The notes under the pieces are model-generated. The model was not told the origin of the DNA. It ran no database searches and worked only from the letters and a program-made list of their open reading frames with translations. From positions 1,612,001 through 1,676,000 of the forward strand of contig NZ_JALKBW010000001.1 in the NCBI RefSeq assembly GCF_023017165.1: 64,000 nucleotides of DNA, written 5' to 3'. The translations under genes were made by a program, and so were the position numbers. Within the stretch, counting starts at the first letter, position 1. Every line of letters begins with the position of its first letter. Shown here piece after piece: positions 1 through 64,000 of the stretch. The stretch is from Gordonia alkaliphila (GTDB lineage: Bacteria; Actinomycetota; Actinomycetes; Mycobacteriales; Mycobacteriaceae).

Positions 1-240
1 GTTCGAGGTGCGGCGCAACGTAAGGCCGCGACCATCTGTCGGCACTGCCCGGTTCAGCTCGAGTGCGGTGCAGATGCACTCGACAATCGCGTCGAGTTCG
101 GCGTGTGGGGCGGCATGACCGAGCGTCAGCGTCGCGCACTGCTGCGTCAGCATCCCGATGTCACGTCGTGGTCGGCGTTCTTCGAGGCTCAGCGTCGCCG
201 CCAGCGCCTGGCCGCGGTACCGGCGACCGCGGTGCACTGA
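1..240 (+). CDS. whiB4: WhiB-family iron-sulfur regulator, C-terminal part (WhiB4-like)
   Basis: The gene is cut by the left window edge; 79 codons remain, read in frame from base 1. WhiB proteins are small actinobacterial regulators that bind a 4Fe-4S cluster through four cysteines and sense redox or NO. Three of the four cysteines are visible as C-X2-C-X5-C in TICRHCPVQLEC, followed by the family's GVWGGMTERQRR turn and a basic C-terminus (EAQRRRQRL) that would contact DNA. The first cysteine would lie to the left of the window. I assign WhiB4 because the next genes follow the order of the M. tuberculosis whiB4 (Rv3681c) neighbourhood, not from sequence that separates WhiB paralogues. Confidence 0.88.
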   Translation, partial: VRGAAQRKAATICRHCPVQLECGADALDNRVEFGVWGGMTERQRRALLRQHPDVTSWSAFFEAQRRRQRLAAVPATAVH

Positions 241-296
241 ACCCCGTCCTCGTCTTCCCCGGCGGCGTCGCATTGCACTGACGCCGCCACCTCCCA

Positions 297-302
297 TAGC
301 GT
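297..302 (+). promoter_or_regulatory. -10 hexamer, probable leaderless promoter
   Basis: TAGCGT ends 7 nt before the ATG at 310, so transcription would begin at or next to the start codon. No Shine-Dalgarno sequence lies before the ATG. Confidence 0.5.
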
Positions 303-309
303 CGGCAGC

Positions 310-897
310 ATGACTGACCAGCCGTCGCGATCTTCGTCCGAGCAGCCCGACGACGATGCGGTGCCCGAGACGGCGAATCCGTACGGGCCGAGCACACCCG
401 CGTCCGGCTCGCCGCCGGCAGGTTCCGCGCAGTCGCTGCCGCAGCCGCTGCTGACCGCGGTGCGCCTGATGTATGCGGGTGCCGTGGTGCAGGTGGTGGT
501 CGGCGTGGTGATGTTCATCTTCATCAGCCGGCTCCGCGACAGCGAAGCGGTGCAGCGCGCCTACTCCGAGTACGCGGACCAAGTGGGCGGCGACGCCCAG
601 GCGCTGATCGACGGTGCCGTCACCAGTTGGCGGATCGGCGTCGCCGTGGTCACGGTGGCGCTCACGGCGTTGTGGCTGCTGATGGCCTGGGCCACGCGGA
701 CCGCCAAGCGCTGGGCGCGGCCCACCGCCACCGGACTCGGCGTGCTGGCGCTGATCGGGTCGATCTACACCGTGCTCGGCCAGTTCAACGTGGTCGCCAT
801 CGTCACCGGCCTGCTGGCCGCCGCCATCCTGTACCTGCTCTACCGGCCGGACAGCACCGCCTACTTCGCGACGGCCGCGGACGCGCGACGGCCCTGA
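310..897 (+). CDS. Membrane protein of unknown function
   Basis: The product has 195 residues. Residues 1-50 are hydrophilic and rich in Pro, Ser and Asp. They are followed by about four hydrophobic segments: near 52-72 (AGAVVQVVVGVVMFIFI), 107-127 (VAVVTVALTALWLLMAW), 139-155 and 160-175. This suggests a small integral membrane protein with a cytoplasmic, disordered N-terminus. A loop with SEYADQVGGDAQ lies between the first two segments. I do not recognise a family with certainty. It lies between whiB4 and the ArsA-type ATPase pair and converges with the latter, so it is probably its own transcription unit. The start is supported by a -10 hexamer 7 nt upstream. Confidence 0.75.
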   Translation: MTDQPSRSSSEQPDDDAVPETANPYGPSTPASGSPPAGSAQSLPQPLLTAVRLMYAGAVVQVVVGVVMFIFISRLRDSEAVQRAYSEYADQVGGDAQALIDGAVTSWRIGVAVVTVALTALWLLMAWATRTAKRWARPTATGLGVLALIGSIYTVLGQFNVVAIVTGLLAAAILYLLYRPDSTAYFATAADARRP

Positions 898-906
898 CCG
901 GCGGAG

Positions 907-925
907 CCGGGGAGACTATCCCCGG
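907..925. terminator. Hairpin between convergent genes
   Basis: A 7-bp stem (CCGGGGA / TCCCCGG) closes a 5-nt loop that contains the TAG stop of the minus-strand ATPase gene. It lies 10 nt past the plus-strand stop, so it could serve both directions. No T-run follows. Confidence 0.5.
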
Positions 926-2007
926 TTGGTGATCTGCTCGGACACGGCGCGCAGCGCCTCGGAGTCGGCCACCTCGAACGGCAATGCCGGCACGCCCACC
1001 CAGGGCACGCTCGGGTTGGCCGAGGTGAAACGCTGCAGCATGTGCAGCTCGCGCTGGGCCGTCGCCGCACGATCGACGTGAATCGCCAGCACACCACGTG
1101 CGAGGTCGTCGGTGGCCCGCTCCTGTGCGGCCTGGGCGGCAGGCGTGGAGATCGACGTCAGGTTGGGATGCGTCCGATTGACGATCAGCCCGCACAGCGG
1201 CATGGAGTCCTGCGCCAGGCGGTTCACGAAGAAGGTGGCCTCGCGCAGCGCATCCGCCTCCGGCGTGGCCACCACGACGAAGTTGGTGCCCGGCTGCTTC
1301 AAGAGTTCGTACGTGCGGGCGGCGCGCTCCTGGAAGCCGCCGAACATCGAGTCCAGCGACTGCACGAAGTCGGCGACGTCGCGCAGGATGTCGGCGCCGA
1401 TGATGGTGGCGATGCCGCGCATGGCCAGGCTCATCGCGCCGGTCACCACGCGACCCACGCCGCGTCCGCCGCCGATCAGCATCTTCATCAGACGCCCGGA
1501 CAGGAACGAGCCCAGGCGCTGCGGGGCGTCGAGGAAGTCGAGGGCGTTCCGCGAGGGCGGGGTGTCCACGACGATCAGATCCCAGCGGTTCTGCTCCAGC
1601 AGACGACCGAGCTTCTCCATCGCCATGTACTCCTGCGTGCCGGAGAACGACGACGCGACGGTCTGGTAGAACGCGTTGTTCATGATGATCTCGGCGCGCT
1701 CGGGGGTGGAGTGCTCCACCACCATGTCGTCGAAGGTGCGGCGCATGTCGAGCATCATCGCGTCGAGCGTGCCGGTGCCCTCGGTGGGCACGGGCTGCGG
1801 TTCGTTGGTCAGTTCGGTCATCCCGAGCGACTGGGCGAGGCGGCGTGCCGGGTCGATCGTCAGCACCGCGACGGTGCGACCGCGCTCGGCGGCGTAGAGG
1901 GCCATGGCGGCCGCGGTGGTCGTCTTACCGACACCGCCTGAGCCGCAACAGATCACCACACGGGTCGCCGGATCGAGCAGGACCCCGCCCATCTCCAGAT
2001 CGGACAT
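916..2007 (-). CDS. ArsA-type P-loop ATPase, second of a pair (Rv3680-like)
   Basis: The product has 363 residues. A deviant Walker A motif, [12 protein letters not shown], lies near residues 22-33, with the two lysine-type features of the ArsA/GET3/MinD class. The sequence [15 protein letters not shown] near residue 150 is the ArsA signature around switch II. The N-terminal MSDLEMGG leader is short. The start overlaps the stop of the upstream ATPase gene by one base (TGATG), which implies translational coupling and probably a heteromeric ATPase. Homologous pairs in mycobacteria (Rv3679/Rv3680) lack an ArsB pump partner next to them, as here. The transported or chaperoned substrate cannot be read from sequence. 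Confidence 0.9.
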
Positions 2008-3023
2008 CAGACGCCGGCCTCCTTCATGGTGCGGGCGAGTTGGTAGAGCGCTCCGAGGTCGACGTGCTCATCGAGCTCGGGCAGTTCGATCTGCGGCGCC
2101 GGTACTTCGTCGAGATCGGCGCGGGCCACCTGCTGGGCCTGGAGCCGGATGGCGTAATCGATGGTCTCGGTCAGCAGCCCGGCGAAGTCCTCGTCGGTGG
2201 TGGCCAGACCGGCGTCCTCCAACGCGGTGCGGAGCGCGGGTGCGTCGACGCGGCCTTCGGCGATGTCGTCGAGCTGATCGTCGGGAAGGTGGTGCGGGCG
2301 AACACGATTGACGAAGACCGCGCCGATGTTCAGGTCCTTGGCGACGAGCTCGTCGACGGCCTCGACGGTCTCCTGGATCGGCATGGCCTCGAGCAGGGTG
2401 CACAGGTGGACCGCGGTCTGCGCCGAATGCAGCAGCGTCACAACGCCTTCGCTCTGGTTGCGAATGGGGCCGGTCTTGGCCAGGTCGCGCATCGCGGCGG
2501 TGACGTCGAGGAAGTTGCCGATGCGGCCGGTCGGCGGCGAGTCGACGACGACGACGTCGTAGAGCAGTGCGCCCTTCTTGTCGGTGGCGATCACGCGTTC
2601 CTTGATCTTGCCGGTGATCACCACGTCGCGCAGTCCGGGAGCGACGGTGGTGACGAAGTCGATGGCGCCGACCTTCTTGATGGCGCGCCCGGCGAAGCCG
2701 AGGTTGTAGAACATGTCGAGGTACTCGAGCAGCGCGTGCTCGATGTCGATGGCGAGTGCCCATACGCCGCCGCCGTCCTCCGCGGTGGCCACCTGATGGT
2801 CGGTCGGCGGCAGCGGGGGTACGTCGAACCGCTGCGCGATCCCTTGGCGCCCTTCGACTTCCACGAGCAGCACCTTCTTGCCCTCGCTGGCCAGCGCGAT
2901 AGCCAAGGCGGCGGCCACGGTGGTCTTACCGGTGCCGCCCTTGCCCGACACGAAATGCAGTCGGGCGTTGCGGGCATGCTCCGGCCACGTGCCTCCAGGC
3001 ACGGTCAACGCATCAGTCGTCAC
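2007..3023 (-). CDS. ArsA-type P-loop ATPase, first of a pair (Rv3679-like)
   Basis: This is an ArsA/GET3-class ATPase of 338 residues. The Walker A motif is [14 protein letters not shown] near residue 25, and [16 protein letters not shown] follows near residue 165. I place the start at the GTG at 3023 ([11 protein letters not shown]), not at the ATG-class codon at 3065. A GGTGAGG stretch lies just upstream, and TAAGGT ends 7 nt before this GTG on the minus strand. A start at 3065 would also leave only 17 nt to the divergent DUF4177 gene. The stop overlaps the start of the next ATPase gene, so the two form an operon. Confidence 0.88.
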
Positions 3024-3030
3024 GTGCCTC

Positions 3031-3036
3031 ACCTTA
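3031..3036 (-). promoter_or_regulatory. -10 hexamer for the ATPase operon
   Basis: TAAGGT on the minus strand ends 7 nt before the GTG at 3023. The same hexamer occurs on the other strand at 3070-3075, so the two -10 elements form an inverted pair 33 bp apart serving divergent genes. Confidence 0.5.
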
Positions 3037-3069
3037 TCGACCGCACTGTCGAGAGCGAGAACCAACCGA

Positions 3070-3075
3070 TAAGGT
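3070..3075 (+). promoter_or_regulatory. -10 hexamer for the DUF4177 gene
   Basis: TAAGGT within CGATAAGGTT ends 7 nt before the ATG at 3083, which is leaderless geometry. Confidence 0.5.
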
Positions 3076-3082
3076 TGGGCTT

Positions 3083-3247
3083 ATGAGCGATCTGACCACC
3101 TGGGAATATGCGACCATTCCGCTGCTGACGCACGCGACCAAGGACATCCTCGACACATGGGGTTCGGACGGGTGGGAGCTGGTCAGCGTGCTGCCCGGCC
3201 CGACCGGCGAGCAGCACGTCGCGTACCTGAAGCGACCCACCAACTAG
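3083..3247 (+). CDS. DUF4177-like small protein
   Basis: The product has 54 residues. The WEYATIPLLTH start and the WGSDGWELVSVLPG centre are the hallmarks of the DUF4177 group, whose function is unknown. The ATG is preceded by a -10 hexamer at leaderless spacing. Its stop lies 2 nt before the RidA start, so it should be co-transcribed with ridA and the following hydrolase. A small gene occupies the same position in mycobacteria between the ATPase pair and the RidA gene. Confidence 0.8.
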   Translation: MSDLTTWEYATIPLLTHATKDILDTWGSDGWELVSVLPGPTGEQHVAYLKRPTN

Positions 3248-3249
3248 TC

Positions 3250-3723
3250 ATGGCGCAGACCTGGAACGCGCGACTGGCCGAACTCGGCATCTCGCTGCCC
3301 CCGGTCGTCGCGCCGGTCGGCAGCTACACCCCGGCGCTGCGGGTGGGCGACCTGGTCTACACCTCCGGCCAGCTGCCGGTGGTCGACGGCGAACTCGCGC
3401 TGCGCGGCAAGGTGTCCGACGGTGCCGAGGGCATCGTGACCCCGGAGCAGGCGCAGGCCGCCGCACAGCAGTGCGCGCTGAACGCGCTGGCTGCGGTCGA
3501 TGCCGTCGTCGGCGTCGACGCGATCGTCCGCATCGTCAAGGTGGTGGGTTTCGTGGCCTCCGCGCCCGGCTTCACCGGGCAGCCCGGCGTGCTCAACGGG
3601 GCGTCGAACTTCCTCGGCGAGATCTTCGGTGACGCCGGGGTTCATGCGCGATCGGCCGTCGGCGTGGCGGAATTGCCGCTCGGCGCTCCGGTCGAGGTGG
3701 AATTGATCGTGCAGGTCCGGTGA
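3250..3723 (+). CDS. RidA-family (YjgF/YER057c/UK114) protein
   Basis: The product has 157 residues. RidA proteins are trimeric deaminases that clear reactive enamine/imine intermediates made by PLP enzymes. The N-terminal VGSYTPALRVGDLVYTSGQ and the C-terminal pattern (HARSAVGVAELPLGAPVEVE) are characteristic. The usual catalytic arginine region appears as HARSAVGVAELP. This longer actinobacterial subgroup (about 155 residues against about 128 for E. coli RidA) may have a different substrate. The start is the ATG 2 nt after the DUF4177 stop. The gene ends 1 nt before the next start, within a three-gene operon. Confidence 0.9.
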   Translation: MAQTWNARLAELGISLPPVVAPVGSYTPALRVGDLVYTSGQLPVVDGELALRGKVSDGAEGIVTPEQAQAAAQQCALNALAAVDAVVGVDAIVRIVKVVGFVASAPGFTGQPGVLNGASNFLGEIFGDAGVHARSAVGVAELPLGAPVEVELIVQVR

Positions 3724-3724
3724 C

Positions 3725-4537
3725 ATGACCGCGTCTGTGCAGCACCCCGCCTACGGTCAGGTCCGGCCGGTCACCGACTTCGCGTCGGTGCTGCTGCGGG
3801 ACAACCCCGGCCTGATGGAGCTCGACGGCACCAACACCTGGATCCTGCGCGCCCCCGACAGCCCCACGGCGGTGGTCGTCGATCCGGGACCGCCGCGGTC
3901 GGGCAAGCATGTGCGGGCCGTCGCCGACGTGGCCGGCGAGGTGGAGCTGACGCTCATCACGCACCGGCACTTCGATCACACCGGCGCGATCAAGCGGATG
4001 CGCAAGGAGACCGGCACGGTGCACCGTGCGCACTCGGACGAGTTCAGTCACGGCGCGCCGCGGCTGACCGACCGGGAGGTGATCGAGGCCGCGGGCCTGA
4101 AGATCACTGCGATGCACACACCCGGCCACACCGCCGACTCGATGAGTTTCCTGGTGGAGTGGGAGGGGCAGCGCGCAGTGATCACCGGCGACACCATCCT
4201 CGGGCACGGCACCACGGTGCTCGACCCGCAGGACGGCGGCCTCGGCGACTACTTCCATTCGCTCAACCGGCTGATCGTCGACGCTTCGGACGCGGTCCTG
4301 CTGCCCGGGCACGGCCCCGACCACGCGGAACTCGGTCCGGTGGCGCGGTTCTACAAGTCGCACCGCGAGGAGCGACTGAACCAGATCCGACAGGCGCTCG
4401 ACGACCTGCGGATGACTCCGCGGGAAGCCAAGCCGATGAAGGTGGTCCGCAAGGTCTACTCCGACGTCGACCGCAAGCTGTGGCCGGCGGCCAAGATGAG
4501 CGTCAAGACGCAGCTCGAGTACCTGCGCGCGCTGTAG
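3725..4537 (+). CDS. Metallo-beta-lactamase-fold hydrolase (Rv3677c-like)
   Basis: The product has 270 residues. The zinc-binding HxHxDH motif is present as THRHFDHTG near residue 82. Later ligands are visible as HTPGHTADS, TGDTILGHG and LLPGHGPD. The layout matches the glyoxalase II/LACTB2-like branch, with a C-terminal winged-helix-like tail (RQALDDLRMTPREAKPM...) as in LACTB2. Substrates of the bacterial members are not well known; hydrolysis of thioesters or RNA ends are both possible. It follows ridA by 1 nt and ends just before a strong hairpin shared with crp. Confidence 0.9.
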   Translation: MTASVQHPAYGQVRPVTDFASVLLRDNPGLMELDGTNTWILRAPDSPTAVVVDPGPPRSGKHVRAVADVAGEVELTLITHRHFDHTGAIKRMRKETGTVHRAHSDEFSHGAPRLTDREVIEAAGLKITAMHTPGHTADSMSFLVEWEGQRAVITGDTILGHGTTVLDPQDGGLGDYFHSLNRLIVDASDAVLLPGHGPDHAELGPVARFYKSHREERLNQIRQALDDLRMTPREAKPMKVVRKVYSDVDRKLWPAAKMSVKTQLEYLRAL

Positions 4538-4565
4538 CCAGACAACGCGGCAGCACCGACGAACG

Positions 4566-4607
4566 ACGAAGGGAGTACATCCGCCGAGGCGGATGTACTC
4601 CCTTCGT
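4566..4607. terminator. Perfect 20-bp hairpin between convergent genes
   Basis: ACGAAGGGAGTACATCCGCC (4566-4585) pairs without a mismatch with 4588-4607 across a GA centre. It lies between the stops of the MBL-fold gene (4537) and crp (4619) and is symmetric, so it should end transcripts from both sides. No clear T-run is present. Confidence 0.75.
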
Positions 4608-4618
4608 GGTCTGCGGGG

Positions 4619-5293
4619 TCAGCGAGCTCGTCGCGCCAAACGCTCGGAGTCGGCGATCAGCACGCTCTTGCCTTCCAGGCGGAGCCAGCCGCGCTGCGCG
4701 AAGTCGGCCAGGGCCTTGTTCACGGTCTCGCGGGAAGCGCCCACCAGCTGAGCGATCTCTTCCTGCGTGAGGTCGTGCGTCACGCGGAGCGCACCGCCCT
4801 CCTGGGTGCCGAAGCGCTGTGCCAACTGCAGCAGCTGCTTCGCGACACGGCCGGGGACGTCGGTGAAGATCAGGTCGGCGAGGTTGTTGTTGGTGCGACG
4901 CAGGCGTCGGGCCAACACGCGCAGCAGCTGCTCAGCGATCTCCGGGCGGTCCTTGATCCACTTGCGGAGCGCATCGCGGTCCATGGTGGCGGCGCGGACC
5001 TCGGTGACGGTGGTCGCCGACGACGTGCGCGGGCCGGGGTCGAAGATGGACAGCTCGCCGAACATGTCCGACGGTCCCATGATGGTCAGCAGGTTCTCGC
5101 GACCGTCCGGGGAACGACGACCGAGCTTCACCTTGCCGGTCAGGATGATGTACAGGCGGTCGCCGGGTTCGCCCTCGTGGAAGATCACGTGTCCGCGGGG
5201 GAACTCGACCTCCGTCAGTTCGGTGGCTAGCGCTGCGACCGCGGCAGGCTCGACCCCCTGGAAAATACCCGCCCGGGCCAGAATCTCGTCCAC
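4619..5293 (-). CDS. crp: cAMP receptor protein, CRP/GlxR type global regulator
   Basis: The product has 224 residues, the usual length for actinobacterial CRP/GlxR. The N-terminal cyclic-nucleotide fold contains [17 protein letters not shown] near residues 80-96, the phosphate-binding cassette that contacts cAMP. The C-terminal winged helix contains [21 protein letters not shown], where the SRETVNKAL helix reads DNA. Homologues bind TGTGA-N6-TCACA and control carbon, redox and resuscitation genes. Two good matches lie in this window, upstream of acs and inside the Ms1-like RNA promoter, with a weaker one upstream of crp itself. It converges with the MBL-fold gene. Confidence 0.95.
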
Positions 5294-5374
5294 CTACGAA
5301 CCTTCCTCGTTCTCATTCTCGTCGCGACTGACATGGATGCCAGTGATCCACGCTACTCGATGGATGAGTGTAAT

Positions 5375-5390
5375 TGTTGCAGCTGTCACT
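5375..5390. promoter_or_regulatory. Weak CRP half-site match upstream of crp
   Basis: TGTTG-N6-TCACT keeps one good half-site (TCAC) and three of five bases of the other. It lies about 85 bp upstream of the crp start. Autoregulation is common in the family, but this match alone is poor. Confidence 0.25.
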
Positions 5391-5420
5391 TGCGCAAGGG
5401 ATTGCGGTGAACGTCCGGTG

Positions 5421-5660
5421 TCAGTTCTCATCCTCGCGCGCGCCGCTGCGGCGACTGCGGAGTTCGTCGAGTGCGGCGGGCAGCCCGGTCTTGGCCAGGT
5501 TGCTCACGTCGGTCTCGTCGGCGCTCTCCAGGAACTCGTCCACCTGGGCGCGGCCGACGGACAGCCGATCGAGACCGGCTTGGACCTTCTCCATGGCGAG
5601 CGCGAAGAGCAGCAGGAGAAACGGGAAGACGATCACGGCCAGACCTTGCATACCTTCCAA
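5421..5660 (-). CDS. Small single-pass membrane protein (Rv3675-like position)
   Basis: The product has 79 residues. Residues 6-22 (GLAVIVFPFLLLLFALA) form one membrane segment. The following 55 residues are amphipathic and acidic (VDEFLESADETDVSNLAK), ending in a charged RSRRSGAREDEN tail. A small membrane protein lies in the same place, between crp and nth, in M. tuberculosis (Rv3675). Its role is unknown. The clean hydrophobic segment, the conserved position and the lack of any competing reading support a real gene. Confidence 0.7.
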   Translation of the reverse strand: MEGMQGLAVIVFPFLLLLFALAMEKVQAGLDRLSVGRAQVDEFLESADETDVSNLAKTGLPAALDELRSRRSGAREDEN

Positions 5661-5757
5661 CTAACCACCACCCTCCGTCTGGAGGAAACCAGGACGGCCG
5701 TCGTCATTCAGTTGTGACCTGGGAAGGTGCGCCAGGCGGGCGGCCGCCCACCACCGG

Positions 5758-5763
5758 TAGCCT
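5758..5763 (+). promoter_or_regulatory. -10 hexamer for nth
   Basis: TAGCCT ends 8 nt before the GTG at 5772, close to leaderless geometry. Confidence 0.45.
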
Positions 5764-5771
5764 GGGACGTT

Positions 5772-6512
5772 GTGAGCAGAAGGAAGCCGGAGACCCGACT
5801 TGGTCTGGTTCGTCGTGCGCGGCGGATGAACCGCACGATGCAGGTGGAGTTCCCGGAGGTGTACTGCGAGCTCGACTTCACCACGCCGCTGGATCTGTCG
5901 GTGGCCACCATCCTGTCGGCGCAGTGCACCGACGTGCGGGTCAACATGGTGACCCCCGCGCTCTTCGCGCGCTATCCGGACGCCTGGGCCTACGCCGGGG
6001 CGGATCGGACCGAGCTGGAAGAGATGATCCGGTCGACCGGCTTCTACCGGAACAAGGCGAACTCGATCATCGGCCTCGGCCAGGCCCTCGTGGAACGGTT
6101 CGACGGCGAGGTCCCGAGCACGCTCAAGGAACTGGTGACATTGCCCGGCTTCGGCCGGAAGACGGCGAATGTGGTGTTGGGCAACGCTTTCGGTGTGCCC
6201 GGCCTGACGGTGGACACCCACTTCGGGCGGCTGGTGAACCGCTGGGAGTGGACCGCCGAGACCGACCCGGTGAAGGTGGAGCGCGCCGTCGGCGAGTTGT
6301 TCCCGCGCAAGGAGTACACCGACCTCTCGCACCGCATCATTTTTCACGGTCGCCGTATCTGCCATGCGCGTAAGCCCGCGTGCGGGGTCTGCCAGCTGGC
6401 ATCGGACTGCCCGTCGTACGGACAGGGGCCCACCGAGAAGGCCGCGGCGGCGGCGTTGGTGAAGGGCCCGGAGACCGAGCACCTGTTGGCATTGGCCGGA
6501 GTCGAGGCATGA
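5772..6512 (+). CDS. nth: Endonuclease III, DNA glycosylase/AP lyase
   Basis: The product has 246 residues. Endonuclease III removes oxidised pyrimidines and cuts the abasic site in base excision repair. The helix-hairpin-helix is [12 protein letters not shown] with the catalytic lysine, followed by the catalytic aspartate in [11 protein letters not shown]. The 4Fe-4S ligands appear as C-X6-C-X2-C-X5-C in [18 protein letters not shown] chose the GTG at 5772 ([11 protein letters not shown]) because a -10 hexamer precedes it at leaderless spacing; an earlier start at 5727 would add a Gly/Pro-rich stretch. The stop overlaps the next start (ATGA), beginning a run of coupled genes to marP. Confidence 0.95.
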
Positions 6513-7198
6513 ACGTTCTGAAGACCCCCGCGGGTAAAGCGATGCTCGCGTTCGTCGTGGTGATGGCGGCACTCATCTTCGCGCTGTGGCCGCGCAGCAC
6601 GGAGACGCCGACGCGTTCGTCCGGCACCCCCGGGGCGCCCAGTCAGGGCGTCACCGACCAGGACGTGCCCGAGGCGATGCTGGCGCAGGCCCGGACCGAC
6701 GCCGGTCTGGCGCCCTGCCCGCAGAGCACCGCCCCGGTGCCCGACGGCGCGGCGTTGAAGAATGTCACCGCCGTGTGTCTGGCCGACGGCCGACCGGTCA
6801 ACCTGGGTCAGGCCACGGCCGGGCGTCCGACGGTGATCAACATGTGGGCGGTGTGGTGCCTGCCGTGCCGCAAGGAACTGCCGTACTTCGACGAACTGTC
6901 CCAGCGCGCCGGCGACCGCTTGGACGTGCTGGCCGTGCACGCGATCGACGGCGCGACGAAGCCGTACGCGATCCTGCAGTTCATGAAGGAAGTGGGCCTC
7001 ACCCTGCCGGCCGTCGCCGATACCGACGGCTCGGTCGCCAAAGCGCTGAAGGCCCCGCGCGTGTATCCGTCGACGATCCTGGTCCGGGCCGACGGCACCG
7101 TCGCCGTGACGCTGCCCAAGGTCTTCACGTCCTACGACGAGCTGGCGACCCTGGTGCGCGACGAACTGGGCGTGGACGCGACCGGAGGCCAGTCGTGA
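6509..7198 (+). CDS. Membrane-anchored thioredoxin-like protein (TlpA/ResA type)
   Basis: The product has 229 residues. An N-terminal anchor ([16 protein letters not shown]) and a Ser/Thr/Pro linker put the domain outside the membrane. The active site is [11 protein letters not shown], a CXXC of the TlpA/ResA class near residues 114-117, followed by a cis-proline region at RVYPSTILV. Such proteins reduce extracytoplasmic disulfides or serve cytochrome c maturation. Two extra cysteines (near 73 and 91) in the insert before the fold could form a structural disulfide. ATGA overlap with nth and GTGA overlap with the NUDIX gene show tight coupling; Rv3673c holds the same place in M. tuberculosis. 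Confidence 0.88.
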
Positions 7199-8007
7199 GC
7201 AAGCCGTCGGGCGACTACGGGGCGCTGGTGGATCGGGACCTGATCCCGTCGTGGCTGCACGCCGTGACCGACGATCCGGCGGTGGTCAACGAGTCGGTGC
7301 TGCGCCGCGGCGGGGACCGCGCGCGCTGGGCCTCGGCGTTCCGCGCGCAACGGGCCGCAGCGGTGCTGGTTCTCTTCGGGGGCGCGTTCGAGGCGGCCGC
7401 CGACCATCCGGGCGGTCTGCCGGCCGATGCCGACGTCCTGCTCACCGAGCGGGCCGCCACCATGCGCACCCACAGCGGTCAGATCGCCTTTCCCGGCGGC
7501 AGTCGCGATCCCGGTGACGACTATCCGGTCGGCACCGCGATGCGGGAGGCCCGCGAGGAGACCGGGCTGCGCGCCGACGGTGTCCGCGTGGTGGCCAGCC
7601 TGCCGACCTTCCCGGTGCCCTCGGGCTTCGAGGTGACCCCGGTGATCGGGCATTGGACGCAGCCGAGCTGGGTGGGTGTGGTCGACGAGGCCGAGACCGC
7701 GCGCGTGGCGCGGGTGAATCTGCGCGAACTGCTGCACCCGAGCAACCGATTCCAGGTGAGCCGCTCCATCATGGGTGCGACCGCCTACAAGGGGCCCGCC
7801 TTCCTGTACGACGGCATGCTCGTGTGGGGTTTCACCGGCGGGCTGCTCGCAGCGATCAGCCAGTCGGCCGGCTGGGATGTGCCCTGGGACACCGACGACG
7901 TTCGACCCCTCGAGCAGATGATTGCCGAGACCGGCGGCCGTCAGGCCTCCGGCTTCCCACTCAACCCCGACGGCCACGCGGCTCCCGAGGACCGGGGCCG
8001 CGTGTGA
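7195..8007 (+). CDS. NUDIX hydrolase of the coenzyme A pyrophosphatase (NudL) type
   Basis: The product has 270 residues. The NUDIX core is present as MREAREETGL. The upstream CoA-type signature (LLTERAATMRTHSGQIAFPGG) marks the UPF0035/NudL group, which cleaves CoA or its thioesters to phosphopantetheine and 3',5'-ADP. The first glutamate of the canonical NUDIX box is replaced by Asp (GGSRDPGDD), as is common in this subgroup. The start GTG overlaps the preceding stop (GTGA), and the gene ends overlapping marP. Rv3672c is the positional counterpart. Confidence 0.88.
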   Translation: MSKPSGDYGALVDRDLIPSWLHAVTDDPAVVNESVLRRGGDRARWASAFRAQRAAAVLVLFGGAFEAAADHPGGLPADADVLLTERAATMRTHSGQIAFPGGSRDPGDDYPVGTAMREAREETGLRADGVRVVASLPTFPVPSGFEVTPVIGHWTQPSWVGVVDEAETARVARVNLRELLHPSNRFQVSRSIMGATAYKGPAFLYDGMLVWGFTGGLLAAISQSAGWDVPWDTDDVRPLEQMIAETGGRQASGFPLNPDGHAAPEDRGRV

Positions 8008-9209
8008 GCGGTGCCGTCTGGGTGGATGTGATCATCCTGGTCGTCGCGCTACTGGCGGCGGCCAGCGGCTATCGCCAGGGCGCAGCGGCGTCGGCGATGG
8101 CCTTCTTCGGCGTGGTCATCGGTGTGCTGGCCGGTGTGCTGCTTGTGCCGCACCTGGTGGCCCCCATCGCCGACCCGCGGGGCCGGATGCTGACCGCCAT
8201 CGTGCTGCTGCTGGGTCTGGTGATCCTCGGCGAGATCGCCGGCATGGTGGTGGGGCGCGCCGCCCGCAGCGGCCTGCAGTCGATCCGGTTGCGCCGCGTG
8301 GACAGCCTGGTCGGCGCGGGCCTGCAGTTCGTGGCCATCCTGGTGGCGGCCTGGCTGCTGGCGACCCCGATCCGGAACGCCGCCTCCGACAGTTCTTTCG
8401 CCCAGTCGGTGTCCGGCTCCAAGGTGATCGACGTCGTCGACGGAGTGGCGCCGGATTGGATGCGTGAACTCCCCGCCGACTTCACCGCACTGCTCGACAA
8501 TTCGGGCCTCAAGCAGGTGATCAGCCCGTTCGGTGAAGCCGAAGTGGCCACCGTCGATCCGCCGGATCAGCAGCTCGACGGCACCGCCGCGGTCGCGAAG
8601 GTCCGCCCCAGCGTCTTGAAGATCCTCGGCGTGGCGCGCAGTTGCAGCCAGGCGATGGAGGGTTCGGGCTTCGTGATCAGCCCGGAACGTGTGATGACCA
8701 ATGCGCACGTGGTGGCCGGTGCCGACGAGGTGTCGATTCAAACCGCCGGCGGCCGAGACCTGGCCGCCACCGTCGTCTGGTTCAACGACCGCAACGACGT
8801 GGCCGTGCTCGACGTCCCCGGCCTCAAGGCGCCCGCGCTCGATTTCGCGGAGCAGCCCGCCTCCTCCGGTGACGACGCCATCGTCCTGGGCTACCCGGAG
8901 AACGGCCCGTTCACGGTGACCCCGGTGCGCGTGCGCAACACCATCAACCTGGTGGGGCCGGACATCTTCCAGCGGCCGGACAAGGTGAAGCGGCAGGTGT
9001 ACACCGTCCGCGGGAGCATTCGGTCGGGCAACTCGGGCGGTCCGATGATCGCGCCCGACGGCTCGGTGCTCGGCGTGGTCTTCGGCGCTTCGGAGAACGT
9101 CGCCGACGACACCGGGTTCGTCCTCACCGCCGAGCAGGTGGCCGCCGATCTGAGCGGCTCGGAGAAGCGGACCACCGAGGCGAGCACCGCGACCTGCCTG
9201 CCGCGCTGA
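8004..9209 (+). CDS. marP: Membrane serine protease MarP (acid resistance, periplasmic)
   Basis: The product has 401 residues. Four N-terminal membrane segments (about residues 5-25, 30-50, 60-80 and 100-120; CvpA-like) anchor a trypsin-fold protease. The catalytic triad is visible as NAHVVAGA (His), FNDRNDVAVLD (Asp) and SGNSGGPM (Ser). Cysteines in ARSCSQAMEG and the C-terminal TATCLPR could form the disulfide known to regulate MarP. In M. tuberculosis MarP (Rv3671c, 397 residues) supports survival at acid pH and acts on cell-wall hydrolases. Its stop directly abuts the stop of the convergent hydrolase gene at 9210, with a 12-bp palindrome CGCTGATCAGCG over the join. Confidence 0.93.
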   Translation: MSGAVWVDVIILVVALLAAASGYRQGAAASAMAFFGVVIGVLAGVLLVPHLVAPIADPRGRMLTAIVLLLGLVILGEIAGMVVGRAARSGLQSIRLRRVDSLVGAGLQFVAILVAAWLLATPIRNAASDSSFAQSVSGSKVIDVVDGVAPDWMRELPADFTALLDNSGLKQVISPFGEAEVATVDPPDQQLDGTAAVAKVRPSVLKILGVARSCSQAMEGSGFVISPERVMTNAHVVAGADEVSIQTAGGRDLAATVVWFNDRNDVAVLDVPGLKAPALDFAEQPASSGDDAIVLGYPENGPFTVTPVRVRNTINLVGPDIFQRPDKVKRQVYTVRGSIRSGNSGGPMIAPDGSVLGVVFGASENVADDTGFVLTAEQVAADLSGSEKRTTEASTATCLPR

Positions 9210-10154
9210 TCAGCGGTCGAGCAGGTCGAGCAGCGCCGCGTTGACGTGCTCGGGGTTCTCCTCGTGGACGAAGTGCCCGGCGTCGGGCACCTCGCGGTAC
9301 TCGAAGTCCGACGACCAGTGGCTGCTCGCGGCCATCACCGAGTCGACGATGTAGCGGTCCTCGCGGCCGCGCAGCGCGAGCACCGGGATGTGCAGCCGCT
9401 TGTTCATCAGGTCCATGAAGCGGTAGCCGTCGGTGCGGAACTGCGAGCGGAACGCCCAGCGGCGGTATTCGAGGCTGGAGTGAGCCACGCCGGGAATGGT
9501 GATGGCGAGGCGATTGCGAGTCACGGCCTCGTCGAAGTCCGGGGTGTCGCGCCACTGCGTGCCGGACCGTGAGCGGAAGTAGTCCTCCAGGTAGGCGCCG
9601 CCGTCGCGGGTGAGTCGTCGTTCCCCGAGGCGGGGCAGCTGGTCGTGCAGGAACGGCCCGAGGAAGGCGTCGCGCTCACGGCGGTTGGTCCACACCGACT
9701 GGCGCAGCGCGCGCGGATGCGGGGACGCCAGCACCGCGATGTGGGCCACCGATCGGGGATGCAGCGTGGCCGTCGCCCAGCACACCAGGCCGCCGTCGGC
9801 GTGGCCGACCAGGGTGGCCTGGCTGTGGCCGAGGGCGCGGATCAGGCCGTGCGTGTCGCCGGCGAGCGTCCAACCGTCATAGCCGCGCGGCGGCTTGTCG
9901 GAGTCGCCGTAGCCGCGGAGGTCGACGGCCACCACGCGGTAGCCGGCCGCGCTGAGGGCGCTGAACTGGTGCCGCCAGCTCCACCAGAACTCGCCGAAGC
10001 CGTGCAGGAGTAGGGCCAGGGGCCGGTCGGCGATGGATCCGGCCACCGCTTCGACGGCATGGAACCGCAGGCCGTTCGCGCGGACGTCGAAGTGATGCCA
10101 CGGCCCGTCGAACCGGACCTCGGTGGCATCGGGCAGGACGGTCTGCGCGGCCAG
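9210..10154 (-). CDS. Alpha/beta hydrolase, EphE-like; probable CTG start
   Basis: The oxyanion loop HGFGEFWWSWRHQ and the late catalytic His in AGHFVHEENPE show an epoxide-hydrolase-type fold. The nucleophile elbow reads VGHADGGLVCW, so the position usually holding Ser or Asp (GHxxG) is Ala, with Asp one residue later. The frame has no ATG, GTG or TTG before GTG 10046, yet the stretch upstream (DGPWHHFDVRANGLRFH) resembles the conserved N-terminus of this family. I therefore suggest CTG at 10154, which has GGAG 6 nt upstream. Another CTG at 10160 overlaps the stop of the preceding gene (CTGA). A truncated start at 10046 is the alternative. Confidence 0.75.
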   Translation of the reverse strand: MAAQTVLPDATEVRFDGPWHHFDVRANGLRFHAVEAVAGSIADRPLALLLHGFGEFWWSWRHQFSALSAAGYRVVAVDLRGYGDSDKPPRGYDGWTLAGDTHGLIRALGHSQATLVGHADGGLVCWATATLHPRSVAHIAVLASPHPRALRQSVWTNRRERDAFLGPFLHDQLPRLGERRLTRDGGAYLEDYFRSRSGTQWRDTPDFDEAVTRNRLAITIPGVAHSSLEYRRWAFRSQFRTDGYRFMDLMNKRLHIPVLALRGREDRYIVDSVMAASSHWSSDFEYREVPDAGHFVHEENPEHVNAALLDLLDR

Positions 10155-10156
10155 GG

Positions 10157-10693
10157 TCAGCTCCGGGAGGGGTCGTGCGCCGCCGGGATCTGCGGGTGCG
10201 CGTGGGCGGTGCCATGCGGGTCGGCGGGTGCGCCGCGGCCCGGGAGGATCGCCACCGTCTCCTTGACCGATTCGATGGTCTTCTCCGGCTTGCGGAGTCG
10301 ACGGAACAGGATGTAGCCGACGATGATGGCGCCGATCGAGACGGCCATCAGGATGGCGAAGACGATCAGGAACGCGGCCCAGGTGGGCAGCCAGACGTCG
10401 AGCAGGAACCCGAGGAAGACGAAGAAGAACAGGCTCGCGTACAGCAGCAGGACGGCGGCGCCGACCAGCAGGCCGGTGCCGGCGCCCGCCTTCTTGGCCT
10501 CGCCGATGAGTTCGCGCTTGGCCAGGGCCACCTCGGCGCGGAAGAGCGTGGAGGCGCTCGCGGTGGCATCCTTGACCAGATTGCCGATGGTCGGCTGGCC
10601 GTCGGCGCCGAGGTTCGCATCCGACATCGGGATCGACGGCACCTGCGGAGCGTTCTTTGGCTCGCTGGGCCAGGTGTCCTGATTGCCGCTCAC
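10157..10693 (-). CDS. Holin-superfamily III-like membrane protein (Rv3669 position)
   Basis: The product has 178 residues. Two strong membrane segments lie near 84-110 (LLVGAAVLLLYASLFFFVFLG) and 115-140 (AAFLIVFAILMAVSIGAIIVGY), preceded by an amphipathic RAEVALAKRELIGEAKK helix. This is the pattern of the actinobacterial phage-holin-superfamily III proteins, which are normal chromosomal genes and not evidence of prophage. The GTG at 10693 is preferred because AAGGAG lies 5 nt before it; an ATG at 10726 lacks a ribosome-binding site. It is the first gene of a two-gene operon with the EphE-like hydrolase. Confidence 0.8.
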   Translation of the reverse strand: MSGNQDTWPSEPKNAPQVPSIPMSDANLGADGQPTIGNLVKDATASASTLFRAEVALAKRELIGEAKKAGAGTGLLVGAAVLLLYASLFFFVFLGFLLDVWLPTWAAFLIVFAILMAVSIGAIIVGYILFRRLRKPEKTIESVKETVAILPGRGAPADPHGTAHAHPQIPAAHDPSRS

Positions 10694-10825
10694 GAATTCT
10701 CCTTGGGTCGACGTATTCCGCTTCATGTTGCCATGCCCGTGGTCGGTGCGGGGATGCAGATCGGCCGAGAGCCCGTCACGGGTGGTCTCGGCCGATCCGT
10801 CCCTACGACGGTGCGGGCGGGCGAA

Positions 10826-12763
<1,938 letters not shown>

Positions 12764-12862
12764 CGTGGCTGCCTTTCGGTTGCGCGAATAGGGCTGGCGG
12801 GGCGTGCTCGCCGGGTCGTCGTGCGCCGACCCCGTGTGTCGCGCGTCTATGCGACCGCTGGT

Positions 12863-12878
12863 TGTGAGGGTAATCACC
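12863..12878. promoter_or_regulatory. CRP/GlxR operator upstream of acs
   Basis: TGTGAGGGTAATCACC matches TGTGA-N6-TCACA in nine of ten specified bases. It is 100 bp upstream of the acs start and 142 bp upstream of the divergent Fic-like gene, so it could act on either. Confidence 0.7.
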
Positions 12879-13007
12879 CGACTGGCCGAGCGTAACCGCG
12901 CGTAGGTTGCGGGTGCGATGCGCGCGATGAACGGTAGTTCTCAGTCGATCGGTGGCCGACGGCGGGCTGCGGTTCGGGGGACCGGCGGCCGCGGTGTGCG
13001 GCGGCAC

Positions 13008-13013
13008 TAGGCT
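13008..13013 (+). promoter_or_regulatory. -10 hexamer for the Fic-like gene
   Basis: TAGGCT ends 6 nt before the GTG at 13020, which is leaderless geometry. Confidence 0.45.
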
Positions 13014-13019
13014 GGGGGT

Positions 13020-13766
13020 GTGAGTTCTGATCCGTTGGTGCCGCTGCTCGATCTGCCCGGCGTCGCCGCCGCGGCCGAGGAGGCCGCCGAAGCGTTGGCG
13101 GCCGTGCATCGGCATCCGGTGAATCTGCGCGGCTGGGACAAGACCTCGCGCGAGTCGTCGTGGCGGGGCGGGCGCAGTTCGGCCGCGATGGAGGGGGCCA
13201 CCACCGAGCTCAACCGCGAGCACGACTTCGACGATCCGGTGATGTCTGGGGCGATCCGGGTGGCACAGGCACTCGACCCCGACGACCTCGACCGGGAAGT
13301 CTCGGTGTTCCGGCGCGCGCCGATGCAGTCGTTGGCGCGGCTGCATTCGTTGGCGGCCGCGGAGTTGGTGGAGCCGGAACTGCTGGGCCGACCGCGCGAC
13401 GAACCGCACATCGCGCAGCGACTGGATCTGCTGGGGCAGCTCATCACCGGCGCCACCGCGGTACCCGCTGCTGTCCTGGCCGCCGTGGTCCACGGCGAGA
13501 TCCTCGCGCTGCAGCCGTTCGACGCCGGCAACGGCGTGGTGGCCCGCGCAGCGTCGCGCCTCGTGTCGGCGACCACCGGGCTGGATCCGCATCTGCTGGG
13601 CGTGCCCGAGGTGACGTGGCTGGCGCGCCTCGGTGACTACCGGGAGACTTCTGCGCTCTTCGCCACCGGCGACCCGCAGGCGCTCGCCGACTGGATCGTC
13701 CTCAGCTGCCAGGCGATGTTCGCCGGCGCCGCCGAGGCGAAGTCGATCGCCGACGCCGCGCGCTGA
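13020..13766 (+). CDS. Degenerate Fic-fold protein with intact inhibitory motif (Rv3662c position)
   Basis: The product has 248 residues. Fic enzymes AMPylate targets with the motif HPFx[DE]GNGRxxR. Here the site reads QPFDAGNGVVAR (165-176): the catalytic His is Gln, the metal-binding acid is Ala, and the first Arg is Val, while the GNG loop and last Arg remain. The N-terminal inhibitory helix motif [ST]xxxE[GN] is present as SAAMEG (54-59). The fold is probably kept but AMPylation lost, so it may bind a nucleotide or partner. The GTG start follows a leaderless -10. The family is widely annotated as hypothetical; my Fic assignment rests on these two motifs and their spacing. Confidence 0.7.
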   Translation: MSSDPLVPLLDLPGVAAAAEEAAEALAAVHRHPVNLRGWDKTSRESSWRGGRSSAAMEGATTELNREHDFDDPVMSGAIRVAQALDPDDLDREVSVFRRAPMQSLARLHSLAAAELVEPELLGRPRDEPHIAQRLDLLGQLITGATAVPAAVLAAVVHGEILALQPFDAGNGVVARAASRLVSATTGLDPHLLGVPEVTWLARLGDYRETSALFATGDPQALADWIVLSCQAMFAGAAEAKSIADAAR

Positions 13767-13778
13767 GCCCTGCACGAT

Positions 13779-13797
13779 CCCTGAGCTTGTCGAAGGG
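13779..13797. repeat. Short dispersed-repeat-like 19-mer
   Basis: CCCTGAGCTTGTCGAAGGG is a form of the CCTTCGACAAGCTCAGG oligomer that recurs in many high-GC actinobacterial genomes. Only one copy is in this window. It lies just past the 3' end of the Ms1-like RNA. Confidence 0.45.
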
Positions 13798-13807
13798 TCC
13801 GCACAGT

Positions 13808-14066
13808 ATTGCGGGCGACACCCAAATGGAGTGCCGCCCGCGAGCACGGACGCAAGTTACCAAGCGTGCAAGGTGGGTTGTGGGTATCGCCTCGGCGAGG
13901 GAAAGAGGTCTTCGGCTGAGCCGGGACGTCCTCAATGTCGCAGGCGCACAACGCTTCTGCCAATGCGGCGCGCTCCGCGTGGGTGCTTGCCGCCCGTGCT
14001 GGGAGCTGCCTTTCGGGGGTTCGGACCTTCTCTTCCGGTCCGAGCTTTGCCTGGGGTGGCTCCGTA
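13808..14066 (-). ncRNA. Ms1/MTS2823-like RNA polymerase-binding small RNA (candidate)
   Basis: The 348-bp gap between the convergent Fic-like and HAD-IB genes is where M. tuberculosis encodes MTS2823 (Ms1), on the strand of the HAD gene. On the minus strand here, TTGCTG (14100-14095), a 17-nt spacer and TAGAAA (14077-14072) form a good housekeeping promoter, with transcription expected near 14066. The 3' end is a 13-bp hairpin (13811-13841) with a CATTT loop. A 7-bp stem TCGGACC/GGTCCGA lies near the 5' end. The predicted length is about 260 nt against about 300 nt for Ms1. In M. smegmatis Ms1 binds core RNA polymerase. A CRP site overlaps the spacer. Confidence 0.7.
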
Positions 14067-14080
14067 CCTATTTTCTACAC

Positions 14081-14096
14081 GGTGACGCGCGTCACA
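14081..14096. promoter_or_regulatory. CRP operator inside the Ms1-like promoter
   Basis: Read on the minus strand, TGTGACGCGCGTCACC is TGTGA-N6-TCACC, the same half-sites as the acs operator. It fills the spacer between TTGCTG and TAGAAA. In this position CRP would be expected to block polymerase. Confidence 0.65.
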
Positions 14097-14114
14097 GCAA
14101 GCGTTTGGGGAAAG

Positions 14115-14921
14115 TCAGGCCGCCGCGTGTCGTCGATGGGCGTATCGGTAGGCCGCTGCGGCCGCGACGGCGCCGATGCCGGCCAGTGCCAGCGTCGTCC
14201 AGCCGCGGGGGCCGGGGTCGGGCAATTCGGTCTTGGGATTGGGGTTGGCGAACTCGAGGACTTCCCAATCGTGCTCGACTGCGTGGGCCCGCAGTGTGCG
14301 ATCGGGATTGACCACTGCCGGGTGGCCGGCGGCCTCGAGCATGGGGAGGTCGGTGGCCGAGTCGGAGTAGGCGTAGCAGTCGGCCAGGTCGTAGCCGTGC
14401 TCGATCGCCAGCTCGCGCATGGCGTTCGCCTTCTCTTGGCCGTAGCAGTAGAACTCGATCGCGCCGGAGTAGTGGCCGTCGACGATCTCCAATATCGTCG
14501 CGCGCACCAGGTCCACGCCGAGCAACTCGCCGATCGGCTCCACCATCTCGATGCCCGACGCCGAGATCAGCACCACGTCCCGCCCGGCGGCCTTGTGTTC
14601 GGCGATGAGGTCGGCGGCCTCGGTGAAGATCACCGGGCGCACCACGTCGTCGAGTGTTTCGGCGACGATCGAACGCACCGTCGCGGCCTCCCAGCCCGCG
14701 CACATCTGGGTGAGGTACTGGCGGAGGCGTTCCACGTGCTCGGCGGGTTCGGAGATGAGGAGCAGTTGGACCTGCGCGATCGCGGAGTGGAGCAGCGCGC
14801 GACGAGTCAGCAGCCCGCCGTCGTAGAACGGGCGTGTGAAGGCGAGGGCGCTCGACCGGGCGATGACTGTCTTGTCTAGGTCGAAGAATGCTGCCGTGCG
14901 CGTGGGCGTCGTCGAGTCCAC
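14115..14921 (-). CDS. HAD-IB family phosphatase with C-terminal membrane anchor (Rv3661-like)
   Basis: The product has 268 residues. HAD motif I is FFDLDKTVIARS (DxDxT-type), motif II is LISASG, and the motif IV acidic pair is YSDSATDLPMLEA. The group is SerB-like (HAD-IB) and probably acts on a small phosphomonoester or phospholipid-related substrate. Near the C-terminus TLALAGIGAVAAAAAYRYAH suggests a single anchor, so the enzyme may sit at the membrane. I chose GTG 14921 (VDSTTPTRTAAFFDLD), because longer starts add an unrelated basic stretch that runs into the 6C RNA gap. It points towards the Ms1-like RNA. Confidence 0.88.
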   Translation of the reverse strand: MDSTTPTRTAAFFDLDKTVIARSSALAFTRPFYDGGLLTRRALLHSAIAQVQLLLISEPAEHVERLRQYLTQMCAGWEAATVRSIVAETLDDVVRPVIFTEAADLIAEHKAAGRDVVLISASGIEMVEPIGELLGVDLVRATILEIVDGHYSGAIEFYCYGQEKANAMRELAIEHGYDLADCYAYSDSATDLPMLEAAGHPAVVNPDRTLRAHAVEHDWEVLEFANPNPKTELPDPGPRGWTTLALAGIGAVAAAAAYRYAHRRHAAA

Positions 14922-15030
14922 GGCACTGAGAGTACGTTCAAATCGATGCGTTGCGTTGGGAACGCCGGTATTTCTGAAACATCGATAGTTCAGGTTGCAA
15001 GGACACAGGGGCGGGTGTATGTTCGCTGTT

Positions 15031-15136
15031 ATCCGGCTACGGTCGGTGTCTTCAGCCCGACCCCCCGGGGCTGAAGATAGATGGCCCCGACCTCCTCCCC
15101 CCTGGTCGGGGTCATCTGCTGTCCGGGGGTCTTTTC
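15031..15136 (+). ncRNA. 6C small RNA
   Basis: Two consecutive hairpins each carry a run of exactly six cytosines in the loop, the feature that names the 6C family. Stem 1 is CTTCAGCCC/GGGCTGAAG (15050-15076) with C6 at 15061-15066. Stem 2 is CCCCGACC/GGTCGGGG (15085-15111) with C6 at 15097-15102. The RNA ends at GGGGGTCTTTT (to about 15135). Upstream, TTGCAA (14995-15000), 17 nt and TATGTT (15018-15023) form a promoter that would start near 15031. M. tuberculosis B11/6C lies at the same place, upstream of the HAD-IB gene and on the strand of ssd. The remainder of the gap, 15137-15361, shows nothing I can identify. Confidence 0.85.
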
Positions 15137-15361
15137 CTCGGTGTGTGCGGGCGGCTGTCGTCGTCGGTGCGCTCCTATCGGTTCTCCGCAATTCGGTCTC
15201 GCAGGTTTTGCGACGTTTCCGTTCCTGATGCGATCCCGTCCACGTCGCGACATGCGGCGTGAGCCAGCCGCCCCTCCCGGTGGGGTGTTACTCAGCGCAG
15301 GTTCTTGTTACGCTCTCGCAAACCAAGCAAACGCTCGGTACATGGTCAGGGGTTGGGGAAT

Positions 15362-16300
15362 ATGGTGCGGAAACTGCTCGGTGCGATCTGTGCGGCGGTA
15401 CTCGTCGTCTTGGGAGTGGTCGCGACGGGGCCGGCTGCGGCCGCGCCGCCGGACAAGCTGCCGGAGAACTACAACTTCTTCGGCGGGATTCCCTACGAAC
15501 TGCAGCATCCTGGCGGTGACCTGCCCGGATCCAACGACTTCACGTGCAAGCCGTCGCCGGAACATCCGCGACCGGTGATCCTGGTGCACGGAACGGGTGG
15601 CGCGAAGACCACCAACTGGGGCTCGTACGTGCCGATGCTGCGCAACCGCGGCTACTGCGTCTTCGCCCTGACCTACGGCGCTCTGCCCGGCCTGCCGTGG
15701 CCGGCCACCGCCGTCGGCGGCATGGACCGCCAGGAAGTCAGTGCGGGGCAGTTGTCGCGGTTCGTCGACAAGGTTCTGGCCGCGACGGGTGCGGAGACGG
15801 TCGACCTGGTCGGTCACTCGCAGGGCACCTACATGCCCACCTACTACGTGAAGTACCTGGGCGGCGCGGACAAGGTGACCAACTACGTCTCGCTGGCGCC
15901 GCTGTGGCGCGGTACCGGCGACATCGGTCCGATGGCGAAGGCCTTCGGCGAGCAGAACATCCCGATGCCGGTGTGCGTCGGCTGCGGCGGCATGCTTCCG
16001 GGTTCGGCCATGAACAAGAAGATCTGGGCCGGCGGCAGTCCGTACGTGAAGGGCATCAACTACACCAACATCGCGACGAGGTACGACGAAGCGGTCATGC
16101 CCTACACGGCGGGTCTGGTGCCCGGTCGGGCCGGTGAGAACGTCACCAACATCGTGGTGCAGGACAGCTGCGAGCAGGACTACAGCGATCACATGGCGAT
16201 CGCCGGTTCGCGCCGCGCGGCCTACATGGTGCTCAACGCACTCGACCCGGAGCGCCCGGTGAAGGTGCCGTGCACGTTCGTGCCGCCATTCACCGGCTAA
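15362..16300 (+). CDS. Secreted lipase/esterase, LipA/EstB-like (lipase class 2)
   Basis: The product has 312 residues. A signal peptide (KLLGAICAAVLVVLGVVAT...AAAAP) predicts export, with cleavage near residue 30. The mature part has the oxyanion motif VHGTGGAKTTNWGS, the nucleophile elbow LVGHSQGTY, and a C-terminal His region DYSDHMAIAG. Six cysteines, several in pairs (VCVGCGG, DSCEQ, KVPCTF), fit extracellular disulfides. Related actinobacterial enzymes hydrolyse triacylglycerols or sterol esters. It is not in the M. tuberculosis order between the 6C RNA and ssd, so this and the next gene are a local insertion. Confidence 0.88.
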   Translation: MVRKLLGAICAAVLVVLGVVATGPAAAAPPDKLPENYNFFGGIPYELQHPGGDLPGSNDFTCKPSPEHPRPVILVHGTGGAKTTNWGSYVPMLRNRGYCVFALTYGALPGLPWPATAVGGMDRQEVSAGQLSRFVDKVLAATGAETVDLVGHSQGTYMPTYYVKYLGGADKVTNYVSLAPLWRGTGDIGPMAKAFGEQNIPMPVCVGCGGMLPGSAMNKKIWAGGSPYVKGINYTNIATRYDEAVMPYTAGLVPGRAGENVTNIVVQDSCEQDYSDHMAIAGSRRAAYMVLNALDPERPVKVPCTFVPPFTG

Positions 16301-16400
16301 GCGGACTGTCACGACCTGTGTTAACGCTGAAAGCGCAGACGGCGCCCTCCTCGGCCGGTAGTTGTGTTGGCACCAACCAACCACTTCCCGTAGGAGAACC

Positions 16401-17671
16401 ATGTCCGGCATGCGCCCCGATCTGTCCGGTGTCGACCCGCTGACCTGCAGTTGCAGAACAGCTGGCAGGTCGTGGTCGGCTTCTTCGCGCTGGCCAAGCT
16501 CGGGGTGGTGGCGCTGCCGCTGAACCTGCTGCTGTCGCCGAGCGACGTCGCCTATCAGCTGGGCGACAGCGGGGTGCAGGCGGTGCTCACCGAGACGCCG
16601 TTCCTGCCGGTCATCGGCGCCGCGCTGGCCGAGGTCGACGGCGCGTCGGTGCGCGAGGTGATGGTCGTCGGCGAGGCGCCGTCCGAGGTCGCCGGGCTGC
16701 CCGCGCTCTCGTGGGACACGGTCTTCTCCACCGACACCTCCACCGTGGAGACGATCGTCGAAGACCGCGACCTCCTGCACTGCCTGTACACGTCGGGCAC
16801 CACCTCGCGACCCAAGGGCGTGGTGACAAGCCATGTGGCCGTGCACGTTTCGAACCTGTCGTCGGCGCTGGGCCTCGGTCTGCGCCCGGACACCGACCAC
16901 CCCGTGCAGCCGATCGTGCTGCCGCTGTTCCACGTGACCGCGCTGGACGCGCTGCTGCTGCCGACGCTCGTGGTCGGCGGCACCGCGGTGCTGCTGCGCG
17001 GCTTCGACCCGGCGCAGGTGGCGCAGACCTTCGTCGATCATCGGGTCACGCACCTGACGATACTGCCGATGATGTGGGGCGCGGTGATCGGGCAGCCCGC
17101 GCTCACCGACGAGAACACCGCGCACCTGATCACCGGCCTGTACGCGATGGCGCCCATGCCGGCGCCGCTGCTCGTGGCGATCATGGACGCCGACGGAAAC
17201 CTGCTGCCGCCCAACGAGATCGGCGAGATCGTCTACCGCAGCCCGCAGTTGATGACCGGCTACTGGAACAACGCCGCCGCGAACACCGAGGCCTTCGCAC
17301 ACGGCTGGTTCCACGGCGGCGACATCGGCTACCTCGACGACGAGGGCGTCGTCTGGTTCACCGACCGGGCCAAGGACATCATCAAGACCAGCGGTGAGAA
17401 CGTCAGCTCGGTGGAGGTGGAGCGGGCACTGCTCGGGCACCCGGAGATCGCCGAGGCCGCGGTGGTGGGCCGGGCCCATGACCACTGGGGTGAGGCGGTG
17501 ACCGCCGTGGTGGTGCTGGTGCCGGACGCCACCGTCACCGGTGAGCAGCTGCGCGACTGGGCCAAGGAGCAGCTGGCCGGGTTCAAGGCGCCCAAGCAGG
17601 TGCTGGTGGTCTACGCGCTGCCGAAGACGTCGACCGGCAAGATCCAAAAGAATCTCGTCCGGACGATGTAG
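16401..17671 (+). pseudogene. Acyl-CoA synthetase (FadD-type) with N-terminal internal deletion
   Basis: A well-placed ATG at 16401 (AGGAGAACC directly before it) opens MSGMRPDLSGVDPL, typical of a FadD start. Near 16440-16450 the sequence jumps to the QNSWQVVVGFFALAKLG region in another frame, about 55-60 residues later in the family. The remaining part is good: LYTSGTTSRPKGVV P-loop, DGIGYLDDEGVVWFTDRAKD hinge region without break, and a C-terminal PKTSTGKIQ. The deletion is not a multiple of three, so the natural start leads into a different frame. Translation from the TTG at 16451 would give a protein lacking part of the N-terminal domain, so function is doubtful. Confidence 0.75.
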
Positions 17672-17767
17672 CGCGCGGAGCCCGGCCGGTGGATAAGTCC
17701 GGTCGGGCGCCGGGGCGCTGTGGACACCGTGTTGGCGGCGTCTCGGCGCCGCGCCCACGCTGGGCGT

Positions 17768-18826
17768 ATGAGCGAGACGCTGCTGGTGTTGGCCGAGTCG
17801 GCCGTGCACGACGACGCCGCCCGGTGCGGTGCGGCGGCGGGCTACCGGATCGTGCGCGGGAATCCGGCGCAGTGCCGGAGCGACTGGCTGCGGGCGACGG
17901 CCGTGGTGGTCGACGGTGCCGCCTTGGAGGTCTTGGCGCAGGTGCGGCCACCGGCCCGGCCGGGAGTCGTGGTGGCGGCCGGTGTCGGCGCCGATCCGGC
18001 GCTGTGGCGCGCGGGGCTGTCGGTGGGCGCACAGGGCGGGTACGTGCTGCCCGACGACGAGGCGGCACTGGTGGCGGCGCTGTCCGGACTGCGTCGGCCA
18101 CGCCGCTCGGCCGCCGCCGTGGTCGCGTTGGTCGGTGGGCACGGCGGTGTCGGGGTGAGTACATTCGCCGCGGTGCTCGCGCGTACCGCGAGCCCGTCCG
18201 AGACGGGGGTCCTGCTCCTCGACGTCGCCCCCGGCGGCGCGGGCCTGGACCTCCTGTTGGGTGCCGAGGACCTGCCCGGCCTGCGCTGGTCGGACATCAC
18301 CGGTGAGACGGGAAGCATTCAGGGACAAGCGCTGTCGGCGGCGCTGCCGCGTGTCGGCGACCGCCTGCGGATCCTCACGCAGCGGCGGGACGACGGCGGT
18401 CCGCTGTCGGCGGAGACGGTGCTCGCGGTGGTCGACGCGGCGCGCTCGGACGGCGGTCTGGTGATCGCCGACCTGGGCCGCGCGAGCGATCCGGCGGCGG
18501 CCGGGGTGCTCGACTCCGCGGATCTCATCGCGGTGCTCACGGGCGCGTCGGTCCCCGGGGTGTCGGCGACGCGAAAGCTGTTGGCGCGGATCGGTATTCG
18601 GTCCGAGATGCGGTTGGTGGTCCGCCTGCCCGCGCCGGGCGGGCTGGCCGCGGAACAGGTCGCGCAGGCGGTGGGCGTACCACTGGTGGCAGCGCTGCGC
18701 AGCCGCTCGGCGCTGGCGCGCACAAGCGAGGAGGGCGGGATCCGCGCGGTGCCGCGCAGTCCGGAGGTGCGTGCCGCGACCGCCGTGCTGGTGGCGCTGG
18801 ACGCGCTGCGCGGGGGTCGACGATGA
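17768..18826 (+). CDS. ssd: Septum-site-determining-like / CpaE-like ATPase of the Tad locus
   Basis: The product has 352 residues. This is a MinD/ParA-like protein of the Ssd/CpaE group, which precedes Tad secretion genes in actinobacteria (Rv3660c position). An N-terminal receiver-like domain (about 1-115) comes before the P-loop, VGGHGGVGVSTFAAVLA. The invariant lysine of Walker A is Val here (GVGVST), which is usual for this subgroup and suggests weak or no ATP hydrolysis. The ATG at 17768 is preferred to 17720. The stop overlaps tadA (ATGA). Homologues have been linked to septum placement and to pilus positioning; which applies here is open. Confidence 0.88.
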   Translation: MSETLLVLAESAVHDDAARCGAAAGYRIVRGNPAQCRSDWLRATAVVVDGAALEVLAQVRPPARPGVVVAAGVGADPALWRAGLSVGAQGGYVLPDDEAALVAALSGLRRPRRSAAAVVALVGGHGGVGVSTFAAVLARTASPSETGVLLLDVAPGGAGLDLLLGAEDLPGLRWSDITGETGSIQGQALSAALPRVGDRLRILTQRRDDGGPLSAETVLAVVDAARSDGGLVIADLGRASDPAAAGVLDSADLIAVLTGASVPGVSATRKLLARIGIRSEMRLVVRLPAPGGLAAEQVAQAVGVPLVAALRSRSALARTSEEGGIRAVPRSPEVRAATAVLVALDALRGGRR

Positions 18827-19971
18827 CCACCGATCCCGCGCTGCGGAATGCTCAGCTGTTGGATCGGGTGCGCGAGCAGTTGGCGGCGCGCTCGGTGGAA
18901 CCGGACGCCGAGACCATCGCCGAGGCGGTGCGCAGCGAGTCCGGCGGACTGCTGTCGGACACGGATCTCCTTGCGGCACTGCGGTATCTGCAGACCGAAC
19001 TGGTCGGGGCGGGACCGCTGGAGCGGCTGCTCGCCGATCCGGCGGTGACCGACATTCTGGTGACCGGACCGGATCGGGTGTGGATCGAGCGGGGCGCAGG
19101 CCTCGAGCGGGTACCGGTGGCCTTCGAGGACGAGGCGAGTGTCCGTCGACTGGCGGTGCGCTTGGCCTCGGGAGCGGGTCGTCGTCTCGACGACGCGCAG
19201 CCGTGGGTGGACGGCCGCCTCTCGGGTATCGGCAGGCACGGCTATGCGGTGCGGCTGCACGCGATGATTCCGCCGCTCGCACTCGACGGCACCTGTATCT
19301 CGCTGCGCGTGCTGCGGTCGGCGACCATGGACTTCGCGGCCCTCGTCGCCGGCGGCGGGATCCCGGAGCAGGTGCGCGGACTGGTCACCGAGGTGATCGC
19401 GCACCGCAGGGCCTTCCTGGTGGTGGGCGGTACCGGCGCGGGTAAGAGCACCCTTCTCAATTGCCTTCTGGGGCAAGTGGATCCGGCCGAGCGTCTGGTG
19501 ATCGTCGAGGATGCGCCGGAGCTGGACCCGCAGCACCCGCACGTGGTGCGGCTGGTGGCGCGCGCCCCGAACGTGGAGGGGATCGGTGAGGTCTCGGTCC
19601 GCACCCTGGTCCGGCAGGCGCTGCGGATGCGGCCGGACCGGATCGTCGTCGGCGAGGTGCGCGGGCCCGAGGTGATCGATCTGCTCACCGCCCTCAACAC
19701 CGGCCACGAAGGCTGCGCCGGGACGCTGCACGCGAACTCGGTGGCCGAGGTGCCCGCCCGGATGGAGGCGTTGGCCGCGCTCGGCGGCATGGCGCGCACC
19801 GCCTTGCACAGCCAGCTGGCCGCGGCCCTGGATGTGGTCTTCGGCGTGGCGCGACGGCCGGACGGGCGGCGCGGGCTCATCGAAATCGGCGCGGTGGAAC
19901 CGGCCGCCGATGGCACCGTGGCGATCCGTCCGGTGTGGTCGCGTACGGACGAACCCGGCTGGCTGTCGTGA
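18823..19971 (+). CDS. tadA: TadA/CpaF secretion ATPase
   Basis: The product has 382 residues. It is the hexameric motor that drives assembly of Flp/Tad pilins. Walker A is VGGTGAGKSTLLN, the Asp box is VEDAPELDP, Walker B is DRIVVGEVRGPEVID, and the His box is HEGCAGTLHANS. The N-terminal domain (LLADPAVTDILVTGPDRVW) is also typical. ATGA and GTGA overlaps tie it to ssd and tadB. Confidence 0.95.
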   Translation: MTTDPALRNAQLLDRVREQLAARSVEPDAETIAEAVRSESGGLLSDTDLLAALRYLQTELVGAGPLERLLADPAVTDILVTGPDRVWIERGAGLERVPVAFEDEASVRRLAVRLASGAGRRLDDAQPWVDGRLSGIGRHGYAVRLHAMIPPLALDGTCISLRVLRSATMDFAALVAGGGIPEQVRGLVTEVIAHRRAFLVVGGTGAGKSTLLNCLLGQVDPAERLVIVEDAPELDPQHPHVVRLVARAPNVEGIGEVSVRTLVRQALRMRPDRIVVGEVRGPEVIDLLTALNTGHEGCAGTLHANSVAEVPARMEALAALGGMARTALHSQLAAALDVVFGVARRPDGRRGLIEIGAVEPAADGTVAIRPVWSRTDEPGWLS

Positions 19972-20774
19972 CGGCGGCCCTCGTCGTGTGCTGCGTCGCC
20001 GTCGCGCTGCTGGTGTGGCCGTCGACGGCCGCGGCCCGACGGGTCGAGCGGTTGATCGGAGCGTCGTCGGATCGTCGGCAGCGACCGCGTGCCGAGTTGC
20101 TGGCGGTGGTCGCCGTCCCGGTGGTCGGCGCGCTGGTCGGTCTCGGTGCCGGGATCGCTGCGGTCATCGTCGTGGCCGTGGGTCTCGTCCGTCGACGCCG
20201 GGCCCGTCGAGACCGTCAGCGTGCAGAGCGCGATGCCGCGCTGTGCCGCGCGCTGACGGTGATGGCGGCGGAGATGTCGGTCGGCGCGCCGATGGTGCGC
20301 GCCTGCCGGGCCGCGGCCGAGGAACTGTCGGGCCCCGGGACGCCCGCGGCCGACGCGGTGGTGGCCGGTGAACTGGTGCGGATCGCGGCGCGCGTGGAGT
20401 TGGGCGGCGGGGTGGACCCGGCGGCGGTGCCCGCCGATCCACCCGGGCTCCGGCGCGTCGGCGAGGCCTGGGCGATCTCCGTGCAGCACGGCCTGCCGAT
20501 GGTGGCGCTGCTGGAGGCGTTGCGGGCGGATCTGGTGCAGCGCAAAGACTTCACTGCGCGCACCGACGCCGGTCTGGCTGGGCCGCGCGCCACGGCGATG
20601 GTGCTGGCGGGATTGCCGCTGCTCGGGCTGGGCCTGGGGCAGCTCATGGGGGCGGCACCACTGGCGGTGCTGCTGGGTACGCCGCTGGGCTCGATCCTGC
20701 TGGTGCTCGGGGTGGGCTTGGCCGCGGCCGGGGTGCTCTGGGCCGACGCGATCGTGGCGAAGGCGAAACGATGA
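19968..20774 (+). CDS. tadB: TadB, inner-membrane platform protein
   Basis: The product has 268 residues. It is a type II secretion F-domain protein. Membrane segments lie at the N-terminus (AALVVCCVAVALLVW), near 45-65 (LLAVVAVPVVGALVGLGAGIA) and in two C-terminal segments (MVLAGLPLLGLGLGQ; LLVLGVGLAAAGVLW). Between them is the cytoplasmic F domain with ALCRALTVMAAEMSVGAPM. The GTG start overlaps the tadA stop. It should pair with TadC as the platform on which TadA works. Confidence 0.9.
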   Translation: MTAALVVCCVAVALLVWPSTAAARRVERLIGASSDRRQRPRAELLAVVAVPVVGALVGLGAGIAAVIVVAVGLVRRRRARRDRQRAERDAALCRALTVMAAEMSVGAPMVRACRAAAEELSGPGTPAADAVVAGELVRIAARVELGGGVDPAAVPADPPGLRRVGEAWAISVQHGLPMVALLEALRADLVQRKDFTARTDAGLAGPRATAMVLAGLPLLGLGLGQLMGAAPLAVLLGTPLGSILLVLGVGLAAAGVLWADAIVAKAKR

Positions 20775-21385
20775 GCGCCGCGATCGGGCTGGTGGCACTG
20801 GCCCTGCTGCTGTGGCCGGGGCCCGGTGCAGCGCTGCGACGCGTGGTTCCGTGCGCTCCGGACGGCGATCAGCGCTCGATGTTCCACGGTGAGCCGCGAT
20901 GGCTGGGGCGTCGTCGATCGGCGCCCGACCCGTTCGCGGTGGCGGCCGGCTACGACCTCTTCGCGGTGTGCCTGAAGGCCGGTCTGCCGGTCGCGACCGC
21001 GGCGACGGTGGCTGCCGAGCACAGCCCCGAACCGCTCGGCGGAGCGCTGGCGCATGCGGCGGAACTGCTGGCGTTGGGCGCCGATCCGGGGCAGGCCTGG
21101 GCGCGGGACGAGCTCACAGGCGGGGCCGATCCGGGCGAGCACTTCCGCGAACTCGCGACCCTGGCGCGACGTGCCTCGCGGGCGGGGTCGTCGTTGGCCG
21201 ACGGGGTGGCAGCACTCGCCGAGGCGACTCGCGAGCAGGCGCAGACGCAGGCATTGGCGCGGGCCGAGCGGGCGGGCGTCACCATCAGCGGACCGCTGGG
21301 TCTGTGCTTCCTCCCGGCGTTCGTCTGCCTGGGCATCGTGCCGGTGGTGATCGGCTTGGCGAGCGGCATGCTCGGGCAGTGGTGA
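20771..21385 (+). CDS. tadC: TadC, inner-membrane platform protein
   Basis: The product has 204 residues. An N-terminal membrane segment (IGLVALALLLWPG), a cytoplasmic F domain (DLFAVCLKAGLPVATAATV) and a C-terminal segment (GLCFLPAFVCLGIVPVVIG) fit TadC. It is shorter than proteobacterial TadC, as usual in mycolata. An ATGA overlap couples it to tadB. A 93-nt gap follows before the pilin. Confidence 0.88.
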   Translation: MSAAIGLVALALLLWPGPGAALRRVVPCAPDGDQRSMFHGEPRWLGRRRSAPDPFAVAAGYDLFAVCLKAGLPVATAATVAAEHSPEPLGGALAHAAELLALGADPGQAWARDELTGGADPGEHFRELATLARRASRAGSSLADGVAALAEATREQAQTQALARAERAGVTISGPLGLCFLPAFVCLGIVPVVIGLASGMLGQW

Positions 21386-21478
21386 CCGCCTCGCGCGGCG
21401 TGTCATGGAACCCGCGAGGGGGTCGCGAGCGTCTAAAGGTCGAAACGAGTATCAACCATTTCATCGAGGGGGAATCTC

Positions 21479-21700
21479 ATGAAGAATCAGCACTTCGGCG
21501 GCCGATTGTTGGATCGGGCGGGGGCCGAGTTCGGGCGGCTGATCAGCGACGATGCCGGAATGTCGACGGCCGAATATGCCATAGGCACGGTCGCGGCCGC
21601 CGCGTTCGGCGCGATTCTGTACACCGTCATCAGCGGCGACAACGTGGTGAGTGCGTTGACCGGCATCATCAGCCGGGCACTGTCCACGTCGATTGGATGA
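21479..21700 (+). CDS. Flp-type pilin subunit (DUF4244)
   Basis: The product has 73 residues. Prepilin-type features are clear: an N-terminal leader ending DDAG, then MSTAEYAIGTVAAAAFGAILYTVI with Glu at mature position 5 and a following hydrophobic helix. GAGGGGGAATCTC before the ATG is a strong ribosome-binding site, which suits an abundant structural protein. It overlaps tadE by ATGA. A decayed second copy of this gene lies between the insertion sequences at 29555-34352. Confidence 0.88.
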   Translation: MKNQHFGGRLLDRAGAEFGRLISDDAGMSTAEYAIGTVAAAAFGAILYTVISGDNVVSALTGIISRALSTSIG

Positions 21701-22074
21701 GGACGTCGTGGTGTCGACGGCTTGCCGCGGACGAGACGGGGATGGTGACGGTCGAGGCCGCCTATGCGCTCGCGGCACTCGCGGTGTTCGTCGTGCTCGG
21801 CGTGGCGGCGATCGGCACCGTCGCAGCGCAACTGCGGTGCACCGATGCGGCTCGTGAGGTGGCTCGACTCTCCGCGGCCGGCGACAGTGAGGCCCAGGCG
21901 GTGGGTGCGCGGGTTGCGCCGAAGGGGTCGCGGATCGAGGTGCACCGTCAGGGTGAGCAGGTGGTGGCGATCGTCAGCGCGAAGGTTCCGCTGTTGCCGT
22001 TGTTCGACGTCTCGGCGCACAGCGTGGCGGCGATGGAACCGGACGGGGTCGAGGCGGCGACTGTGGGCGAATGA
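21697..22074 (+). CDS. TadE-like pseudopilin
   Basis: The product has 125 residues. The pattern ADETGMVTVEAAYALAALAVFVVLG is the TadE signature (charged leader, G-M-V-T-V-E-A, membrane helix), with the conserved Glu in the helix. The ectodomain (residues 50-125) is small. It probably forms a minor pilin of the Tad fibre. It starts inside the stop of the main pilin gene. Confidence 0.85.
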   Translation: MRTSWCRRLAADETGMVTVEAAYALAALAVFVVLGVAAIGTVAAQLRCTDAAREVARLSAAGDSEAQAVGARVAPKGSRIEVHRQGEQVVAIVSAKVPLLPLFDVSAHSVAAMEPDGVEAATVGE

Positions 22075-22414
22075 CGACGGCTCGGTGACGGTGGCGGCGG
22101 CCCTGACGATGGCCGGGCTGGCGGCGTTGTTGATCGCGATCGTCTACCTGGGTGCGGGTGTGCTGGCCCGCCACCGGGCGCAGAACGCTGCCGACCTGGG
22201 GGCGCTGGCCGCGGCGTCGGCGCACGTGCGTGGGGACGAGCGGCCGTGTGCGCGGGCGCGGGAGATCGCCGACGCGCAGGAGGGGCCGCCGCGGGTAGTG
22301 CGGTGCGAGGTGGACGGCCAGGACCTGCTGATCGAGGTGGTGGTGCCGGTCCGCCTGGGGCAGTGGGGCCTGCGGTCGGCCACCGCCCGCGCCCGTGCGG
22401 GGCCGACGGAGTGA
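22061..22414 (+). CDS. TadE/helicase-secretion-neighbourhood-like minor pilin (Rv3654c-like); start uncertain
   Basis: The frame encodes NDDGSVTVAAALTMAGLAALLIAIVYLGAG, then RHRAQNAADLGALAAASA, the pattern of the small protein that ends mycobacterial Tad loci. The start is unclear. The ATG overlapping the tadE stop (22071) is out of frame and meets a stop after five codons. In-frame options are CTG 22061, which keeps the conserved DDG, or GTG 22085, which loses it. I give the CTG. Ribosome slippage from tadE is another option. Confidence 0.65.
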   Translation: MWANDDGSVTVAAALTMAGLAALLIAIVYLGAGVLARHRAQNAADLGALAAASAHVRGDERPCARAREIADAQEGPPRVVRCEVDGQDLLIEVVVPVRLGQWGLRSATARARAGPTE

Positions 22415-22435
22415 CGCGGGGGTGGATCTCGCAGG

Positions 22436-22500
22436 TTCACTGGCACAGAGGACGCCTCCGTGGTCATAGTGACCAAGGAGGCCCCGTATATGCCAGTGAA
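22436..22500. repeat. 65-nt nested inverted repeat
   Basis: Outer arms TTCACTGGCA/TGCCAGTGAA (22436-22445, 22491-22500) enclose inner arms GCCTCCgTGGTCA/TGACCAaGGAGGC (22454-22466, 22470-22482). It lies 22 nt after the last Tad gene, so it may be its terminator, or the remnant of a small mobile element. Confidence 0.55.
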
Positions 22501-22603
22501 GTCGGGGGAGCCGCGTCGTCGGCGCACCAGGAGACAAGGCGGCAGTCGGGCACAAAGGCTGACGCGGGTGTTGGTCGGTGCCGCGAACGGCGGCCGAGTG
22601 GAG

Positions 22604-22765
22604 TCAGGCGGGGTTGGGGACGTTTCGGAAGGGGGCGTCGGGTTCGTCGACCTCGCCCTGGGCGGCGAGGCCGGCTCGGGTGGAGAGGGCCTTGTTGCGC
22701 AGGAACAGCGAGAGGATGAAGCCGACGGCGGCGCCGATCTCGCGCAGGAAGTTGTTGGTCACCGA
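22604..22765 (-). pseudogene. Remnant of an MFS transporter 3' end
   Basis: Read on the minus strand, this gives NNFLREIGAAVG joined to FILSLFLRNKALSTRAGL and DEPDAPF. These are two parts of the C-terminal quarter of the intact MFS gene at 38941-40590 with the section between them deleted. The homology extends past the gene end: GACGCGGGTGTTGGTCGGTG (22561) also occurs at 38899. The copies are similar but not identical, so this is an old duplicate in decay. Confidence 0.75.
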
Positions 22766-23090
22766 CGTTCCACGATGATCTGCAGGTGTTCCGCGAGGCC
22801 GAGGTTCGAGGGAGTCGCCGCCTCCGCTCGATGGTTCCGGTGCGCAGGCCGTCTGCTTCAGCGAGGTAGCCGACTGTGCAGTCCGGGCCAGCCGCGTCGT
22901 CAGCCGATGTCGCCGGTCCATGACTCGGGCAGCAGGTTGAGCACGTCGTAGAGCGAAAAATTCCGGACCGGAATTTGATTTCTTCCCTCTACCTGCTTGT
23001 TTGAGGATCTACCGCCCCGATGGTTGACATCGCGCCCCTACCGTAGGCGCGGGGGCTTACCCGTAGAACACTAGGAAGTTCGGAGTGATG
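22766..23090. other. Non-coding stretch before the porin gene
   Basis: These 325 bp hold no convincing gene. The one strong signal is the palindrome at 22958-22976. A TTGACA at 23024-23029 lacks a convincing -10 at normal spacing. Confidence 0.5.
22958..22976. promoter_or_regulatory. Perfect 19-bp palindrome, putative operator
   Basis: AAATTCCGG-A-CCGGAATTT is perfect and AT-richer than its surroundings. It lies about 115 bp upstream of the porin gene and about 190 bp upstream of the MFS remnant on the other strand. A TetR-like operator that once served the transporter is possible. Confidence 0.45.
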
Positions 23091-23768
23091 ATGAGACGAC
23101 CATTCACCCTTCTGCTCGCCCTGCTCGGCGCGCTGTCGATGACCGCGCTGTTGGCCGGTGGGCCAGCCGGGGCGAAGACCCACCAGACTCGCGAGGGGTT
23201 GGCGATCGCGTTGTCTGCGGTGCAGCAGTCGGCGAGTGCGGTTTCGCCGCTGGACTCCTCGCCCCTGTCCGGGCAGGCGCTGTTGTCCTCGAACGTGCAT
23301 GCGGCGATCGGGAACATCGACGGCAAGAACGTGCGCGCCACACTCGAGGTCGGCTATAAGATCGGCTACCCGGTATCGGTCGCCCCCAACGGAGTGAAAG
23401 TCACCGCGCACACCCCCGAGCTCAAGCTCACCGGCGGGGTCAACGCCAAAGTCGCCCCGGAAGTCACCATCTCGGGCTCAGGAGGCGGCGCCAAGTTCGG
23501 CGACCTCGGAGCCCAAGCGGGCGTTGAAGCGAACGTGATTCCATCCGCAGACCTGGAGTTCGAGATCCAGGCCGGGAAGATCGCCACCGTCACCCTGGCT
23601 GAGGTCGCGTTGACACAGCCTGTGGCCGACATCGTCCTGTCCGGTGTGGAGCTCAATGTCACCAACGCGCTCGGCCCGATTAGCGCGCGTCCGTTCGCCA
23701 AGATCTCGGTCACCACCGACACTGGCGTGTACGTGTACTACGACCACGGCTCCGCCGTCCGTCTGTAG
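23091..23768 (+). CDS. MspA-family outer-membrane porin
   Basis: The product has 225 residues. A signal peptide (LLLALLGALSMTALLAG) is followed by beta-rich sequence with the MspA pattern: VRATLEVGYKIGYPV, VKVTAHTPELKLTGG, VTLAEVALTQPVADIVLSGVEL, and a final strand near VYVYYDHGSAVRL. MspA porins are octameric channels in the mycomembrane, which supports a mycolic-acid host. Three start codons in a row occur at 23085-23093. The ATG at 23091 has GGAG at the best spacing. It is followed after 15 nt by the cysteine hydrolase gene. Confidence 0.88.
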   Translation: MRRPFTLLLALLGALSMTALLAGGPAGAKTHQTREGLAIALSAVQQSASAVSPLDSSPLSGQALLSSNVHAAIGNIDGKNVRATLEVGYKIGYPVSVAPNGVKVTAHTPELKLTGGVNAKVAPEVTISGSGGGAKFGDLGAQAGVEANVIPSADLEFEIQAGKIATVTLAEVALTQPVADIVLSGVELNVTNALGPISARPFAKISVTTDTGVYVYYDHGSAVRL

Positions 23769-23783
23769 GCGAGAACTTCAACG

Positions 23784-24944
23784 ATGGCATACAAGAAGAT
23801 CGATAACGGCCCACAGCCACGGCAAAGCGCTTTCGGTGGGGTGGTCGCAAGCGTCACCGCCCTCGCCGTATCGCTGGCGATTGCGTCGTCGCTGGTTCCC
23901 TCCAACGCATCCGCCGAAACGCCAGCGGAGCGTTGCAAGAGGGAGACTGCCGCATACAACTCGGCATGGGCGACATCTTGGGTAACGGCTCACCCCGGAA
24001 CGGAACCGGATGACGCACCGCCTCCGCCGGTCCCCTACCGGTGCGGCGGTGGAAGGGACGAGCCGCCGACACTCCGTCCGGACAAATCTACGACCCCGAG
24101 TTCAACGGCAACGCCGTCCCCTTCTACCTCCGCTCAACCGACAGACGGCGGCAGCGGGCCTGCGGTCCGTCCGTCGACAGAGCGTAACGAGCCGGCCAGC
24201 GGTGTCGACAGAGATCAACCCTCTATCGGCGGCACAGGGAGAGCGCAGTACTCGGATATTCCGGAGGACGAACTACGCAAGTTGATCAACATATCGGCCA
24301 GAAACTTCCATATCGAGATTGGGAGGTTGCGTAGCGAACTTCGGGCGTTCTCCCGTCAGATGTCGCTCCCCTACTCTGAGGTCCTCTCCAGTGCCGAGCG
24401 AAATGCCTTCGATGCCGTTCCGGTAGGTAACCCCAGCGCCGATGCGACGTGCGGAAAGCCGGCGAACAGAAAGGTCGGTAGGGCGCGGAGGGGAGGTGAC
24501 TTCTTCTACTCGGATTCCTGTACGGAGGGAGTCAACCATGGCCACAATGGGCTATTCGTCAGCACGATGGCTACCGTGGAAGCGAGTGACAAAAAGGGAG
24601 TTCACCGCGTTGCGAACGCGGCTGAATCGATGCGCGTAAACCCACAAAAATACTATGTAAAGGCCGAGAACGCAACGAATAATCAGAAGGATTCGGCTGT
24701 AGATTACGCTGAATCTAGAGTAGGCAAGGGGTATAATAAGTGGGGATTTGCGAACAACAGGAAAGGAGGGCCCGAGGTGGGTCACTTCAATTGTTCCCAG
24801 TTGGTATGGGCAGCCTACTATGAGACCTCGGGAATCGACCTCGATAAGGACTCATACGGATCATTCGTCAATCGAAACCTGTCTCCGAACCCCGGGGTTT
24901 ATCCAAAGGACCTCACCGGGTCTCCGCTAGTTGTGGCGTACTAA
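23784..24944 (+). CDS. Secreted permuted papain-fold (YiiX/YebB-like) cysteine hydrolase
   Basis: The product has 386 residues. A signal segment (about 18-44, VASVTALAVSLAIASS...NASA) is followed by a region with two cysteines (51, 87), a Pro/Ser/Thr linker (about 92-150), a helical stretch and a C-terminal catalytic domain. The domain reads GDFFYSDS, then NHGHNGLF (His 252/254), then HFNCSQLVWAAYYETSGIDLD (Cys 337) and a final PKDLTGSPLV. His before Cys is the circularly permuted NlpC/P60 order. Members cleave amide or ester bonds in peptidoglycan, lipids or proteins. Codons in the last third are AT-richer than in neighbouring genes, a sign of transfer. Its stop overlaps the next start (TAATG). 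Confidence 0.7.
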   Translation: MAYKKIDNGPQPRQSAFGGVVASVTALAVSLAIASSLVPSNASAETPAERCKRETAAYNSAWATSWVTAHPGTEPDDAPPPPVPYRCGGGRDEPPTLRPDKSTTPSSTATPSPSTSAQPTDGGSGPAVRPSTERNEPASGVDRDQPSIGGTGRAQYSDIPEDELRKLINISARNFHIEIGRLRSELRAFSRQMSLPYSEVLSSAERNAFDAVPVGNPSADATCGKPANRKVGRARRGGDFFYSDSCTEGVNHGHNGLFVSTMATVEASDKKGVHRVANAAESMRVNPQKYYVKAENATNNQKDSAVDYAESRVGKGYNKWGFANNRKGGPEVGHFNCSQLVWAAYYETSGIDLDKDSYGSFVNRNLSPNPGVYPKDLTGSPLVVAY

Positions 24945-26221
24945 TGCGATTTCGCCCGTGCGTGGTACGACGGTCGCCCAGCCGCGTGGTTGTCGGTATC
25001 GCCGTGTTGTTTCTGATGGCCATGACAGTGTCGTGCTCTTCCGAACCACTGTCGGAGAAATCCGCTCTGGGGCCAGAAGTCGACAGGATCCCAGAGCAGG
25101 CGTACGCCGCAGTGATGGTTGCGCCTCCGGCGTTCGAATTCGCGTACGACACCGTCCAGGACAATTCATGGGTGGTATTCGTCGATCGGGACATGACGCC
25201 GCTCGGTTACATGCATCAGAAAGGGATGTTTCGAAGTCAGATCGCACGGTATCGTGATGGGATCATATTTGCTGACCATAAGAACTATTTCGTGACCTCC
25301 AAAGCCGGTACCCACGTCGAGCCCCACGACGCAGGAGGGACGTCGTTGCATGCGTCCACACCGTACGATATTCAATCGGAAGACGCATTCTTATGGCTCG
25401 ACGACGGCGTAGTCGATGGACGGTACCGAAGTACCGCGATCGCGGTATCGCCCGACAGTTCGGATTCGATTCGAAAGATCGACGGCCTGGTCGTTTCCTT
25501 CGGCAGATGTGCAGGAGTCCCCTATGCCGTCCTCTCGCGTAGTTTCGGCAGAAGCGGCCCGGATAAGGTCCACGAGCTTGCTGAGATCGACATGGCAAGG
25601 ATCCGGCCCGATATCCCGAAGTCCCAGAAGATGTTCGACTTCGACGGCTCCGGTGGCGGGATCCCATACTCGTGCGATGGCTCAGGACAGGTCTCGACCT
25701 ACATGTCGGACGGAAACGATGTCTCCGATGGCCAGCCAGTCAAGTCCGGGTTCTGGACGGCGAGCGTCGACGACGGACACTCCGCCTGGTCTCCCGTCCC
25801 TCGCGAAAAGGCTGCGGGTTCTGCGGCACACGGCGGAATATTCACGCAGTACACTGCGCCCTTTGGGGCGAACATCTCATGGCCAAGCGGGAACGGCATG
25901 CGATACGTCGATACCGAGGGTCAAGTATCGGAGATCAGGTTCGGTAAGGACTTCTCCAGCTATTTGTTCACCGTGGCTCCGGACATTCGGGATCGTGTGA
26001 TCAACGCGGTAGCGGTCGGTTCCGGATCGGACGGTATCGCCTATCTGACACGCGTCGACTCAGACGGCTACATACTTCTGGGTGACGGGGAGTTCGTCTT
26101 CACGAACTTCGATTCTGGTGAAGAGGATCGCCGTATACCGACCCCGGAGTGGTTAGCGAACCTTGTAGCGTCGGATCCCTTCATGGTCAGCGATATTGCG
26201 CTACTGAGCGATCTCACGTAA
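24944..26221 (+). CDS. Putative secreted or lipid-anchored protein, unknown function
   Basis: The product has 425 residues. A hydrophobic leader (VVVGIAVLFLMAMTVSCSS) with Cys near residue 31 suggests a lipoprotein, although the -3 residue is Thr, not Leu. The rest is rich in Asp, Gly, Ser and aromatic residues with repeated short beta-like segments (VVFVDRDMTPLGYM, EDAFLWLDDGVVDG, GDGEFVFTNFDSG), perhaps a propeller. I do not recognise the family. The one-base overlap with the cysteine hydrolase gene implies that the two products are made together; a cognate inhibitor or a binding partner is possible, but nothing in the sequence proves it. Confidence 0.6.
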   Translation: MRFRPCVVRRSPSRVVVGIAVLFLMAMTVSCSSEPLSEKSALGPEVDRIPEQAYAAVMVAPPAFEFAYDTVQDNSWVVFVDRDMTPLGYMHQKGMFRSQIARYRDGIIFADHKNYFVTSKAGTHVEPHDAGGTSLHASTPYDIQSEDAFLWLDDGVVDGRYRSTAIAVSPDSSDSIRKIDGLVVSFGRCAGVPYAVLSRSFGRSGPDKVHELAEIDMARIRPDIPKSQKMFDFDGSGGGIPYSCDGSGQVSTYMSDGNDVSDGQPVKSGFWTASVDDGHSAWSPVPREKAAGSAAHGGIFTQYTAPFGANISWPSGNGMRYVDTEGQVSEIRFGKDFSSYLFTVAPDIRDRVINAVAVGSGSDGIAYLTRVDSDGYILLGDGEFVFTNFDSGEEDRRIPTPEWLANLVASDPFMVSDIALLSDLT

Positions 26222-26625
26222 CGGGTTCCCCGTGTCATGCGGAGGGGTGTCGATACCGAACCGGCCGCTCGCGATTCGACCCGAGTCGTGCCACTTTAGT
26301 GCCCCGTTGAGGCGTGGAGTTTCGCGATGATGTCGGCGGCGGTTCCGTCGAGTGGTGTTTCGGCCATGACGTGTTGTCCGCGTACCCGGATCATGACGTC
26401 GCGGACTGGGCGCAGTGTGGTGATGATGCGTTTGATGGAGTAGCCGGTGGTGTCGGTGAGGTGGCGGGTGACGGCGAGTGCGGCGAACACGATGGTGAGG
26501 TGCGCTTCGATGGAGTCACGCTGGTGGTGGAACATCGGCCGGGCCCGTAGGTCGCTTTTGGCCATGCGGAATGATTCCTCGACTCGGAAGAGGTCGTGGT
26601 AGGCCGCGACGACTTGTTCGCCGGA

Positions 26626-28260
26626 CCCGAGTCGTGCCACTTTAGTGCCCCGTTGAGGCGTGGAGTTTCGCGATGATGTCGGCGGCGGTTCCGTCGAGTG
26701 GTGTTTCGGCCATGACGTGTTGTCCGCGTACCCGGATCATGACGTCGCGGACTGGGCGCAGTGTGGTGATGATGCGTTTGATGGAGTAGCCGGTGGTGTC
26801 GGTGAGGTGGCGGGTGACGGCGAGTGCGGCGAACACGATGGTGAGGTGCGCTTCGATGGAGTCACGCTGGTGGTGGAACATCGGCCGGGCCCGTAGGTCG
26901 CTTTTGGCCATGCGGAATGATTCCTCGACTCGGAAGAGGTCGTGGTAGGCCGCGACGACTTGTTCGCCGGAGAGCGTGTCTTTGGAGAGGCTGGTGACAT
27001 AGCCTTTGAGGCCGAGGTAGGAGCGGGCCTTGTCGACCGCGTCCCAGTTCACGCCGGGCTGGTTCCCGAGGGCCACGAATCGGTCCTTCTTCGGCCGGCG
27101 CCGTCCGTCGGCGATGTCCTGGGCTCGTTCGATCTGCTTGTTCAAGGTGATGTTGTCGCGGCGCTCGCGTTTGCGTGAGTAGTGCCAGACCACCCGCCGT
27201 GTGCGAGCGTGCGCGCCGGTCCCCATGGTCCGCTTGGTCTCGATGGTTTGGCCGTCGCGAAGGTAGGTGCCGCGGCGTTCGTAGTGTTCGGCCAGGTCAC
27301 GTGGCGCCGAGCCGGTGCGGGACCCGACGATGAAATCGAAACCTGCCTCCTGCAGGGCGTTGAGATTAGCGGCCGACAGCATTCCGGCGTCAGCGACGAC
27401 GACGACGTCAGCGCCGTGGTGGCGTTCGCGGAACCGGGTGAGCACGGGCAGCAGGGTGCTGGTCTCTGCCCGGTTGCCGGCGAAGGAGTGCACTTCGAGG
27501 GGAAACCCGGTCGGGTCGACGAGCATCCCGACGAGGATCTGGGGGTCGACCCGCCGTTCCTTGCTCATCCCGACTTTCCGGAAGGTGTCTTCGTTCTCGG
27601 CTTCGAAGTACAGGGTCGTCACGTCGTACATCACGACAGACAGGGCCCCGCCCGCGGTGACATGCCCCAACGCCGCCGAAGCGAGCTGTGTCCGCCAGTC
27701 CTCGCTGACACTGCGTGTGAGGGTGCGCCAGATCGTGCGCAGCGATGGTGAAGGCACTCCGAGTTCGGCCAGCACTCGGATCGTGTCGGCCTTGCTCGTC
27801 GGTTCGACGATCCTGGCCAGCACCAACTGTTTGAACGCGTCAGTGCCGATCTTGTCGAACCCGAGATCGCGGTAGCCCTGTTCGAGGACTTCCCACAACA
27901 CGCGCGATTGCGACCCGGCCACCTCGGGGACCGCCGAGACCTTCGCCGGCGCCAACGCCGACAAGTCGAAAGCGAGCTGACCTGCATGGAGCTTCGTATC
28001 GGCGACCTCGAGCAGCACCGCGAGTTCTTCGGGTGAATGCGCCGATCCGATGTGTTCGACGATCCGGCGCACACCACGTTCCTTCGACACGATCTGTACC
28101 GCTGTCGCACCCGACGCGGTCCGCACCTTCCGGACGAACAACCCCACACGATCGATCGTAGACACCCAGTTTAGTGCCCTAAACGGGCACTACCAGCGGC
28201 CAAAACCCCAGGTCGCAACGACCCGCCGAGCCAAGTCACCAAAATGTGGCACGAGTCAGG
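26626..28260 (-). mobile_element. IS B: intact IS1634-family element, type 1 (1635 bp)
   Basis: It has the same ends as IS A, and CCGGA (26621-26625 and 28261-28265) is the 5-bp target duplication. It inserted into the transposase gene of IS A in the same orientation. Confidence 0.93.
26642..28165 (-). CDS. IS1634-family DDE transposase (IS B)
   Basis: The product has 507 residues, full length. DDE catalytic features are visible: VVMYDVTTLYFE (first Asp), VVVVADAGMLS (second Asp), and the YREK-like FRVEESFRMAKSDLRARP with the catalytic Glu. The N-terminal VRKVRTASGATAVQIV and EHIGSAHS blocks recur in the other two related element types in this window. The stop codon lies within 20 bp of the element end. 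This is the only uninterrupted transposase of this family here, so IS B is the likely active copy. Confidence 0.93.
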   Translation of the reverse strand: MSTIDRVGLFVRKVRTASGATAVQIVSKERGVRRIVEHIGSAHSPEELAVLLEVADTKLHAGQLAFDLSALAPAKVSAVPEVAGSQSRVLWEVLEQGYRDLGFDKIGTDAFKQLVLARIVEPTSKADTIRVLAELGVPSPSLRTIWRTLTRSVSEDWRTQLASAALGHVTAGGALSVVMYDVTTLYFEAENEDTFRKVGMSKERRVDPQILVGMLVDPTGFPLEVHSFAGNRAETSTLLPVLTRFRERHHGADVVVVADAGMLSAANLNALQEAGFDFIVGSRTGSAPRDLAEHYERRGTYLRDGQTIETKRTMGTGAHARTRRVVWHYSRKRERRDNITLNKQIERAQDIADGRRRPKKDRFVALGNQPGVNWDAVDKARSYLGLKGYVTSLSKDTLSGEQVVAAYHDLFRVEESFRMAKSDLRARPMFHHQRDSIEAHLTIVFAALAVTRHLTDTTGYSIKRIITTLRPVRDVMIRVRGQHVMAETPLDGTAADIIAKLHASTGH

Positions 28261-30327
28261 CCGGAGAGCGTGTCTTTGGAGAGGCTGGTGACATAGCCTT
28301 TGAGGCCGAGGTAGGAGCGGGCCTTGTCGACCGCGTCCCAGTTCACGCCGGGCTGGTTCCCGAGGGCCACGAATCGGTCCTTCTTCGGCCGGCGCCGTCC
28401 GTCGGCGATGTCCTGGGCTCGTTCGATCTGCTTGTTCAAGGTGATGTTGTCGCGGCGCTCGCGTTTGCGTGAGTAGTGCCAGACCACCCGCCGTGTGCGA
28501 GCGTGCGCGCCGGTCCCCATGGTCCGCTTGGTCTCGATGGTTTGGCCGTCGCGAAGGTAGGTGCCGCGGCGTTCGTAGTGTTCGGCCAGGTCACGTGGCG
28601 CCGAGCCGGTGCGGGACCCGACGATGAAATCGAAACCTGCCTCCTGCAGGGCGTTGAGATTAGCGGCCGACAGCATTCCGGCGTCAGCGACGACGACGAC
28701 GTCAGCGCCGTGGTGGCGTTCGCGGAACCGGGTGAGCACGGGCAGCAGGGTGCTGGTCTCTGCCCGGTTGCCGGCGAAGGAGTGCACTTCGAGGGGAAAC
28801 CCGGTCGGGTCGACGAGTATCCCGACGAGGATCTGGGGGTCGACCCGCCGTTCCTTGCTCATCCCGACTTTCCGGAAGGTGTCTTCGTTCTCGGCTTCGA
28901 AGTACAGGGTCGTCACGTCGTACATCACGACAGACAGGGCCCCGCCCGCGGTGACATGCCCCAACGCCGCCGAAGCGAGCTGTGTCCGCCAGTCCTCGCT
29001 GACACTGCGTGTGAGGGTGCGCCAGATCGTGCGCAGCGATGGTGAAGGCACTCCGAGTTCGGCCAGCACTCGGATCGTGTCGGCCTTGCTCGTCGGTTCG
29101 ACGATCCTGGCCAGCACCAACTGTTTGAACGCGTCAGTGCCGATCTTGTCGAACCCGAGATCGCGGTAGCCCTGTTCGAGGACTTCCCACAACACGCGCG
29201 ATTGCGACCCGGCCACCTCGGGGACCGCCGAGACCTTCGCCGGCGCCAACGCCGACAAGTCGAAAGCGAGCTGACCTGCATGGAGCTTCGTATCGGCGAC
29301 CTCGAGCAGCACCGCGAGTTCTTCGGGTGAATGCGCCGATCCGATGTGTTCGACGATCCGGCGCACACCACGTTCCTTCGACACGATCTGTACCGCTGTC
29401 GCACCCGACGCGGTCCGCACCTTCCGGACGAACAACCCCACACGATCGATCGTAGACACCCAGTTTAGTGCCCTAAACGGGCACTACCAGCGGCCAAAAC
29501 CCCAGGTCGCAACGACCCGCCGAGCCAAGTCACCAAAATGTGGCACGAGTCAGGTTCGAGTGCGCGATCGGGACGGTCGCGGCGTTCGGGACCATTCTGT
29601 AGACCGTCATCAGGGCTCTTCGAAGTTGAGCGGGCACCTCAGCAGTGAATCTGGATGCCTGCCCGCTGTTTGCGGGTGCAGTGGAATCGTATCCGGCGTC
29701 GTGAGTTCTCGAGGTTCCGGAAGCCACATGCGGCGCGTTTGACCTGTTTGACGAGCCGGTTGTAGCCCTCTGTGCGGGCGTTGGTGATCGTGGTGCCGAT
29801 GAATGCCGCCACCGCTGGCCACCACTTCTCGATCGTGGTTGCGAGCTTGACAACTTCTGGCAGATTCACCTGAGCGCATAGGTCCAAGAACTTGTAGAAC
29901 TGGTAGGCCAGATGGTGGTCGTCGGGTCGGCTACGGGCCAGCGCAAGCAGGCCACGTAGTTCTTCCTTCACGATGTAGGCGGCCAGTATTTCGTTGCCAG
30001 GATCTTTGGCGCGCAACGCATTCCACATTTTGGCGTAACTGTGCTCGGAGAGGCGTTCACGGGCGGTGAGTAGGCGGCGCCGGTTCGCCCATTCTGGATC
30101 GACTGCCCGCCCACGGCGCCCACGCTGATCCCAAGTGACCCGCCGCCGAACCGCGGTGACCATGTCGTTGGCGAGCTTGATTACATGGAAGTGGTCGACC
30201 ACCAGCTGCGCATCGGGCAGCGCCTGGGCTGCGGCGGCGGCGTACGCGGCACACGGATCGATCGCAACGTGGGTGATCGAGGACCGAAACTCAGGACTCT
30301 GCTTGGCGAGCCATTGGGCCACCGCCA

Positions 30328-30464
30328 TCGAGGTGCGGCCGGTGACCTGCCCGAGTAGGCCCTGATCGCCCGCGAGGTCGACGAATCCAGTGTCCCACGG
30401 ATCTATCCGATACCAGCGGCCATCAGGGTCGCGTTCCCAGCGTGGCCGGCCCCGACGAGTCTCA
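30328..30464. repeat. 137-bp target duplication of IS C, left copy
   Basis: It is identical to 33545-33681, in direct orientation, flanking IS C exactly. It is part of the IS H transposase gene. Confidence 0.9.
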
Positions 30465-31258
30465 CCTGACTTTTATCACCGACTCGGACATATTGGACTT
30501 TGCTTGTTGCGACCTGCGGGTTTAGAGCTGTTTCGGGCTGGATTTGTGCACTAAGGATCGCCGATAGGGTGGGTGGATGACCTACGTTCGGACCGTGAAG
30601 ACCGCTTCGGGAGCGCGAGCAGTCCAGATCGTTCACGGTTCGCGGAAGGGGTCGCGGTCGATCGAGCACATCGGGTCAGCGCACACCGACGACGAGTACG
30701 CCGCGCTCAAGGCCGTGGCTGCGCGGCGTCTTGCTGCAGGTCAGGGCGAGTTGGACCTAGGCATTGCGGATGTCGTGCCGGCTTCAGCGGAGCCGTTACC
30801 GATCCAGTCCTCACGGATGGGGCACCTGTGGGATGGACTCGAGTACCTCTACCGCGAACTCGGCTTCGACGACGCGACCGGCGGTGATCCGGTTTTCCGC
30901 GACCTGGTGTTGGCGCGGATCATTGAGCCCACCAGCAAACTCGACTCGATCCGTGTCCTCGAGGAAGTTGGTGTGCCGGCAATGTCGTATCCGACGATGA
31001 ACCGTCGCCTGCCGATCTACGCCACCGACACCTGGCGACAGAATCTCGCTGCCGCGTGTGCCAAGCATGCAGGCCTGGGGCCTACGACGCTCGTGTTGTA
31101 CGACGTCACGACGCTGTACTTCGAGACGGACAAGGCCGATGGATTCCGCGAACCCGGATTCTCGAAAGAACGTCGTCTCGAGCCGCAGATCACCGTGGGG
31201 ATGCTCACCGACGCCACTGGTTTCCCGCTGTTGATCGAGGCGTTCGAGGGCAATAAGA

Positions 31259-32695
31259 GGCTCTCCTGACACATGTGTGGGTGGGGTGAGCGCGTCTGAG
31301 TAGGCGCACGCCGTTGTCCTGCATAGGTTCTGAACTGTCGAGGAAACAGAAACCTGTGGTCAGGAGAACGGCGTGCGTGATGTCAGCTTATGGCGGAATC
31401 TGCTCGGAATCGAGAAGACCGTGCTGGAGCGGGTCGTATTCGACGAGGACGCGCAGGTGCTGGTGGCCCATGTGCGGCCCGTCGCGCGCCAACGTGGCCG
31501 GTGCGGGAGGTGCCGGCGGCGCAGTCCCCAATATGATGGCGGGCCGGGGCGGCGGCGCTGGCGGGCGCTGGACCTGGGCACGATTCGTGCCGAGCTCGAG
31601 GCCGATACGCCTCGGTGCGGTGCCGCGAGCATGGGGTGGTGGTCGCCGCGGTGCCGTGGGCCCGCCATGACGCGGGCCACACCTATGCCTTCGACGATCA
31701 GGTCGCGTGGTTGGCGACCAGGCCTCGAAGTCCACAGTGACTGAGTTCATGCGCATCGCCTGGCGCACCGTCGGATCGATCATCGACCGCGTCTGGAGAA
31801 GGACATCGACGCCCAGCACGACCGGTTCGATGGGCTGCGGCGTATCGGGATCGACGAGATCAGCTACAAGAAGGGCCACAAGTACCTCATGGTCGTCGTC
31901 GATCACGACCGGCGTCGGCTGGTGTGGGCCGCTCCGGGGCGTACCAGCGCCACCGTGCATGAGTTCTTCGACCTGCTCGGTGAGCAGCGGTGCGCGCTGA
32001 TCACCCACGTCAGCGCCGATGGGGCCGACTTCATCGACACCGTCGTGACTGATCGGTGTCCGGCCGCAGTGCGGGGTGGCCGATCCGTTCCACATCGTCG
32101 CCTGGGCCACTGACGCCCTCGATGAGGTCCGCCGCCAGGGGTGGAACGATGCCCGTAAACAGGCCCGGGCCGAGCCGAAACGGGGCCGTGGACGCCCACG
32201 GTCCGACGCCCCACCTAGGCCGGCCAGCGACCGTGCCAAGGCACTCAAAGGCGCCCGGTACTCGCTGTGGAAGAACCCCGAGAACCTCACCGCCAATCAG
32301 CAGGCCAAGCTCGCCTGGATCGCCAGGACCGACCCGAGGCTGCATCGCGCCTACCTGCTCAAGGAAGGTCTGCGGGTGGTATTTGCGCTGCCCCATGACG
32401 CGGCCGCTGAAGCCCTGGACCGCTGGATCAGTTGGGCTCGTCGCTGCCGGATCCCCGCGTTCGTGAAACTCCAAAAACGCATCGCCAAACACCGCGACCG
32501 GATCCTCGCCGCGATCGAGCATCGACTATCCAACGGCCTGATCGAGTCGACCAACACCAAGATCCGACTGATCACCCGGATGGCCTACGGCTTCAAGTCC
32601 GCCGAAGCCCTCATCGCCATGGCCATGCTCAGTCTCGGCGGTCACCGGCCCGTGCTTCCAGGCCGCAAATGACCCACAGATCAGTCAGGAGAGCC
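31259..32695 (+). mobile_element. IS G: second ISL3-family element (1437 bp)
   Basis: Ends GGCTCTCCTGAC are inverted at both termini. CAATAAGA (31251-31258, 32696-32703) is an 8-bp target duplication. It differs from IS H in ends and in transposase sequence. Confidence 0.92.
31373..32672 (+). pseudogene. ISL3-family transposase of IS G, several frameshifts
   Basis: Pieces in different frames are MRDVSLWRNLLGIEKTVLE with the CGRCRRRSPQYD zinc motif, then RIAWRTVGSIIDRVW, then DEISYKKGHKYLMVVVDHD, and finally ADPFHIVAWATDALDEVRRQ to LIESTNTKIRLITRMAYG. At least three indels separate them. ISL3 catalytic landmarks (DEISYK, ADGADFI, IESTNTKI) are present but not in one frame. Confidence 0.85.
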
Positions 32696-33544
32696 CAATA
32701 AGAGCGAGAAACTCACGATCGTTCCGACCGTCCTGAAGTTCATGGCAGCCCATGACCTCAGCGACGTCACCGTCGTCGCCGACGCTGGCATGATCTCCGC
32801 GGAGAACATGAAAGCGATTGAACGAGAGGATCTTTCGTTCATCCTCGGTGAGCGGATGCCGTCGATCCCGTACCAGATCGCCAAGTGGGTCGCCGACCAT
32901 CCCGATCAGACGCCAGCGGACGGGCTGACCCTGGCCCAGCACCAGCGCGCACACGCGAAGACGAGCTTTCGGCGCAACCGGGTCACCTATTACCGGTATT
33001 CGGCCGATCGGGCTCGGCGGAGCCTGCGCGGGATCAACGAACAGATAGGAAAAGCCGAGAAGGCCGTGGAAGGCAAGATTCCGGTCAAGCGGAACCGGTT
33101 CGTCACTCTCAAGGGCGCGGACAAGAGCGTCAATCGCGAGTTGGAGACGAAGGCGCGGACGCTGGCCGGGTGGGAAGGCCTACATCACCAACATCGATGG
33201 GCCGACTCCGGAGTTCGTGATCGGCGCCTACCATCAGCTGTGGCGGATCGAGAAGAGTTTCCGCATGTCAAAGGGCGATTTGGCGGCGCGGCCGATCTAC
33301 CACCGGACCGAGGACTCGATCCGTGCGCATTTGGCGATCGTGATGGCAGCACTCGCGGTGACACGGGTGGTCGAGGAACGGACAGGCTGGTCGATCAAGA
33401 AGTTCGTGACCACCACCCGCCGCTACCGGACCATCGAGATCCGCGTCGGCGACCAGATCATCACCGCCGCCGACCCACTACCGGACGACCTCGCCGACGT
33501 GCTCAGTGCGATCCGAGGTGCGCACTAAATTGATAAAAGTCAGG

Positions 33545-33681
33545 TCGAGGTGCGGCCGGTGACCTGCCCGAGTAGGCCCTGATCGCCCGCGAGGTCGACG
33601 AATCCAGTGTCCCACGGATCTATCCGATACCAGCGGCCATCAGGGTCGCGTTCCCAGCGTGGCCGGCCCCGACGAGTCTCA
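33545..33681. repeat. 137-bp target duplication of IS C, right copy
   Basis: It is identical to 30328-30464 and begins at the base after the IS C end. Confidence 0.9.
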
Positions 33682-34698
33682 TCGATCCCGAGGACCCGTA
33701 CTGGTTGCGGCTGCTGCAGAACGCGGTCGGCGACCTCGCAGAACGCGGCATGGGCGGTCGGCCAGGACACCCCATGCGCGGCGGCAACCTCGATGACCGA
33801 ACGTGCCGCATCTCCGATCGCCAGGCCCATCTGCTCGCGCAGCCGTCCGGTGGTGCGTCGCCTGGCCGGCACCTGATTGATGGCCTCGGTGAACGTGCTC
33901 CGCTCGCATGCCTGGTTTCGGCAACGCCAGCGAATCTTGTTCCAGCGCAACAGGATTGGGTCAGGGCCGTACCCGATATCGCGTGGCGTAGTGATTGTCC
34001 TTTCCTTCACCGAGGACGATCGATCCCCGCAGTCAGGGCAACACGCCGCGCCCCCATCTGCGGTGACCACATCGACCACCCTGGTGCGATCTGGCCGTCG
34101 CTCGACCCCAACGACCTGCACACCTTCCAGACCCAGCAACAACGACGTAGGCTCGGACACGGCCCCTGCCCCTCTTTCGATTCTTGAATGCTTCGCAACA
34201 TCCAGAATCACGAAGGTCAGGGGCCTTTCACGTCAACGACACGCGACCGCCCTGACCAGGGACTGCCCGTTCAAGATCGAAGAGCCGTCATCAGTGGCGA
34301 CAATGTGGTGAGTGCTTGACCGGCATCGTCGGGCAGGCGCTGTCGAGGTCGATGGGGTGAGGGCAGTGGGGTTCGCGGTCGGCCGTCGGCCGCGCTAGTC
34401 CGGATAAACTGATCCGCGCGGTCACGCACTCAGGCCTGAGTTGGACCTCTTTAGTGCCTGGATTTGAGGGCGTCGAGGATCGCTGTGGCGTCGGCGTCGA
34501 GTGGCGTGCGGGCGGTGATTTGGTGGCCGTTGACGTCAACGACGACGGTGTGAATGCGGCGTAGGTGTTGGATGATCTTCTTGATCGAGTAGCCGGTCGC
34601 GTTCTGAAGGTCGCGGGCGATCGCGAGGGCGGCGAATACGATGGTCAGGTGGGCTTCGATGGAGTCGCGGCGGCGGTGGAAGATTGGTCGGGCGGCTA

Positions 34699-35637
34699 GG
34701 GCGTGTCTGACAAATCGGCGGGGTGGGATCTGAGAAGCTGGGTTCATGTCGCGGTTTCAGGTGCTCTCGGATGCTCAGTGGTCGTTGATCGAGGGCATGC
34801 TGCCGAAGCGGACGGGCCGTAAGGGGCGTCCGTTCTCCGATGCCCGGACGATGGTCGAAGCGATCGTCTACCGGTATCGGTGCGGTATCGCCTGGCGTGA
34901 TCTGCCGGAGGTGTTCGGGCCGTGGCAGACGGTGTGGACGTGGCATCACCGGATGGCGAAGGCGGGCACCTGGGATCAGGTCCACGCGAAGCTCACTGCC
35001 GCCGCTGATGCTGCGGGACTGGTGGATTGGTCGCTGTCGGTGGACTCGACCATCGCTCGCGCCCATCAGCACGCCACGAACACCACGCGCCTCACAGGGG
35101 GCTGGATCGAATTACACGAATCCGGGGATCGAGCCGCCTGACCACGCCGTCGGCCGCTCCCGCGGCGGGCTCTCGACGAAGATTCACCAGCTCGTCGACG
35201 GCAACGGACTGCCACTGGTCACCTTGCTCACCGCTGGCCAGGCCGGTGACTCGCCGATGTTCCTGCCGCTGATGAGCCAGCTGCGGGTCGGCCGCGAACG
35301 AGGCCGGCCACGCACCCGTCCGGACGCGGTCCGCGGCGACAAGGCTTACTCGTCGCGGGCGATCCGGGCCCACCTGCGAGCGCGCGGAATCAAGGCCGTC
35401 ATCCCCGAGCCCGACGATCAGAAGGGCCACCGCAAGCGGCGCGGTTCCCGCGGCGGCAGACCTGTCGCGCTCGATGTCGCCGACTACAAGAACCGCAGCG
35501 TCATCGAACGCCGCTACTGCCACACCAAGCAGTGGCGCGGACTGGCCACCCGTTACGACAAGCACGCCGTCAACTACCGCGCAGCAGTCGTCCTCAACGC
35601 CGTGATCGCCTGGTCGAAAGAATTGTCAGACACGCCC
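34699..35637 (+). mobile_element. IS F: IS5-family element, IS427-like group (939 bp)
   Basis: Ends GGGCGTGTCTGACAA are inverted at both termini. Flanking TA (34697-34698, 35638-35639) is a 2-bp duplication. Two overlapping frames encode the transposase, as in the IS427 group. Confidence 0.88.
34746..35141 (+). CDS. IS5-family transposase, first frame (orfA, IS F)
   Basis: The product has 131 residues. The N-terminal LSDAQWSLIEGMLPKRTGRKG and the GIAWRDLPEVFGPWQTVW block are classical IS5. The first catalytic Asp is in SLSVDSTIARAHQHA. The last residues diverge after TNTTRLTGG, where the second frame takes over; a frameshift near the CACAGGGGGC run (35092-35101) would fuse both. Confidence 0.87.
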   Translation: MSRFQVLSDAQWSLIEGMLPKRTGRKGRPFSDARTMVEAIVYRYRCGIAWRDLPEVFGPWQTVWTWHHRMAKAGTWDQVHAKLTAAADAAGLVDWSLSVDSTIARAHQHATNTTRLTGGWIELHESGDRAA

Positions 35638-35640
35638 TAG
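35060..35640 (+). CDS. IS5-family transposase, second frame (orfB, IS F)
   Basis: The frame is read from upstream of the overlap to DTP and a stop just past the element end. It has GRSRGGLSTKIHQLVDGNG, the second catalytic Asp in RGDKAYSSRAIR and the Glu in NRSVIERRYCHTKQW. No good start lies at the join, which supports production as an A-B fusion by frameshifting. The start coordinate is the approximate beginning of the overlap region. Confidence 0.75.
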
Positions 35641-35876
35641 GTCGGATTTGGCCATTCGGAATGATTGCTCGACTCTCCAGAGGTCACGGTAGGCGGCCAC
35701 GATGGTGTGGCCGTCCATGGTCGCTGGGTCGATGTTGGTGACGTAGCCCTTGAACCCGGCAGCGTCACGGGCTCGCGCAACGAGATCCTGATCGACGCCC
35801 ACTTGTTTTCCCGAGACGGTGACGAATCGCTGTTTCTTCAATGATTCGGATTTGTCGGCGACGCGTTGGGCTCGTG

Positions 35877-36048
35877 CGACCTGGGCGTTGAGGGTGCGGT
35901 TGTCGCGGCGGTAACGCTCGAACGAGTAGTGCCACACCACTCGGCGGTTTCGCTGGTGAGGCTCCTGTCCCATCTGTCGGGTCAACTCGACCACTCCGTC
36001 GTCGGGTACGTGGGTGCCCTTGACGCCGAAGTGTTCTTCGAGTTCTTT
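35877..36048. repeat. 172-bp target duplication of IS D, left copy
   Basis: It repeats at 37683-37854 with two visible differences (G/T at 35896 and T/C in the GGCTCC/GGCCCC step). It is IS E transposase sequence. Confidence 0.88.
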
Positions 36049-37682
36049 CCTGACTTTTATCAATTTAGTGCGCACCTCGGATCGCACTGAGCACGTCGGC
36101 GAGGTCGTCCGGTAGTGGGTCGGCGGCGGTGATGATCTGGTCGCCGACGCGGATCTCGATGGTCCGGTAGCGGCGGGTGGTGGTCACGAACTTCTTGATC
36201 GACCAGCCTGTCCGTTCCTCGACCACCCGTGTCACCGCGAGTGCTGCCATCACGATCGCCAAATGCGCACGGATCGAGTCCTCGGTCCGGTGGTAGATCG
36301 GCCGCGCCGCCAAATCGCCCTTTGACATGCGGAAACTCTTCTCGATCCGCCACAGCTGATGGTAGGCGCCGATCACGAACTCCGGAGTCGGCCCATCGAT
36401 GTTGGTGATGTAGGCCTTCCACCCGGCCAGCGTCCGCGCCTTCGTCTCCAACTCGCGATTGACGCTCTTGTCCGCGCCCTTGAGAGTGACGAACCGGTTC
36501 CGCTTGACCGGAATCTTGCCTTCCACGGCCTTCTCGGCTTTTCCTATCTGTTCGTTGATCCCGCGCAGGCTCCGCCGAGCCCGATCGGCCGAATACCGGT
36601 AATCAGGTGACCGGTTGCGCCGAAAGCTCGTCTTCGCGTGTGCGCGCTGGTGCTGGGCCAGGGTTCAGCCCGTCCGCTGGCGTCTGATCGGGATGGTCGG
36701 CGACCACTTGGCGATCTGGTACGGGATCGACGGCATCCGCTCACCGAGGATGAACGAAAGATCCTCTCGTTCAATCGCTTTCATGTTCTCCGCGGAGATC
36801 ATGCCAGCGTCGGCGACGACGGTGACGTCGCTGAGGTCATGGGCTGCCATGAACTTCAGGACGGTCGGAACGATCGTGAGTTTCTCGCTCTTATTGCCCT
36901 CGAACGCCTCGATCAACAGCGGGAAACCAGTGGCGTCGGTGAGCATCCCCACGGTGATCTGCGGCTCGAGACGACGTTCTTTCGAGAATCCGGGTTCGCG
37001 GAATCCATCGGCCTTGTCCGTCTCGAAGTACAGCGTCGTCACGTCGTACAACACGAGCGTCGTAGGCCCCAGGCCTGCATGCTTGGCACACGCGGCAGCG
37101 AGATTCTGTCGCCAGGTGTCGGTGGCGTAGATCGGCAGGCGACGGTTCATCGTCGGATACGACATTGCCGGCACACCAACTTCCTCGAGGACACGGATCG
37201 AGTCGAGTTTGCTGGTGGGCTCAATGATCCGCGCCAACACCAGGTCGCGGAAAACCGGATCACCGCCGGTCGCGTCGTCGAAGCCGAGTTCGCGGTAGAG
37301 GTACTCGAGTCCATCCCACAGGTGCCCCATCCGTGAGGACTGGATCGGTAACGGCTCCGCTGAAGCCGGCACGACATCCGCAATGCCTAGGTCCAACTCG
37401 CCCTGACCTGCAGCAAGACGCCGCGCAGCCACGGCCTTGAGCGCGGCGTACTCGTCGTCGGTGTGCGCTGACCCGATGTGCTCGATCGACCGCGACCCCT
37501 TCCGCGAACCGTGAACGATCTGGACTGCTCGCGCTCCCGAAGCGGTCTTCACGGTCCGAACGTAGGCCATCCACCCACCCTATCGGCGATCCTTAGTGCA
37601 CAAATCCAGCCCGAAACAGCTCTAAACCCGCAGGTCGCAACAAGCAAAGTCCAATATGTCCGAGTCGGTGATAAAAGTCAGG
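36049..37682 (-). mobile_element. IS D: second IS1549-like type 2 element (1634 bp)
   Basis: It has the same CCTGACTTTTATCA ends as IS C, in opposite orientation, and is flanked by 172-bp near-identical direct repeats. It interrupts IS E. Confidence 0.92.
36065..37570 (-). pseudogene. Transposase of IS D, frameshifted
   Basis: Starting MAYVRTVKTASGARAVQ at 37570, it is near-identical to the IS C product to YQIAKW. There one G is missing relative to IS C (36700 region), an A is gained about 40 nt later, and another indel follows before the AEKAVEGKIPVKRNRF section. The C-terminal half (36065-36526) with WRIEKSFRMSKGDL is intact. Comparing C and D, neither copy is functional, but together they show the complete frame. 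Confidence 0.88.
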
Positions 37683-37854
37683 CGACCTGGGCGTTGAGGG
37701 TTCGGTTGTCGCGGCGGTAACGCTCGAACGAGTAGTGCCACACCACTCGGCGGTTTCGCTGGTGAGGCCCCTGTCCCATCTGTCGGGTCAACTCGACCAC
37801 TCCGTCGTCGGGTACGTGGGTGCCCTTGACGCCGAAGTGTTCTTCGAGTTCTTT
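37683..37854. repeat. 172-bp target duplication of IS D, right copy
   Basis: See 35877-36048; it begins at the base after the IS D end. Confidence 0.88.
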
Positions 37855-38860
37855 GGGTGCTTTGGAGGTACGCGAGGCGACGATGAACTCCAGGCCGGCG
37901 TCCTCGAGAGCATTGAGGTTGGCCGCCGACAGCATGCCGGCATCGGCGACGACGATCATGTTCTTGATGCTGTGGCGTGTCTGGAAGCCTGTGACAACAG
38001 GGATCAGTGTCGTGGTCTCGGCCTTGTTGCCCTCGAAAACATGCACGTCTAGGGGGAATCCGTCACGGGCCACGAGCAGGCCGACGGTGATTTGTGGGTC
38101 GACCCGGCGTTCCTTGCTCATTCCGACTTTGCGGAGACGATCTTCGTACTCGGCTTCGAAGTACAGGGTGGTCAGATCGTAGAGAACGACCGCGACACCA
38201 GGGCCGCCGTCGGCGGTCACGTGCGCCCAGCATGCTGCGGCGATCTGGGAACGGTAGTCACGTTCAACGCAGCGGGCCAGCGCGCGTTTGATACTGGACA
38301 GGTGCGGGGCGGTCACGCCTAGCTCGGCAACGACGCCGATCGTGTCGAGTTTGCTCGTCGGTTCCACGAGCCGCGCTGCCACCAAAGTGCGGAAGGTGTC
38401 GTCGCCGACCTGATCGAAGCCCAGGCGCGCATAGGCGTCGGTGAGCGTATTCCAGAGCAGCTCACTGCGGTGCGCGGCAATAATTGCGTCGGTGCCACCG
38501 GCCGCTGGCTGCCCGAAACCCAGTCCGATCTCTTCTTGACCTGCATTGATCTTGTTTTTCGCGGTAGCGATCAGCGCCGCCAACTCGTCCTCGGAATGGG
38601 CCGACCCGAGGTGCTCGAGGATCTTGCGGCGACCGTGAACGGTCTGGGCGATCTGGACCGCGGTCGCCCCCGAAGCCGTCTTCACCTTACGAACATACGG
38701 AGGCACCCACCGAACATACCCGACCATTTAGTGCCCGAAACTGACCACCCGAACAGCCCTGGCCTGCACCGATCCAAGAACCGCCCCCGAAAATCAGCTC
38801 AGGAGGTCCAACTCAGGTCAGGTCAGGCGGCAGTGCACGACAAATGCTGCCGTGACGGGC

Positions 38861-38888
38861 AAAGGCGGCAGCCGGGGCTGCCGCCTTT
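38861..38888 (-). terminator. Hairpin terminator of the MFS gene
   Basis: AAAGGCGGCAGCC pairs perfectly with GGCTGCCGCCTTT across a GG centre, 53 nt after the MFS stop. On the minus strand the stem ends in CTTT. Confidence 0.7.
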
Positions 38889-38940
38889 GGGTCGGGTGAC
38901 GCGGGTGTTGGTCGGTGCCGCGAACGGCGGACGAGCGACG

Positions 38941-40590
38941 TTAGGAGACGGGGGCGGGGGCCGCGTCCTTGAAGGGGGCATCGGGTTCGTCCACCTGACC
39001 CTTGGCGACGAGGCCGGCCTGGGTGGAGAGGGCCTTGTTGCGCAGGAACAGCGAGAGGATGAAGCCGATCGCGGCGATGGGCACCAGGAACCAGAAGGTG
39101 GGGGCCATGGCGTTGACGTAGGCGTCGACCACCTGCGTGTGCAGGGGCTCGGGCAGGTTCTTGACCACGGTGGGGGTGAGGTCGCCGTCGAGCAGCCCCT
39201 TGGGCAGGTCCTCCGGCGGGATCTTGTCCATCACGTCGTGCAGGTTGGTGGTCAGTCTGCTGGTGAACAGGGTGCCGAAGATCGAGGTGCCGACGGCCGC
39301 GCCGATCTCGCGCAGGAAGTTGTTCGTGGAGGTCGCGGTACCGACTTCGCTCGGATCCACGGCGTTCTGCACGGCGATGACGATGGTCTGGATCACCAGG
39401 CCCATGCCGAAGCCGAGGACGAAGATCATGGCGCCGAAGAGGATCATCGACATGCTGCCGGTGAGTCGGGTGAGCCAGGCGATGCCCGCGGTGGTGATCG
39501 CCATACCCATGATCGGGTAGATCCGGTACTTGCCGGTCTTGGTGATCAACAGACCGGAGACCACGGCGGTCAGCATGACGCCGGCGGTCATCGGCAACAT
39601 GAGCAGACCCGAATCGGTGGGGCCGGCGCCGCGGGCCATCTGCAGGAAGGTCGGCAGGTAGCTCAGGGCCGCGAACATCGTGATGCCCAGGATCAGCGCG
39701 ACGAGGACCGAGACGGTGAACACCGAACTGCGGAACAGGCGCAGCGGCACGAGGGGCTCGTCGACGCGGGTTTCGACCAGGATGAACAGGCCGAAGGCGA
39801 CGATGGTGGCCACCAGCAGGGCGCCGAGCCACGGGTTGGACCAGTCGTACTTGCCGCTCGGGGCCACGCTGGTCCAGCTGGTCAGGAAGACGATGCCCGA
39901 CGTGAACAGGGTCAGCAGGATGGTGCCCCACCAGTCGAACGGCCGCGTGGACTTCTGCATCGGCAGCTTCAGCGCGAAGAACGCCACCACCAGCGCGGTG
40001 AGGCCGATCGGCACGTTCAGCCAGAAGCACCAGCGCCAGCCCGGGCCCTCGGTGAAGTAGCCGCCCAGCAGCGGACCGGCCACCGAGGCGACACCGAAGA
40101 TGGCGCCCATCGGGCCCATGTACTTACCGCGATCGCGCGCCGAGACGATGTCGGCGATGATCGCCTGCGACAGGATCACCAGGCCGCCGGCGCCCAGGCC
40201 TTGGAAGGTGCGGGCCGCGACCAGGATCCAGAACGATCCGGCCAGGGCCGACGCCAACGAACCGATCACGAAGATCGTGATGGCGAACAGGAACGGCCAA
40301 CGACGACCGTAGAGGTCGCCGATCTTGCCGTAGATCGGCATCACGATGGCGATGGCCAGTAGGTACGAGGTGATGATCCAGCCCTCGTGCGCCACCGCGC
40401 CCAGGTCGCCGACGATGGTCGGCAGCGCGGTGCTGACCACCGACTGGTCCATCGACGACAGGAACATCGCGGCCATCAAGGCCGCGTAGATGATGTAGAC
40501 CAGGCGGCGATTGATCTCGACGGTGGGCCTTTCGTCTGCGGCCGAGTCAGCGGTCGCAGCGGAGGGAGCGTCAGTCACGATGCTCACCAT
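38941..40590 (-). CDS. MFS drug-resistance transporter, DHA2/EmrB-QacA type
   Basis: The product has 549 residues with about 14 membrane segments, as in the DHA2 family of proton-drug antiporters. Signature motifs are SSMDQSVVSTALPTIVGDLG in helix 1 (motif D1-like), GKIGDLYGRRWPFLF (motif A) between helices 2 and 3, and LLGGYFTEGPGWRWCFWLNVPIG (motif C region, shown here only in part by name). The acidic tail ends DEPDAPFKD. An internal GTG at 40578 (VTDAPSAATA) has GGTGAG upstream and is an alternative start. A decayed second copy of its 3' end lies at 22604-22765. It belongs to the right-hand, Rv0410c-side block. Confidence 0.92.
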   Translation of the reverse strand: MVSIVTDAPSAATADSAADERPTVEINRRLVYIIYAALMAAMFLSSMDQSVVSTALPTIVGDLGAVAHEGWIITSYLLAIAIVMPIYGKIGDLYGRRWPFLFAITIFVIGSLASALAGSFWILVAARTFQGLGAGGLVILSQAIIADIVSARDRGKYMGPMGAIFGVASVAGPLLGGYFTEGPGWRWCFWLNVPIGLTALVVAFFALKLPMQKSTRPFDWWGTILLTLFTSGIVFLTSWTSVAPSGKYDWSNPWLGALLVATIVAFGLFILVETRVDEPLVPLRLFRSSVFTVSVLVALILGITMFAALSYLPTFLQMARGAGPTDSGLLMLPMTAGVMLTAVVSGLLITKTGKYRIYPIMGMAITTAGIAWLTRLTGSMSMILFGAMIFVLGFGMGLVIQTIVIAVQNAVDPSEVGTATSTNNFLREIGAAVGTSIFGTLFTSRLTTNLHDVMDKIPPEDLPKGLLDGDLTPTVVKNLPEPLHTQVVDAYVNAMAPTFWFLVPIAAIGFILSLFLRNKALSTQAGLVAKGQVDEPDAPFKDAAPAPVS

Positions 40591-40640
40591 ATCGCCGGAC
40601 GTGTGATCGGGCGTACTGTCCGATATTTCCGGCTGCAGCC

Positions 40641-44054
<3,414 letters not shown>

Positions 44055-44058
<4 letters not shown>

Positions 44059-45497
44059 CGGTACTCCCGAATACGTGCCACCAGGCCGCCGATCACCGCG
44101 ATGCCGGCCACCACGCACAGCCAGCCGATGACCGTTCCGGTGTAGCCGAGGAGTTTCTGGGCGGTGTTGATGTTGTTCCGGAACGTGTCGCGGGCTTCGT
44201 CGATCGCCGACAGCAGCGAGGTGTTGACCTGCTCGTATCCGGAGGCCGTGCTGATGTCGCCGGTGCCGATGGTCAGGGCGCGGGCGGCGTTGAAATCGCC
44301 GGCGGCCAGCCGCTGCGTCACCTCCCGATGCGCGCGCTCCCAGAGGACGAGCGAGTCCTGCACCTGCTTCAGGGGCGTCACGATGTCGGAATCGTCGTGG
44401 TCGGCGAGCAGGTTCGCGGTGGTGCCGCGGATCTGATTGATCGCGGAATTGAAGTCGCGGTCCAGCTGCCCCGGATCGCCGCGCCGGACCAGGCTCAGGG
44501 TCTCCACCGAGCGGGCCTGCTGGGTGAGGATGCGCATGGTGGTGAGCTCGTGCAGCGGTTCCGCGCCCGACGTCTTGGCCGTGTTGGCGGCGGCCACCGA
44601 GGCCAGGCCCGTCCCCAACAGCCAGACGGTGCCGAAGCCGAGGGCGACGAGGGCGGCGACCAGGCCGAGGTTGAAGTGGCGCCGGGTGCGTCGGGCGAGG
44701 TAGCGGCCGGAGATCACCAGCATGGCGATGGTGGTGAACAGTGCGACGTACACGCCCCACGGCGGCACGGTGAGGGTGCGCTGCGGCTCGGAGATGGCGG
44801 CCGACCGCTGGTTGTACAGCCGTTCGGCGGCGGGCAGGATATTGCCCTGCATGATGGCCGAGGCCTGCACGAGGTAGGCCGATCCGACCGGATTGCCCAG
44901 GCGATTATTGGTGCGGGCGGTCTCGATCACGCCCGTGTACGACGGGATCTGCACGGCCATCGTGTCCAGGTCGTCGCGCACCGAGACGCCCGCGGAGGGT
45001 CCGGTCGTCGCGCCGAGGTCGCCGCCGTCGGCCGAGGCGACCAGCGCGGTGCCCGAACTCGCGATCGCGTCGGCGTACTGGTGGCGCAGGTCCGGCGACT
45101 CCCGGCCGCCCGAGATGAACGCCGAGTTCGCGGCCGCGTCGGCCACCGACAGCGAGCTGTACAACACCTCCGCCGCCTCGGCGAGCGGCTCGCTGCTTTC
45201 GATCAGCGATTCCATCGTCGCGCTGCGCTGGTTCAGGTTCGACGACGCGTAGAAACCGGTGAGGGCGCACGCGAGGACCATCGCGAACATGATCACGCCG
45301 AGCTTCCCCGGGGTGGTCAAGGCGTAGAACTTGAACGCGGTGATCGGCGAGCTCACCCGATCGCGGGTCATCGCAGCGATTTCGCGGCGGTCGGCGATCA
45401 CCTGCCGCAGGCGCGGATTGGCCTGCGTGCTCTCCGGCAACACCCGGCGACCGGCATGCGTCAGCGCACTGCGTACTGACGTGTCTTGGCCGCTCAC
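44055..45497 (-). CDS. glnX: Membrane sensor GlnX
   Basis: The product has 480 residues. Membrane segments lie near 55-80 (GVIMFAMVLACALTGFYA), 245-270 (VYVALFTTIAMLVISG), 282-305 and at the C-terminus (VIGWLCVVAGIAVIGGLVA). The two external regions are helical and resemble four-helix-bundle sensor domains (MRILTQQARSVETLSLVRRGD). It links GlnH on the outside to PknG inside. The start is a GTG with AGAAAGG upstream. Confidence 0.92.
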
Positions 45498-45594
45498 GAA
45501 TGGGTGCCTTTCTGTCGTGTCACAACCCTAGTCGGCGAACGGCCTGTGTCACTGCGGCACCCGGTACGGTGGGTCTGGAAAGAGAGGTCGGCGC

Positions 45595-46059
45595 GTGCGC
45601 GGAGATGGCGACGGTTGGGTGTTCGACCCCGACGGTGCTCGGTACTGGGGTCGGCACGGAGCGGCGGGGTTGCTGCTGTGTACCCGCCTGCCCGACGGTG
45701 GACTCGGCGTGCTGCTGCAGCATCGCGCGGTTTGGTCGCACCAGGGCGGCACCTGGGGTCTGCCGGGCGGCGCCCGGGACTCGCACGAGTCGGCGGTGGA
45801 CGCCGCGGTCCGGGAAGCCCATGAGGAAGCCGGGATCGACGAGTCCGCGATCGAGGTGCTCGAGACCGAGGTGACCCACGAGGCGGTCAGCGGCTGGACC
45901 TACACCACCGTGCTGGCCCGGGTCGCCGAACCGATCGCCACCGTCGCCAACGGCGAGTCCGCGGAATTGCGGTGGGTGGACGAGACGGACGTCGAACACC
46001 TGCCGCTGCACCCCGGCTTCGGTCACGCCTGGCCGACGCTGCGTAAACGATTGCGCTGA
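45595..46059 (+). CDS. NUDIX hydrolase MutT3-like
   Basis: The product has 154 residues. The NUDIX box is complete: GGARDSHESAVDAAVREA then HEEAGI. It probably hydrolyses an oxidised or other nucleoside diphosphate derivative; Rv0413 (mutT3) lies at the same place, divergent from glnX. The GTG start follows AAGAGAGG. The last codons RKRLR and the stop are part of a 26-bp tandem repeat. Confidence 0.9.
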   Translation: MRGDGDGWVFDPDGARYWGRHGAAGLLLCTRLPDGGLGVLLQHRAVWSHQGGTWGLPGGARDSHESAVDAAVREAHEEAGIDESAIEVLETEVTHEAVSGWTYTTVLARVAEPIATVANGESAELRWVDETDVEHLPLHPGFGHAWPTLRKRLR

Positions 46060-46095
46060 CGCGGCGGGGTAAACGATTGCGCTGACGCGGCGGGG
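46044..46095. repeat. 26-bp perfect tandem duplication over the mutT3-like stop
   Basis: The unit TAAACGATTGCGCTGACGCG plus GCGGGG occurs at 46044-46069 and again at 46070-46095, followed by a diverged CAAACG. The duplicated stop codon leaves the protein unchanged. Confidence 0.85.
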
Positions 46096-46109
46096 CAAAC
46101 GTCTGCGGG

Positions 46110-46607
46110 TCAGGCGGCCTGCAGGCGGCCGGTGAGCTGATTGGCCGCGGCGATCAGGGCGTGGACGGTGGCCTCGTCGCCGGTGGCGGCGCGACCGTAC
46201 GACCAGCAGCGTTCGCCGTCGCGCAGGCACTGCAGATACGCGGTGACCTCGGCGCCGTCGTTCTGGTGGTACAGCCCGACGATCTCGACGCCCAGGCCCA
46301 GGCCGTAGAGCATCTCGCTCATCGCGCCGATCGTGCCGTGGGCGCTGGTCTCCAGGTGCAGTTCCCGCTGGTCGACGATCAGGGTGGCCCGGCAGCGGAC
46401 GGTGTCACCGACCTCGGTGTGAATCTGCAAGTGCTGCAAGGTGATCGAGCCGGACGGGGCGAAGGCGCTCGCGAAGCGCTCGGCGCTCATGCGCGCGGCC
46501 CCCGCGGGAAACCAGCGCGGCGGGCGGGGACGGAAGTTGTGGGTCCTCGGTGAGCTGTCGTGGTGTTCACGAGTACAGCTTTGACGAGCGTTCAGAATTA
46601 TGGGCAT
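46110..46607 (-). CDS. Stand-alone LeuA allosteric-domain-like protein
   Basis: The product has 165 residues from the ATG at 46607, or 126 from 46490. Residues from VDQRELHLETSAHGTIGAM to VTAYLQCLRDGERCWSYGR and ATVHALIAAANQL follow the C-terminal regulatory domain of 2-isopropylmalate synthase (beta-beta-beta-alpha repeats, W-G/S-Y-G step, final ALxxAxN). No catalytic TIM barrel is attached. It might sense leucine or bind LeuA; this is inference. A terminator hairpin separates it from thiE upstream. The start choice is weak because neither ATG has a good ribosome-binding site. Confidence 0.65.
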   Translation of the reverse strand: MPIILNARQSCTREHHDSSPRTHNFRPRPPRWFPAGAARMSAERFASAFAPSGSITLQHLQIHTEVGDTVRCRATLIVDQRELHLETSAHGTIGAMSEMLYGLGLGVEIVGLYHQNDGAEVTAYLQCLRDGERCWSYGRAATGDEATVHALIAAANQLTGRLQAA

Positions 46608-46670
46608 CGTGACGATTCATTTCAGTCGACAGGGAGATGACCGACGAAAGATGGTGGAAAGCACGACGAC

Positions 46671-46708
46671 CCGCAGCGGGGGGTCGGTCGAATCAGACCC
46701 CGCTGCGG
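46671..46708 (-). terminator. Hairpin downstream of thiE
   Basis: CCGCAGCGGGG (46671-46681), a two-base bulge and TC pair with GACCCCGCTGCGG (46696-46708). It lies about 90 nt past the thiE stop. Confidence 0.6.
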
Positions 46709-46799
46709 CGGGTTACGAGAAGCTTGTGCCACGACATGATGCCGTTCAGCCTACCCGGATCCGACGGTTCTGCAACCGAGTAGGGCCGCCGCTCGGCGA

Positions 46800-47459
46800 C
46801 TACCGGGCGGCGCGCAAGGCACGGGCCGCAGCGGTCGGATCCGCCGCAGCGGTGAGCGCACGGACCACCACGATGCGGGAGGCGCCGGCCGCAGCGGTCT
46901 CCGGGACACGCGCCAGATCGATGCCGCCGATGGCGAACCACGGCTTGTCGGTGCCGGTGGCGGCGGTCGCGCGCACCAGGTCGAGGCCGGTGGCGGTGCG
47001 CCCGGGTTTGGTGGGCGTGGACCAGCAGGGGCCGGTGCAGAAGTAGTCGACTGCGTCGTCGGCCACCGCGGCTCGCATCTGCTCCTCGTCGTGCGTGGAG
47101 CGACCGATGATCATGTCGGCGCCGACGATGCCTCGCGCGGTGGTCGGCGGCAGATCGCCCTGGCCCAGGTGCAAGACGTCGGCCTCGGCGGCGGCGGCGA
47201 TGTCGGCGCGATCGTTGACGGCCAGTAGCGCACCGGCCGCACGGGTCAGCTCGCGCAGCGCAGCGAGCAATTCCAGTTCCTGCGCGGCTTCGAGTGTGCC
47301 GAACTGCTGGGCGCCCGGCGATCCCTTGTCGCGCAGTTGCACGATGTCGACGCCGCCGGCCAGGGCCGCCGCGACGAACTCTTGGAGGTCCCCGCGCTCG
47401 CGGCGGGCATCGGTGCATAGGTACAGCCGGGCGTCGGCCAAGCGGCGGCGGAGATCCAT
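46800..47459 (-). CDS. thiE: Thiamine phosphate synthase
   Basis: The product has 219 residues. It joins the thiazole and pyrimidine halves of thiamine. Typical blocks are [72 protein letters not shown] and [11 protein letters not shown]. It is divergent from thiO across the TPP riboswitch, which controls only the plus-strand genes. Confidence 0.94.
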
Positions 47460-47470
47460 GCCGCCAACGG

Positions 47471-47476
47471 TAGGCT
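47471..47476 (+). promoter_or_regulatory. -10 hexamer of the thiOSG transcript
   Basis: TAGGCT would start transcription near 47483, just before the riboswitch. Confidence 0.4.
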
Positions 47477-47492
47477 AGGGGCACACGAACAC

Positions 47493-47584
47493 GACACGGG
47501 TGCCCGGGGGACCGCCGGGCTGAGATCGCGGAATCGCCTCCGCGGACCGTCACACCTGATCCGGGTAATGCCGGCGAAGGAAGG
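47493..47584 (+). promoter_or_regulatory. TPP riboswitch (THI element)
   Basis: Conserved THI-box pieces occur in order: ACGGGTGCCCG, GGGCTGAGATCG, CACCTGATCCGGGTAATG and CCGGCGAAGGAAGG. The last piece merges with the ribosome-binding site of thiO 8 nt before its GTG, which suggests control of translation initiation by sequestering it. Confidence 0.95.
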
Positions 47585-47591
47585 TCCACCA

Positions 47592-48676
47592 GTGCGGAAA
47601 GATTCCAGCGCGGCGCCGCTGTTGGCGGTGGTCGGCGGCGGTGCCGTCGGCCTCATCTGTGCCCTCGCGGCCGTCGACGACGGATGGCGGGTGCGCGTGT
47701 ACGACGCGGGGCCGCGGCGGCGTGCCGCGCAGGTGGCGGGCGGAATGCTCGGCTGCCTCGGAGAGGCCCGGCCCGGCGAGCCGGAACTCCTCGCCGCCTC
47801 CGCCCGATCGGTGGCGCACTGGCCCGCGTTGCTGCGGCGCCTGGGCGATCCGTCCGTGGCCGCCGCCGAGCACACGCTGCTGGTGGCCGGGGACGCCGCC
47901 GATCGCGCCTACCTGGACGAGGCGATGACCTTCGCGCGCGAAGCGCTTCCGGACGCTGCGGTCGAGGAGCTCTCGGCAGCCGCGTTGCGCGGCCTGGAAC
48001 TGGGCGTCGCGCGGCTTCCGATCGGGGGTTATCGGCTGGCGAGCGAGGGCGCGGTGGACAACCGGCGCCTGTTGGCCGCGCTGCGGGCGGCGCTTACCGC
48101 GGCGGGTGCCGAACTGATCGACGCGCGCGTCACCGACCTGGCGGACGTGGCGGCCGACGAGACCCTGGTGGCGGCAGGCGTGGACAGCGGCGCCGTGCTG
48201 CCGGGCGGGCTCGACGGCCTGCGCGGCGAGAAGGGCGAGGTCCTGCGGCTGCGGCGCACCCCATGGTCGGTGGCCCCGCCGCAGCATGTGATTCGGGCGC
48301 GCTGGCGCGGGCGCAACGTCTACCTGGTGCCGCGTGCGGACGGCGTCGTCGTCGGCGCCACCCAGTACGAGGCGCTCGACGGCCAGGACCGCGGCCCGCA
48401 GGTGGGCGGTGTCGCCGACCTGCTGGCCGATGCGTGCGAGGTGTACCCGGGCCTGCGCACCTACGAACTGGCCGAGGTCGCGGCCGGGATCCGTCCGATG
48501 TCGGCGGACGGCCTGCCCCTCGTCCGGCGCGTCGACGAGGGCGTCCTGGTGGCCGCTGGTCACGGCCGCAACGGCATCGCCCTGTCGCCGGGGACCGCCC
48601 GGCGGGTACGTGGACTGTTGGGCGCCGGTGCTCATGGAGAACGAGCACGGTCCCACCGAGAAGAGAGGAGCGCGCC

Positions 48677-48680
<4 letters not shown>
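47592..48680 (+). CDS. thiO: Glycine oxidase for thiazole synthesis
   Basis: The product has 362 residues. It oxidises glycine to the dehydroglycine used by ThiG. The FAD-binding Rossmann motif is VVGGGAVGLICALAA near residue 14, and the C-terminal FAD contact is VAAGHGRNGIALSPGT, as in the DAO family. The GTG start is directly downstream of the riboswitch. ATGA overlap with thiS. Confidence 0.94.
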
Positions 48681-49685
<1,005 letters not shown>

Positions 49686-49704
49686 CGCGAACCCTGCTGG
49701 CCGA

Positions 49705-49768
49705 GTCGCGACCCTGTTCGCGCCTCGCTCCGCGAGCCCGAAAAGCGACTTGGGAACGGGGTCGCGAC
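49705..49768. terminator. 15-bp hairpin between thiG and the convergent DMT gene
   Basis: GTCGCGACCCTGTTC pairs with GAACGGGGTCGCGAC (one G-T pair). The 34-nt loop holds a smaller CTCGC/GCGAG stem. It can serve both directions. Confidence 0.65.
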
Positions 49769-49794
49769 ACGCGGGAAGGGGCCGGAGGGCGAGA

Positions 49795-50754
49795 TCAGAC
49801 GGTGGGCGGGTCGGCGCGGCCGCGCCGCCAGCCGCCGATCTCCTCCGGTGCTTCGCCGAAGTGATCGGGGTCGCCGCTGCCGTACCAGGCGACGAGGATC
49901 GCGCCGACCACCGCGCCGATGAAACCGGCGACGGCCAGCCAGCCGAGCCCGGCTTGGGCGTGGTCGCCGAGGAAGAGGACGCCGATGATGCTCGGCCCCG
50001 CCGTCTCGCCGACCACCAGCACGGCGGTCACGCCGTTGACCGCGCCCACCTGCAGCGCCACCGTCTGAATGTAGAAGCCGCTGGCACCGGCCACGGCGAT
50101 CGCCCAGGCGCCAGGGTCGGTGAGCAGCGCCACCGCGTCGAACGGGGCCACGCCGTCGAGCACGCGCACGGCCATCGCGATGATGCCGAACTGCAGGCCG
50201 CCGGCGAAGCCGCCGACCACCGGTGCGAACTTGCCGAACTTGTACACGCCCCACAGGCCGATGGCCCCGACGACGAAAGCCGCGGCCAGCAGCCCCCAGT
50301 GGAAGGAGCGTGCCGCGTGGTCCTCGGCGTGCGGAGCCGAGGAGATGCCGAGCAGGCACAGGGAGAGGACCACCATCCAGATGGCCACCCAGTCGCGCGT
50401 GTGCAGCGTGATATTGAGCATGAACGTGGCCACGAGAGCGGTGACCACCAGGTTGGCCGAGACGATCGACTGCGCCAGGAACAGGGGCAGGAAGCGCGCG
50501 GCGATCGCTCCGCCGGCGAAGCCGATCACCACCATCACGGTGCCCAGAATGAAGGCCGGGTCGCCCAGGGTGGCTACCGTCGACGACATGGTCGGCGGTG
50601 CGGACGGGTCCGTGGACGGCGGCGGTGCGCCCTCGTTCTCGGCGGCCTCGCGCTCGGCGACAGCGACCCGCCGGGCGCCCAACGCGCGCAGGACGGTCGA
50701 CATGCCGTAGGCGACGGCCGCCATCATTCCTGCGATGATGCCGATTACGTACAA
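49795..50754 (-). CDS. DMT-superfamily-like membrane protein
   Basis: The product has 319 residues with about nine or ten membrane segments, the first at MYVIGIIAGMMAAVAYGMST and others at FILGTVMVVIGFAGG, LAQSIVSANLVVTALVA, VAIWMVVLSLCLLG and AVAGFIGAVVGAILVAW. The EamA/DMT pattern of paired repeats (first half AYGMSTVLRALG, second half GVYKFGKFAP) is plausible. A Pro/Ser/Glu-rich cytoplasmic insert follows the first helix. The substrate is unknown. The C-terminal tail is hydrophilic. Confidence 0.75.
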   Translation of the reverse strand: MYVIGIIAGMMAAVAYGMSTVLRALGARRVAVAEREAAENEGAPPPSTDPSAPPTMSSTVATLGDPAFILGTVMVVIGFAGGAIAARFLPLFLAQSIVSANLVVTALVATFMLNITLHTRDWVAIWMVVLSLCLLGISSAPHAEDHAARSFHWGLLAAAFVVGAIGLWGVYKFGKFAPVVGGFAGGLQFGIIAMAVRVLDGVAPFDAVALLTDPGAWAIAVAGASGFYIQTVALQVGAVNGVTAVLVVGETAGPSIIGVLFLGDHAQAGLGWLAVAGFIGAVVGAILVAWYGSGDPDHFGEAPEEIGGWRRGRADPPTV

Positions 50755-50866
50755 CGTCGGATCCTTTGGCTCGCAGGTGAGTTCGGCTGCCGACGGGATG
50801 GGGCTCGCTGCGGGAGCAGATTTCGGCTGCCTGAGAACGTTATCAGGCGACCGTGGTATGAGCGGT

Positions 50867-50872
50867 TACGCT
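50867..50872 (+). promoter_or_regulatory. -10 hexamer for the ATP-grasp gene
   Basis: TACGCT ends 7 nt before the GTG at 50880, which is leaderless geometry. Confidence 0.5.
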
Positions 50873-50879
50873 AGCGGTC

Positions 50880-52046
50880 GTGGACCAAGGTAAGCGTAAG
50901 CACATTCTGATCACATTCGGGCGGTCGTTCCTGACGCTGAACTTGGCGCGACTGCTCGCGGCGGCGGGGCATCGGGTGAGTACGGCCGACAGCGTGCCCA
51001 TCGCGGTGAGCCGGTTCTCCACGGCGGTCACGGGCTTCCATCGTGTCAGTCCGCCGAAGTACAAGCCGCAGGAATACTGCCGTCAGATCGCTGCCATCGT
51101 CGAGTCCGAGGGCATCGACATGGTCATCCCGATTCACGAGGAGACCGACATCCTGGCCATGATGGCCGGGCTGTTCCCCCCGTCGTGCGAGCTGTTCCTG
51201 TCCGATTTCGCTCTGGAAGATGCGCTGCACAACAAGCTGAAATTCCAGGAACTGCTGGTCGAGATGGGTGTGGAGACGCTCAAGTTCGCCTCGATCACCG
51301 GCCCGGACGACATCGCCGCGCTCGATTTCAACACGCCGTTCGCCGTGAAACAAGCCTATTCGCGGGGATCGCAGAACGTGATCAAGGCTTACCCGGGCGA
51401 CCGGCTGGAGCAGTTGACGTTCGACCCGACCAATCCGTGGATCGCCCAGGAGTGGCTGGAGGGCGACCGGTACTGCACCTACTCGATCTGCCGGGACGGC
51501 GAGGTCTACGCGCACGCGACCTACCCGGTGCGGTACGCGATCGGCGGATCGTCGTGCCTGACCTTCGAGCAGGTACCGCATGCCGGGATCGAGGAGTGGG
51601 TTCGCGACGTGATCAAGCGCTCCGGCTTCACCGGTCACATCGGCTTCGACTTCATCGATCACCCCGAGCGCGGTCTGGTGACCATCGAAGCCAACCCGCG
51701 GGCCACCAGCGGCATCATGATGTTCACGCCGGAGGACCACGTCGACCGGGCCTTCTTCGGCGAGAACGACGAAGTGATCGAGCCGCCGACCGGGCGGGTG
51801 CGCATGATCGGCATCGGGATGGCACTCTACGGCTGGCGCAAGGACTCCTTGCCGGGCAACAACTTTCGGCAGTTCTTCCGGGACTTCCGGGCAGCCGACG
51901 ATGTGATCGCGGAGAAGGGCGACATGGGTCCGGCCGTGATGCTGGTGCCCGCGTACTCGAACATTCTGCGGCACAGTCTCCGCTACCGGGTGGGGCTGGC
52001 CGGCGGCTTCATGCACGACCACGAATGGGACGGGCACCAGATCTGA
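50880..52046 (+). CDS. Orphan ATP-grasp ligase
   Basis: The product has 388 residues. The N-terminal Rossmann-like part (HILITFGRSFLTLNLARLLA) is followed by the ATP-grasp fold: TPFAVKQAYSRGSQNV lysine strand, WIAQEWLEGDRYCTYS, and the metal site FIDHPERGLVTIEANPRATSG (Glu and Asn ligands). It resembles carbamoyl-phosphate-synthase-like single ligases that join a carboxylate to an amine. No partner enzyme, carrier or tRNA-dependent gene lies next to it, so the product cannot be guessed. Leaderless start; it converges with the hydrolase at 52057. Confidence 0.8.
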   Translation: MDQGKRKHILITFGRSFLTLNLARLLAAAGHRVSTADSVPIAVSRFSTAVTGFHRVSPPKYKPQEYCRQIAAIVESEGIDMVIPIHEETDILAMMAGLFPPSCELFLSDFALEDALHNKLKFQELLVEMGVETLKFASITGPDDIAALDFNTPFAVKQAYSRGSQNVIKAYPGDRLEQLTFDPTNPWIAQEWLEGDRYCTYSICRDGEVYAHATYPVRYAIGGSSCLTFEQVPHAGIEEWVRDVIKRSGFTGHIGFDFIDHPERGLVTIEANPRATSGIMMFTPEDHVDRAFFGENDEVIEPPTGRVRMIGIGMALYGWRKDSLPGNNFRQFFRDFRAADDVIAEKGDMGPAVMLVPAYSNILRHSLRYRVGLAGGFMHDHEWDGHQI

Positions 52047-52056
52047 GCGCTACGCC

Positions 52057-52938
52057 CTAGCGCGCGCCGTCCCGCACCCGGCGACAGAAGTCGACGATGT
52101 GGCCGGGGGCGGTGTGGCTCGGGTCGAGCATGAACCCGCCGTGGGCGAAGCCGTCGATCTCGACGAACTGTGCGTCCGGGATCAGTGCGGCCGCGGCACG
52201 TGAGGTGGCGGGGGGAAAGAACAGGTCCTCCGAGTAGGCCATCACCAGTGTCGGAACATCGATGGCCGCCAGCCGGGCCGCGGTGGGCTCGCCGGCCAGT
52301 ACCCACGACTGCGAGGCGGCGAGCTGACCGTGGTGCCCGTCCGGTGACGCCCACGAACTGGGGCGGTGAACGAGCAAGTCGCGCCAGCCGCGCACGGTCG
52401 CTTGATCCTGCAGCGAGGCGCGGTCGAGGGTGGTCAGCATCGTCTCGAACGCGGAGACTTCCTTCGGCAGTTCGCCGTACCGCTCGAACAGGCCCAATTC
52501 CATCTCGTTGACGAAGTTGCTGATCTCGGACGAGCCCAGCCCCGCCCACATCACGACGCCGAGGGCGGTGCCGGGGCGACGTTCCAGTAGTGCCTGCGTG
52601 ATGTAGCAGCCCATCGAATAGCCGACGAGGATGGCGCGGTCGATGTCGAAGTGGTCGAGCAGGCCGGCCGCATCGTCGGCCATCGACGGGATGTCGTACG
52701 GCGGGGGCGGCGCGTCCGAGCCGGTCACGCCGCGGGCGGTGTAGGACAGCACGCGGAAACCCGCGTCGACCAGCGGTGCGATGAGTTCGGTGAGCTCCCA
52801 TGAGGTTTGGGACATCGACATGCCGGGATTGAGCAGGACGAACGGTCCGTCGCCGCTTCCGGTGAGCGTGGCGGACAGGCCGACTCCGGTGGGCAGGACG
52901 ACGCGCTGGTTATCGGGCACGGGACCGAGTTTAGACAT
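52057..52938 (-). CDS. Alpha/beta hydrolase
   Basis: The product has 293 residues. The nucleophile elbow is LVGYSMGCYITQ (Ser), the oxyanion region is LLNPGMSMSQTSWE, the acid is near AYSEDLFFPP, and the His is in GFAHGGFMLDPS. These agree with a serine hydrolase of the MenH/haloperoxidase-like group. The ATG at 52938 (MSKLGPVPDNQRVV) is preferred to 52971. The substrate is unknown. It is divergent from the ABC transporter genes. Confidence 0.82.
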   Translation of the reverse strand: MSKLGPVPDNQRVVLPTGVGLSATLTGSGDGPFVLLNPGMSMSQTSWELTELIAPLVDAGFRVLSYTARGVTGSDAPPPPYDIPSMADDAAGLLDHFDIDRAILVGYSMGCYITQALLERRPGTALGVVMWAGLGSSEISNFVNEMELGLFERYGELPKEVSAFETMLTTLDRASLQDQATVRGWRDLLVHRPSSWASPDGHHGQLAASQSWVLAGEPTAARLAAIDVPTLVMAYSEDLFFPPATSRAAAALIPDAQFVEIDGFAHGGFMLDPSHTAPGHIVDFCRRVRDGAR

Positions 52939-53000
52939 CGAAGGCGCGGCGCGCGGATCGGCGACGCGCACACGCCCGCCGCGACGGGCATGATGCGGTG

Positions 53001-54026
53001 ATGATCGTTGTGGAGCGTCTGACCAAGAGGTACGGGCCGTTCGTCGCCGTCGACGACGTCTCGTTCGCCTGCCATCCCGGGCAGGTGGTGGGCTTCCTCG
53101 GACCGAACGGGGCGGGCAAGTCCACCACCCTGCGCGTCCTGACCGGCTTGACCCCGGCCACCTCCGGATCGGCGACGATCGGTGGCTACGCCTACCGCGA
53201 CATCCCCAATCCCGCGATGCAGGTCGGCACGCTGCTCGATGCCTCGGCCTTCCATTCCGGCCGCAGCGCCCGCGAGACTCTGCGCTTGAGCGCGCAGATG
53301 ATGGGCCTGCCGACGTCTCGGGTGGACGAGATGCTCGCCGTGGTGGGGCTGTCGCCGTCCGAGGCGGGGCGCCGGGTGGCCAACTATTCGCTGGGCATGC
53401 GGCAGCGGCTCGGCGTGGCGAACGCGTTGCTCGGCGATCCGAGCGTGCTGATCCTGGACGAGCCGGTCAACGGTCTCGATCCGGCAGGCATCCACTGGAT
53501 GCGCGGCGTGCTGCGCGGGTTCGCCGACGCCGGCGGCACCGTTCTGCTCAGCTCACACCTGCTTCACGAGATTGAACTGATCGCCGACCACATCGTCGTG
53601 ATCGGCGGCGGCCGGGTGATGGCGCAGGGCACCAAGGAGTCGCTGGCCGGAATGCCCGGCACACAGGTCCGCGCCGTGGATGAGACGGCGCTGGCCGCCG
53701 CGCTCGGCGCCGCCGGTCTGCCGTGCCGACCGGGGACGAGCGGCGGGATCGTGGTGGACGCGTCGACGCTGCAGGTGGGCGAGGTGGCCGCGGCTGCCGG
53801 ACTGGTGCTCACCGAACTGGCGTCCGCGTCCACCGGCGGGCTCGAGCAGACCTACCTCCAGTTGACCGCCGCGGCGCAGCGCGGACCGCTCCCGGCGGGG
53901 CCGATGATGCCGCCCGGGCAGATGCAACCTCCGGGGCCACCGCAACCTCCGGGGCAACCCGGCTATCCGGGGCAACCCCATTATCCGGGCCCGCAGTCAC
54001 AGCAATTTCCGGGAGGAACAGCATGA
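53001..54026 (+). CDS. ABC transporter ATPase with proline-rich tail
   Basis: The product has 341 residues. Walker A is GPNGAGKSTTLR, the signature is NYSLGMRQRLG, Walker B is VLILDEPVNGLDP, and the H-loop is SSHLLHEIE. It belongs to the ABC-2/CcmA-like export group. After about residue 290 comes a low-complexity Pro/Gly/Gln tail (PPGQMQPPGPPQPPGQ...), possibly unstructured. A GTG directly before this ATG (52998) is equally possible. ATGA overlap with the permease gene. Confidence 0.92.
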   Translation: MIVVERLTKRYGPFVAVDDVSFACHPGQVVGFLGPNGAGKSTTLRVLTGLTPATSGSATIGGYAYRDIPNPAMQVGTLLDASAFHSGRSARETLRLSAQMMGLPTSRVDEMLAVVGLSPSEAGRRVANYSLGMRQRLGVANALLGDPSVLILDEPVNGLDPAGIHWMRGVLRGFADAGGTVLLSSHLLHEIELIADHIVVIGGGRVMAQGTKESLAGMPGTQVRAVDETALAAALGAAGLPCRPGTSGGIVVDASTLQVGEVAAAAGLVLTELASASTGGLEQTYLQLTAAAQRGPLPAGPMMPPGQMQPPGPPQPPGQPGYPGQPHYPGPQSQQFPGGTA

Positions 54027-54808
54027 GCGCACCGATGACCGTCAAGGGCATCGATCCGAACCTGGCGTCGATCCCGTTCTGGCGCGAGGTGCTCGTCGAA
54101 CTGCGCAAGTCGGTGGGTACGCGTGGCCCGTGGATCGTGCTGGGCGTGCTGGGGTTGGTCTGGCTCGGGGTCTGCGCGGTGGCTCTGTCGACGGGCACGC
54201 TCGGAAGTTTCGGCGAGTTGTTGACGTCGTTCGGCGTGATGACCCGGATCTTTGTGGGCGTCTTGGCGATCCTGCTGGTGACCTCCGAATGGGGCCAGCG
54301 CTCGGTGGTGACGGCCTTCACGCTCGAGCCGCGACGGGAACGGGTGCTGCTCGCCAAGCTCACCGCCGTGGCGATCGGGGCGGCCGTGATCTTCGCCGGC
54401 ATGCTGGTTCTGACCAGCCTGATCGTGGCGATTCGCGGCGCCTCGTTCGCCGACGCCGCCGATGCGATCCGGGGTGACGGGATCCGGGCGCTGTTCGACG
54501 TCCTGATGGCCTTCGCGATCGCGATCGCCATCCTGAACACCGCGGGCGCGATGGTGACTTACCTGGTGGTGCCGGAAGTGATCGTGCCGACGGTGCTGTT
54601 GCTCGGCTCGATCGGAACCACTGCCGGCGAGGGCACCCTCTTCGAGAAGGTGGCGCCGTGGGTGTACCCCCGGGACGCGTTGTCGGGTATCGGCCAAGTG
54701 GCTCCCGACGCCCAGGACTGGGGGCAGGTGCTGGTGTGCGCGGTGATCTGGATCGGTCTGCCCGGTCTGCTCGGCGTGTACCGGGTGATGACGAACGAAG
54801 TGAAATAG
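54023..54808 (+). CDS. ABC-2 type permease
   Basis: The product has 261 residues with six membrane segments (near 35-57, 65-87, 112-135, 152-175, 180-200 and 230-250), e.g. GPWIVLGVLGLVWLGVCAVAL. EWGQRSVVTAFTLEPRRERVLLAK is the conserved cytoplasmic loop that contacts the ATPase. The gene pair is a simple exporter; the substrate is unknown. Confidence 0.88.
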   Translation: MSAPMTVKGIDPNLASIPFWREVLVELRKSVGTRGPWIVLGVLGLVWLGVCAVALSTGTLGSFGELLTSFGVMTRIFVGVLAILLVTSEWGQRSVVTAFTLEPRRERVLLAKLTAVAIGAAVIFAGMLVLTSLIVAIRGASFADAADAIRGDGIRALFDVLMAFAIAIAILNTAGAMVTYLVVPEVIVPTVLLLGSIGTTAGEGTLFEKVAPWVYPRDALSGIGQVAPDAQDWGQVLVCAVIWIGLPGLLGVYRVMTNEVK

Positions 54809-54859
54809 CTGTCGGGCGCCGTCGCGGGCGGAACCTCGGCGATCTTTCCCAACTCATTG

Positions 54860-54877
54860 ACAGTCCAGACGGACTGT
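54860..54877. promoter_or_regulatory. Palindromic operator over the crotonase-fadD-tetR promoter
   Basis: ACAGTCC-AGAC-GGACTGT has perfect 7-bp arms and overlaps a TTGACA -35 (54857-54862). It lies 40 bp before the crotonase start. The TetR regulator at the end of the operon is the obvious candidate to bind it. Confidence 0.6.
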
Positions 54878-54916
54878 GAAACGGTATCGGCACACCAACC
54901 AACTGGGAGTCGAACC

Positions 54917-55825
54917 ATGTCATTCACCGGGACCGTCGTCCGTTACGAGACGCGCGACCACCGCGCCTACATCACGCTCAACCGCCCCGATCGGCTCAAT
55001 GCCATCACCATGGAGATGGCGCAGGAGATCGAGGCCGCGGTGCAGGCGGCCAACGCCGACGACGACGTGCGCGTGATCATCGTGCAGGGTGAAGGCCGGG
55101 CGTTCTGCGCCGGCTACGACCTGAAGATCTACGCCGAATCCGGCGAGGCGCACCAGGGTGCCGTGTGGGATCCGATCAAGGACTTCGCCGGGATGAAGGC
55201 CAACACCGACCACTTCTTCTCGCTGTGGCGTTCGGCCAAGCCGACCATCGCCAAGGTCCGCGGCTACGCGGTGGCCGGCGGCAGCGACATCGCGCTGTCG
55301 TGCGACCTCGTGGTGATGGAAGACGACGCGAAGATCGGCTACATGCCCGCGCGTATCTGGGGTTGCCCCACCACGGCGATGTGGGTGTACCGCCTCGGCG
55401 CGGAGAAGGCCAAGCGCATGCTGCTCACCGGCGACACGATCACCGGCACGCAGGCCAAGGAGTGGGGCCTGGTGATCGACGCCGTGCCCGCCGCCGACCT
55501 CGACGCCGAGGTGGAACGACTGGCCGATCGCATGGCCGGGGTGCCCATCAACCAGCTGGTGATGCAGAAGATGATGATCAACCAGGCCTACGACAACATG
55601 GGCCTGCAGAGCACCCAGAACACGGCGATCCTGTTCGACGGCATCACGCGCCACTCGCCGGAGGGCCGCTGGTTCGTCGACTTCGCGCAGGAGCACGGAT
55701 ACGGTGCGGCCGTCCAGTGGCGCGACTCGGGTCGGTTCATCCCCGACGGCGGCGGTGCGGTGCCGGCGGTCGACGAGATCGACGCCATGCGCGCCGAGCT
55801 CGAGGCCAAGGATCGGGGCCACTGA
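54917..55825 (+). CDS. Enoyl-CoA hydratase/isomerase (crotonase) family protein
   Basis: The product has 302 residues. The oxyanion-hole blocks GRAFCAGYDLKIYAE and VRGYAVAGGSDIALSCDL are clear. The usual catalytic Glu in the second block appears as Asp (GGSDIAL), with the second acidic position near WGCPTTAMWV replaced, so it may not be a standard hydratase. It begins an operon with a FadD ligase (TGATG overlap) and a TetR gene, a set seen in degradation of unusual acids or steroid/terpenoid side chains. Confidence 0.88.
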   Translation: MSFTGTVVRYETRDHRAYITLNRPDRLNAITMEMAQEIEAAVQAANADDDVRVIIVQGEGRAFCAGYDLKIYAESGEAHQGAVWDPIKDFAGMKANTDHFFSLWRSAKPTIAKVRGYAVAGGSDIALSCDLVVMEDDAKIGYMPARIWGCPTTAMWVYRLGAEKAKRMLLTGDTITGTQAKEWGLVIDAVPAADLDAEVERLADRMAGVPINQLVMQKMMINQAYDNMGLQSTQNTAILFDGITRHSPEGRWFVDFAQEHGYGAAVQWRDSGRFIPDGGGAVPAVDEIDAMRAELEAKDRGH

Positions 55826-57432
55826 TGCGCGATCTGACGCAGTCCCTGTGGGAGGCCGATCAGAGCAGCCCGGTGCTGGAACTGACCGTCGGCGAACTCC
55901 TGCGGCAGGCCGCCGCCGACGTTCCCGACAAGCTCGCGGTGGTCTCCGTGGGCCCGGGACGCGAGGACCGGACCTGGACCTACGCCGAACTGCTCGACGA
56001 CGCCGAGCGGGCCGCAGCCTGGCTCCTCGAACGCTTCGAACCGGGCGAGCACGTCGCCGTCTGGGCGCCGAACGTCCCGGAATGGCTGGTGCTCCAGTAC
56101 GGCGTGGCACTGGCCGGACTGGTTCTGGTCGCGGTGAACCCCGCGCTGCGCGACGCCGAACTGGCGTACGCGCTGCAGCGCGCCGAGTGCGTCGGCATCT
56201 TCGCGGTCGGCGAGTTCCGCGGCACCGACATGGCGGCGATGGTGGAGCGCGTCTGCGCTGATACCCCCGAGATCCGCGAGTCCGTCGACCTCAACGGTTG
56301 GCTGACCCGGGTCCGGGACACCGTCCCGCGCGCCGAGCTGCCCGTGGTCACCGCCGATGCCCCCACCCAGATCCAGTTCACCTCGGGCACCACCGGCCGC
56401 CCGAAGGCCGCGGTGCTGGCGCACCGGGCGATGGTCAGCAACGCCGCGTTCGTGCGCGACCGCTGCGGCCTGGAACCGGGCGCCACCTACGCCACCGCGC
56501 TGCCGCTGTTCCACACCGCGGGCTGCGGCCTGGCCGCCATGGGCTCGTTCTACGACCGGGCCACCTTGGTGCTCGCTGAGATCTTCGACCCGGGGACCGT
56601 GCTGAAGGGCATGGCCGATCACCGCGCCGCGGCGTTCGGCGGCGTCCCGCTGATGCTGCACGCGCTGTTGGCCTTCCCCGGCCGCGCCGACTACGACCTG
56701 TCGGCACTGAAGGTGATGATGTCCGGCGGCGACGCAGTGCCCGCGGCGCTGGTCGACGGCTGGGCGCAGGCTTACGGCGTCGCATCGAGCGCCGTCTACG
56801 GACAGACCGAGGCAAGTCCGATCATCTGCCAGACCAGTCCGACCGACGACCGCGAGGCCGCGCTGCACACCGCCGGCCTGCCCTTGCCGAACGTCGACGT
56901 CGCGATCATCGATCCGGGCACCGGCGATGTGGTGCCGATCGGGACCGAGGGCGAGATCTGCGCCCGCGGATACCAGGTGATGCTCGGCTACCTCGGCCAG
57001 CCGGACGAGACCGCGCGCACCGTCGACGCCGACGGCTGGCTGCACACCGGCGACCTGGGCACGATGGACGCCCGCGGCTATGTGACGGTGACCGGCCGAC
57101 TCAAGGACCTGATCATCCGCGGCGGTGAGAACATCTACCCCCGCGAGGTGGAGGAAGCCCTGGTGGCGCACCCGGCAGTGGCGAACGCGGCGGTGCTCGG
57201 CCGCCGCGACGAGGCGTGGGGCGAACAGGTGGTGGCCGTGGTGACCCTCGACCCCGCGCAGGAGGCGCCGTCGTCGGACGACCTGCACGCGCACGTGCGG
57301 GGACTGTTGGCACCGCACAAGACGCCGCGCGACTGGTTCGTGGTGACCGAGCTGCCGGTCAACGCGATGGGCAAGCTGCAGAAGTTCCGGCTCCGCGACG
57401 GCATCGAGGCCGGTGAACTGCGGCCGTTGTGA
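55825..57432 (+). CDS. Acyl-CoA synthetase (FadD type)
   Basis: The product has 535 residues. The AMP-binding P-loop is IQFTSGTTGRPKAAVL, the A5 block is VYGQTEASP, the A7/A8 blocks are WLHTGDLGTMD and VTGRLKDLIIRGGENIYP, and the C-terminal catalytic lysine is in NAMGKLQK. It activates a carboxylic acid for the neighbouring crotonase. Unlike the truncated FadD at 16401, this one is complete. Confidence 0.93.
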   Translation: MRDLTQSLWEADQSSPVLELTVGELLRQAAADVPDKLAVVSVGPGREDRTWTYAELLDDAERAAAWLLERFEPGEHVAVWAPNVPEWLVLQYGVALAGLVLVAVNPALRDAELAYALQRAECVGIFAVGEFRGTDMAAMVERVCADTPEIRESVDLNGWLTRVRDTVPRAELPVVTADAPTQIQFTSGTTGRPKAAVLAHRAMVSNAAFVRDRCGLEPGATYATALPLFHTAGCGLAAMGSFYDRATLVLAEIFDPGTVLKGMADHRAAAFGGVPLMLHALLAFPGRADYDLSALKVMMSGGDAVPAALVDGWAQAYGVASSAVYGQTEASPIICQTSPTDDREAALHTAGLPLPNVDVAIIDPGTGDVVPIGTEGEICARGYQVMLGYLGQPDETARTVDADGWLHTGDLGTMDARGYVTVTGRLKDLIIRGGENIYPREVEEALVAHPAVANAAVLGRRDEAWGEQVVAVVTLDPAQEAPSSDDLHAHVRGLLAPHKTPRDWFVVTELPVNAMGKLQKFRLRDGIEAGELRPL

Positions 57433-57442
57433 GCAGGGCCGA

Positions 57443-57448
57443 TAGGGT
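57443..57448 (+). promoter_or_regulatory. -10 hexamer for tetR
   Basis: TAGGGT ends 7 nt before the GTG at 57456, so the regulator could also be transcribed independently as a leaderless message. Confidence 0.45.
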
Positions 57449-57455
57449 GACGGGT

Positions 57456-58049
57456 GTGAGTGGCACTACCCGTGACCTGCAGCGCGCCCGGACCCGCGAG
57501 ACCCTGCTGAATGCGACGATCCACTGCCTGGTGGTGCACGGCTACGCCGACACCACCACGCAGCGGATTCAAGACGAAGCCGGAGTCTCGCGGGGTGCCC
57601 TCCTGCATCACTTCGGATCGAAGTCGGAGCTGTTGGTGGCGGCGATCCACCACATCGCCGACATCCGGCTGGCGCACGTCGCGGACGTGATGGGCGATCT
57701 CGGCGACGACCCGGACGGCCTGCGCCGGATGGTCCAGGCGGTGCGCGAGGCGATGGCCGGGCCGCCGTTCCAGGCGGCGATGGAACTGTGGACGGCCTCG
57801 AGGACCAACGCGGAACTGCGCGAGGCGCTGGTGCCGGCCGAGCGCCGGCTCGGCACCGCCGTGCACGCGGTGTTCGACGCCCACGTCGGGATCGACGACC
57901 CCCAGCAGGCCCAGGTGGCGTTCGAATCGCTGATGGCCCTGGTCCGCGGTCTGGAAGTGACCCGGAACCTGCGCGATGACCGTGCCGTGGACGATCTGGT
58001 GCTCGCCGATTGGATGACACGCGTGGAGCAGTTGCGCGCCGCGCAGTGA
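57456..58049 (+). CDS. TetR-family regulator
   Basis: The product has 197 residues. The N-terminal helix-turn-helix reads TRETLLNATIHCLVVHGYADTT (start of domain), then IQDEAGVSRGALLHHFGSKSELL with the classical GVSxGxLxxHF core. The C-terminal domain is ligand-binding and unassigned. I prefer the GTG at 57456 (VSGTTRDLQ) because of the -10 hexamer; the alternative at 57429 overlaps the fadD stop by 4 nt. It probably represses the operon through the palindrome at 54860. Confidence 0.88.
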   Translation: MSGTTRDLQRARTRETLLNATIHCLVVHGYADTTTQRIQDEAGVSRGALLHHFGSKSELLVAAIHHIADIRLAHVADVMGDLGDDPDGLRRMVQAVREAMAGPPFQAAMELWTASRTNAELREALVPAERRLGTAVHAVFDAHVGIDDPQQAQVAFESLMALVRGLEVTRNLRDDRAVDDLVLADWMTRVEQLRAAQ

Positions 58050-58150
58050 CCGAGGCGCACCGATCGGTGTCGGCTGCGGCGACGGTATCGATCCGGGCGG
58101 TGGGCGACCGGGAACCGTGCAATCTGTGCATTTCGCAGGAGCCGATGGGT

Positions 58151-58156
58151 TAGCGT
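58151..58156 (+). promoter_or_regulatory. -10 hexamer for the PTS genes
   Basis: TAGCGT ends 7 nt before the GTG at 58164, which is leaderless geometry. Confidence 0.5.
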
Positions 58157-58163
58157 CCGGGGC

Positions 58164-58961
58164 GTGAGCGCTCTGACCGATCTGCTGAGTCCCGACGCCG
58201 TCGCCCTGGACCTCGAGGCCGCGGACTGGCAGCAGGCCGTCGCCGCCGCCGGCGCACTGCTGGAGGCGACCGGCGTCGCCACCGCGGAGTACACCGCGGA
58301 GATGATCGCATCGGTGGAGGAGAAGGGCCCGTACATCGTGATCGCGCCCGGCTTCGCGTTCGCGCACGCCCGGCCGTCGCCCGCGGTGCTGCGGACCGGC
58401 TTGTCGTGGGTGCGGCTGGCGAGCCCCGTCGAGTTCGGGCATCCGCGCAACGACCCGGTGGACCTGGTGGTGGCGTTGGCCGCCACCGACGCGAAGGCGC
58501 ACACCTCGGCGATGGCGGAGCTGGCCAAGGTGATCGGCGATCCCGCTCGCCGCGCGGCGCTCGCGGCGGCCGCCGATCCCGCAGAGATTCTGGCGATCCT
58601 CGAGGGCGAACAACCGGCCGCGGCCGCACCGAGCGAACCTCCCGCCACCGAACCCGCCGAGACGGGTCGACGCACCACCAATAAGATCCTCACCGTCTGC
58701 GGTAACGGCCTGGGGACCAGCCTGTTCCTGAAGAACACCCTGGAGAAGGTGCTCAGCGACTGGGGCTGGGCGTCGTACATCACGGTGGAAGCCACCGACA
58801 CCATCTCGGCGAAGGGTAAAGCCAAGGAAGCCGACCTGATCCTCACCTCCGGTGAGATCGCGAAGGCGCTCGGCGACCTCGGGGTCCCGATGACCGTCAT
58901 CGAGAACTTCACCAGCACGGCCGAGCTCGACGCCGCGCTCCGTGCCAACTACGACGTCTGA
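58164..58961 (+). CDS. PTS ascorbate-type fused IIA-IIB component
   Basis: The product has 265 residues. The N-terminal IIA domain (1-150) has the phospho-His in APGFAFAHARPS. An Ala/Pro/Glu linker (about 152-172) leads to the IIB domain with the phospho-Cys in LTVCGNGLGTSLF. This corresponds to UlaC fused to UlaB of the L-ascorbate/galactitol family. The gene is followed by the IIC gene after 11 nt. No ascorbate catabolic genes (UlaD/E/F/G) are nearby, so the sugar is not established. Confidence 0.9.
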   Translation: MSALTDLLSPDAVALDLEAADWQQAVAAAGALLEATGVATAEYTAEMIASVEEKGPYIVIAPGFAFAHARPSPAVLRTGLSWVRLASPVEFGHPRNDPVDLVVALAATDAKAHTSAMAELAKVIGDPARRAALAAAADPAEILAILEGEQPAAAAPSEPPATEPAETGRRTTNKILTVCGNGLGTSLFLKNTLEKVLSDWGWASYITVEATDTISAKGKAKEADLILTSGEIAKALGDLGVPMTVIENFTSTAELDAALRANYDV

Positions 58962-58972
58962 GGGGCAGCGCC

Positions 58973-60541
58973 ATGAACTGGCTCGTCGTCACCGCCGAAT
59001 TCATCGTCAACGAGATCCTGGCGGTGCCCGCCTACCTGATCGGCATCATCACCGCCGTCGGCCTGGTCGCGCTGCGCAAATCCATCGGGCAGGTGATCGG
59101 CGGCGCGCTCAAAGCCACCCTCGGCTTCCTGCTGATCGGCGCCGGCGCCACGCTGGTGGTGGCCTCGCTCGACCCGCTCGGCGTGATGCTCAGCGGGTCC
59201 ACCACCTCGCACGGTGTGGTCCCCACCAACGAGGCGATCGTCGGCATCGCGCAGGACACCTACGGCGCGCAGGTGGCCTGGCTGATGATCCTGGGCTTCG
59301 TCGTCAGTCTGGTGCTGGCTCGTTTCACCCCGCTGCGGTACGTCTTCCTGACCGGCCATCACACCTTGTTCATGGCCACGCTGCTCACCATCGTGCTGGC
59401 CACCAGCGGACTGAACGCGGTGACCGTGGTGATCGTCGGCGGCGTCCTGCTGGGCGTGGTGATGGTGGCGCTGCCCGCGATCTCCCAGCCGTGGACCAAA
59501 CGCATCACCGGTGACAACACGATCGCGATCGGCCACTTCGGCACTCTCGGCTACGTGGTGGCCGGCATCGTCGGACGCTGGACCGGCGGCAAGCGCAGTC
59601 GGTCGACCGAGGATCTGAAGCTGCCCGAGTCGCTGCGGTTCCTGCGCGACTCGATGGTGGCCACCGCGCTGTCGATGGTCCTGATGTACTTCGTCATCTC
59701 GCTGATCTACGTGGGGCGCGTCGGCAGCACCGAGGCCTACCTGGCGTACGCGAACGCCGACGGCGAGGGCGGCGCCACCGGGATGGGCAACTTCCTGATG
59801 AGCGGCGTGACGCAGGGCCTGAGTTTCGGTGTGGCCGTCGCCGTCATCCTGTTCGGCGTCCGCACCATCCTCGGTGAACTGGTGCCCGCGTTCCAGGGCA
59901 TCGCCGAGCGCGTGGTGCCGGGTGCGGTCCCCGCGTTGGACGCGCCGATCGTCTTCCCGTACGCCCAGAACGCGGTGCTGATCGGCTTCCTCTCCAGCTT
60001 CACCGCGGGTCTCGTGGGCCTCGCGATCCTCGCGTCCTGGCTGGGGCCGACGTTCGGCTGGGCGCTGGTGCTGCCGGGTCTGGTGCCGCACTTCTTCACC
60101 GGTGGTGCGGCCGGTGTGTACGGTAACGCCACCGGTGGCCGCTTCGGTGCCATCACCGGTGCCTTCGCGAACGGTCTGCTGATCACCTTCCTGCCGGCCC
60201 TGCTGGTGGGGGTGCTCGGTGGCTTCGGCGAGGAGAACACCACCTTCGGCGACGCGGACTTCGGCTGGTACGGACTCCTGCTCGGCAACGCCGCCAAGAT
60301 CGGCGGGGTGCCCGGCGTGCTCGTGATGATCGCGATCGGTGCGGTGATCCTGGTCCTCGCTGTGGTGGTGCAGAAGAAGCTGGTGGAGACCGACTGGGAT
60401 CCGTCGCCCGGACGGCCGATGCCGGGTGCGGGCGATCCGCCGGGACCGGGGAATCCGAACATGGTGGCCGCCGGTCGGCGCTACCCGAAGATCCCGCCGC
60501 CGGTCGGCGCGCCGAAGCCGCCGCCTCCGCCGCAGGCCTGA
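58973..60541 (+). CDS. PTS ascorbate-type IIC permease (UlaA-like)
   Basis: The product has 522 residues with about 11-12 membrane segments. Family-typical pieces are ALRKSIGQVIGGALKATLGFLLIGAG (shown by region 27-52), TNEAIVGIAQDTYGAQV, PALDAPIVFPYAQNAVLIGF and FFTGGAAGVYGNATGGRFGA. The last 55 residues are a Pro/Gly-rich cytoplasmic tail not usual in UlaA. With the fused IIA-IIB it makes a complete system except for EI and HPr, which are not in the window. Confidence 0.9.
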   Translation: MNWLVVTAEFIVNEILAVPAYLIGIITAVGLVALRKSIGQVIGGALKATLGFLLIGAGATLVVASLDPLGVMLSGSTTSHGVVPTNEAIVGIAQDTYGAQVAWLMILGFVVSLVLARFTPLRYVFLTGHHTLFMATLLTIVLATSGLNAVTVVIVGGVLLGVVMVALPAISQPWTKRITGDNTIAIGHFGTLGYVVAGIVGRWTGGKRSRSTEDLKLPESLRFLRDSMVATALSMVLMYFVISLIYVGRVGSTEAYLAYANADGEGGATGMGNFLMSGVTQGLSFGVAVAVILFGVRTILGELVPAFQGIAERVVPGAVPALDAPIVFPYAQNAVLIGFLSSFTAGLVGLAILASWLGPTFGWALVLPGLVPHFFTGGAAGVYGNATGGRFGAITGAFANGLLITFLPALLVGVLGGFGEENTTFGDADFGWYGLLLGNAAKIGGVPGVLVMIAIGAVILVLAVVVQKKLVETDWDPSPGRPMPGAGDPPGPGNPNMVAAGRRYPKIPPPVGAPKPPPPPQA

Positions 60542-60548
60542 GCGGGCC

Positions 60549-61862
60549 TCAGCGGACGGGCTGGGTGCAGCTCGACGGCGCCGCGACCAGGGAACAGACG
60601 GTGGCCGGGCGGCTCGGACGGTAGTGCGGGCCGACGCCGCCGTCGGCGATGATCCGGCGGTACGCGGCGACCGCCGGGGTCGGGACACGATGCAGAGTCG
60701 GGTCGGTGAGGACGTCGACCCGGTAGAGGCCGAATCGCGGTGTGTAGCTGCCCCATTCGTAGTTGTCGGTGAGGCTCCAGTAGTTCAGCCCCATCACGTC
60801 GATCCCGTCGGCGCGGGCGCGTTGCGTCCAGTAGACGAGGTCGCGGAGGTGGTCGGCGCGGCGATAGCCGTCGGGCCGCGGGGCGCCGTTCTGCGTCGGC
60901 ATGCCGGTCTCGATCACGTAGAGGGGTTTGCCGGGGAAGCGGCGCGCGTAGTCGCGGAAGGCGTAGTACAGGCCGTCGGCGGACACCGGGGCCTCCCACG
61001 AACGGTCGGCGAGGATCTGCGCGGCGCCCAGCTGCGTCGGCGACACCGAGTAGTAATAGTCGAAGCCGATGAAGTCGAGCTTGTCGCGCACGCGGTCCAG
61101 GAAGGTCTGGTCCAGCGCCGGCTGCACCGTGGGGATGTAGGCGGCGTTGGAGGAGACCAGCGCGCCGGGATCGCGCCGGTGGATGTGGTCGTAGATGGCG
61201 CGGTGCACGCCGACCAGACGATCGAGCATCACGGGCGCCAGGTGCGGCGGCAGCCCACCGTGCTGGACCTCCTTCATCAGATACGCGGTGGCTTCGTTGA
61301 CGGTGATCCACAGCGGACGGTGGTGCGCGTAGCGGTCGACGACGCGGCGCTGATGCCGCAGCCAGGCCGCCGGGGTCCGGGCGTCGGCCCACCCGCCGCG
61401 GTCGGCGATCCAACCGGGATAGACCCAATGGTCCAGGGTCAGCATGGGGCGCATCCCGGCCTCGACGATCGCGGCCACCAGGTCGTCGTAGTAGGCCCAT
61501 TCGCGCGCCTCGTCGTACCCCGGGCGAGGTTCCAGCCGCGCCCATTCGATACCCACGCGGTAGACCGTCACGCCCATGCCCGCGGCGAGCCGGACGTCCT
61601 CGCGGTAGCGGTGCCGGAAGTCGACCGACGATCCGACGCCGTCGGGGAACGACGCCCCCGGCTTCGCCGCCGCCCGGGCATAGCGCCGCCAGTTGCTGTC
61701 CGGCGAGGAGCCCTCGGTCTGGAATCCGGAACTGGCGACGCCCCACAGGAAATCGTCGGGCAGCGGTCCGACGGCGTGCGCGCGGCCCGGCGTCACCGTC
61801 GCGAGGACGGCGACGAGACAGATCGTCAGGGCGATGAGCGTGGTCCGGAAGAGTGTCCGCAT
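60549..61862 (-). CDS. Secreted GH1-like beta-glycosidase
   Basis: The product has 437 residues. A signal peptide (ALTICLVAVLATVTPGRAHA) predicts export. The GH1 start motif FLWGVASSGFQTEG, the acid/base Glu in ITVNEATAYL (usually TxNEP) and the nucleophile Glu in YVIETGMPT (usually I/VTENG) are present, with GLNYWSLTDNYEWGSYTPRFGLY near the end as regional identity. Both catalytic motifs are non-standard but keep their glutamates. Substrate is unknown. It is convergent with the PTS permease, 7 nt away. Confidence 0.87.
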   Translation of the reverse strand: MRTLFRTTLIALTICLVAVLATVTPGRAHAVGPLPDDFLWGVASSGFQTEGSSPDSNWRRYARAAAKPGASFPDGVGSSVDFRHRYREDVRLAAGMGVTVYRVGIEWARLEPRPGYDEAREWAYYDDLVAAIVEAGMRPMLTLDHWVYPGWIADRGGWADARTPAAWLRHQRRVVDRYAHHRPLWITVNEATAYLMKEVQHGGLPPHLAPVMLDRLVGVHRAIYDHIHRRDPGALVSSNAAYIPTVQPALDQTFLDRVRDKLDFIGFDYYYSVSPTQLGAAQILADRSWEAPVSADGLYYAFRDYARRFPGKPLYVIETGMPTQNGAPRPDGYRRADHLRDLVYWTQRARADGIDVMGLNYWSLTDNYEWGSYTPRFGLYRVDVLTDPTLHRVPTPAVAAYRRIIADGGVGPHYRPSRPATVCSLVAAPSSCTQPVR

Positions 61863-61911
61863 GAGTGCGAGTGTGGCCGCCGCTCAGCGTCGGCGCGGTG
61901 AGTTCGAGCGA

Positions 61912-63340
61912 TCAGGCCCAGAACTCGAGCAGCGGCCAGGCCACGCCGAACGCGGTGGCCAGGCTCACCAGGGTGATCGGAACGCCGAAGCGCACGAACG
62001 TCGCGACGGTGTACTTGCCCGGCTCCATCACCATCAGGTTCGACTGGTGACTGAACGGGTTGAGGAAGGTGAACGAGATACAGGTGCCGATGCGGATGAG
62101 CACGACCATCGGGTTCAGGCCCATGGAGTTCGCGACGGTGATGGCTACGGGCGTCAGAATGCTCGCCGCCGCGGCGTTGGTCACGAGGTTGGTCAGCAGC
62201 GTGGTGCCGAGCGCGATCACCGTCACCATCAACGGGATGCTGCCCGCCGACAGGTAGATGATGGCGTCGGACAGATAGCCGCCGAGGCCGCTCTCGATCA
62301 CCATCACGCCGAGACCGATGGAACCGGCGATGATGGCGAGGATGTTCCAGTCCAGGGCGCGCACCGCCGACCGCGGTGTCAGCACTCCGGTCACCACCAT
62401 CGCCACCGCACCGATCGACGACGCCAACTCCACCGGGGCCAGACCGAACGAGGCGGCCACGATCACGCCGAGCAGCACGCCCAGGGCGATCCAGGTCTTG
62501 CCCGGCTGCGGCGCCTTGCCTGTCCGAAGTGGGGGCTCTCCCACAGCATCCGCACGCCGGTTTCGCTGGTCCGGTACACCAGCACGTCGCCCTCTTCGAG
62601 AACGCTGTCGGTCACCACCGACTTGCCCCACCGGCGGACGTCGATCAACTCGTATTCGCCGGTGCGCGCGATCCCGACATCGGCGGCGGTGCGGCCGACG
62701 CTCACCGAGCGGCTGGACAGCGGGATCTCGGCGCGCCAGCGCAGGTCTTTCGTCGGGGGTTTCGGCTTGCCCTTCAACAGGTACCGCGAGCTCACGATCA
62801 CGGCGATGCCGCCACCGGCACGAACGAGAACATGGTGATGTTCACGCCGTACGGGGCGGCCATGCCCGCGATGATCAGGTTGGAGCTGGTGCCGATCAGG
62901 GTCATCGAACCGGCCAGGGTGGTGGCATGGGCCACCGGCAGCAGGACCGACCGGGCCGGCACCCCCGACCGCTGCTGCAACTCCTTGGTGGCCGGAATCA
63001 GCATGGCCACGATCGGCGTGGTGTTGATGAGCGAGCTGATGATGCCGATCGGCGGGACGATCCGCCGCAGTGTCTGACCCGGCGTCGTGACGGTCGCCAG
63101 AAGTCGGAAGGTGACGCGGGAGACCACGCCGGTCGCCAGCACGCCCTTCGCGATCACCAGCATGGCGGCGATGGTGATCACACCGCCGTTGCTCAACCCG
63201 GCGAAAAGCTGTGCGGGGGTGGCGATTCCGACGACGCCCGCGACCAGGAGGGCGATGATCAACGCCAAGACCGCGGGCATCCGGCCACTGGTCATCGCGA
63301 TCAGGGTGGCGATGACGATCACCGCGGTCAGGATGGCCAT
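61912..63340 (-). pseudogene. SLC13/DASS-type permease with RCK/TrkA-C region, two frameshifts
   Basis: Three pieces in different frames make one protein. They are 62798-63340 (AILTAVIVIATLIAM...GTSSNLIIAGMAAPYGVN), 62530-62801 (IVSSRYLLKGKPKPP, then a TrkA-C-like domain to RMLWESPHFGQ) and 61912-62530 (KTWIALGVLLGVIVAASFG...FLNPFSHQSNLMV). The breaks are near 62805 and 62525. The SSNLI and SHQSNLM motifs are the duplicated substrate and sodium sites of the SLC13 fold. Either a recent pseudogene or sequence error; no insertion or large deletion is seen. Confidence 0.8.
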
Positions 63341-63390
63341 TCGGACATTCTGACCGAGAAGTGGCCGACCCCGGTACGGATCGGCGCGAA

Positions 63391-64000
63391 CTACAGCATC
63401 ACGCCGGGGTTGAGCAGTCCGTGCGGATCCAGCGCCTGTTTGATGGTCGCGGTCAGCTCCATCACGTCGGCGCCGACCTGGGCGGGCAGCCAGCCCTTCT
63501 TCAACCGGCCGACGCCGTGCTCGCCGGTGATGGTGCCGCCCATCTCGACGGCCAACCCCATGATCTGGTCGAAGGCGAGCTGTGCGCGGCCGGCCTCGTC
63601 GGCGTCGGTGGGATCGAAGACGATCAGCGGATGGGTGTTGCCGTCCCCGGCGTGGGCGATCACCGCGATCGTGACGCGGTTGTCGGCGGCGATGGCGGCG
63701 ACGCCGTCGACCAGATCGGGCAGTGCCGAAGGGGAACGCCGACGTCCTCCAGCAGCAGTGACCCGCGTCGTTCCACCGCGGGGATGGCGACCCGGCGGGC
63801 GACGGTGAAGGCCTCGCCCTCCTCCGGGTCGTCGGTGGTGAACACCTCGTCCGCCTGATGGGCGCGGAAGGCCTCCTCGATCAGCGCCACCTCGGCGATG
63901 CCGGCCGGGCCCGGGGCATCGGATTGGGCGATCAACATCGCGCCGGCGGACCGGTCCAGGCCCATGTTGAGCATGTCCTCGACCGCGTTGATGGAGGTGT
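63391..64000 (-). pseudogene. FAD-linked oxidase (GlcD/D-lactate dehydrogenase type), 3' part, one frameshift
   Basis: The gene runs past the right edge. The C-terminal piece has VIAHAGDGNTHPLIVFDP and GGTITGEHGVGRLKKGWL, the FAD-oxidase C domain. Upstream, MLNMGLDRSAGAMLIAQSDAPG to SLLLEDVGVPL is in another frame; the break is near 63730. It probably oxidises glycolate or D-lactate. The frameshift is one more in this 1.2-kb stretch. Confidence 0.8.

What the first reader, a model, noticed from the sequence alone, without database searches (positions are those of the whole stretch)
23091..26221. Porin, secreted cysteine hydrolase and coupled exported partner in the accessory stretch
A permuted NlpC/P60-type enzyme with a signal peptide and long Pro/Ser/Thr linker is translationally coupled (TAATG) to an unknown exported protein and follows an MspA porin by 15 nt. 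The last part of the hydrolase gene has AT-rich codons unlike its neighbours. Enzyme plus coupled exported partner could be an effector with its inhibitor, a cell-wall remodelling pair, or a lipid-modifying pair. This is the best candidate here for an undescribed system.
Basis: partly seen in the sequence, partly recalled or inferred. Interest (0 to 1): 0.65.

Follow-up and report, generated by a model that had tools for sequence, protein, structure and literature searches.

The report
Porin-linked polymorphic toxins of mycolic-acid bacteria
The three genes look like one copy of a large, apparently undescribed family of bacterial weapons in Gordonia and its relatives, in which an outer-membrane pore protein usually comes first, a secreted toxin with a fixed front end and an interchangeable killing end comes second, and its likely antidote comes third.

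Summary
In detail: an MspA porin (23088-23768), a secreted C92/NlpC-like cysteine hydrolase (23784-24944) and a TAATG-coupled predicted lipoprotein (24944-26221) form one block. The reading changes. The hydrolase's first 45 mature residues (AETPAERC..RET..YN..W...PPVPY.C) are a leader found in 57 non-duplicate loci; behind it the proteins fall into 29 sequence groups (nuclease, proteases, amidases, mostly unknowns), with partly matching downstream genes, two of them SUKH immunity proteins. In 22 locus pairs with near-identical porins the last 120 residues are dissimilar. This is a polymorphic toxin-immunity system. The new point is the porin: 48 of 57 leaders have an MspA gene upstream. These porins and those of a second, longer toxin class lie on one side of a 100/100 branch (54 of 57 leader-linked), against 0 of 24 on the other. 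In a genus otherwise lacking MspA (7 genomes tested) the only MspA genes, two loci in two close relatives, precede this leader. No paper linking MspA to such toxins was seen (ten searches, one open-access library, mostly listings). Most likely the porin carries or displays the toxin across the mycolic-acid outer membrane; that is inferred. The partner is most likely an envelope immunity lipoprotein.

The parts
23088..23768 (+). MspA-family porin of the leader-linked side of the porin tree
   Evidence: Pfam MspA 97.4 bits; matches MspA 1UUN by sequence, E 3.4e-5; tree position
23784..24944 (+). Secreted polymorphic toxin (whole ORF, 386 aa)
23784..23909 (+). Sec-type signal peptide region (residues 1-42)
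   Evidence: hydrophobic stretch before the conserved AETP motif; inference, no signal-peptide predictor was run
23910..24044 (+). Conserved leader module (residues 43-87), 12 invariant positions in 31 aligned sequences, including Cys51 and Cys87
   Evidence: helix 47-69, block pLDDT 59-75
24045..24248 (+). Pro/Ser/Thr-rich linker (residues 88-155), probably disordered
   Evidence: composition; pLDDT under 50 over 88-155, weak support because the catalytic domain also scored under 50
24381..24941 (+). C92/NlpC-P60-like catalytic domain (His252, His254, Cys337)
   Evidence: 33% identity to a Rhodococcus plasmid domain, E 1e-27
24944..26221 (+). Predicted immunity lipoprotein (Cys31 in a TVSC lipobox-like motif), probably a beta-propeller

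Best explanation
The block is one member of a polymorphic toxin-immunity family of mycolic-acid bacteria that works with a dedicated MspA-family porin. The hydrolase is exported by Sec. Its mature N-terminal leader, a short helix probably stapled by two cysteines, engages the cognate porin in the mycolate outer membrane. The Pro/Ser/Thr linker then lets the toxin pass through, or be held at, the pore, so that the C-terminal domain reaches neighbouring cells, where this copy would cut peptidoglycan. The lipoprotein partner sits on the producer's own envelope and blocks the enzyme. SHOWN by sequence: constant leader, exchanged C-termini, partly matched downstream genes, porin linkage and porin tree split. 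INFERRED: toxicity, immunity, docking of leader to porin, direction of transport, peptidoglycan as target.
For: Leader: 12 invariant positions in 31 aligned sequences (31 of the 36 extracted). 57 non-duplicate leader loci; 54 with enough sequence fall in 29 BLAST groups. Of 12 groups with more than one locus, downstream genes fall together wholly or mostly in 6; our enzyme and partner groups hold exactly the same four loci. 22 pairs with porin similarity over 0.9 all have similarity of 0.11 or less over the last 120 residues; 19 of the 22 are in different BLAST groups. Pfam above cut-off in C-termini: Amidase_6, Peptidase_M10, Peptidase_C2, WHH and Colicin-DNase (4 of 20 toxins); SUKH above cut-off in 2 of 10 downstream proteins. 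33 of 44 scored downstream proteins look lipoprotein or signal/TM. MspA gene upstream on the same strand in 48 of 57: porin stop to mature leader 108-217 nt in 43 and 364-475 nt in 5. Porin tree: 100/100 branch, 54 of 57 leader-linked on one side, 0 of 24 on the other. Genus g3, 7 genomes: five have no MspA; in two close relatives the only MspA genes (two each) precede the leader. The enzyme occurs with the same partner family behind an LGFP front end on a Rhodococcus plasmid.
Against: Nothing here shows toxicity, immunity or transport. 9 of 57 leader genes have no adjacent porin, including two of the four in this genome, and a tenth, outside the 57, on a Rhodococcus plasmid has none annotated; so the porin is not needed in cis. 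In 5 of the 12 multi-locus toxin groups no downstream genes group together, in part because of contig ends or transposases. The tree program warns that long branches meet at the main split. The g3 genes are two pairs of near copies (porins 97.5 and 97.7% identical), so two loci, not four. The porin-leader correlation (Mantel r 0.78) could be simple linkage; porin-C-terminus correlation is small but not zero (r 0.16, p 0.004). MspA's constriction is about 1.2 nm (PMC10233385, start of abstract in the listing), too narrow for a folded toxin. The C92 match is under Pfam's cut-off and the catalytic domain could not be modelled. 10 of 22 partner places lack the enzyme, and five g3 enzyme rows lack the partner, which would fit a housekeeping cell-wall hydrolase. 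26 of 30 scanned relatives had no Pfam match above cut-off.
Confidence: 0.7

Rival explanations
1. Same toxin-immunity family, but the porin is the way IN: the leader binds MspA-type porins on target cells, as colicins use OmpF, and the co-encoded porin is a decoy, receptor or regulator rather than an exporter.
For: Leader plus linker resembles the layout of colicin translocation domains (recalled). Leader and porin vary together. Leader genes without a porin exist.
Against: The leader-linked porins lie apart in the tree from the other porins that a typical target would display, and in g3 five of seven genomes tested have no MspA, so targets there would often lack the receptor. Receptors are usually not co-encoded with the weapon (general knowledge).
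Confidence: 0.15
2. A cell-wall remodelling pair: a self-directed peptidoglycan hydrolase with a regulatory lipoprotein, expressed beside a porin during envelope growth.
For: C92-like domain with the Cys/His pair. The same domain occurs behind LGFP-type cell-wall repeats, in g3 without a partner match.
Against: The same leader, usually with the porin, carries a nuclease, a calpain-like protease, a matrixin-like protease and many unrelated domains elsewhere; the set is patchy (28 of 401 family genomes) and partly on plasmids.
Confidence: 0.1
3. The porin is an unrelated accessory gene that hitchhikes with mobile toxin cassettes, for example for nutrient uptake.
For: This block lies beside IS elements and other copies are on plasmids; 9 of 57 leaders lack the porin.
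Against: 48 of 57 loci with a fixed order, a separate side of the porin tree, a second toxin class with porins of the same side, and exclusive co-occurrence in g3, though only two loci in two close relatives.
Confidence: 0.12

Closest known systems
Polymorphic toxin systems (Zhang et al. 2012, PMC3482391; passages seen by term search)
   Same: Constant N-terminal trafficking part, variable C-terminal toxin, downstream immunity gene; a WHH nuclease and SUKH immunity proteins occur here
   Different: MspA, Gordonia, Nocardia and Rhodococcus have 0 occurrences in the held part of that survey (300,000 of 357,715 characters)
Two-partner secretion / CDI (CdiB-CdiA, type Vb; recalled, and named in a passage of PMC3482391)
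   Same: An outer-membrane pore gene next to a Sec-exported toxin with an N-terminal docking part, then immunity
   Different: The pore is an MspA-family protein, not a TpsB/Omp85 barrel; the toxin is about 240-1000 aa instead of a giant filament; the outer membrane is of mycolic acids
Colicins that use OmpF (recalled)
   Same: Flexible N-terminal part and porin involvement
   Different: The porin is co-encoded by the producer; the toxin has a Sec-like signal
LXG/ESX (type VII) polymorphic toxins (recalled; LXG in Firmicutes seen in an abstract start, PMC5555719)
   Same: Polymorphic toxins of bacteria outside the classical Gram-negatives
   Different: No LXG or WXG domain was matched in the window protein or 30 relatives; the export signal looks Sec-like
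YiiX/YaeF peptidase family C92 (PF05708)
   Same: His and Cys motifs in the permuted order
   Different: Scores just under the family cut-off

Membership tests
Polymorphic toxin system | Conserved N-terminal trafficking module | tested here: met
   conserved module shown; that it does the trafficking is inferred
Polymorphic toxin system | Exchangeable, dissimilar C-terminal domains among close relatives | tested here: met
   22 of 22 pairs with porin similarity over 0.9 have similarity of 0.11 or less over the last 120 residues; 19 of 22 in different BLAST groups; 29 groups among 54 loci
Polymorphic toxin system | Known toxin-type domains in the C-terminal position | tested here: met
   Above cut-off in 4 of 20 toxins (Amidase_6, Peptidase_M10, Peptidase_C2, WHH/Colicin-DNase); 0 of 10
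Polymorphic toxin system | Gene directly downstream that is specific to the toxin type | tested here: met
   Downstream genes fall together wholly or mostly in 6 of 12 multi-locus toxin groups, not at all in 5; SUKH above cut-off in 2 of 10 downstream proteins
Polymorphic toxin system | Toxicity and neutralisation by the immunity protein | not testable with these tools
   needs the bench
Type Vb two-partner secretion | TpsB/Omp85-type translocator with POTRA domains | tested here: not met
   The partner porin has one Pfam match, MspA
MspA porin family (PF09203) | Pfam match over the gathering score | tested here: met
   97.4 bits against 22.9
Peptidase family C92 (PF05708) | Pfam match over the gathering score | tested here: not met
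   23.9 bits against 27
Peptidase family C92 (PF05708) | Catalytic His and Cys conserved in the permuted order | tested here: met
   HGHNG and NCSQ invariant in 5 of 5 aligned rows; that these are the catalytic residues is recalled from the family
LXG/WXG type VII polymorphic toxins | LXG or WXG100 domain at the N-terminus | tested here: not met
   no such Pfam match for the window protein or 30 relatives scanned

The most novel reading that the evidence does not exclude
MspA-family porins of a dedicated clade are the outer-membrane translocators of a previously undescribed secretion route in mycolic-acid bacteria: a mycomembrane counterpart of two-partner secretion that threads or displays Sec-exported polymorphic toxins, with two toxin classes (a short one, as here, and a long one usually with an extra small membrane protein).
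Probability: 0.43. Interest if true: 0.92.

Novelty: new variant of a known kind. Interest (0 to 1): 0.82.

Why it matters
How proteins cross the mycolic-acid outer membrane is a long-standing open question, and MspA is known mainly as a nutrient porin and a sequencing nanopore (general knowledge). A clade of MspA proteins tied to toxins gives a concrete, testable candidate for a protein translocator, and offers a source of antibacterial domains and inhibitors active against mycolic-acid bacteria. In the two plasmid records with a porin that I opened, RefSeq labels the genes 'MspA family porin - hypothetical protein - hypothetical or DUF protein', so the family is easily missed.

Tried and rejected
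Structure of the hydrolase: with two sequences AlphaFold2 gave mean pLDDT 36.6 and no catalytic fold; only the leader helix and a helical segment were modelled. The partner model is weak (52.7). Its best matches are beta-propellers, Z about 10, with many unrelated propellers tied, so only 'probably a propeller' is claimed. Solved structures searched with the hydrolase: nothing relevant. Three toxin relatives and one Rhodococcus one: nothing useful.

Porin constriction: I aligned leader-linked and other porins to look for a wider or less charged constriction; the alignment there is too uncertain and I draw nothing from it.

Phage origin: no match of the leader region in the phage records held. 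Partner in plasmids: no match by single sequence, though a distant one was found by reading the neighbour of an enzyme hit. First scan of named genomes with the full hydrolase found nothing; the leader alignment found 27 loci: 16 Gordonia, 10 Nocardia and one weak hit in a Dinoroseobacter bin that failed my E 0.01 check. Phylum control: leader in 3 of 296 genomes, two of them Gordonia and one a weak 23-position match.

Literature: 10 searches of one open-access library; six had MspA as a term. I judged the rest from listings and opened three papers by term search only: PMC3482391, PMC8092301, where MspA is a plasmid gene label, and PMC9782307, an MspA-family protein as antigen. One search held 44 papers, of which 15 were listed and none opened.

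Rows dropped before counts: L050 and L051 (E about 1e-3) were left out; L039 and L072 were exact duplicates; L100 had no match. Loci that repeat contigs already held were not counted again. Toxin groups: 54 of 57 (three too short). Porin tree: L044, L069 and L099 (short pieces), L093 and L147 were left out; the second-class labels were set by hand. In one search, 44 of 57 loci entered the GC3 test and 35 the Mantel test. In one search, 44 downstream genes were scored and 9 skipped for gap or length. Of 10 partners without the enzyme I looked at the surroundings of three.
Full report
WHAT IS THERE. The window lies in a Gordonia genome of 3.85 Mb: same-genus genomes of the search hold contigs with the lengths and leader positions of named Gordonia records. 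Three genes stand in a row: an MspA-family porin (23088-23768), a 386-aa secreted protein (23784-24944) and a 425-aa predicted lipoprotein (24944-26221), with gaps of 15 and -1 nt. Pfam gives MspA clearly for the first, Peptidase_C92 just under cut-off for the second, and nothing for the third. Upstream is a Tad pilus locus and downstream a run of insertion-sequence transposases.

THE FRONT OF THE HYDROLASE IS A SHARED LEADER. Searching 101 related genomes with the hydrolase hit 20 (two of them weak, E about 1e-3), mostly only over residues about 15-150, in ORFs of very different length, with up to five matches per genome. The partner was found in only 4 of the 101. The shared part is a signal peptide followed by AETPAERCxRETxAYNxAW...PPPVPYxC, with 12 invariant positions in 31 aligned sequences including two cysteines, then a Pro/Ser/Thr-rich stretch. 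The model gives a helix at 47-69 and low confidence over 88-155; since the catalytic domain also came out at low confidence, disorder of the linker rests on its composition. In the family-level sample 28 of 401 genomes and 7 of 31 genera have the leader; in the phylum sample 3 of 296, the third a weak short match. Named hits are in Gordonia and Nocardia and on Rhodococcus plasmids.

THE BACKS ARE DIFFERENT. I assembled 59 loci with the leader, 57 after removing exact duplicates. Behind the linker, the 54 loci with enough sequence fall in 29 BLAST groups, 12 of them with more than one locus. In 6 of these 12 the genes that follow also fall together, wholly or mostly; in one only a pair does; in 5 none do, in part because the contig ends or a transposase follows. 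The C92-like enzyme and its partner occur in exactly the same four loci. In 22 pairs of loci with porin similarity above 0.9, the leader regions are 0.33-0.88 similar and the last 120 residues 0.11 or less in all 22; 19 of the 22 pairs are in different BLAST groups and 3 are still distantly related. Recognisable backs, above cut-off: Amidase_6, Peptidase_M10, calpain-type Peptidase_C2 and a WHH/Colicin-type nuclease; one Nocardia back has a sub-threshold ETX_MTX2 pore-former match. The gene behind the WHH nuclease, and that behind one further toxin, are SUKH immunity proteins above cut-off; another follower has a PA domain. Of 30 relatives scanned only four had a Pfam match above cut-off; most backs are unknown. 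GC3 falls from porin (median 0.80) to leader (0.70) to back (0.63) and following gene (0.64), with the back lower than the front in 34 of 44 loci, as expected for cassettes exchanged horizontally.

THE PARTNER. Of 44 scored downstream proteins 17 look like lipoproteins, 16 have another signal or transmembrane stretch and 11 neither (a simple hydrophobicity rule, not a trained predictor, without a genome-wide baseline). Our partner has the lipobox-like TVSC. In 401 family genomes the enzyme domain gives 18 rows (E 1e-6 or better), 12 with the partner family directly downstream; the six without are five in genus g3 and one in G111. The partner occurs at 22 places (23 rows, two being pieces of one; E 1e-4 or better), 12 with the enzyme and 10 without. 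On a Rhodococcus plasmid the enzyme domain (33% identity, E 1e-27) sits behind LGFP repeats instead of the leader, followed by a member of the partner family (20% identity, single-comparison E 6e-4). Enzyme plus partner therefore behaves as a cassette that moves between front ends, as expected of a toxin with its immunity protein. The partner's weak model resembles beta-propellers.

THE PORIN BELONGS. 48 of 57 leader genes have an MspA gene upstream on the same strand: 43 at 108-217 nt from its stop to the mature leader (close to touching genes) and 5 at 364-475 nt. The nine without are L036, L049, L056, L057, L148, L150, L151, L152 and L157; three of these (L049, L148, L157) have an odd leader or a very short ORF. 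Of two Rhodococcus plasmids with the leader that I opened, outside the 57, one has the porin directly upstream and one has none annotated. Looking at what follows other MspA genes showed a second toxin class: MspA, usually a small membrane protein of 103-136 aa, then a secreted protein (748-988 aa in the 13 of 17 loci where the ORF looks intact) whose leader in Gordonia is ADALCDQMRAQYGxxWPCISVPT, with variable C-termini and a following gene. Its leader is in 19 of 101 relatives, all Gordonia, one of them weak, and there is one copy in this genome. A maximum-likelihood tree of 81 porins has a 100/100 branch with 24 porins on one side, none seen before a leader gene, and 57 on the other, of which 43 precede the first leader type, 11 the second and 3 neither. 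Of those three, one is followed by a transposase-like ORF (by eye), one lies in this genome and one on pGKT3. The program warns that long branches meet there. The two genomes are close relatives (porins 97.5 and 97.7% identical), so this is two loci, not four. Porin and leader similarity correlate (Mantel r 0.78, n 35) far more than porin and back (r 0.16); linkage alone could give this.

HOW IT PROBABLY WORKS. MspA is an octameric pore with a constriction of about 1.2 nm (PMC3377714 and PMC10233385, starts of abstracts in the listing). Inference: the Sec-exported toxin docks its cysteine-stapled leader on its own porin from the periplasmic side; the linker leads the unfolded toxin through or holds it at the surface; the back then acts on a neighbouring cell, and the partner protects the producer at its envelope. 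For this copy the target would be peptidoglycan, fitting an envelope-anchored partner. Transport direction, toxicity and immunity are untested. The main alternatives are porin-mediated entry, a cell-wall remodelling pair, and hitch-hiking; the g3 pattern and the porin tree speak against the last.

NOVELTY. Polymorphic toxins are well known. The held text of the main survey (PMC3482391; term search only, first 300,000 of 357,715 characters) has no mention of MspA, Gordonia, Nocardia or Rhodococcus, and ten literature searches in one open-access library, six with MspA as a term, listed no paper that links MspA to toxin secretion as far as titles and abstract starts show. Subscription papers and preprints are not covered. 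I rate it a new variant of a known kind; if the porin is the translocator, the secretion route would be new.

Noticed in passing
window 18823-22414: A Tad/Flp pilus locus (T2SSE ATPase, two T2SSF proteins, DUF4244, Tad TadE/G-like) ends just upstream of the porin; no evidence that it is part of the system.
   Followed up: partly
window 26296-38727: Dense run of insertion sequences with near-identical transposase ORFs (26642-28165 and 28236-29459) and an ISL3 piece (29639-30328) directly downstream.
   Followed up: no
L055:5034-7438 (same genome, 2.16 Mb): A second full porin-toxin-partner block with the same enzyme type; hydrolase 75% and partner 76% identical.
   Followed up: yes
L056, L057 (same genome): Two further leader genes without a porin beside them; the gene behind L056 (95 aa) looks cut short.
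   Followed up: partly
L197 (same genome, 1.18 Mb): MspA, small membrane protein, second-class toxin of about 770 aa and a 250-aa follower; its C-terminus resembles by eye that of L203, which has a sub-threshold PD-(D/E)XK match.
   Followed up: partly
L196 (same genome, 1.84 Mb): A porin on the leader-linked side of the tree with no leader gene behind it; possibly a decayed block.
   Followed up: no
L186, L214, L218, L219: C92-like enzyme domain behind LGFP-type N-termini (Pfam LGFP tested in L186 only; the others by eye); L219 is a g3 genome without a partner match.
   Followed up: partly
L153-L156: In two closely related genomes of a genus that otherwise lacks MspA in the genomes tested, MspA genes occur only before leader genes, some in open frames of over 900 aa.
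   Followed up: partly
L189 (Gordonia sp. KTR9 plasmid pGKT3): The leader region is unannotated in the record's gene table; the toxin gene start is placed inside the ORF.
   Followed up: no
L188 (Rhodococcus qingshengii plasmid pCP209): Leader gene with a back like that of the pGKT3 toxin and no porin annotated beside it.
   Followed up: no
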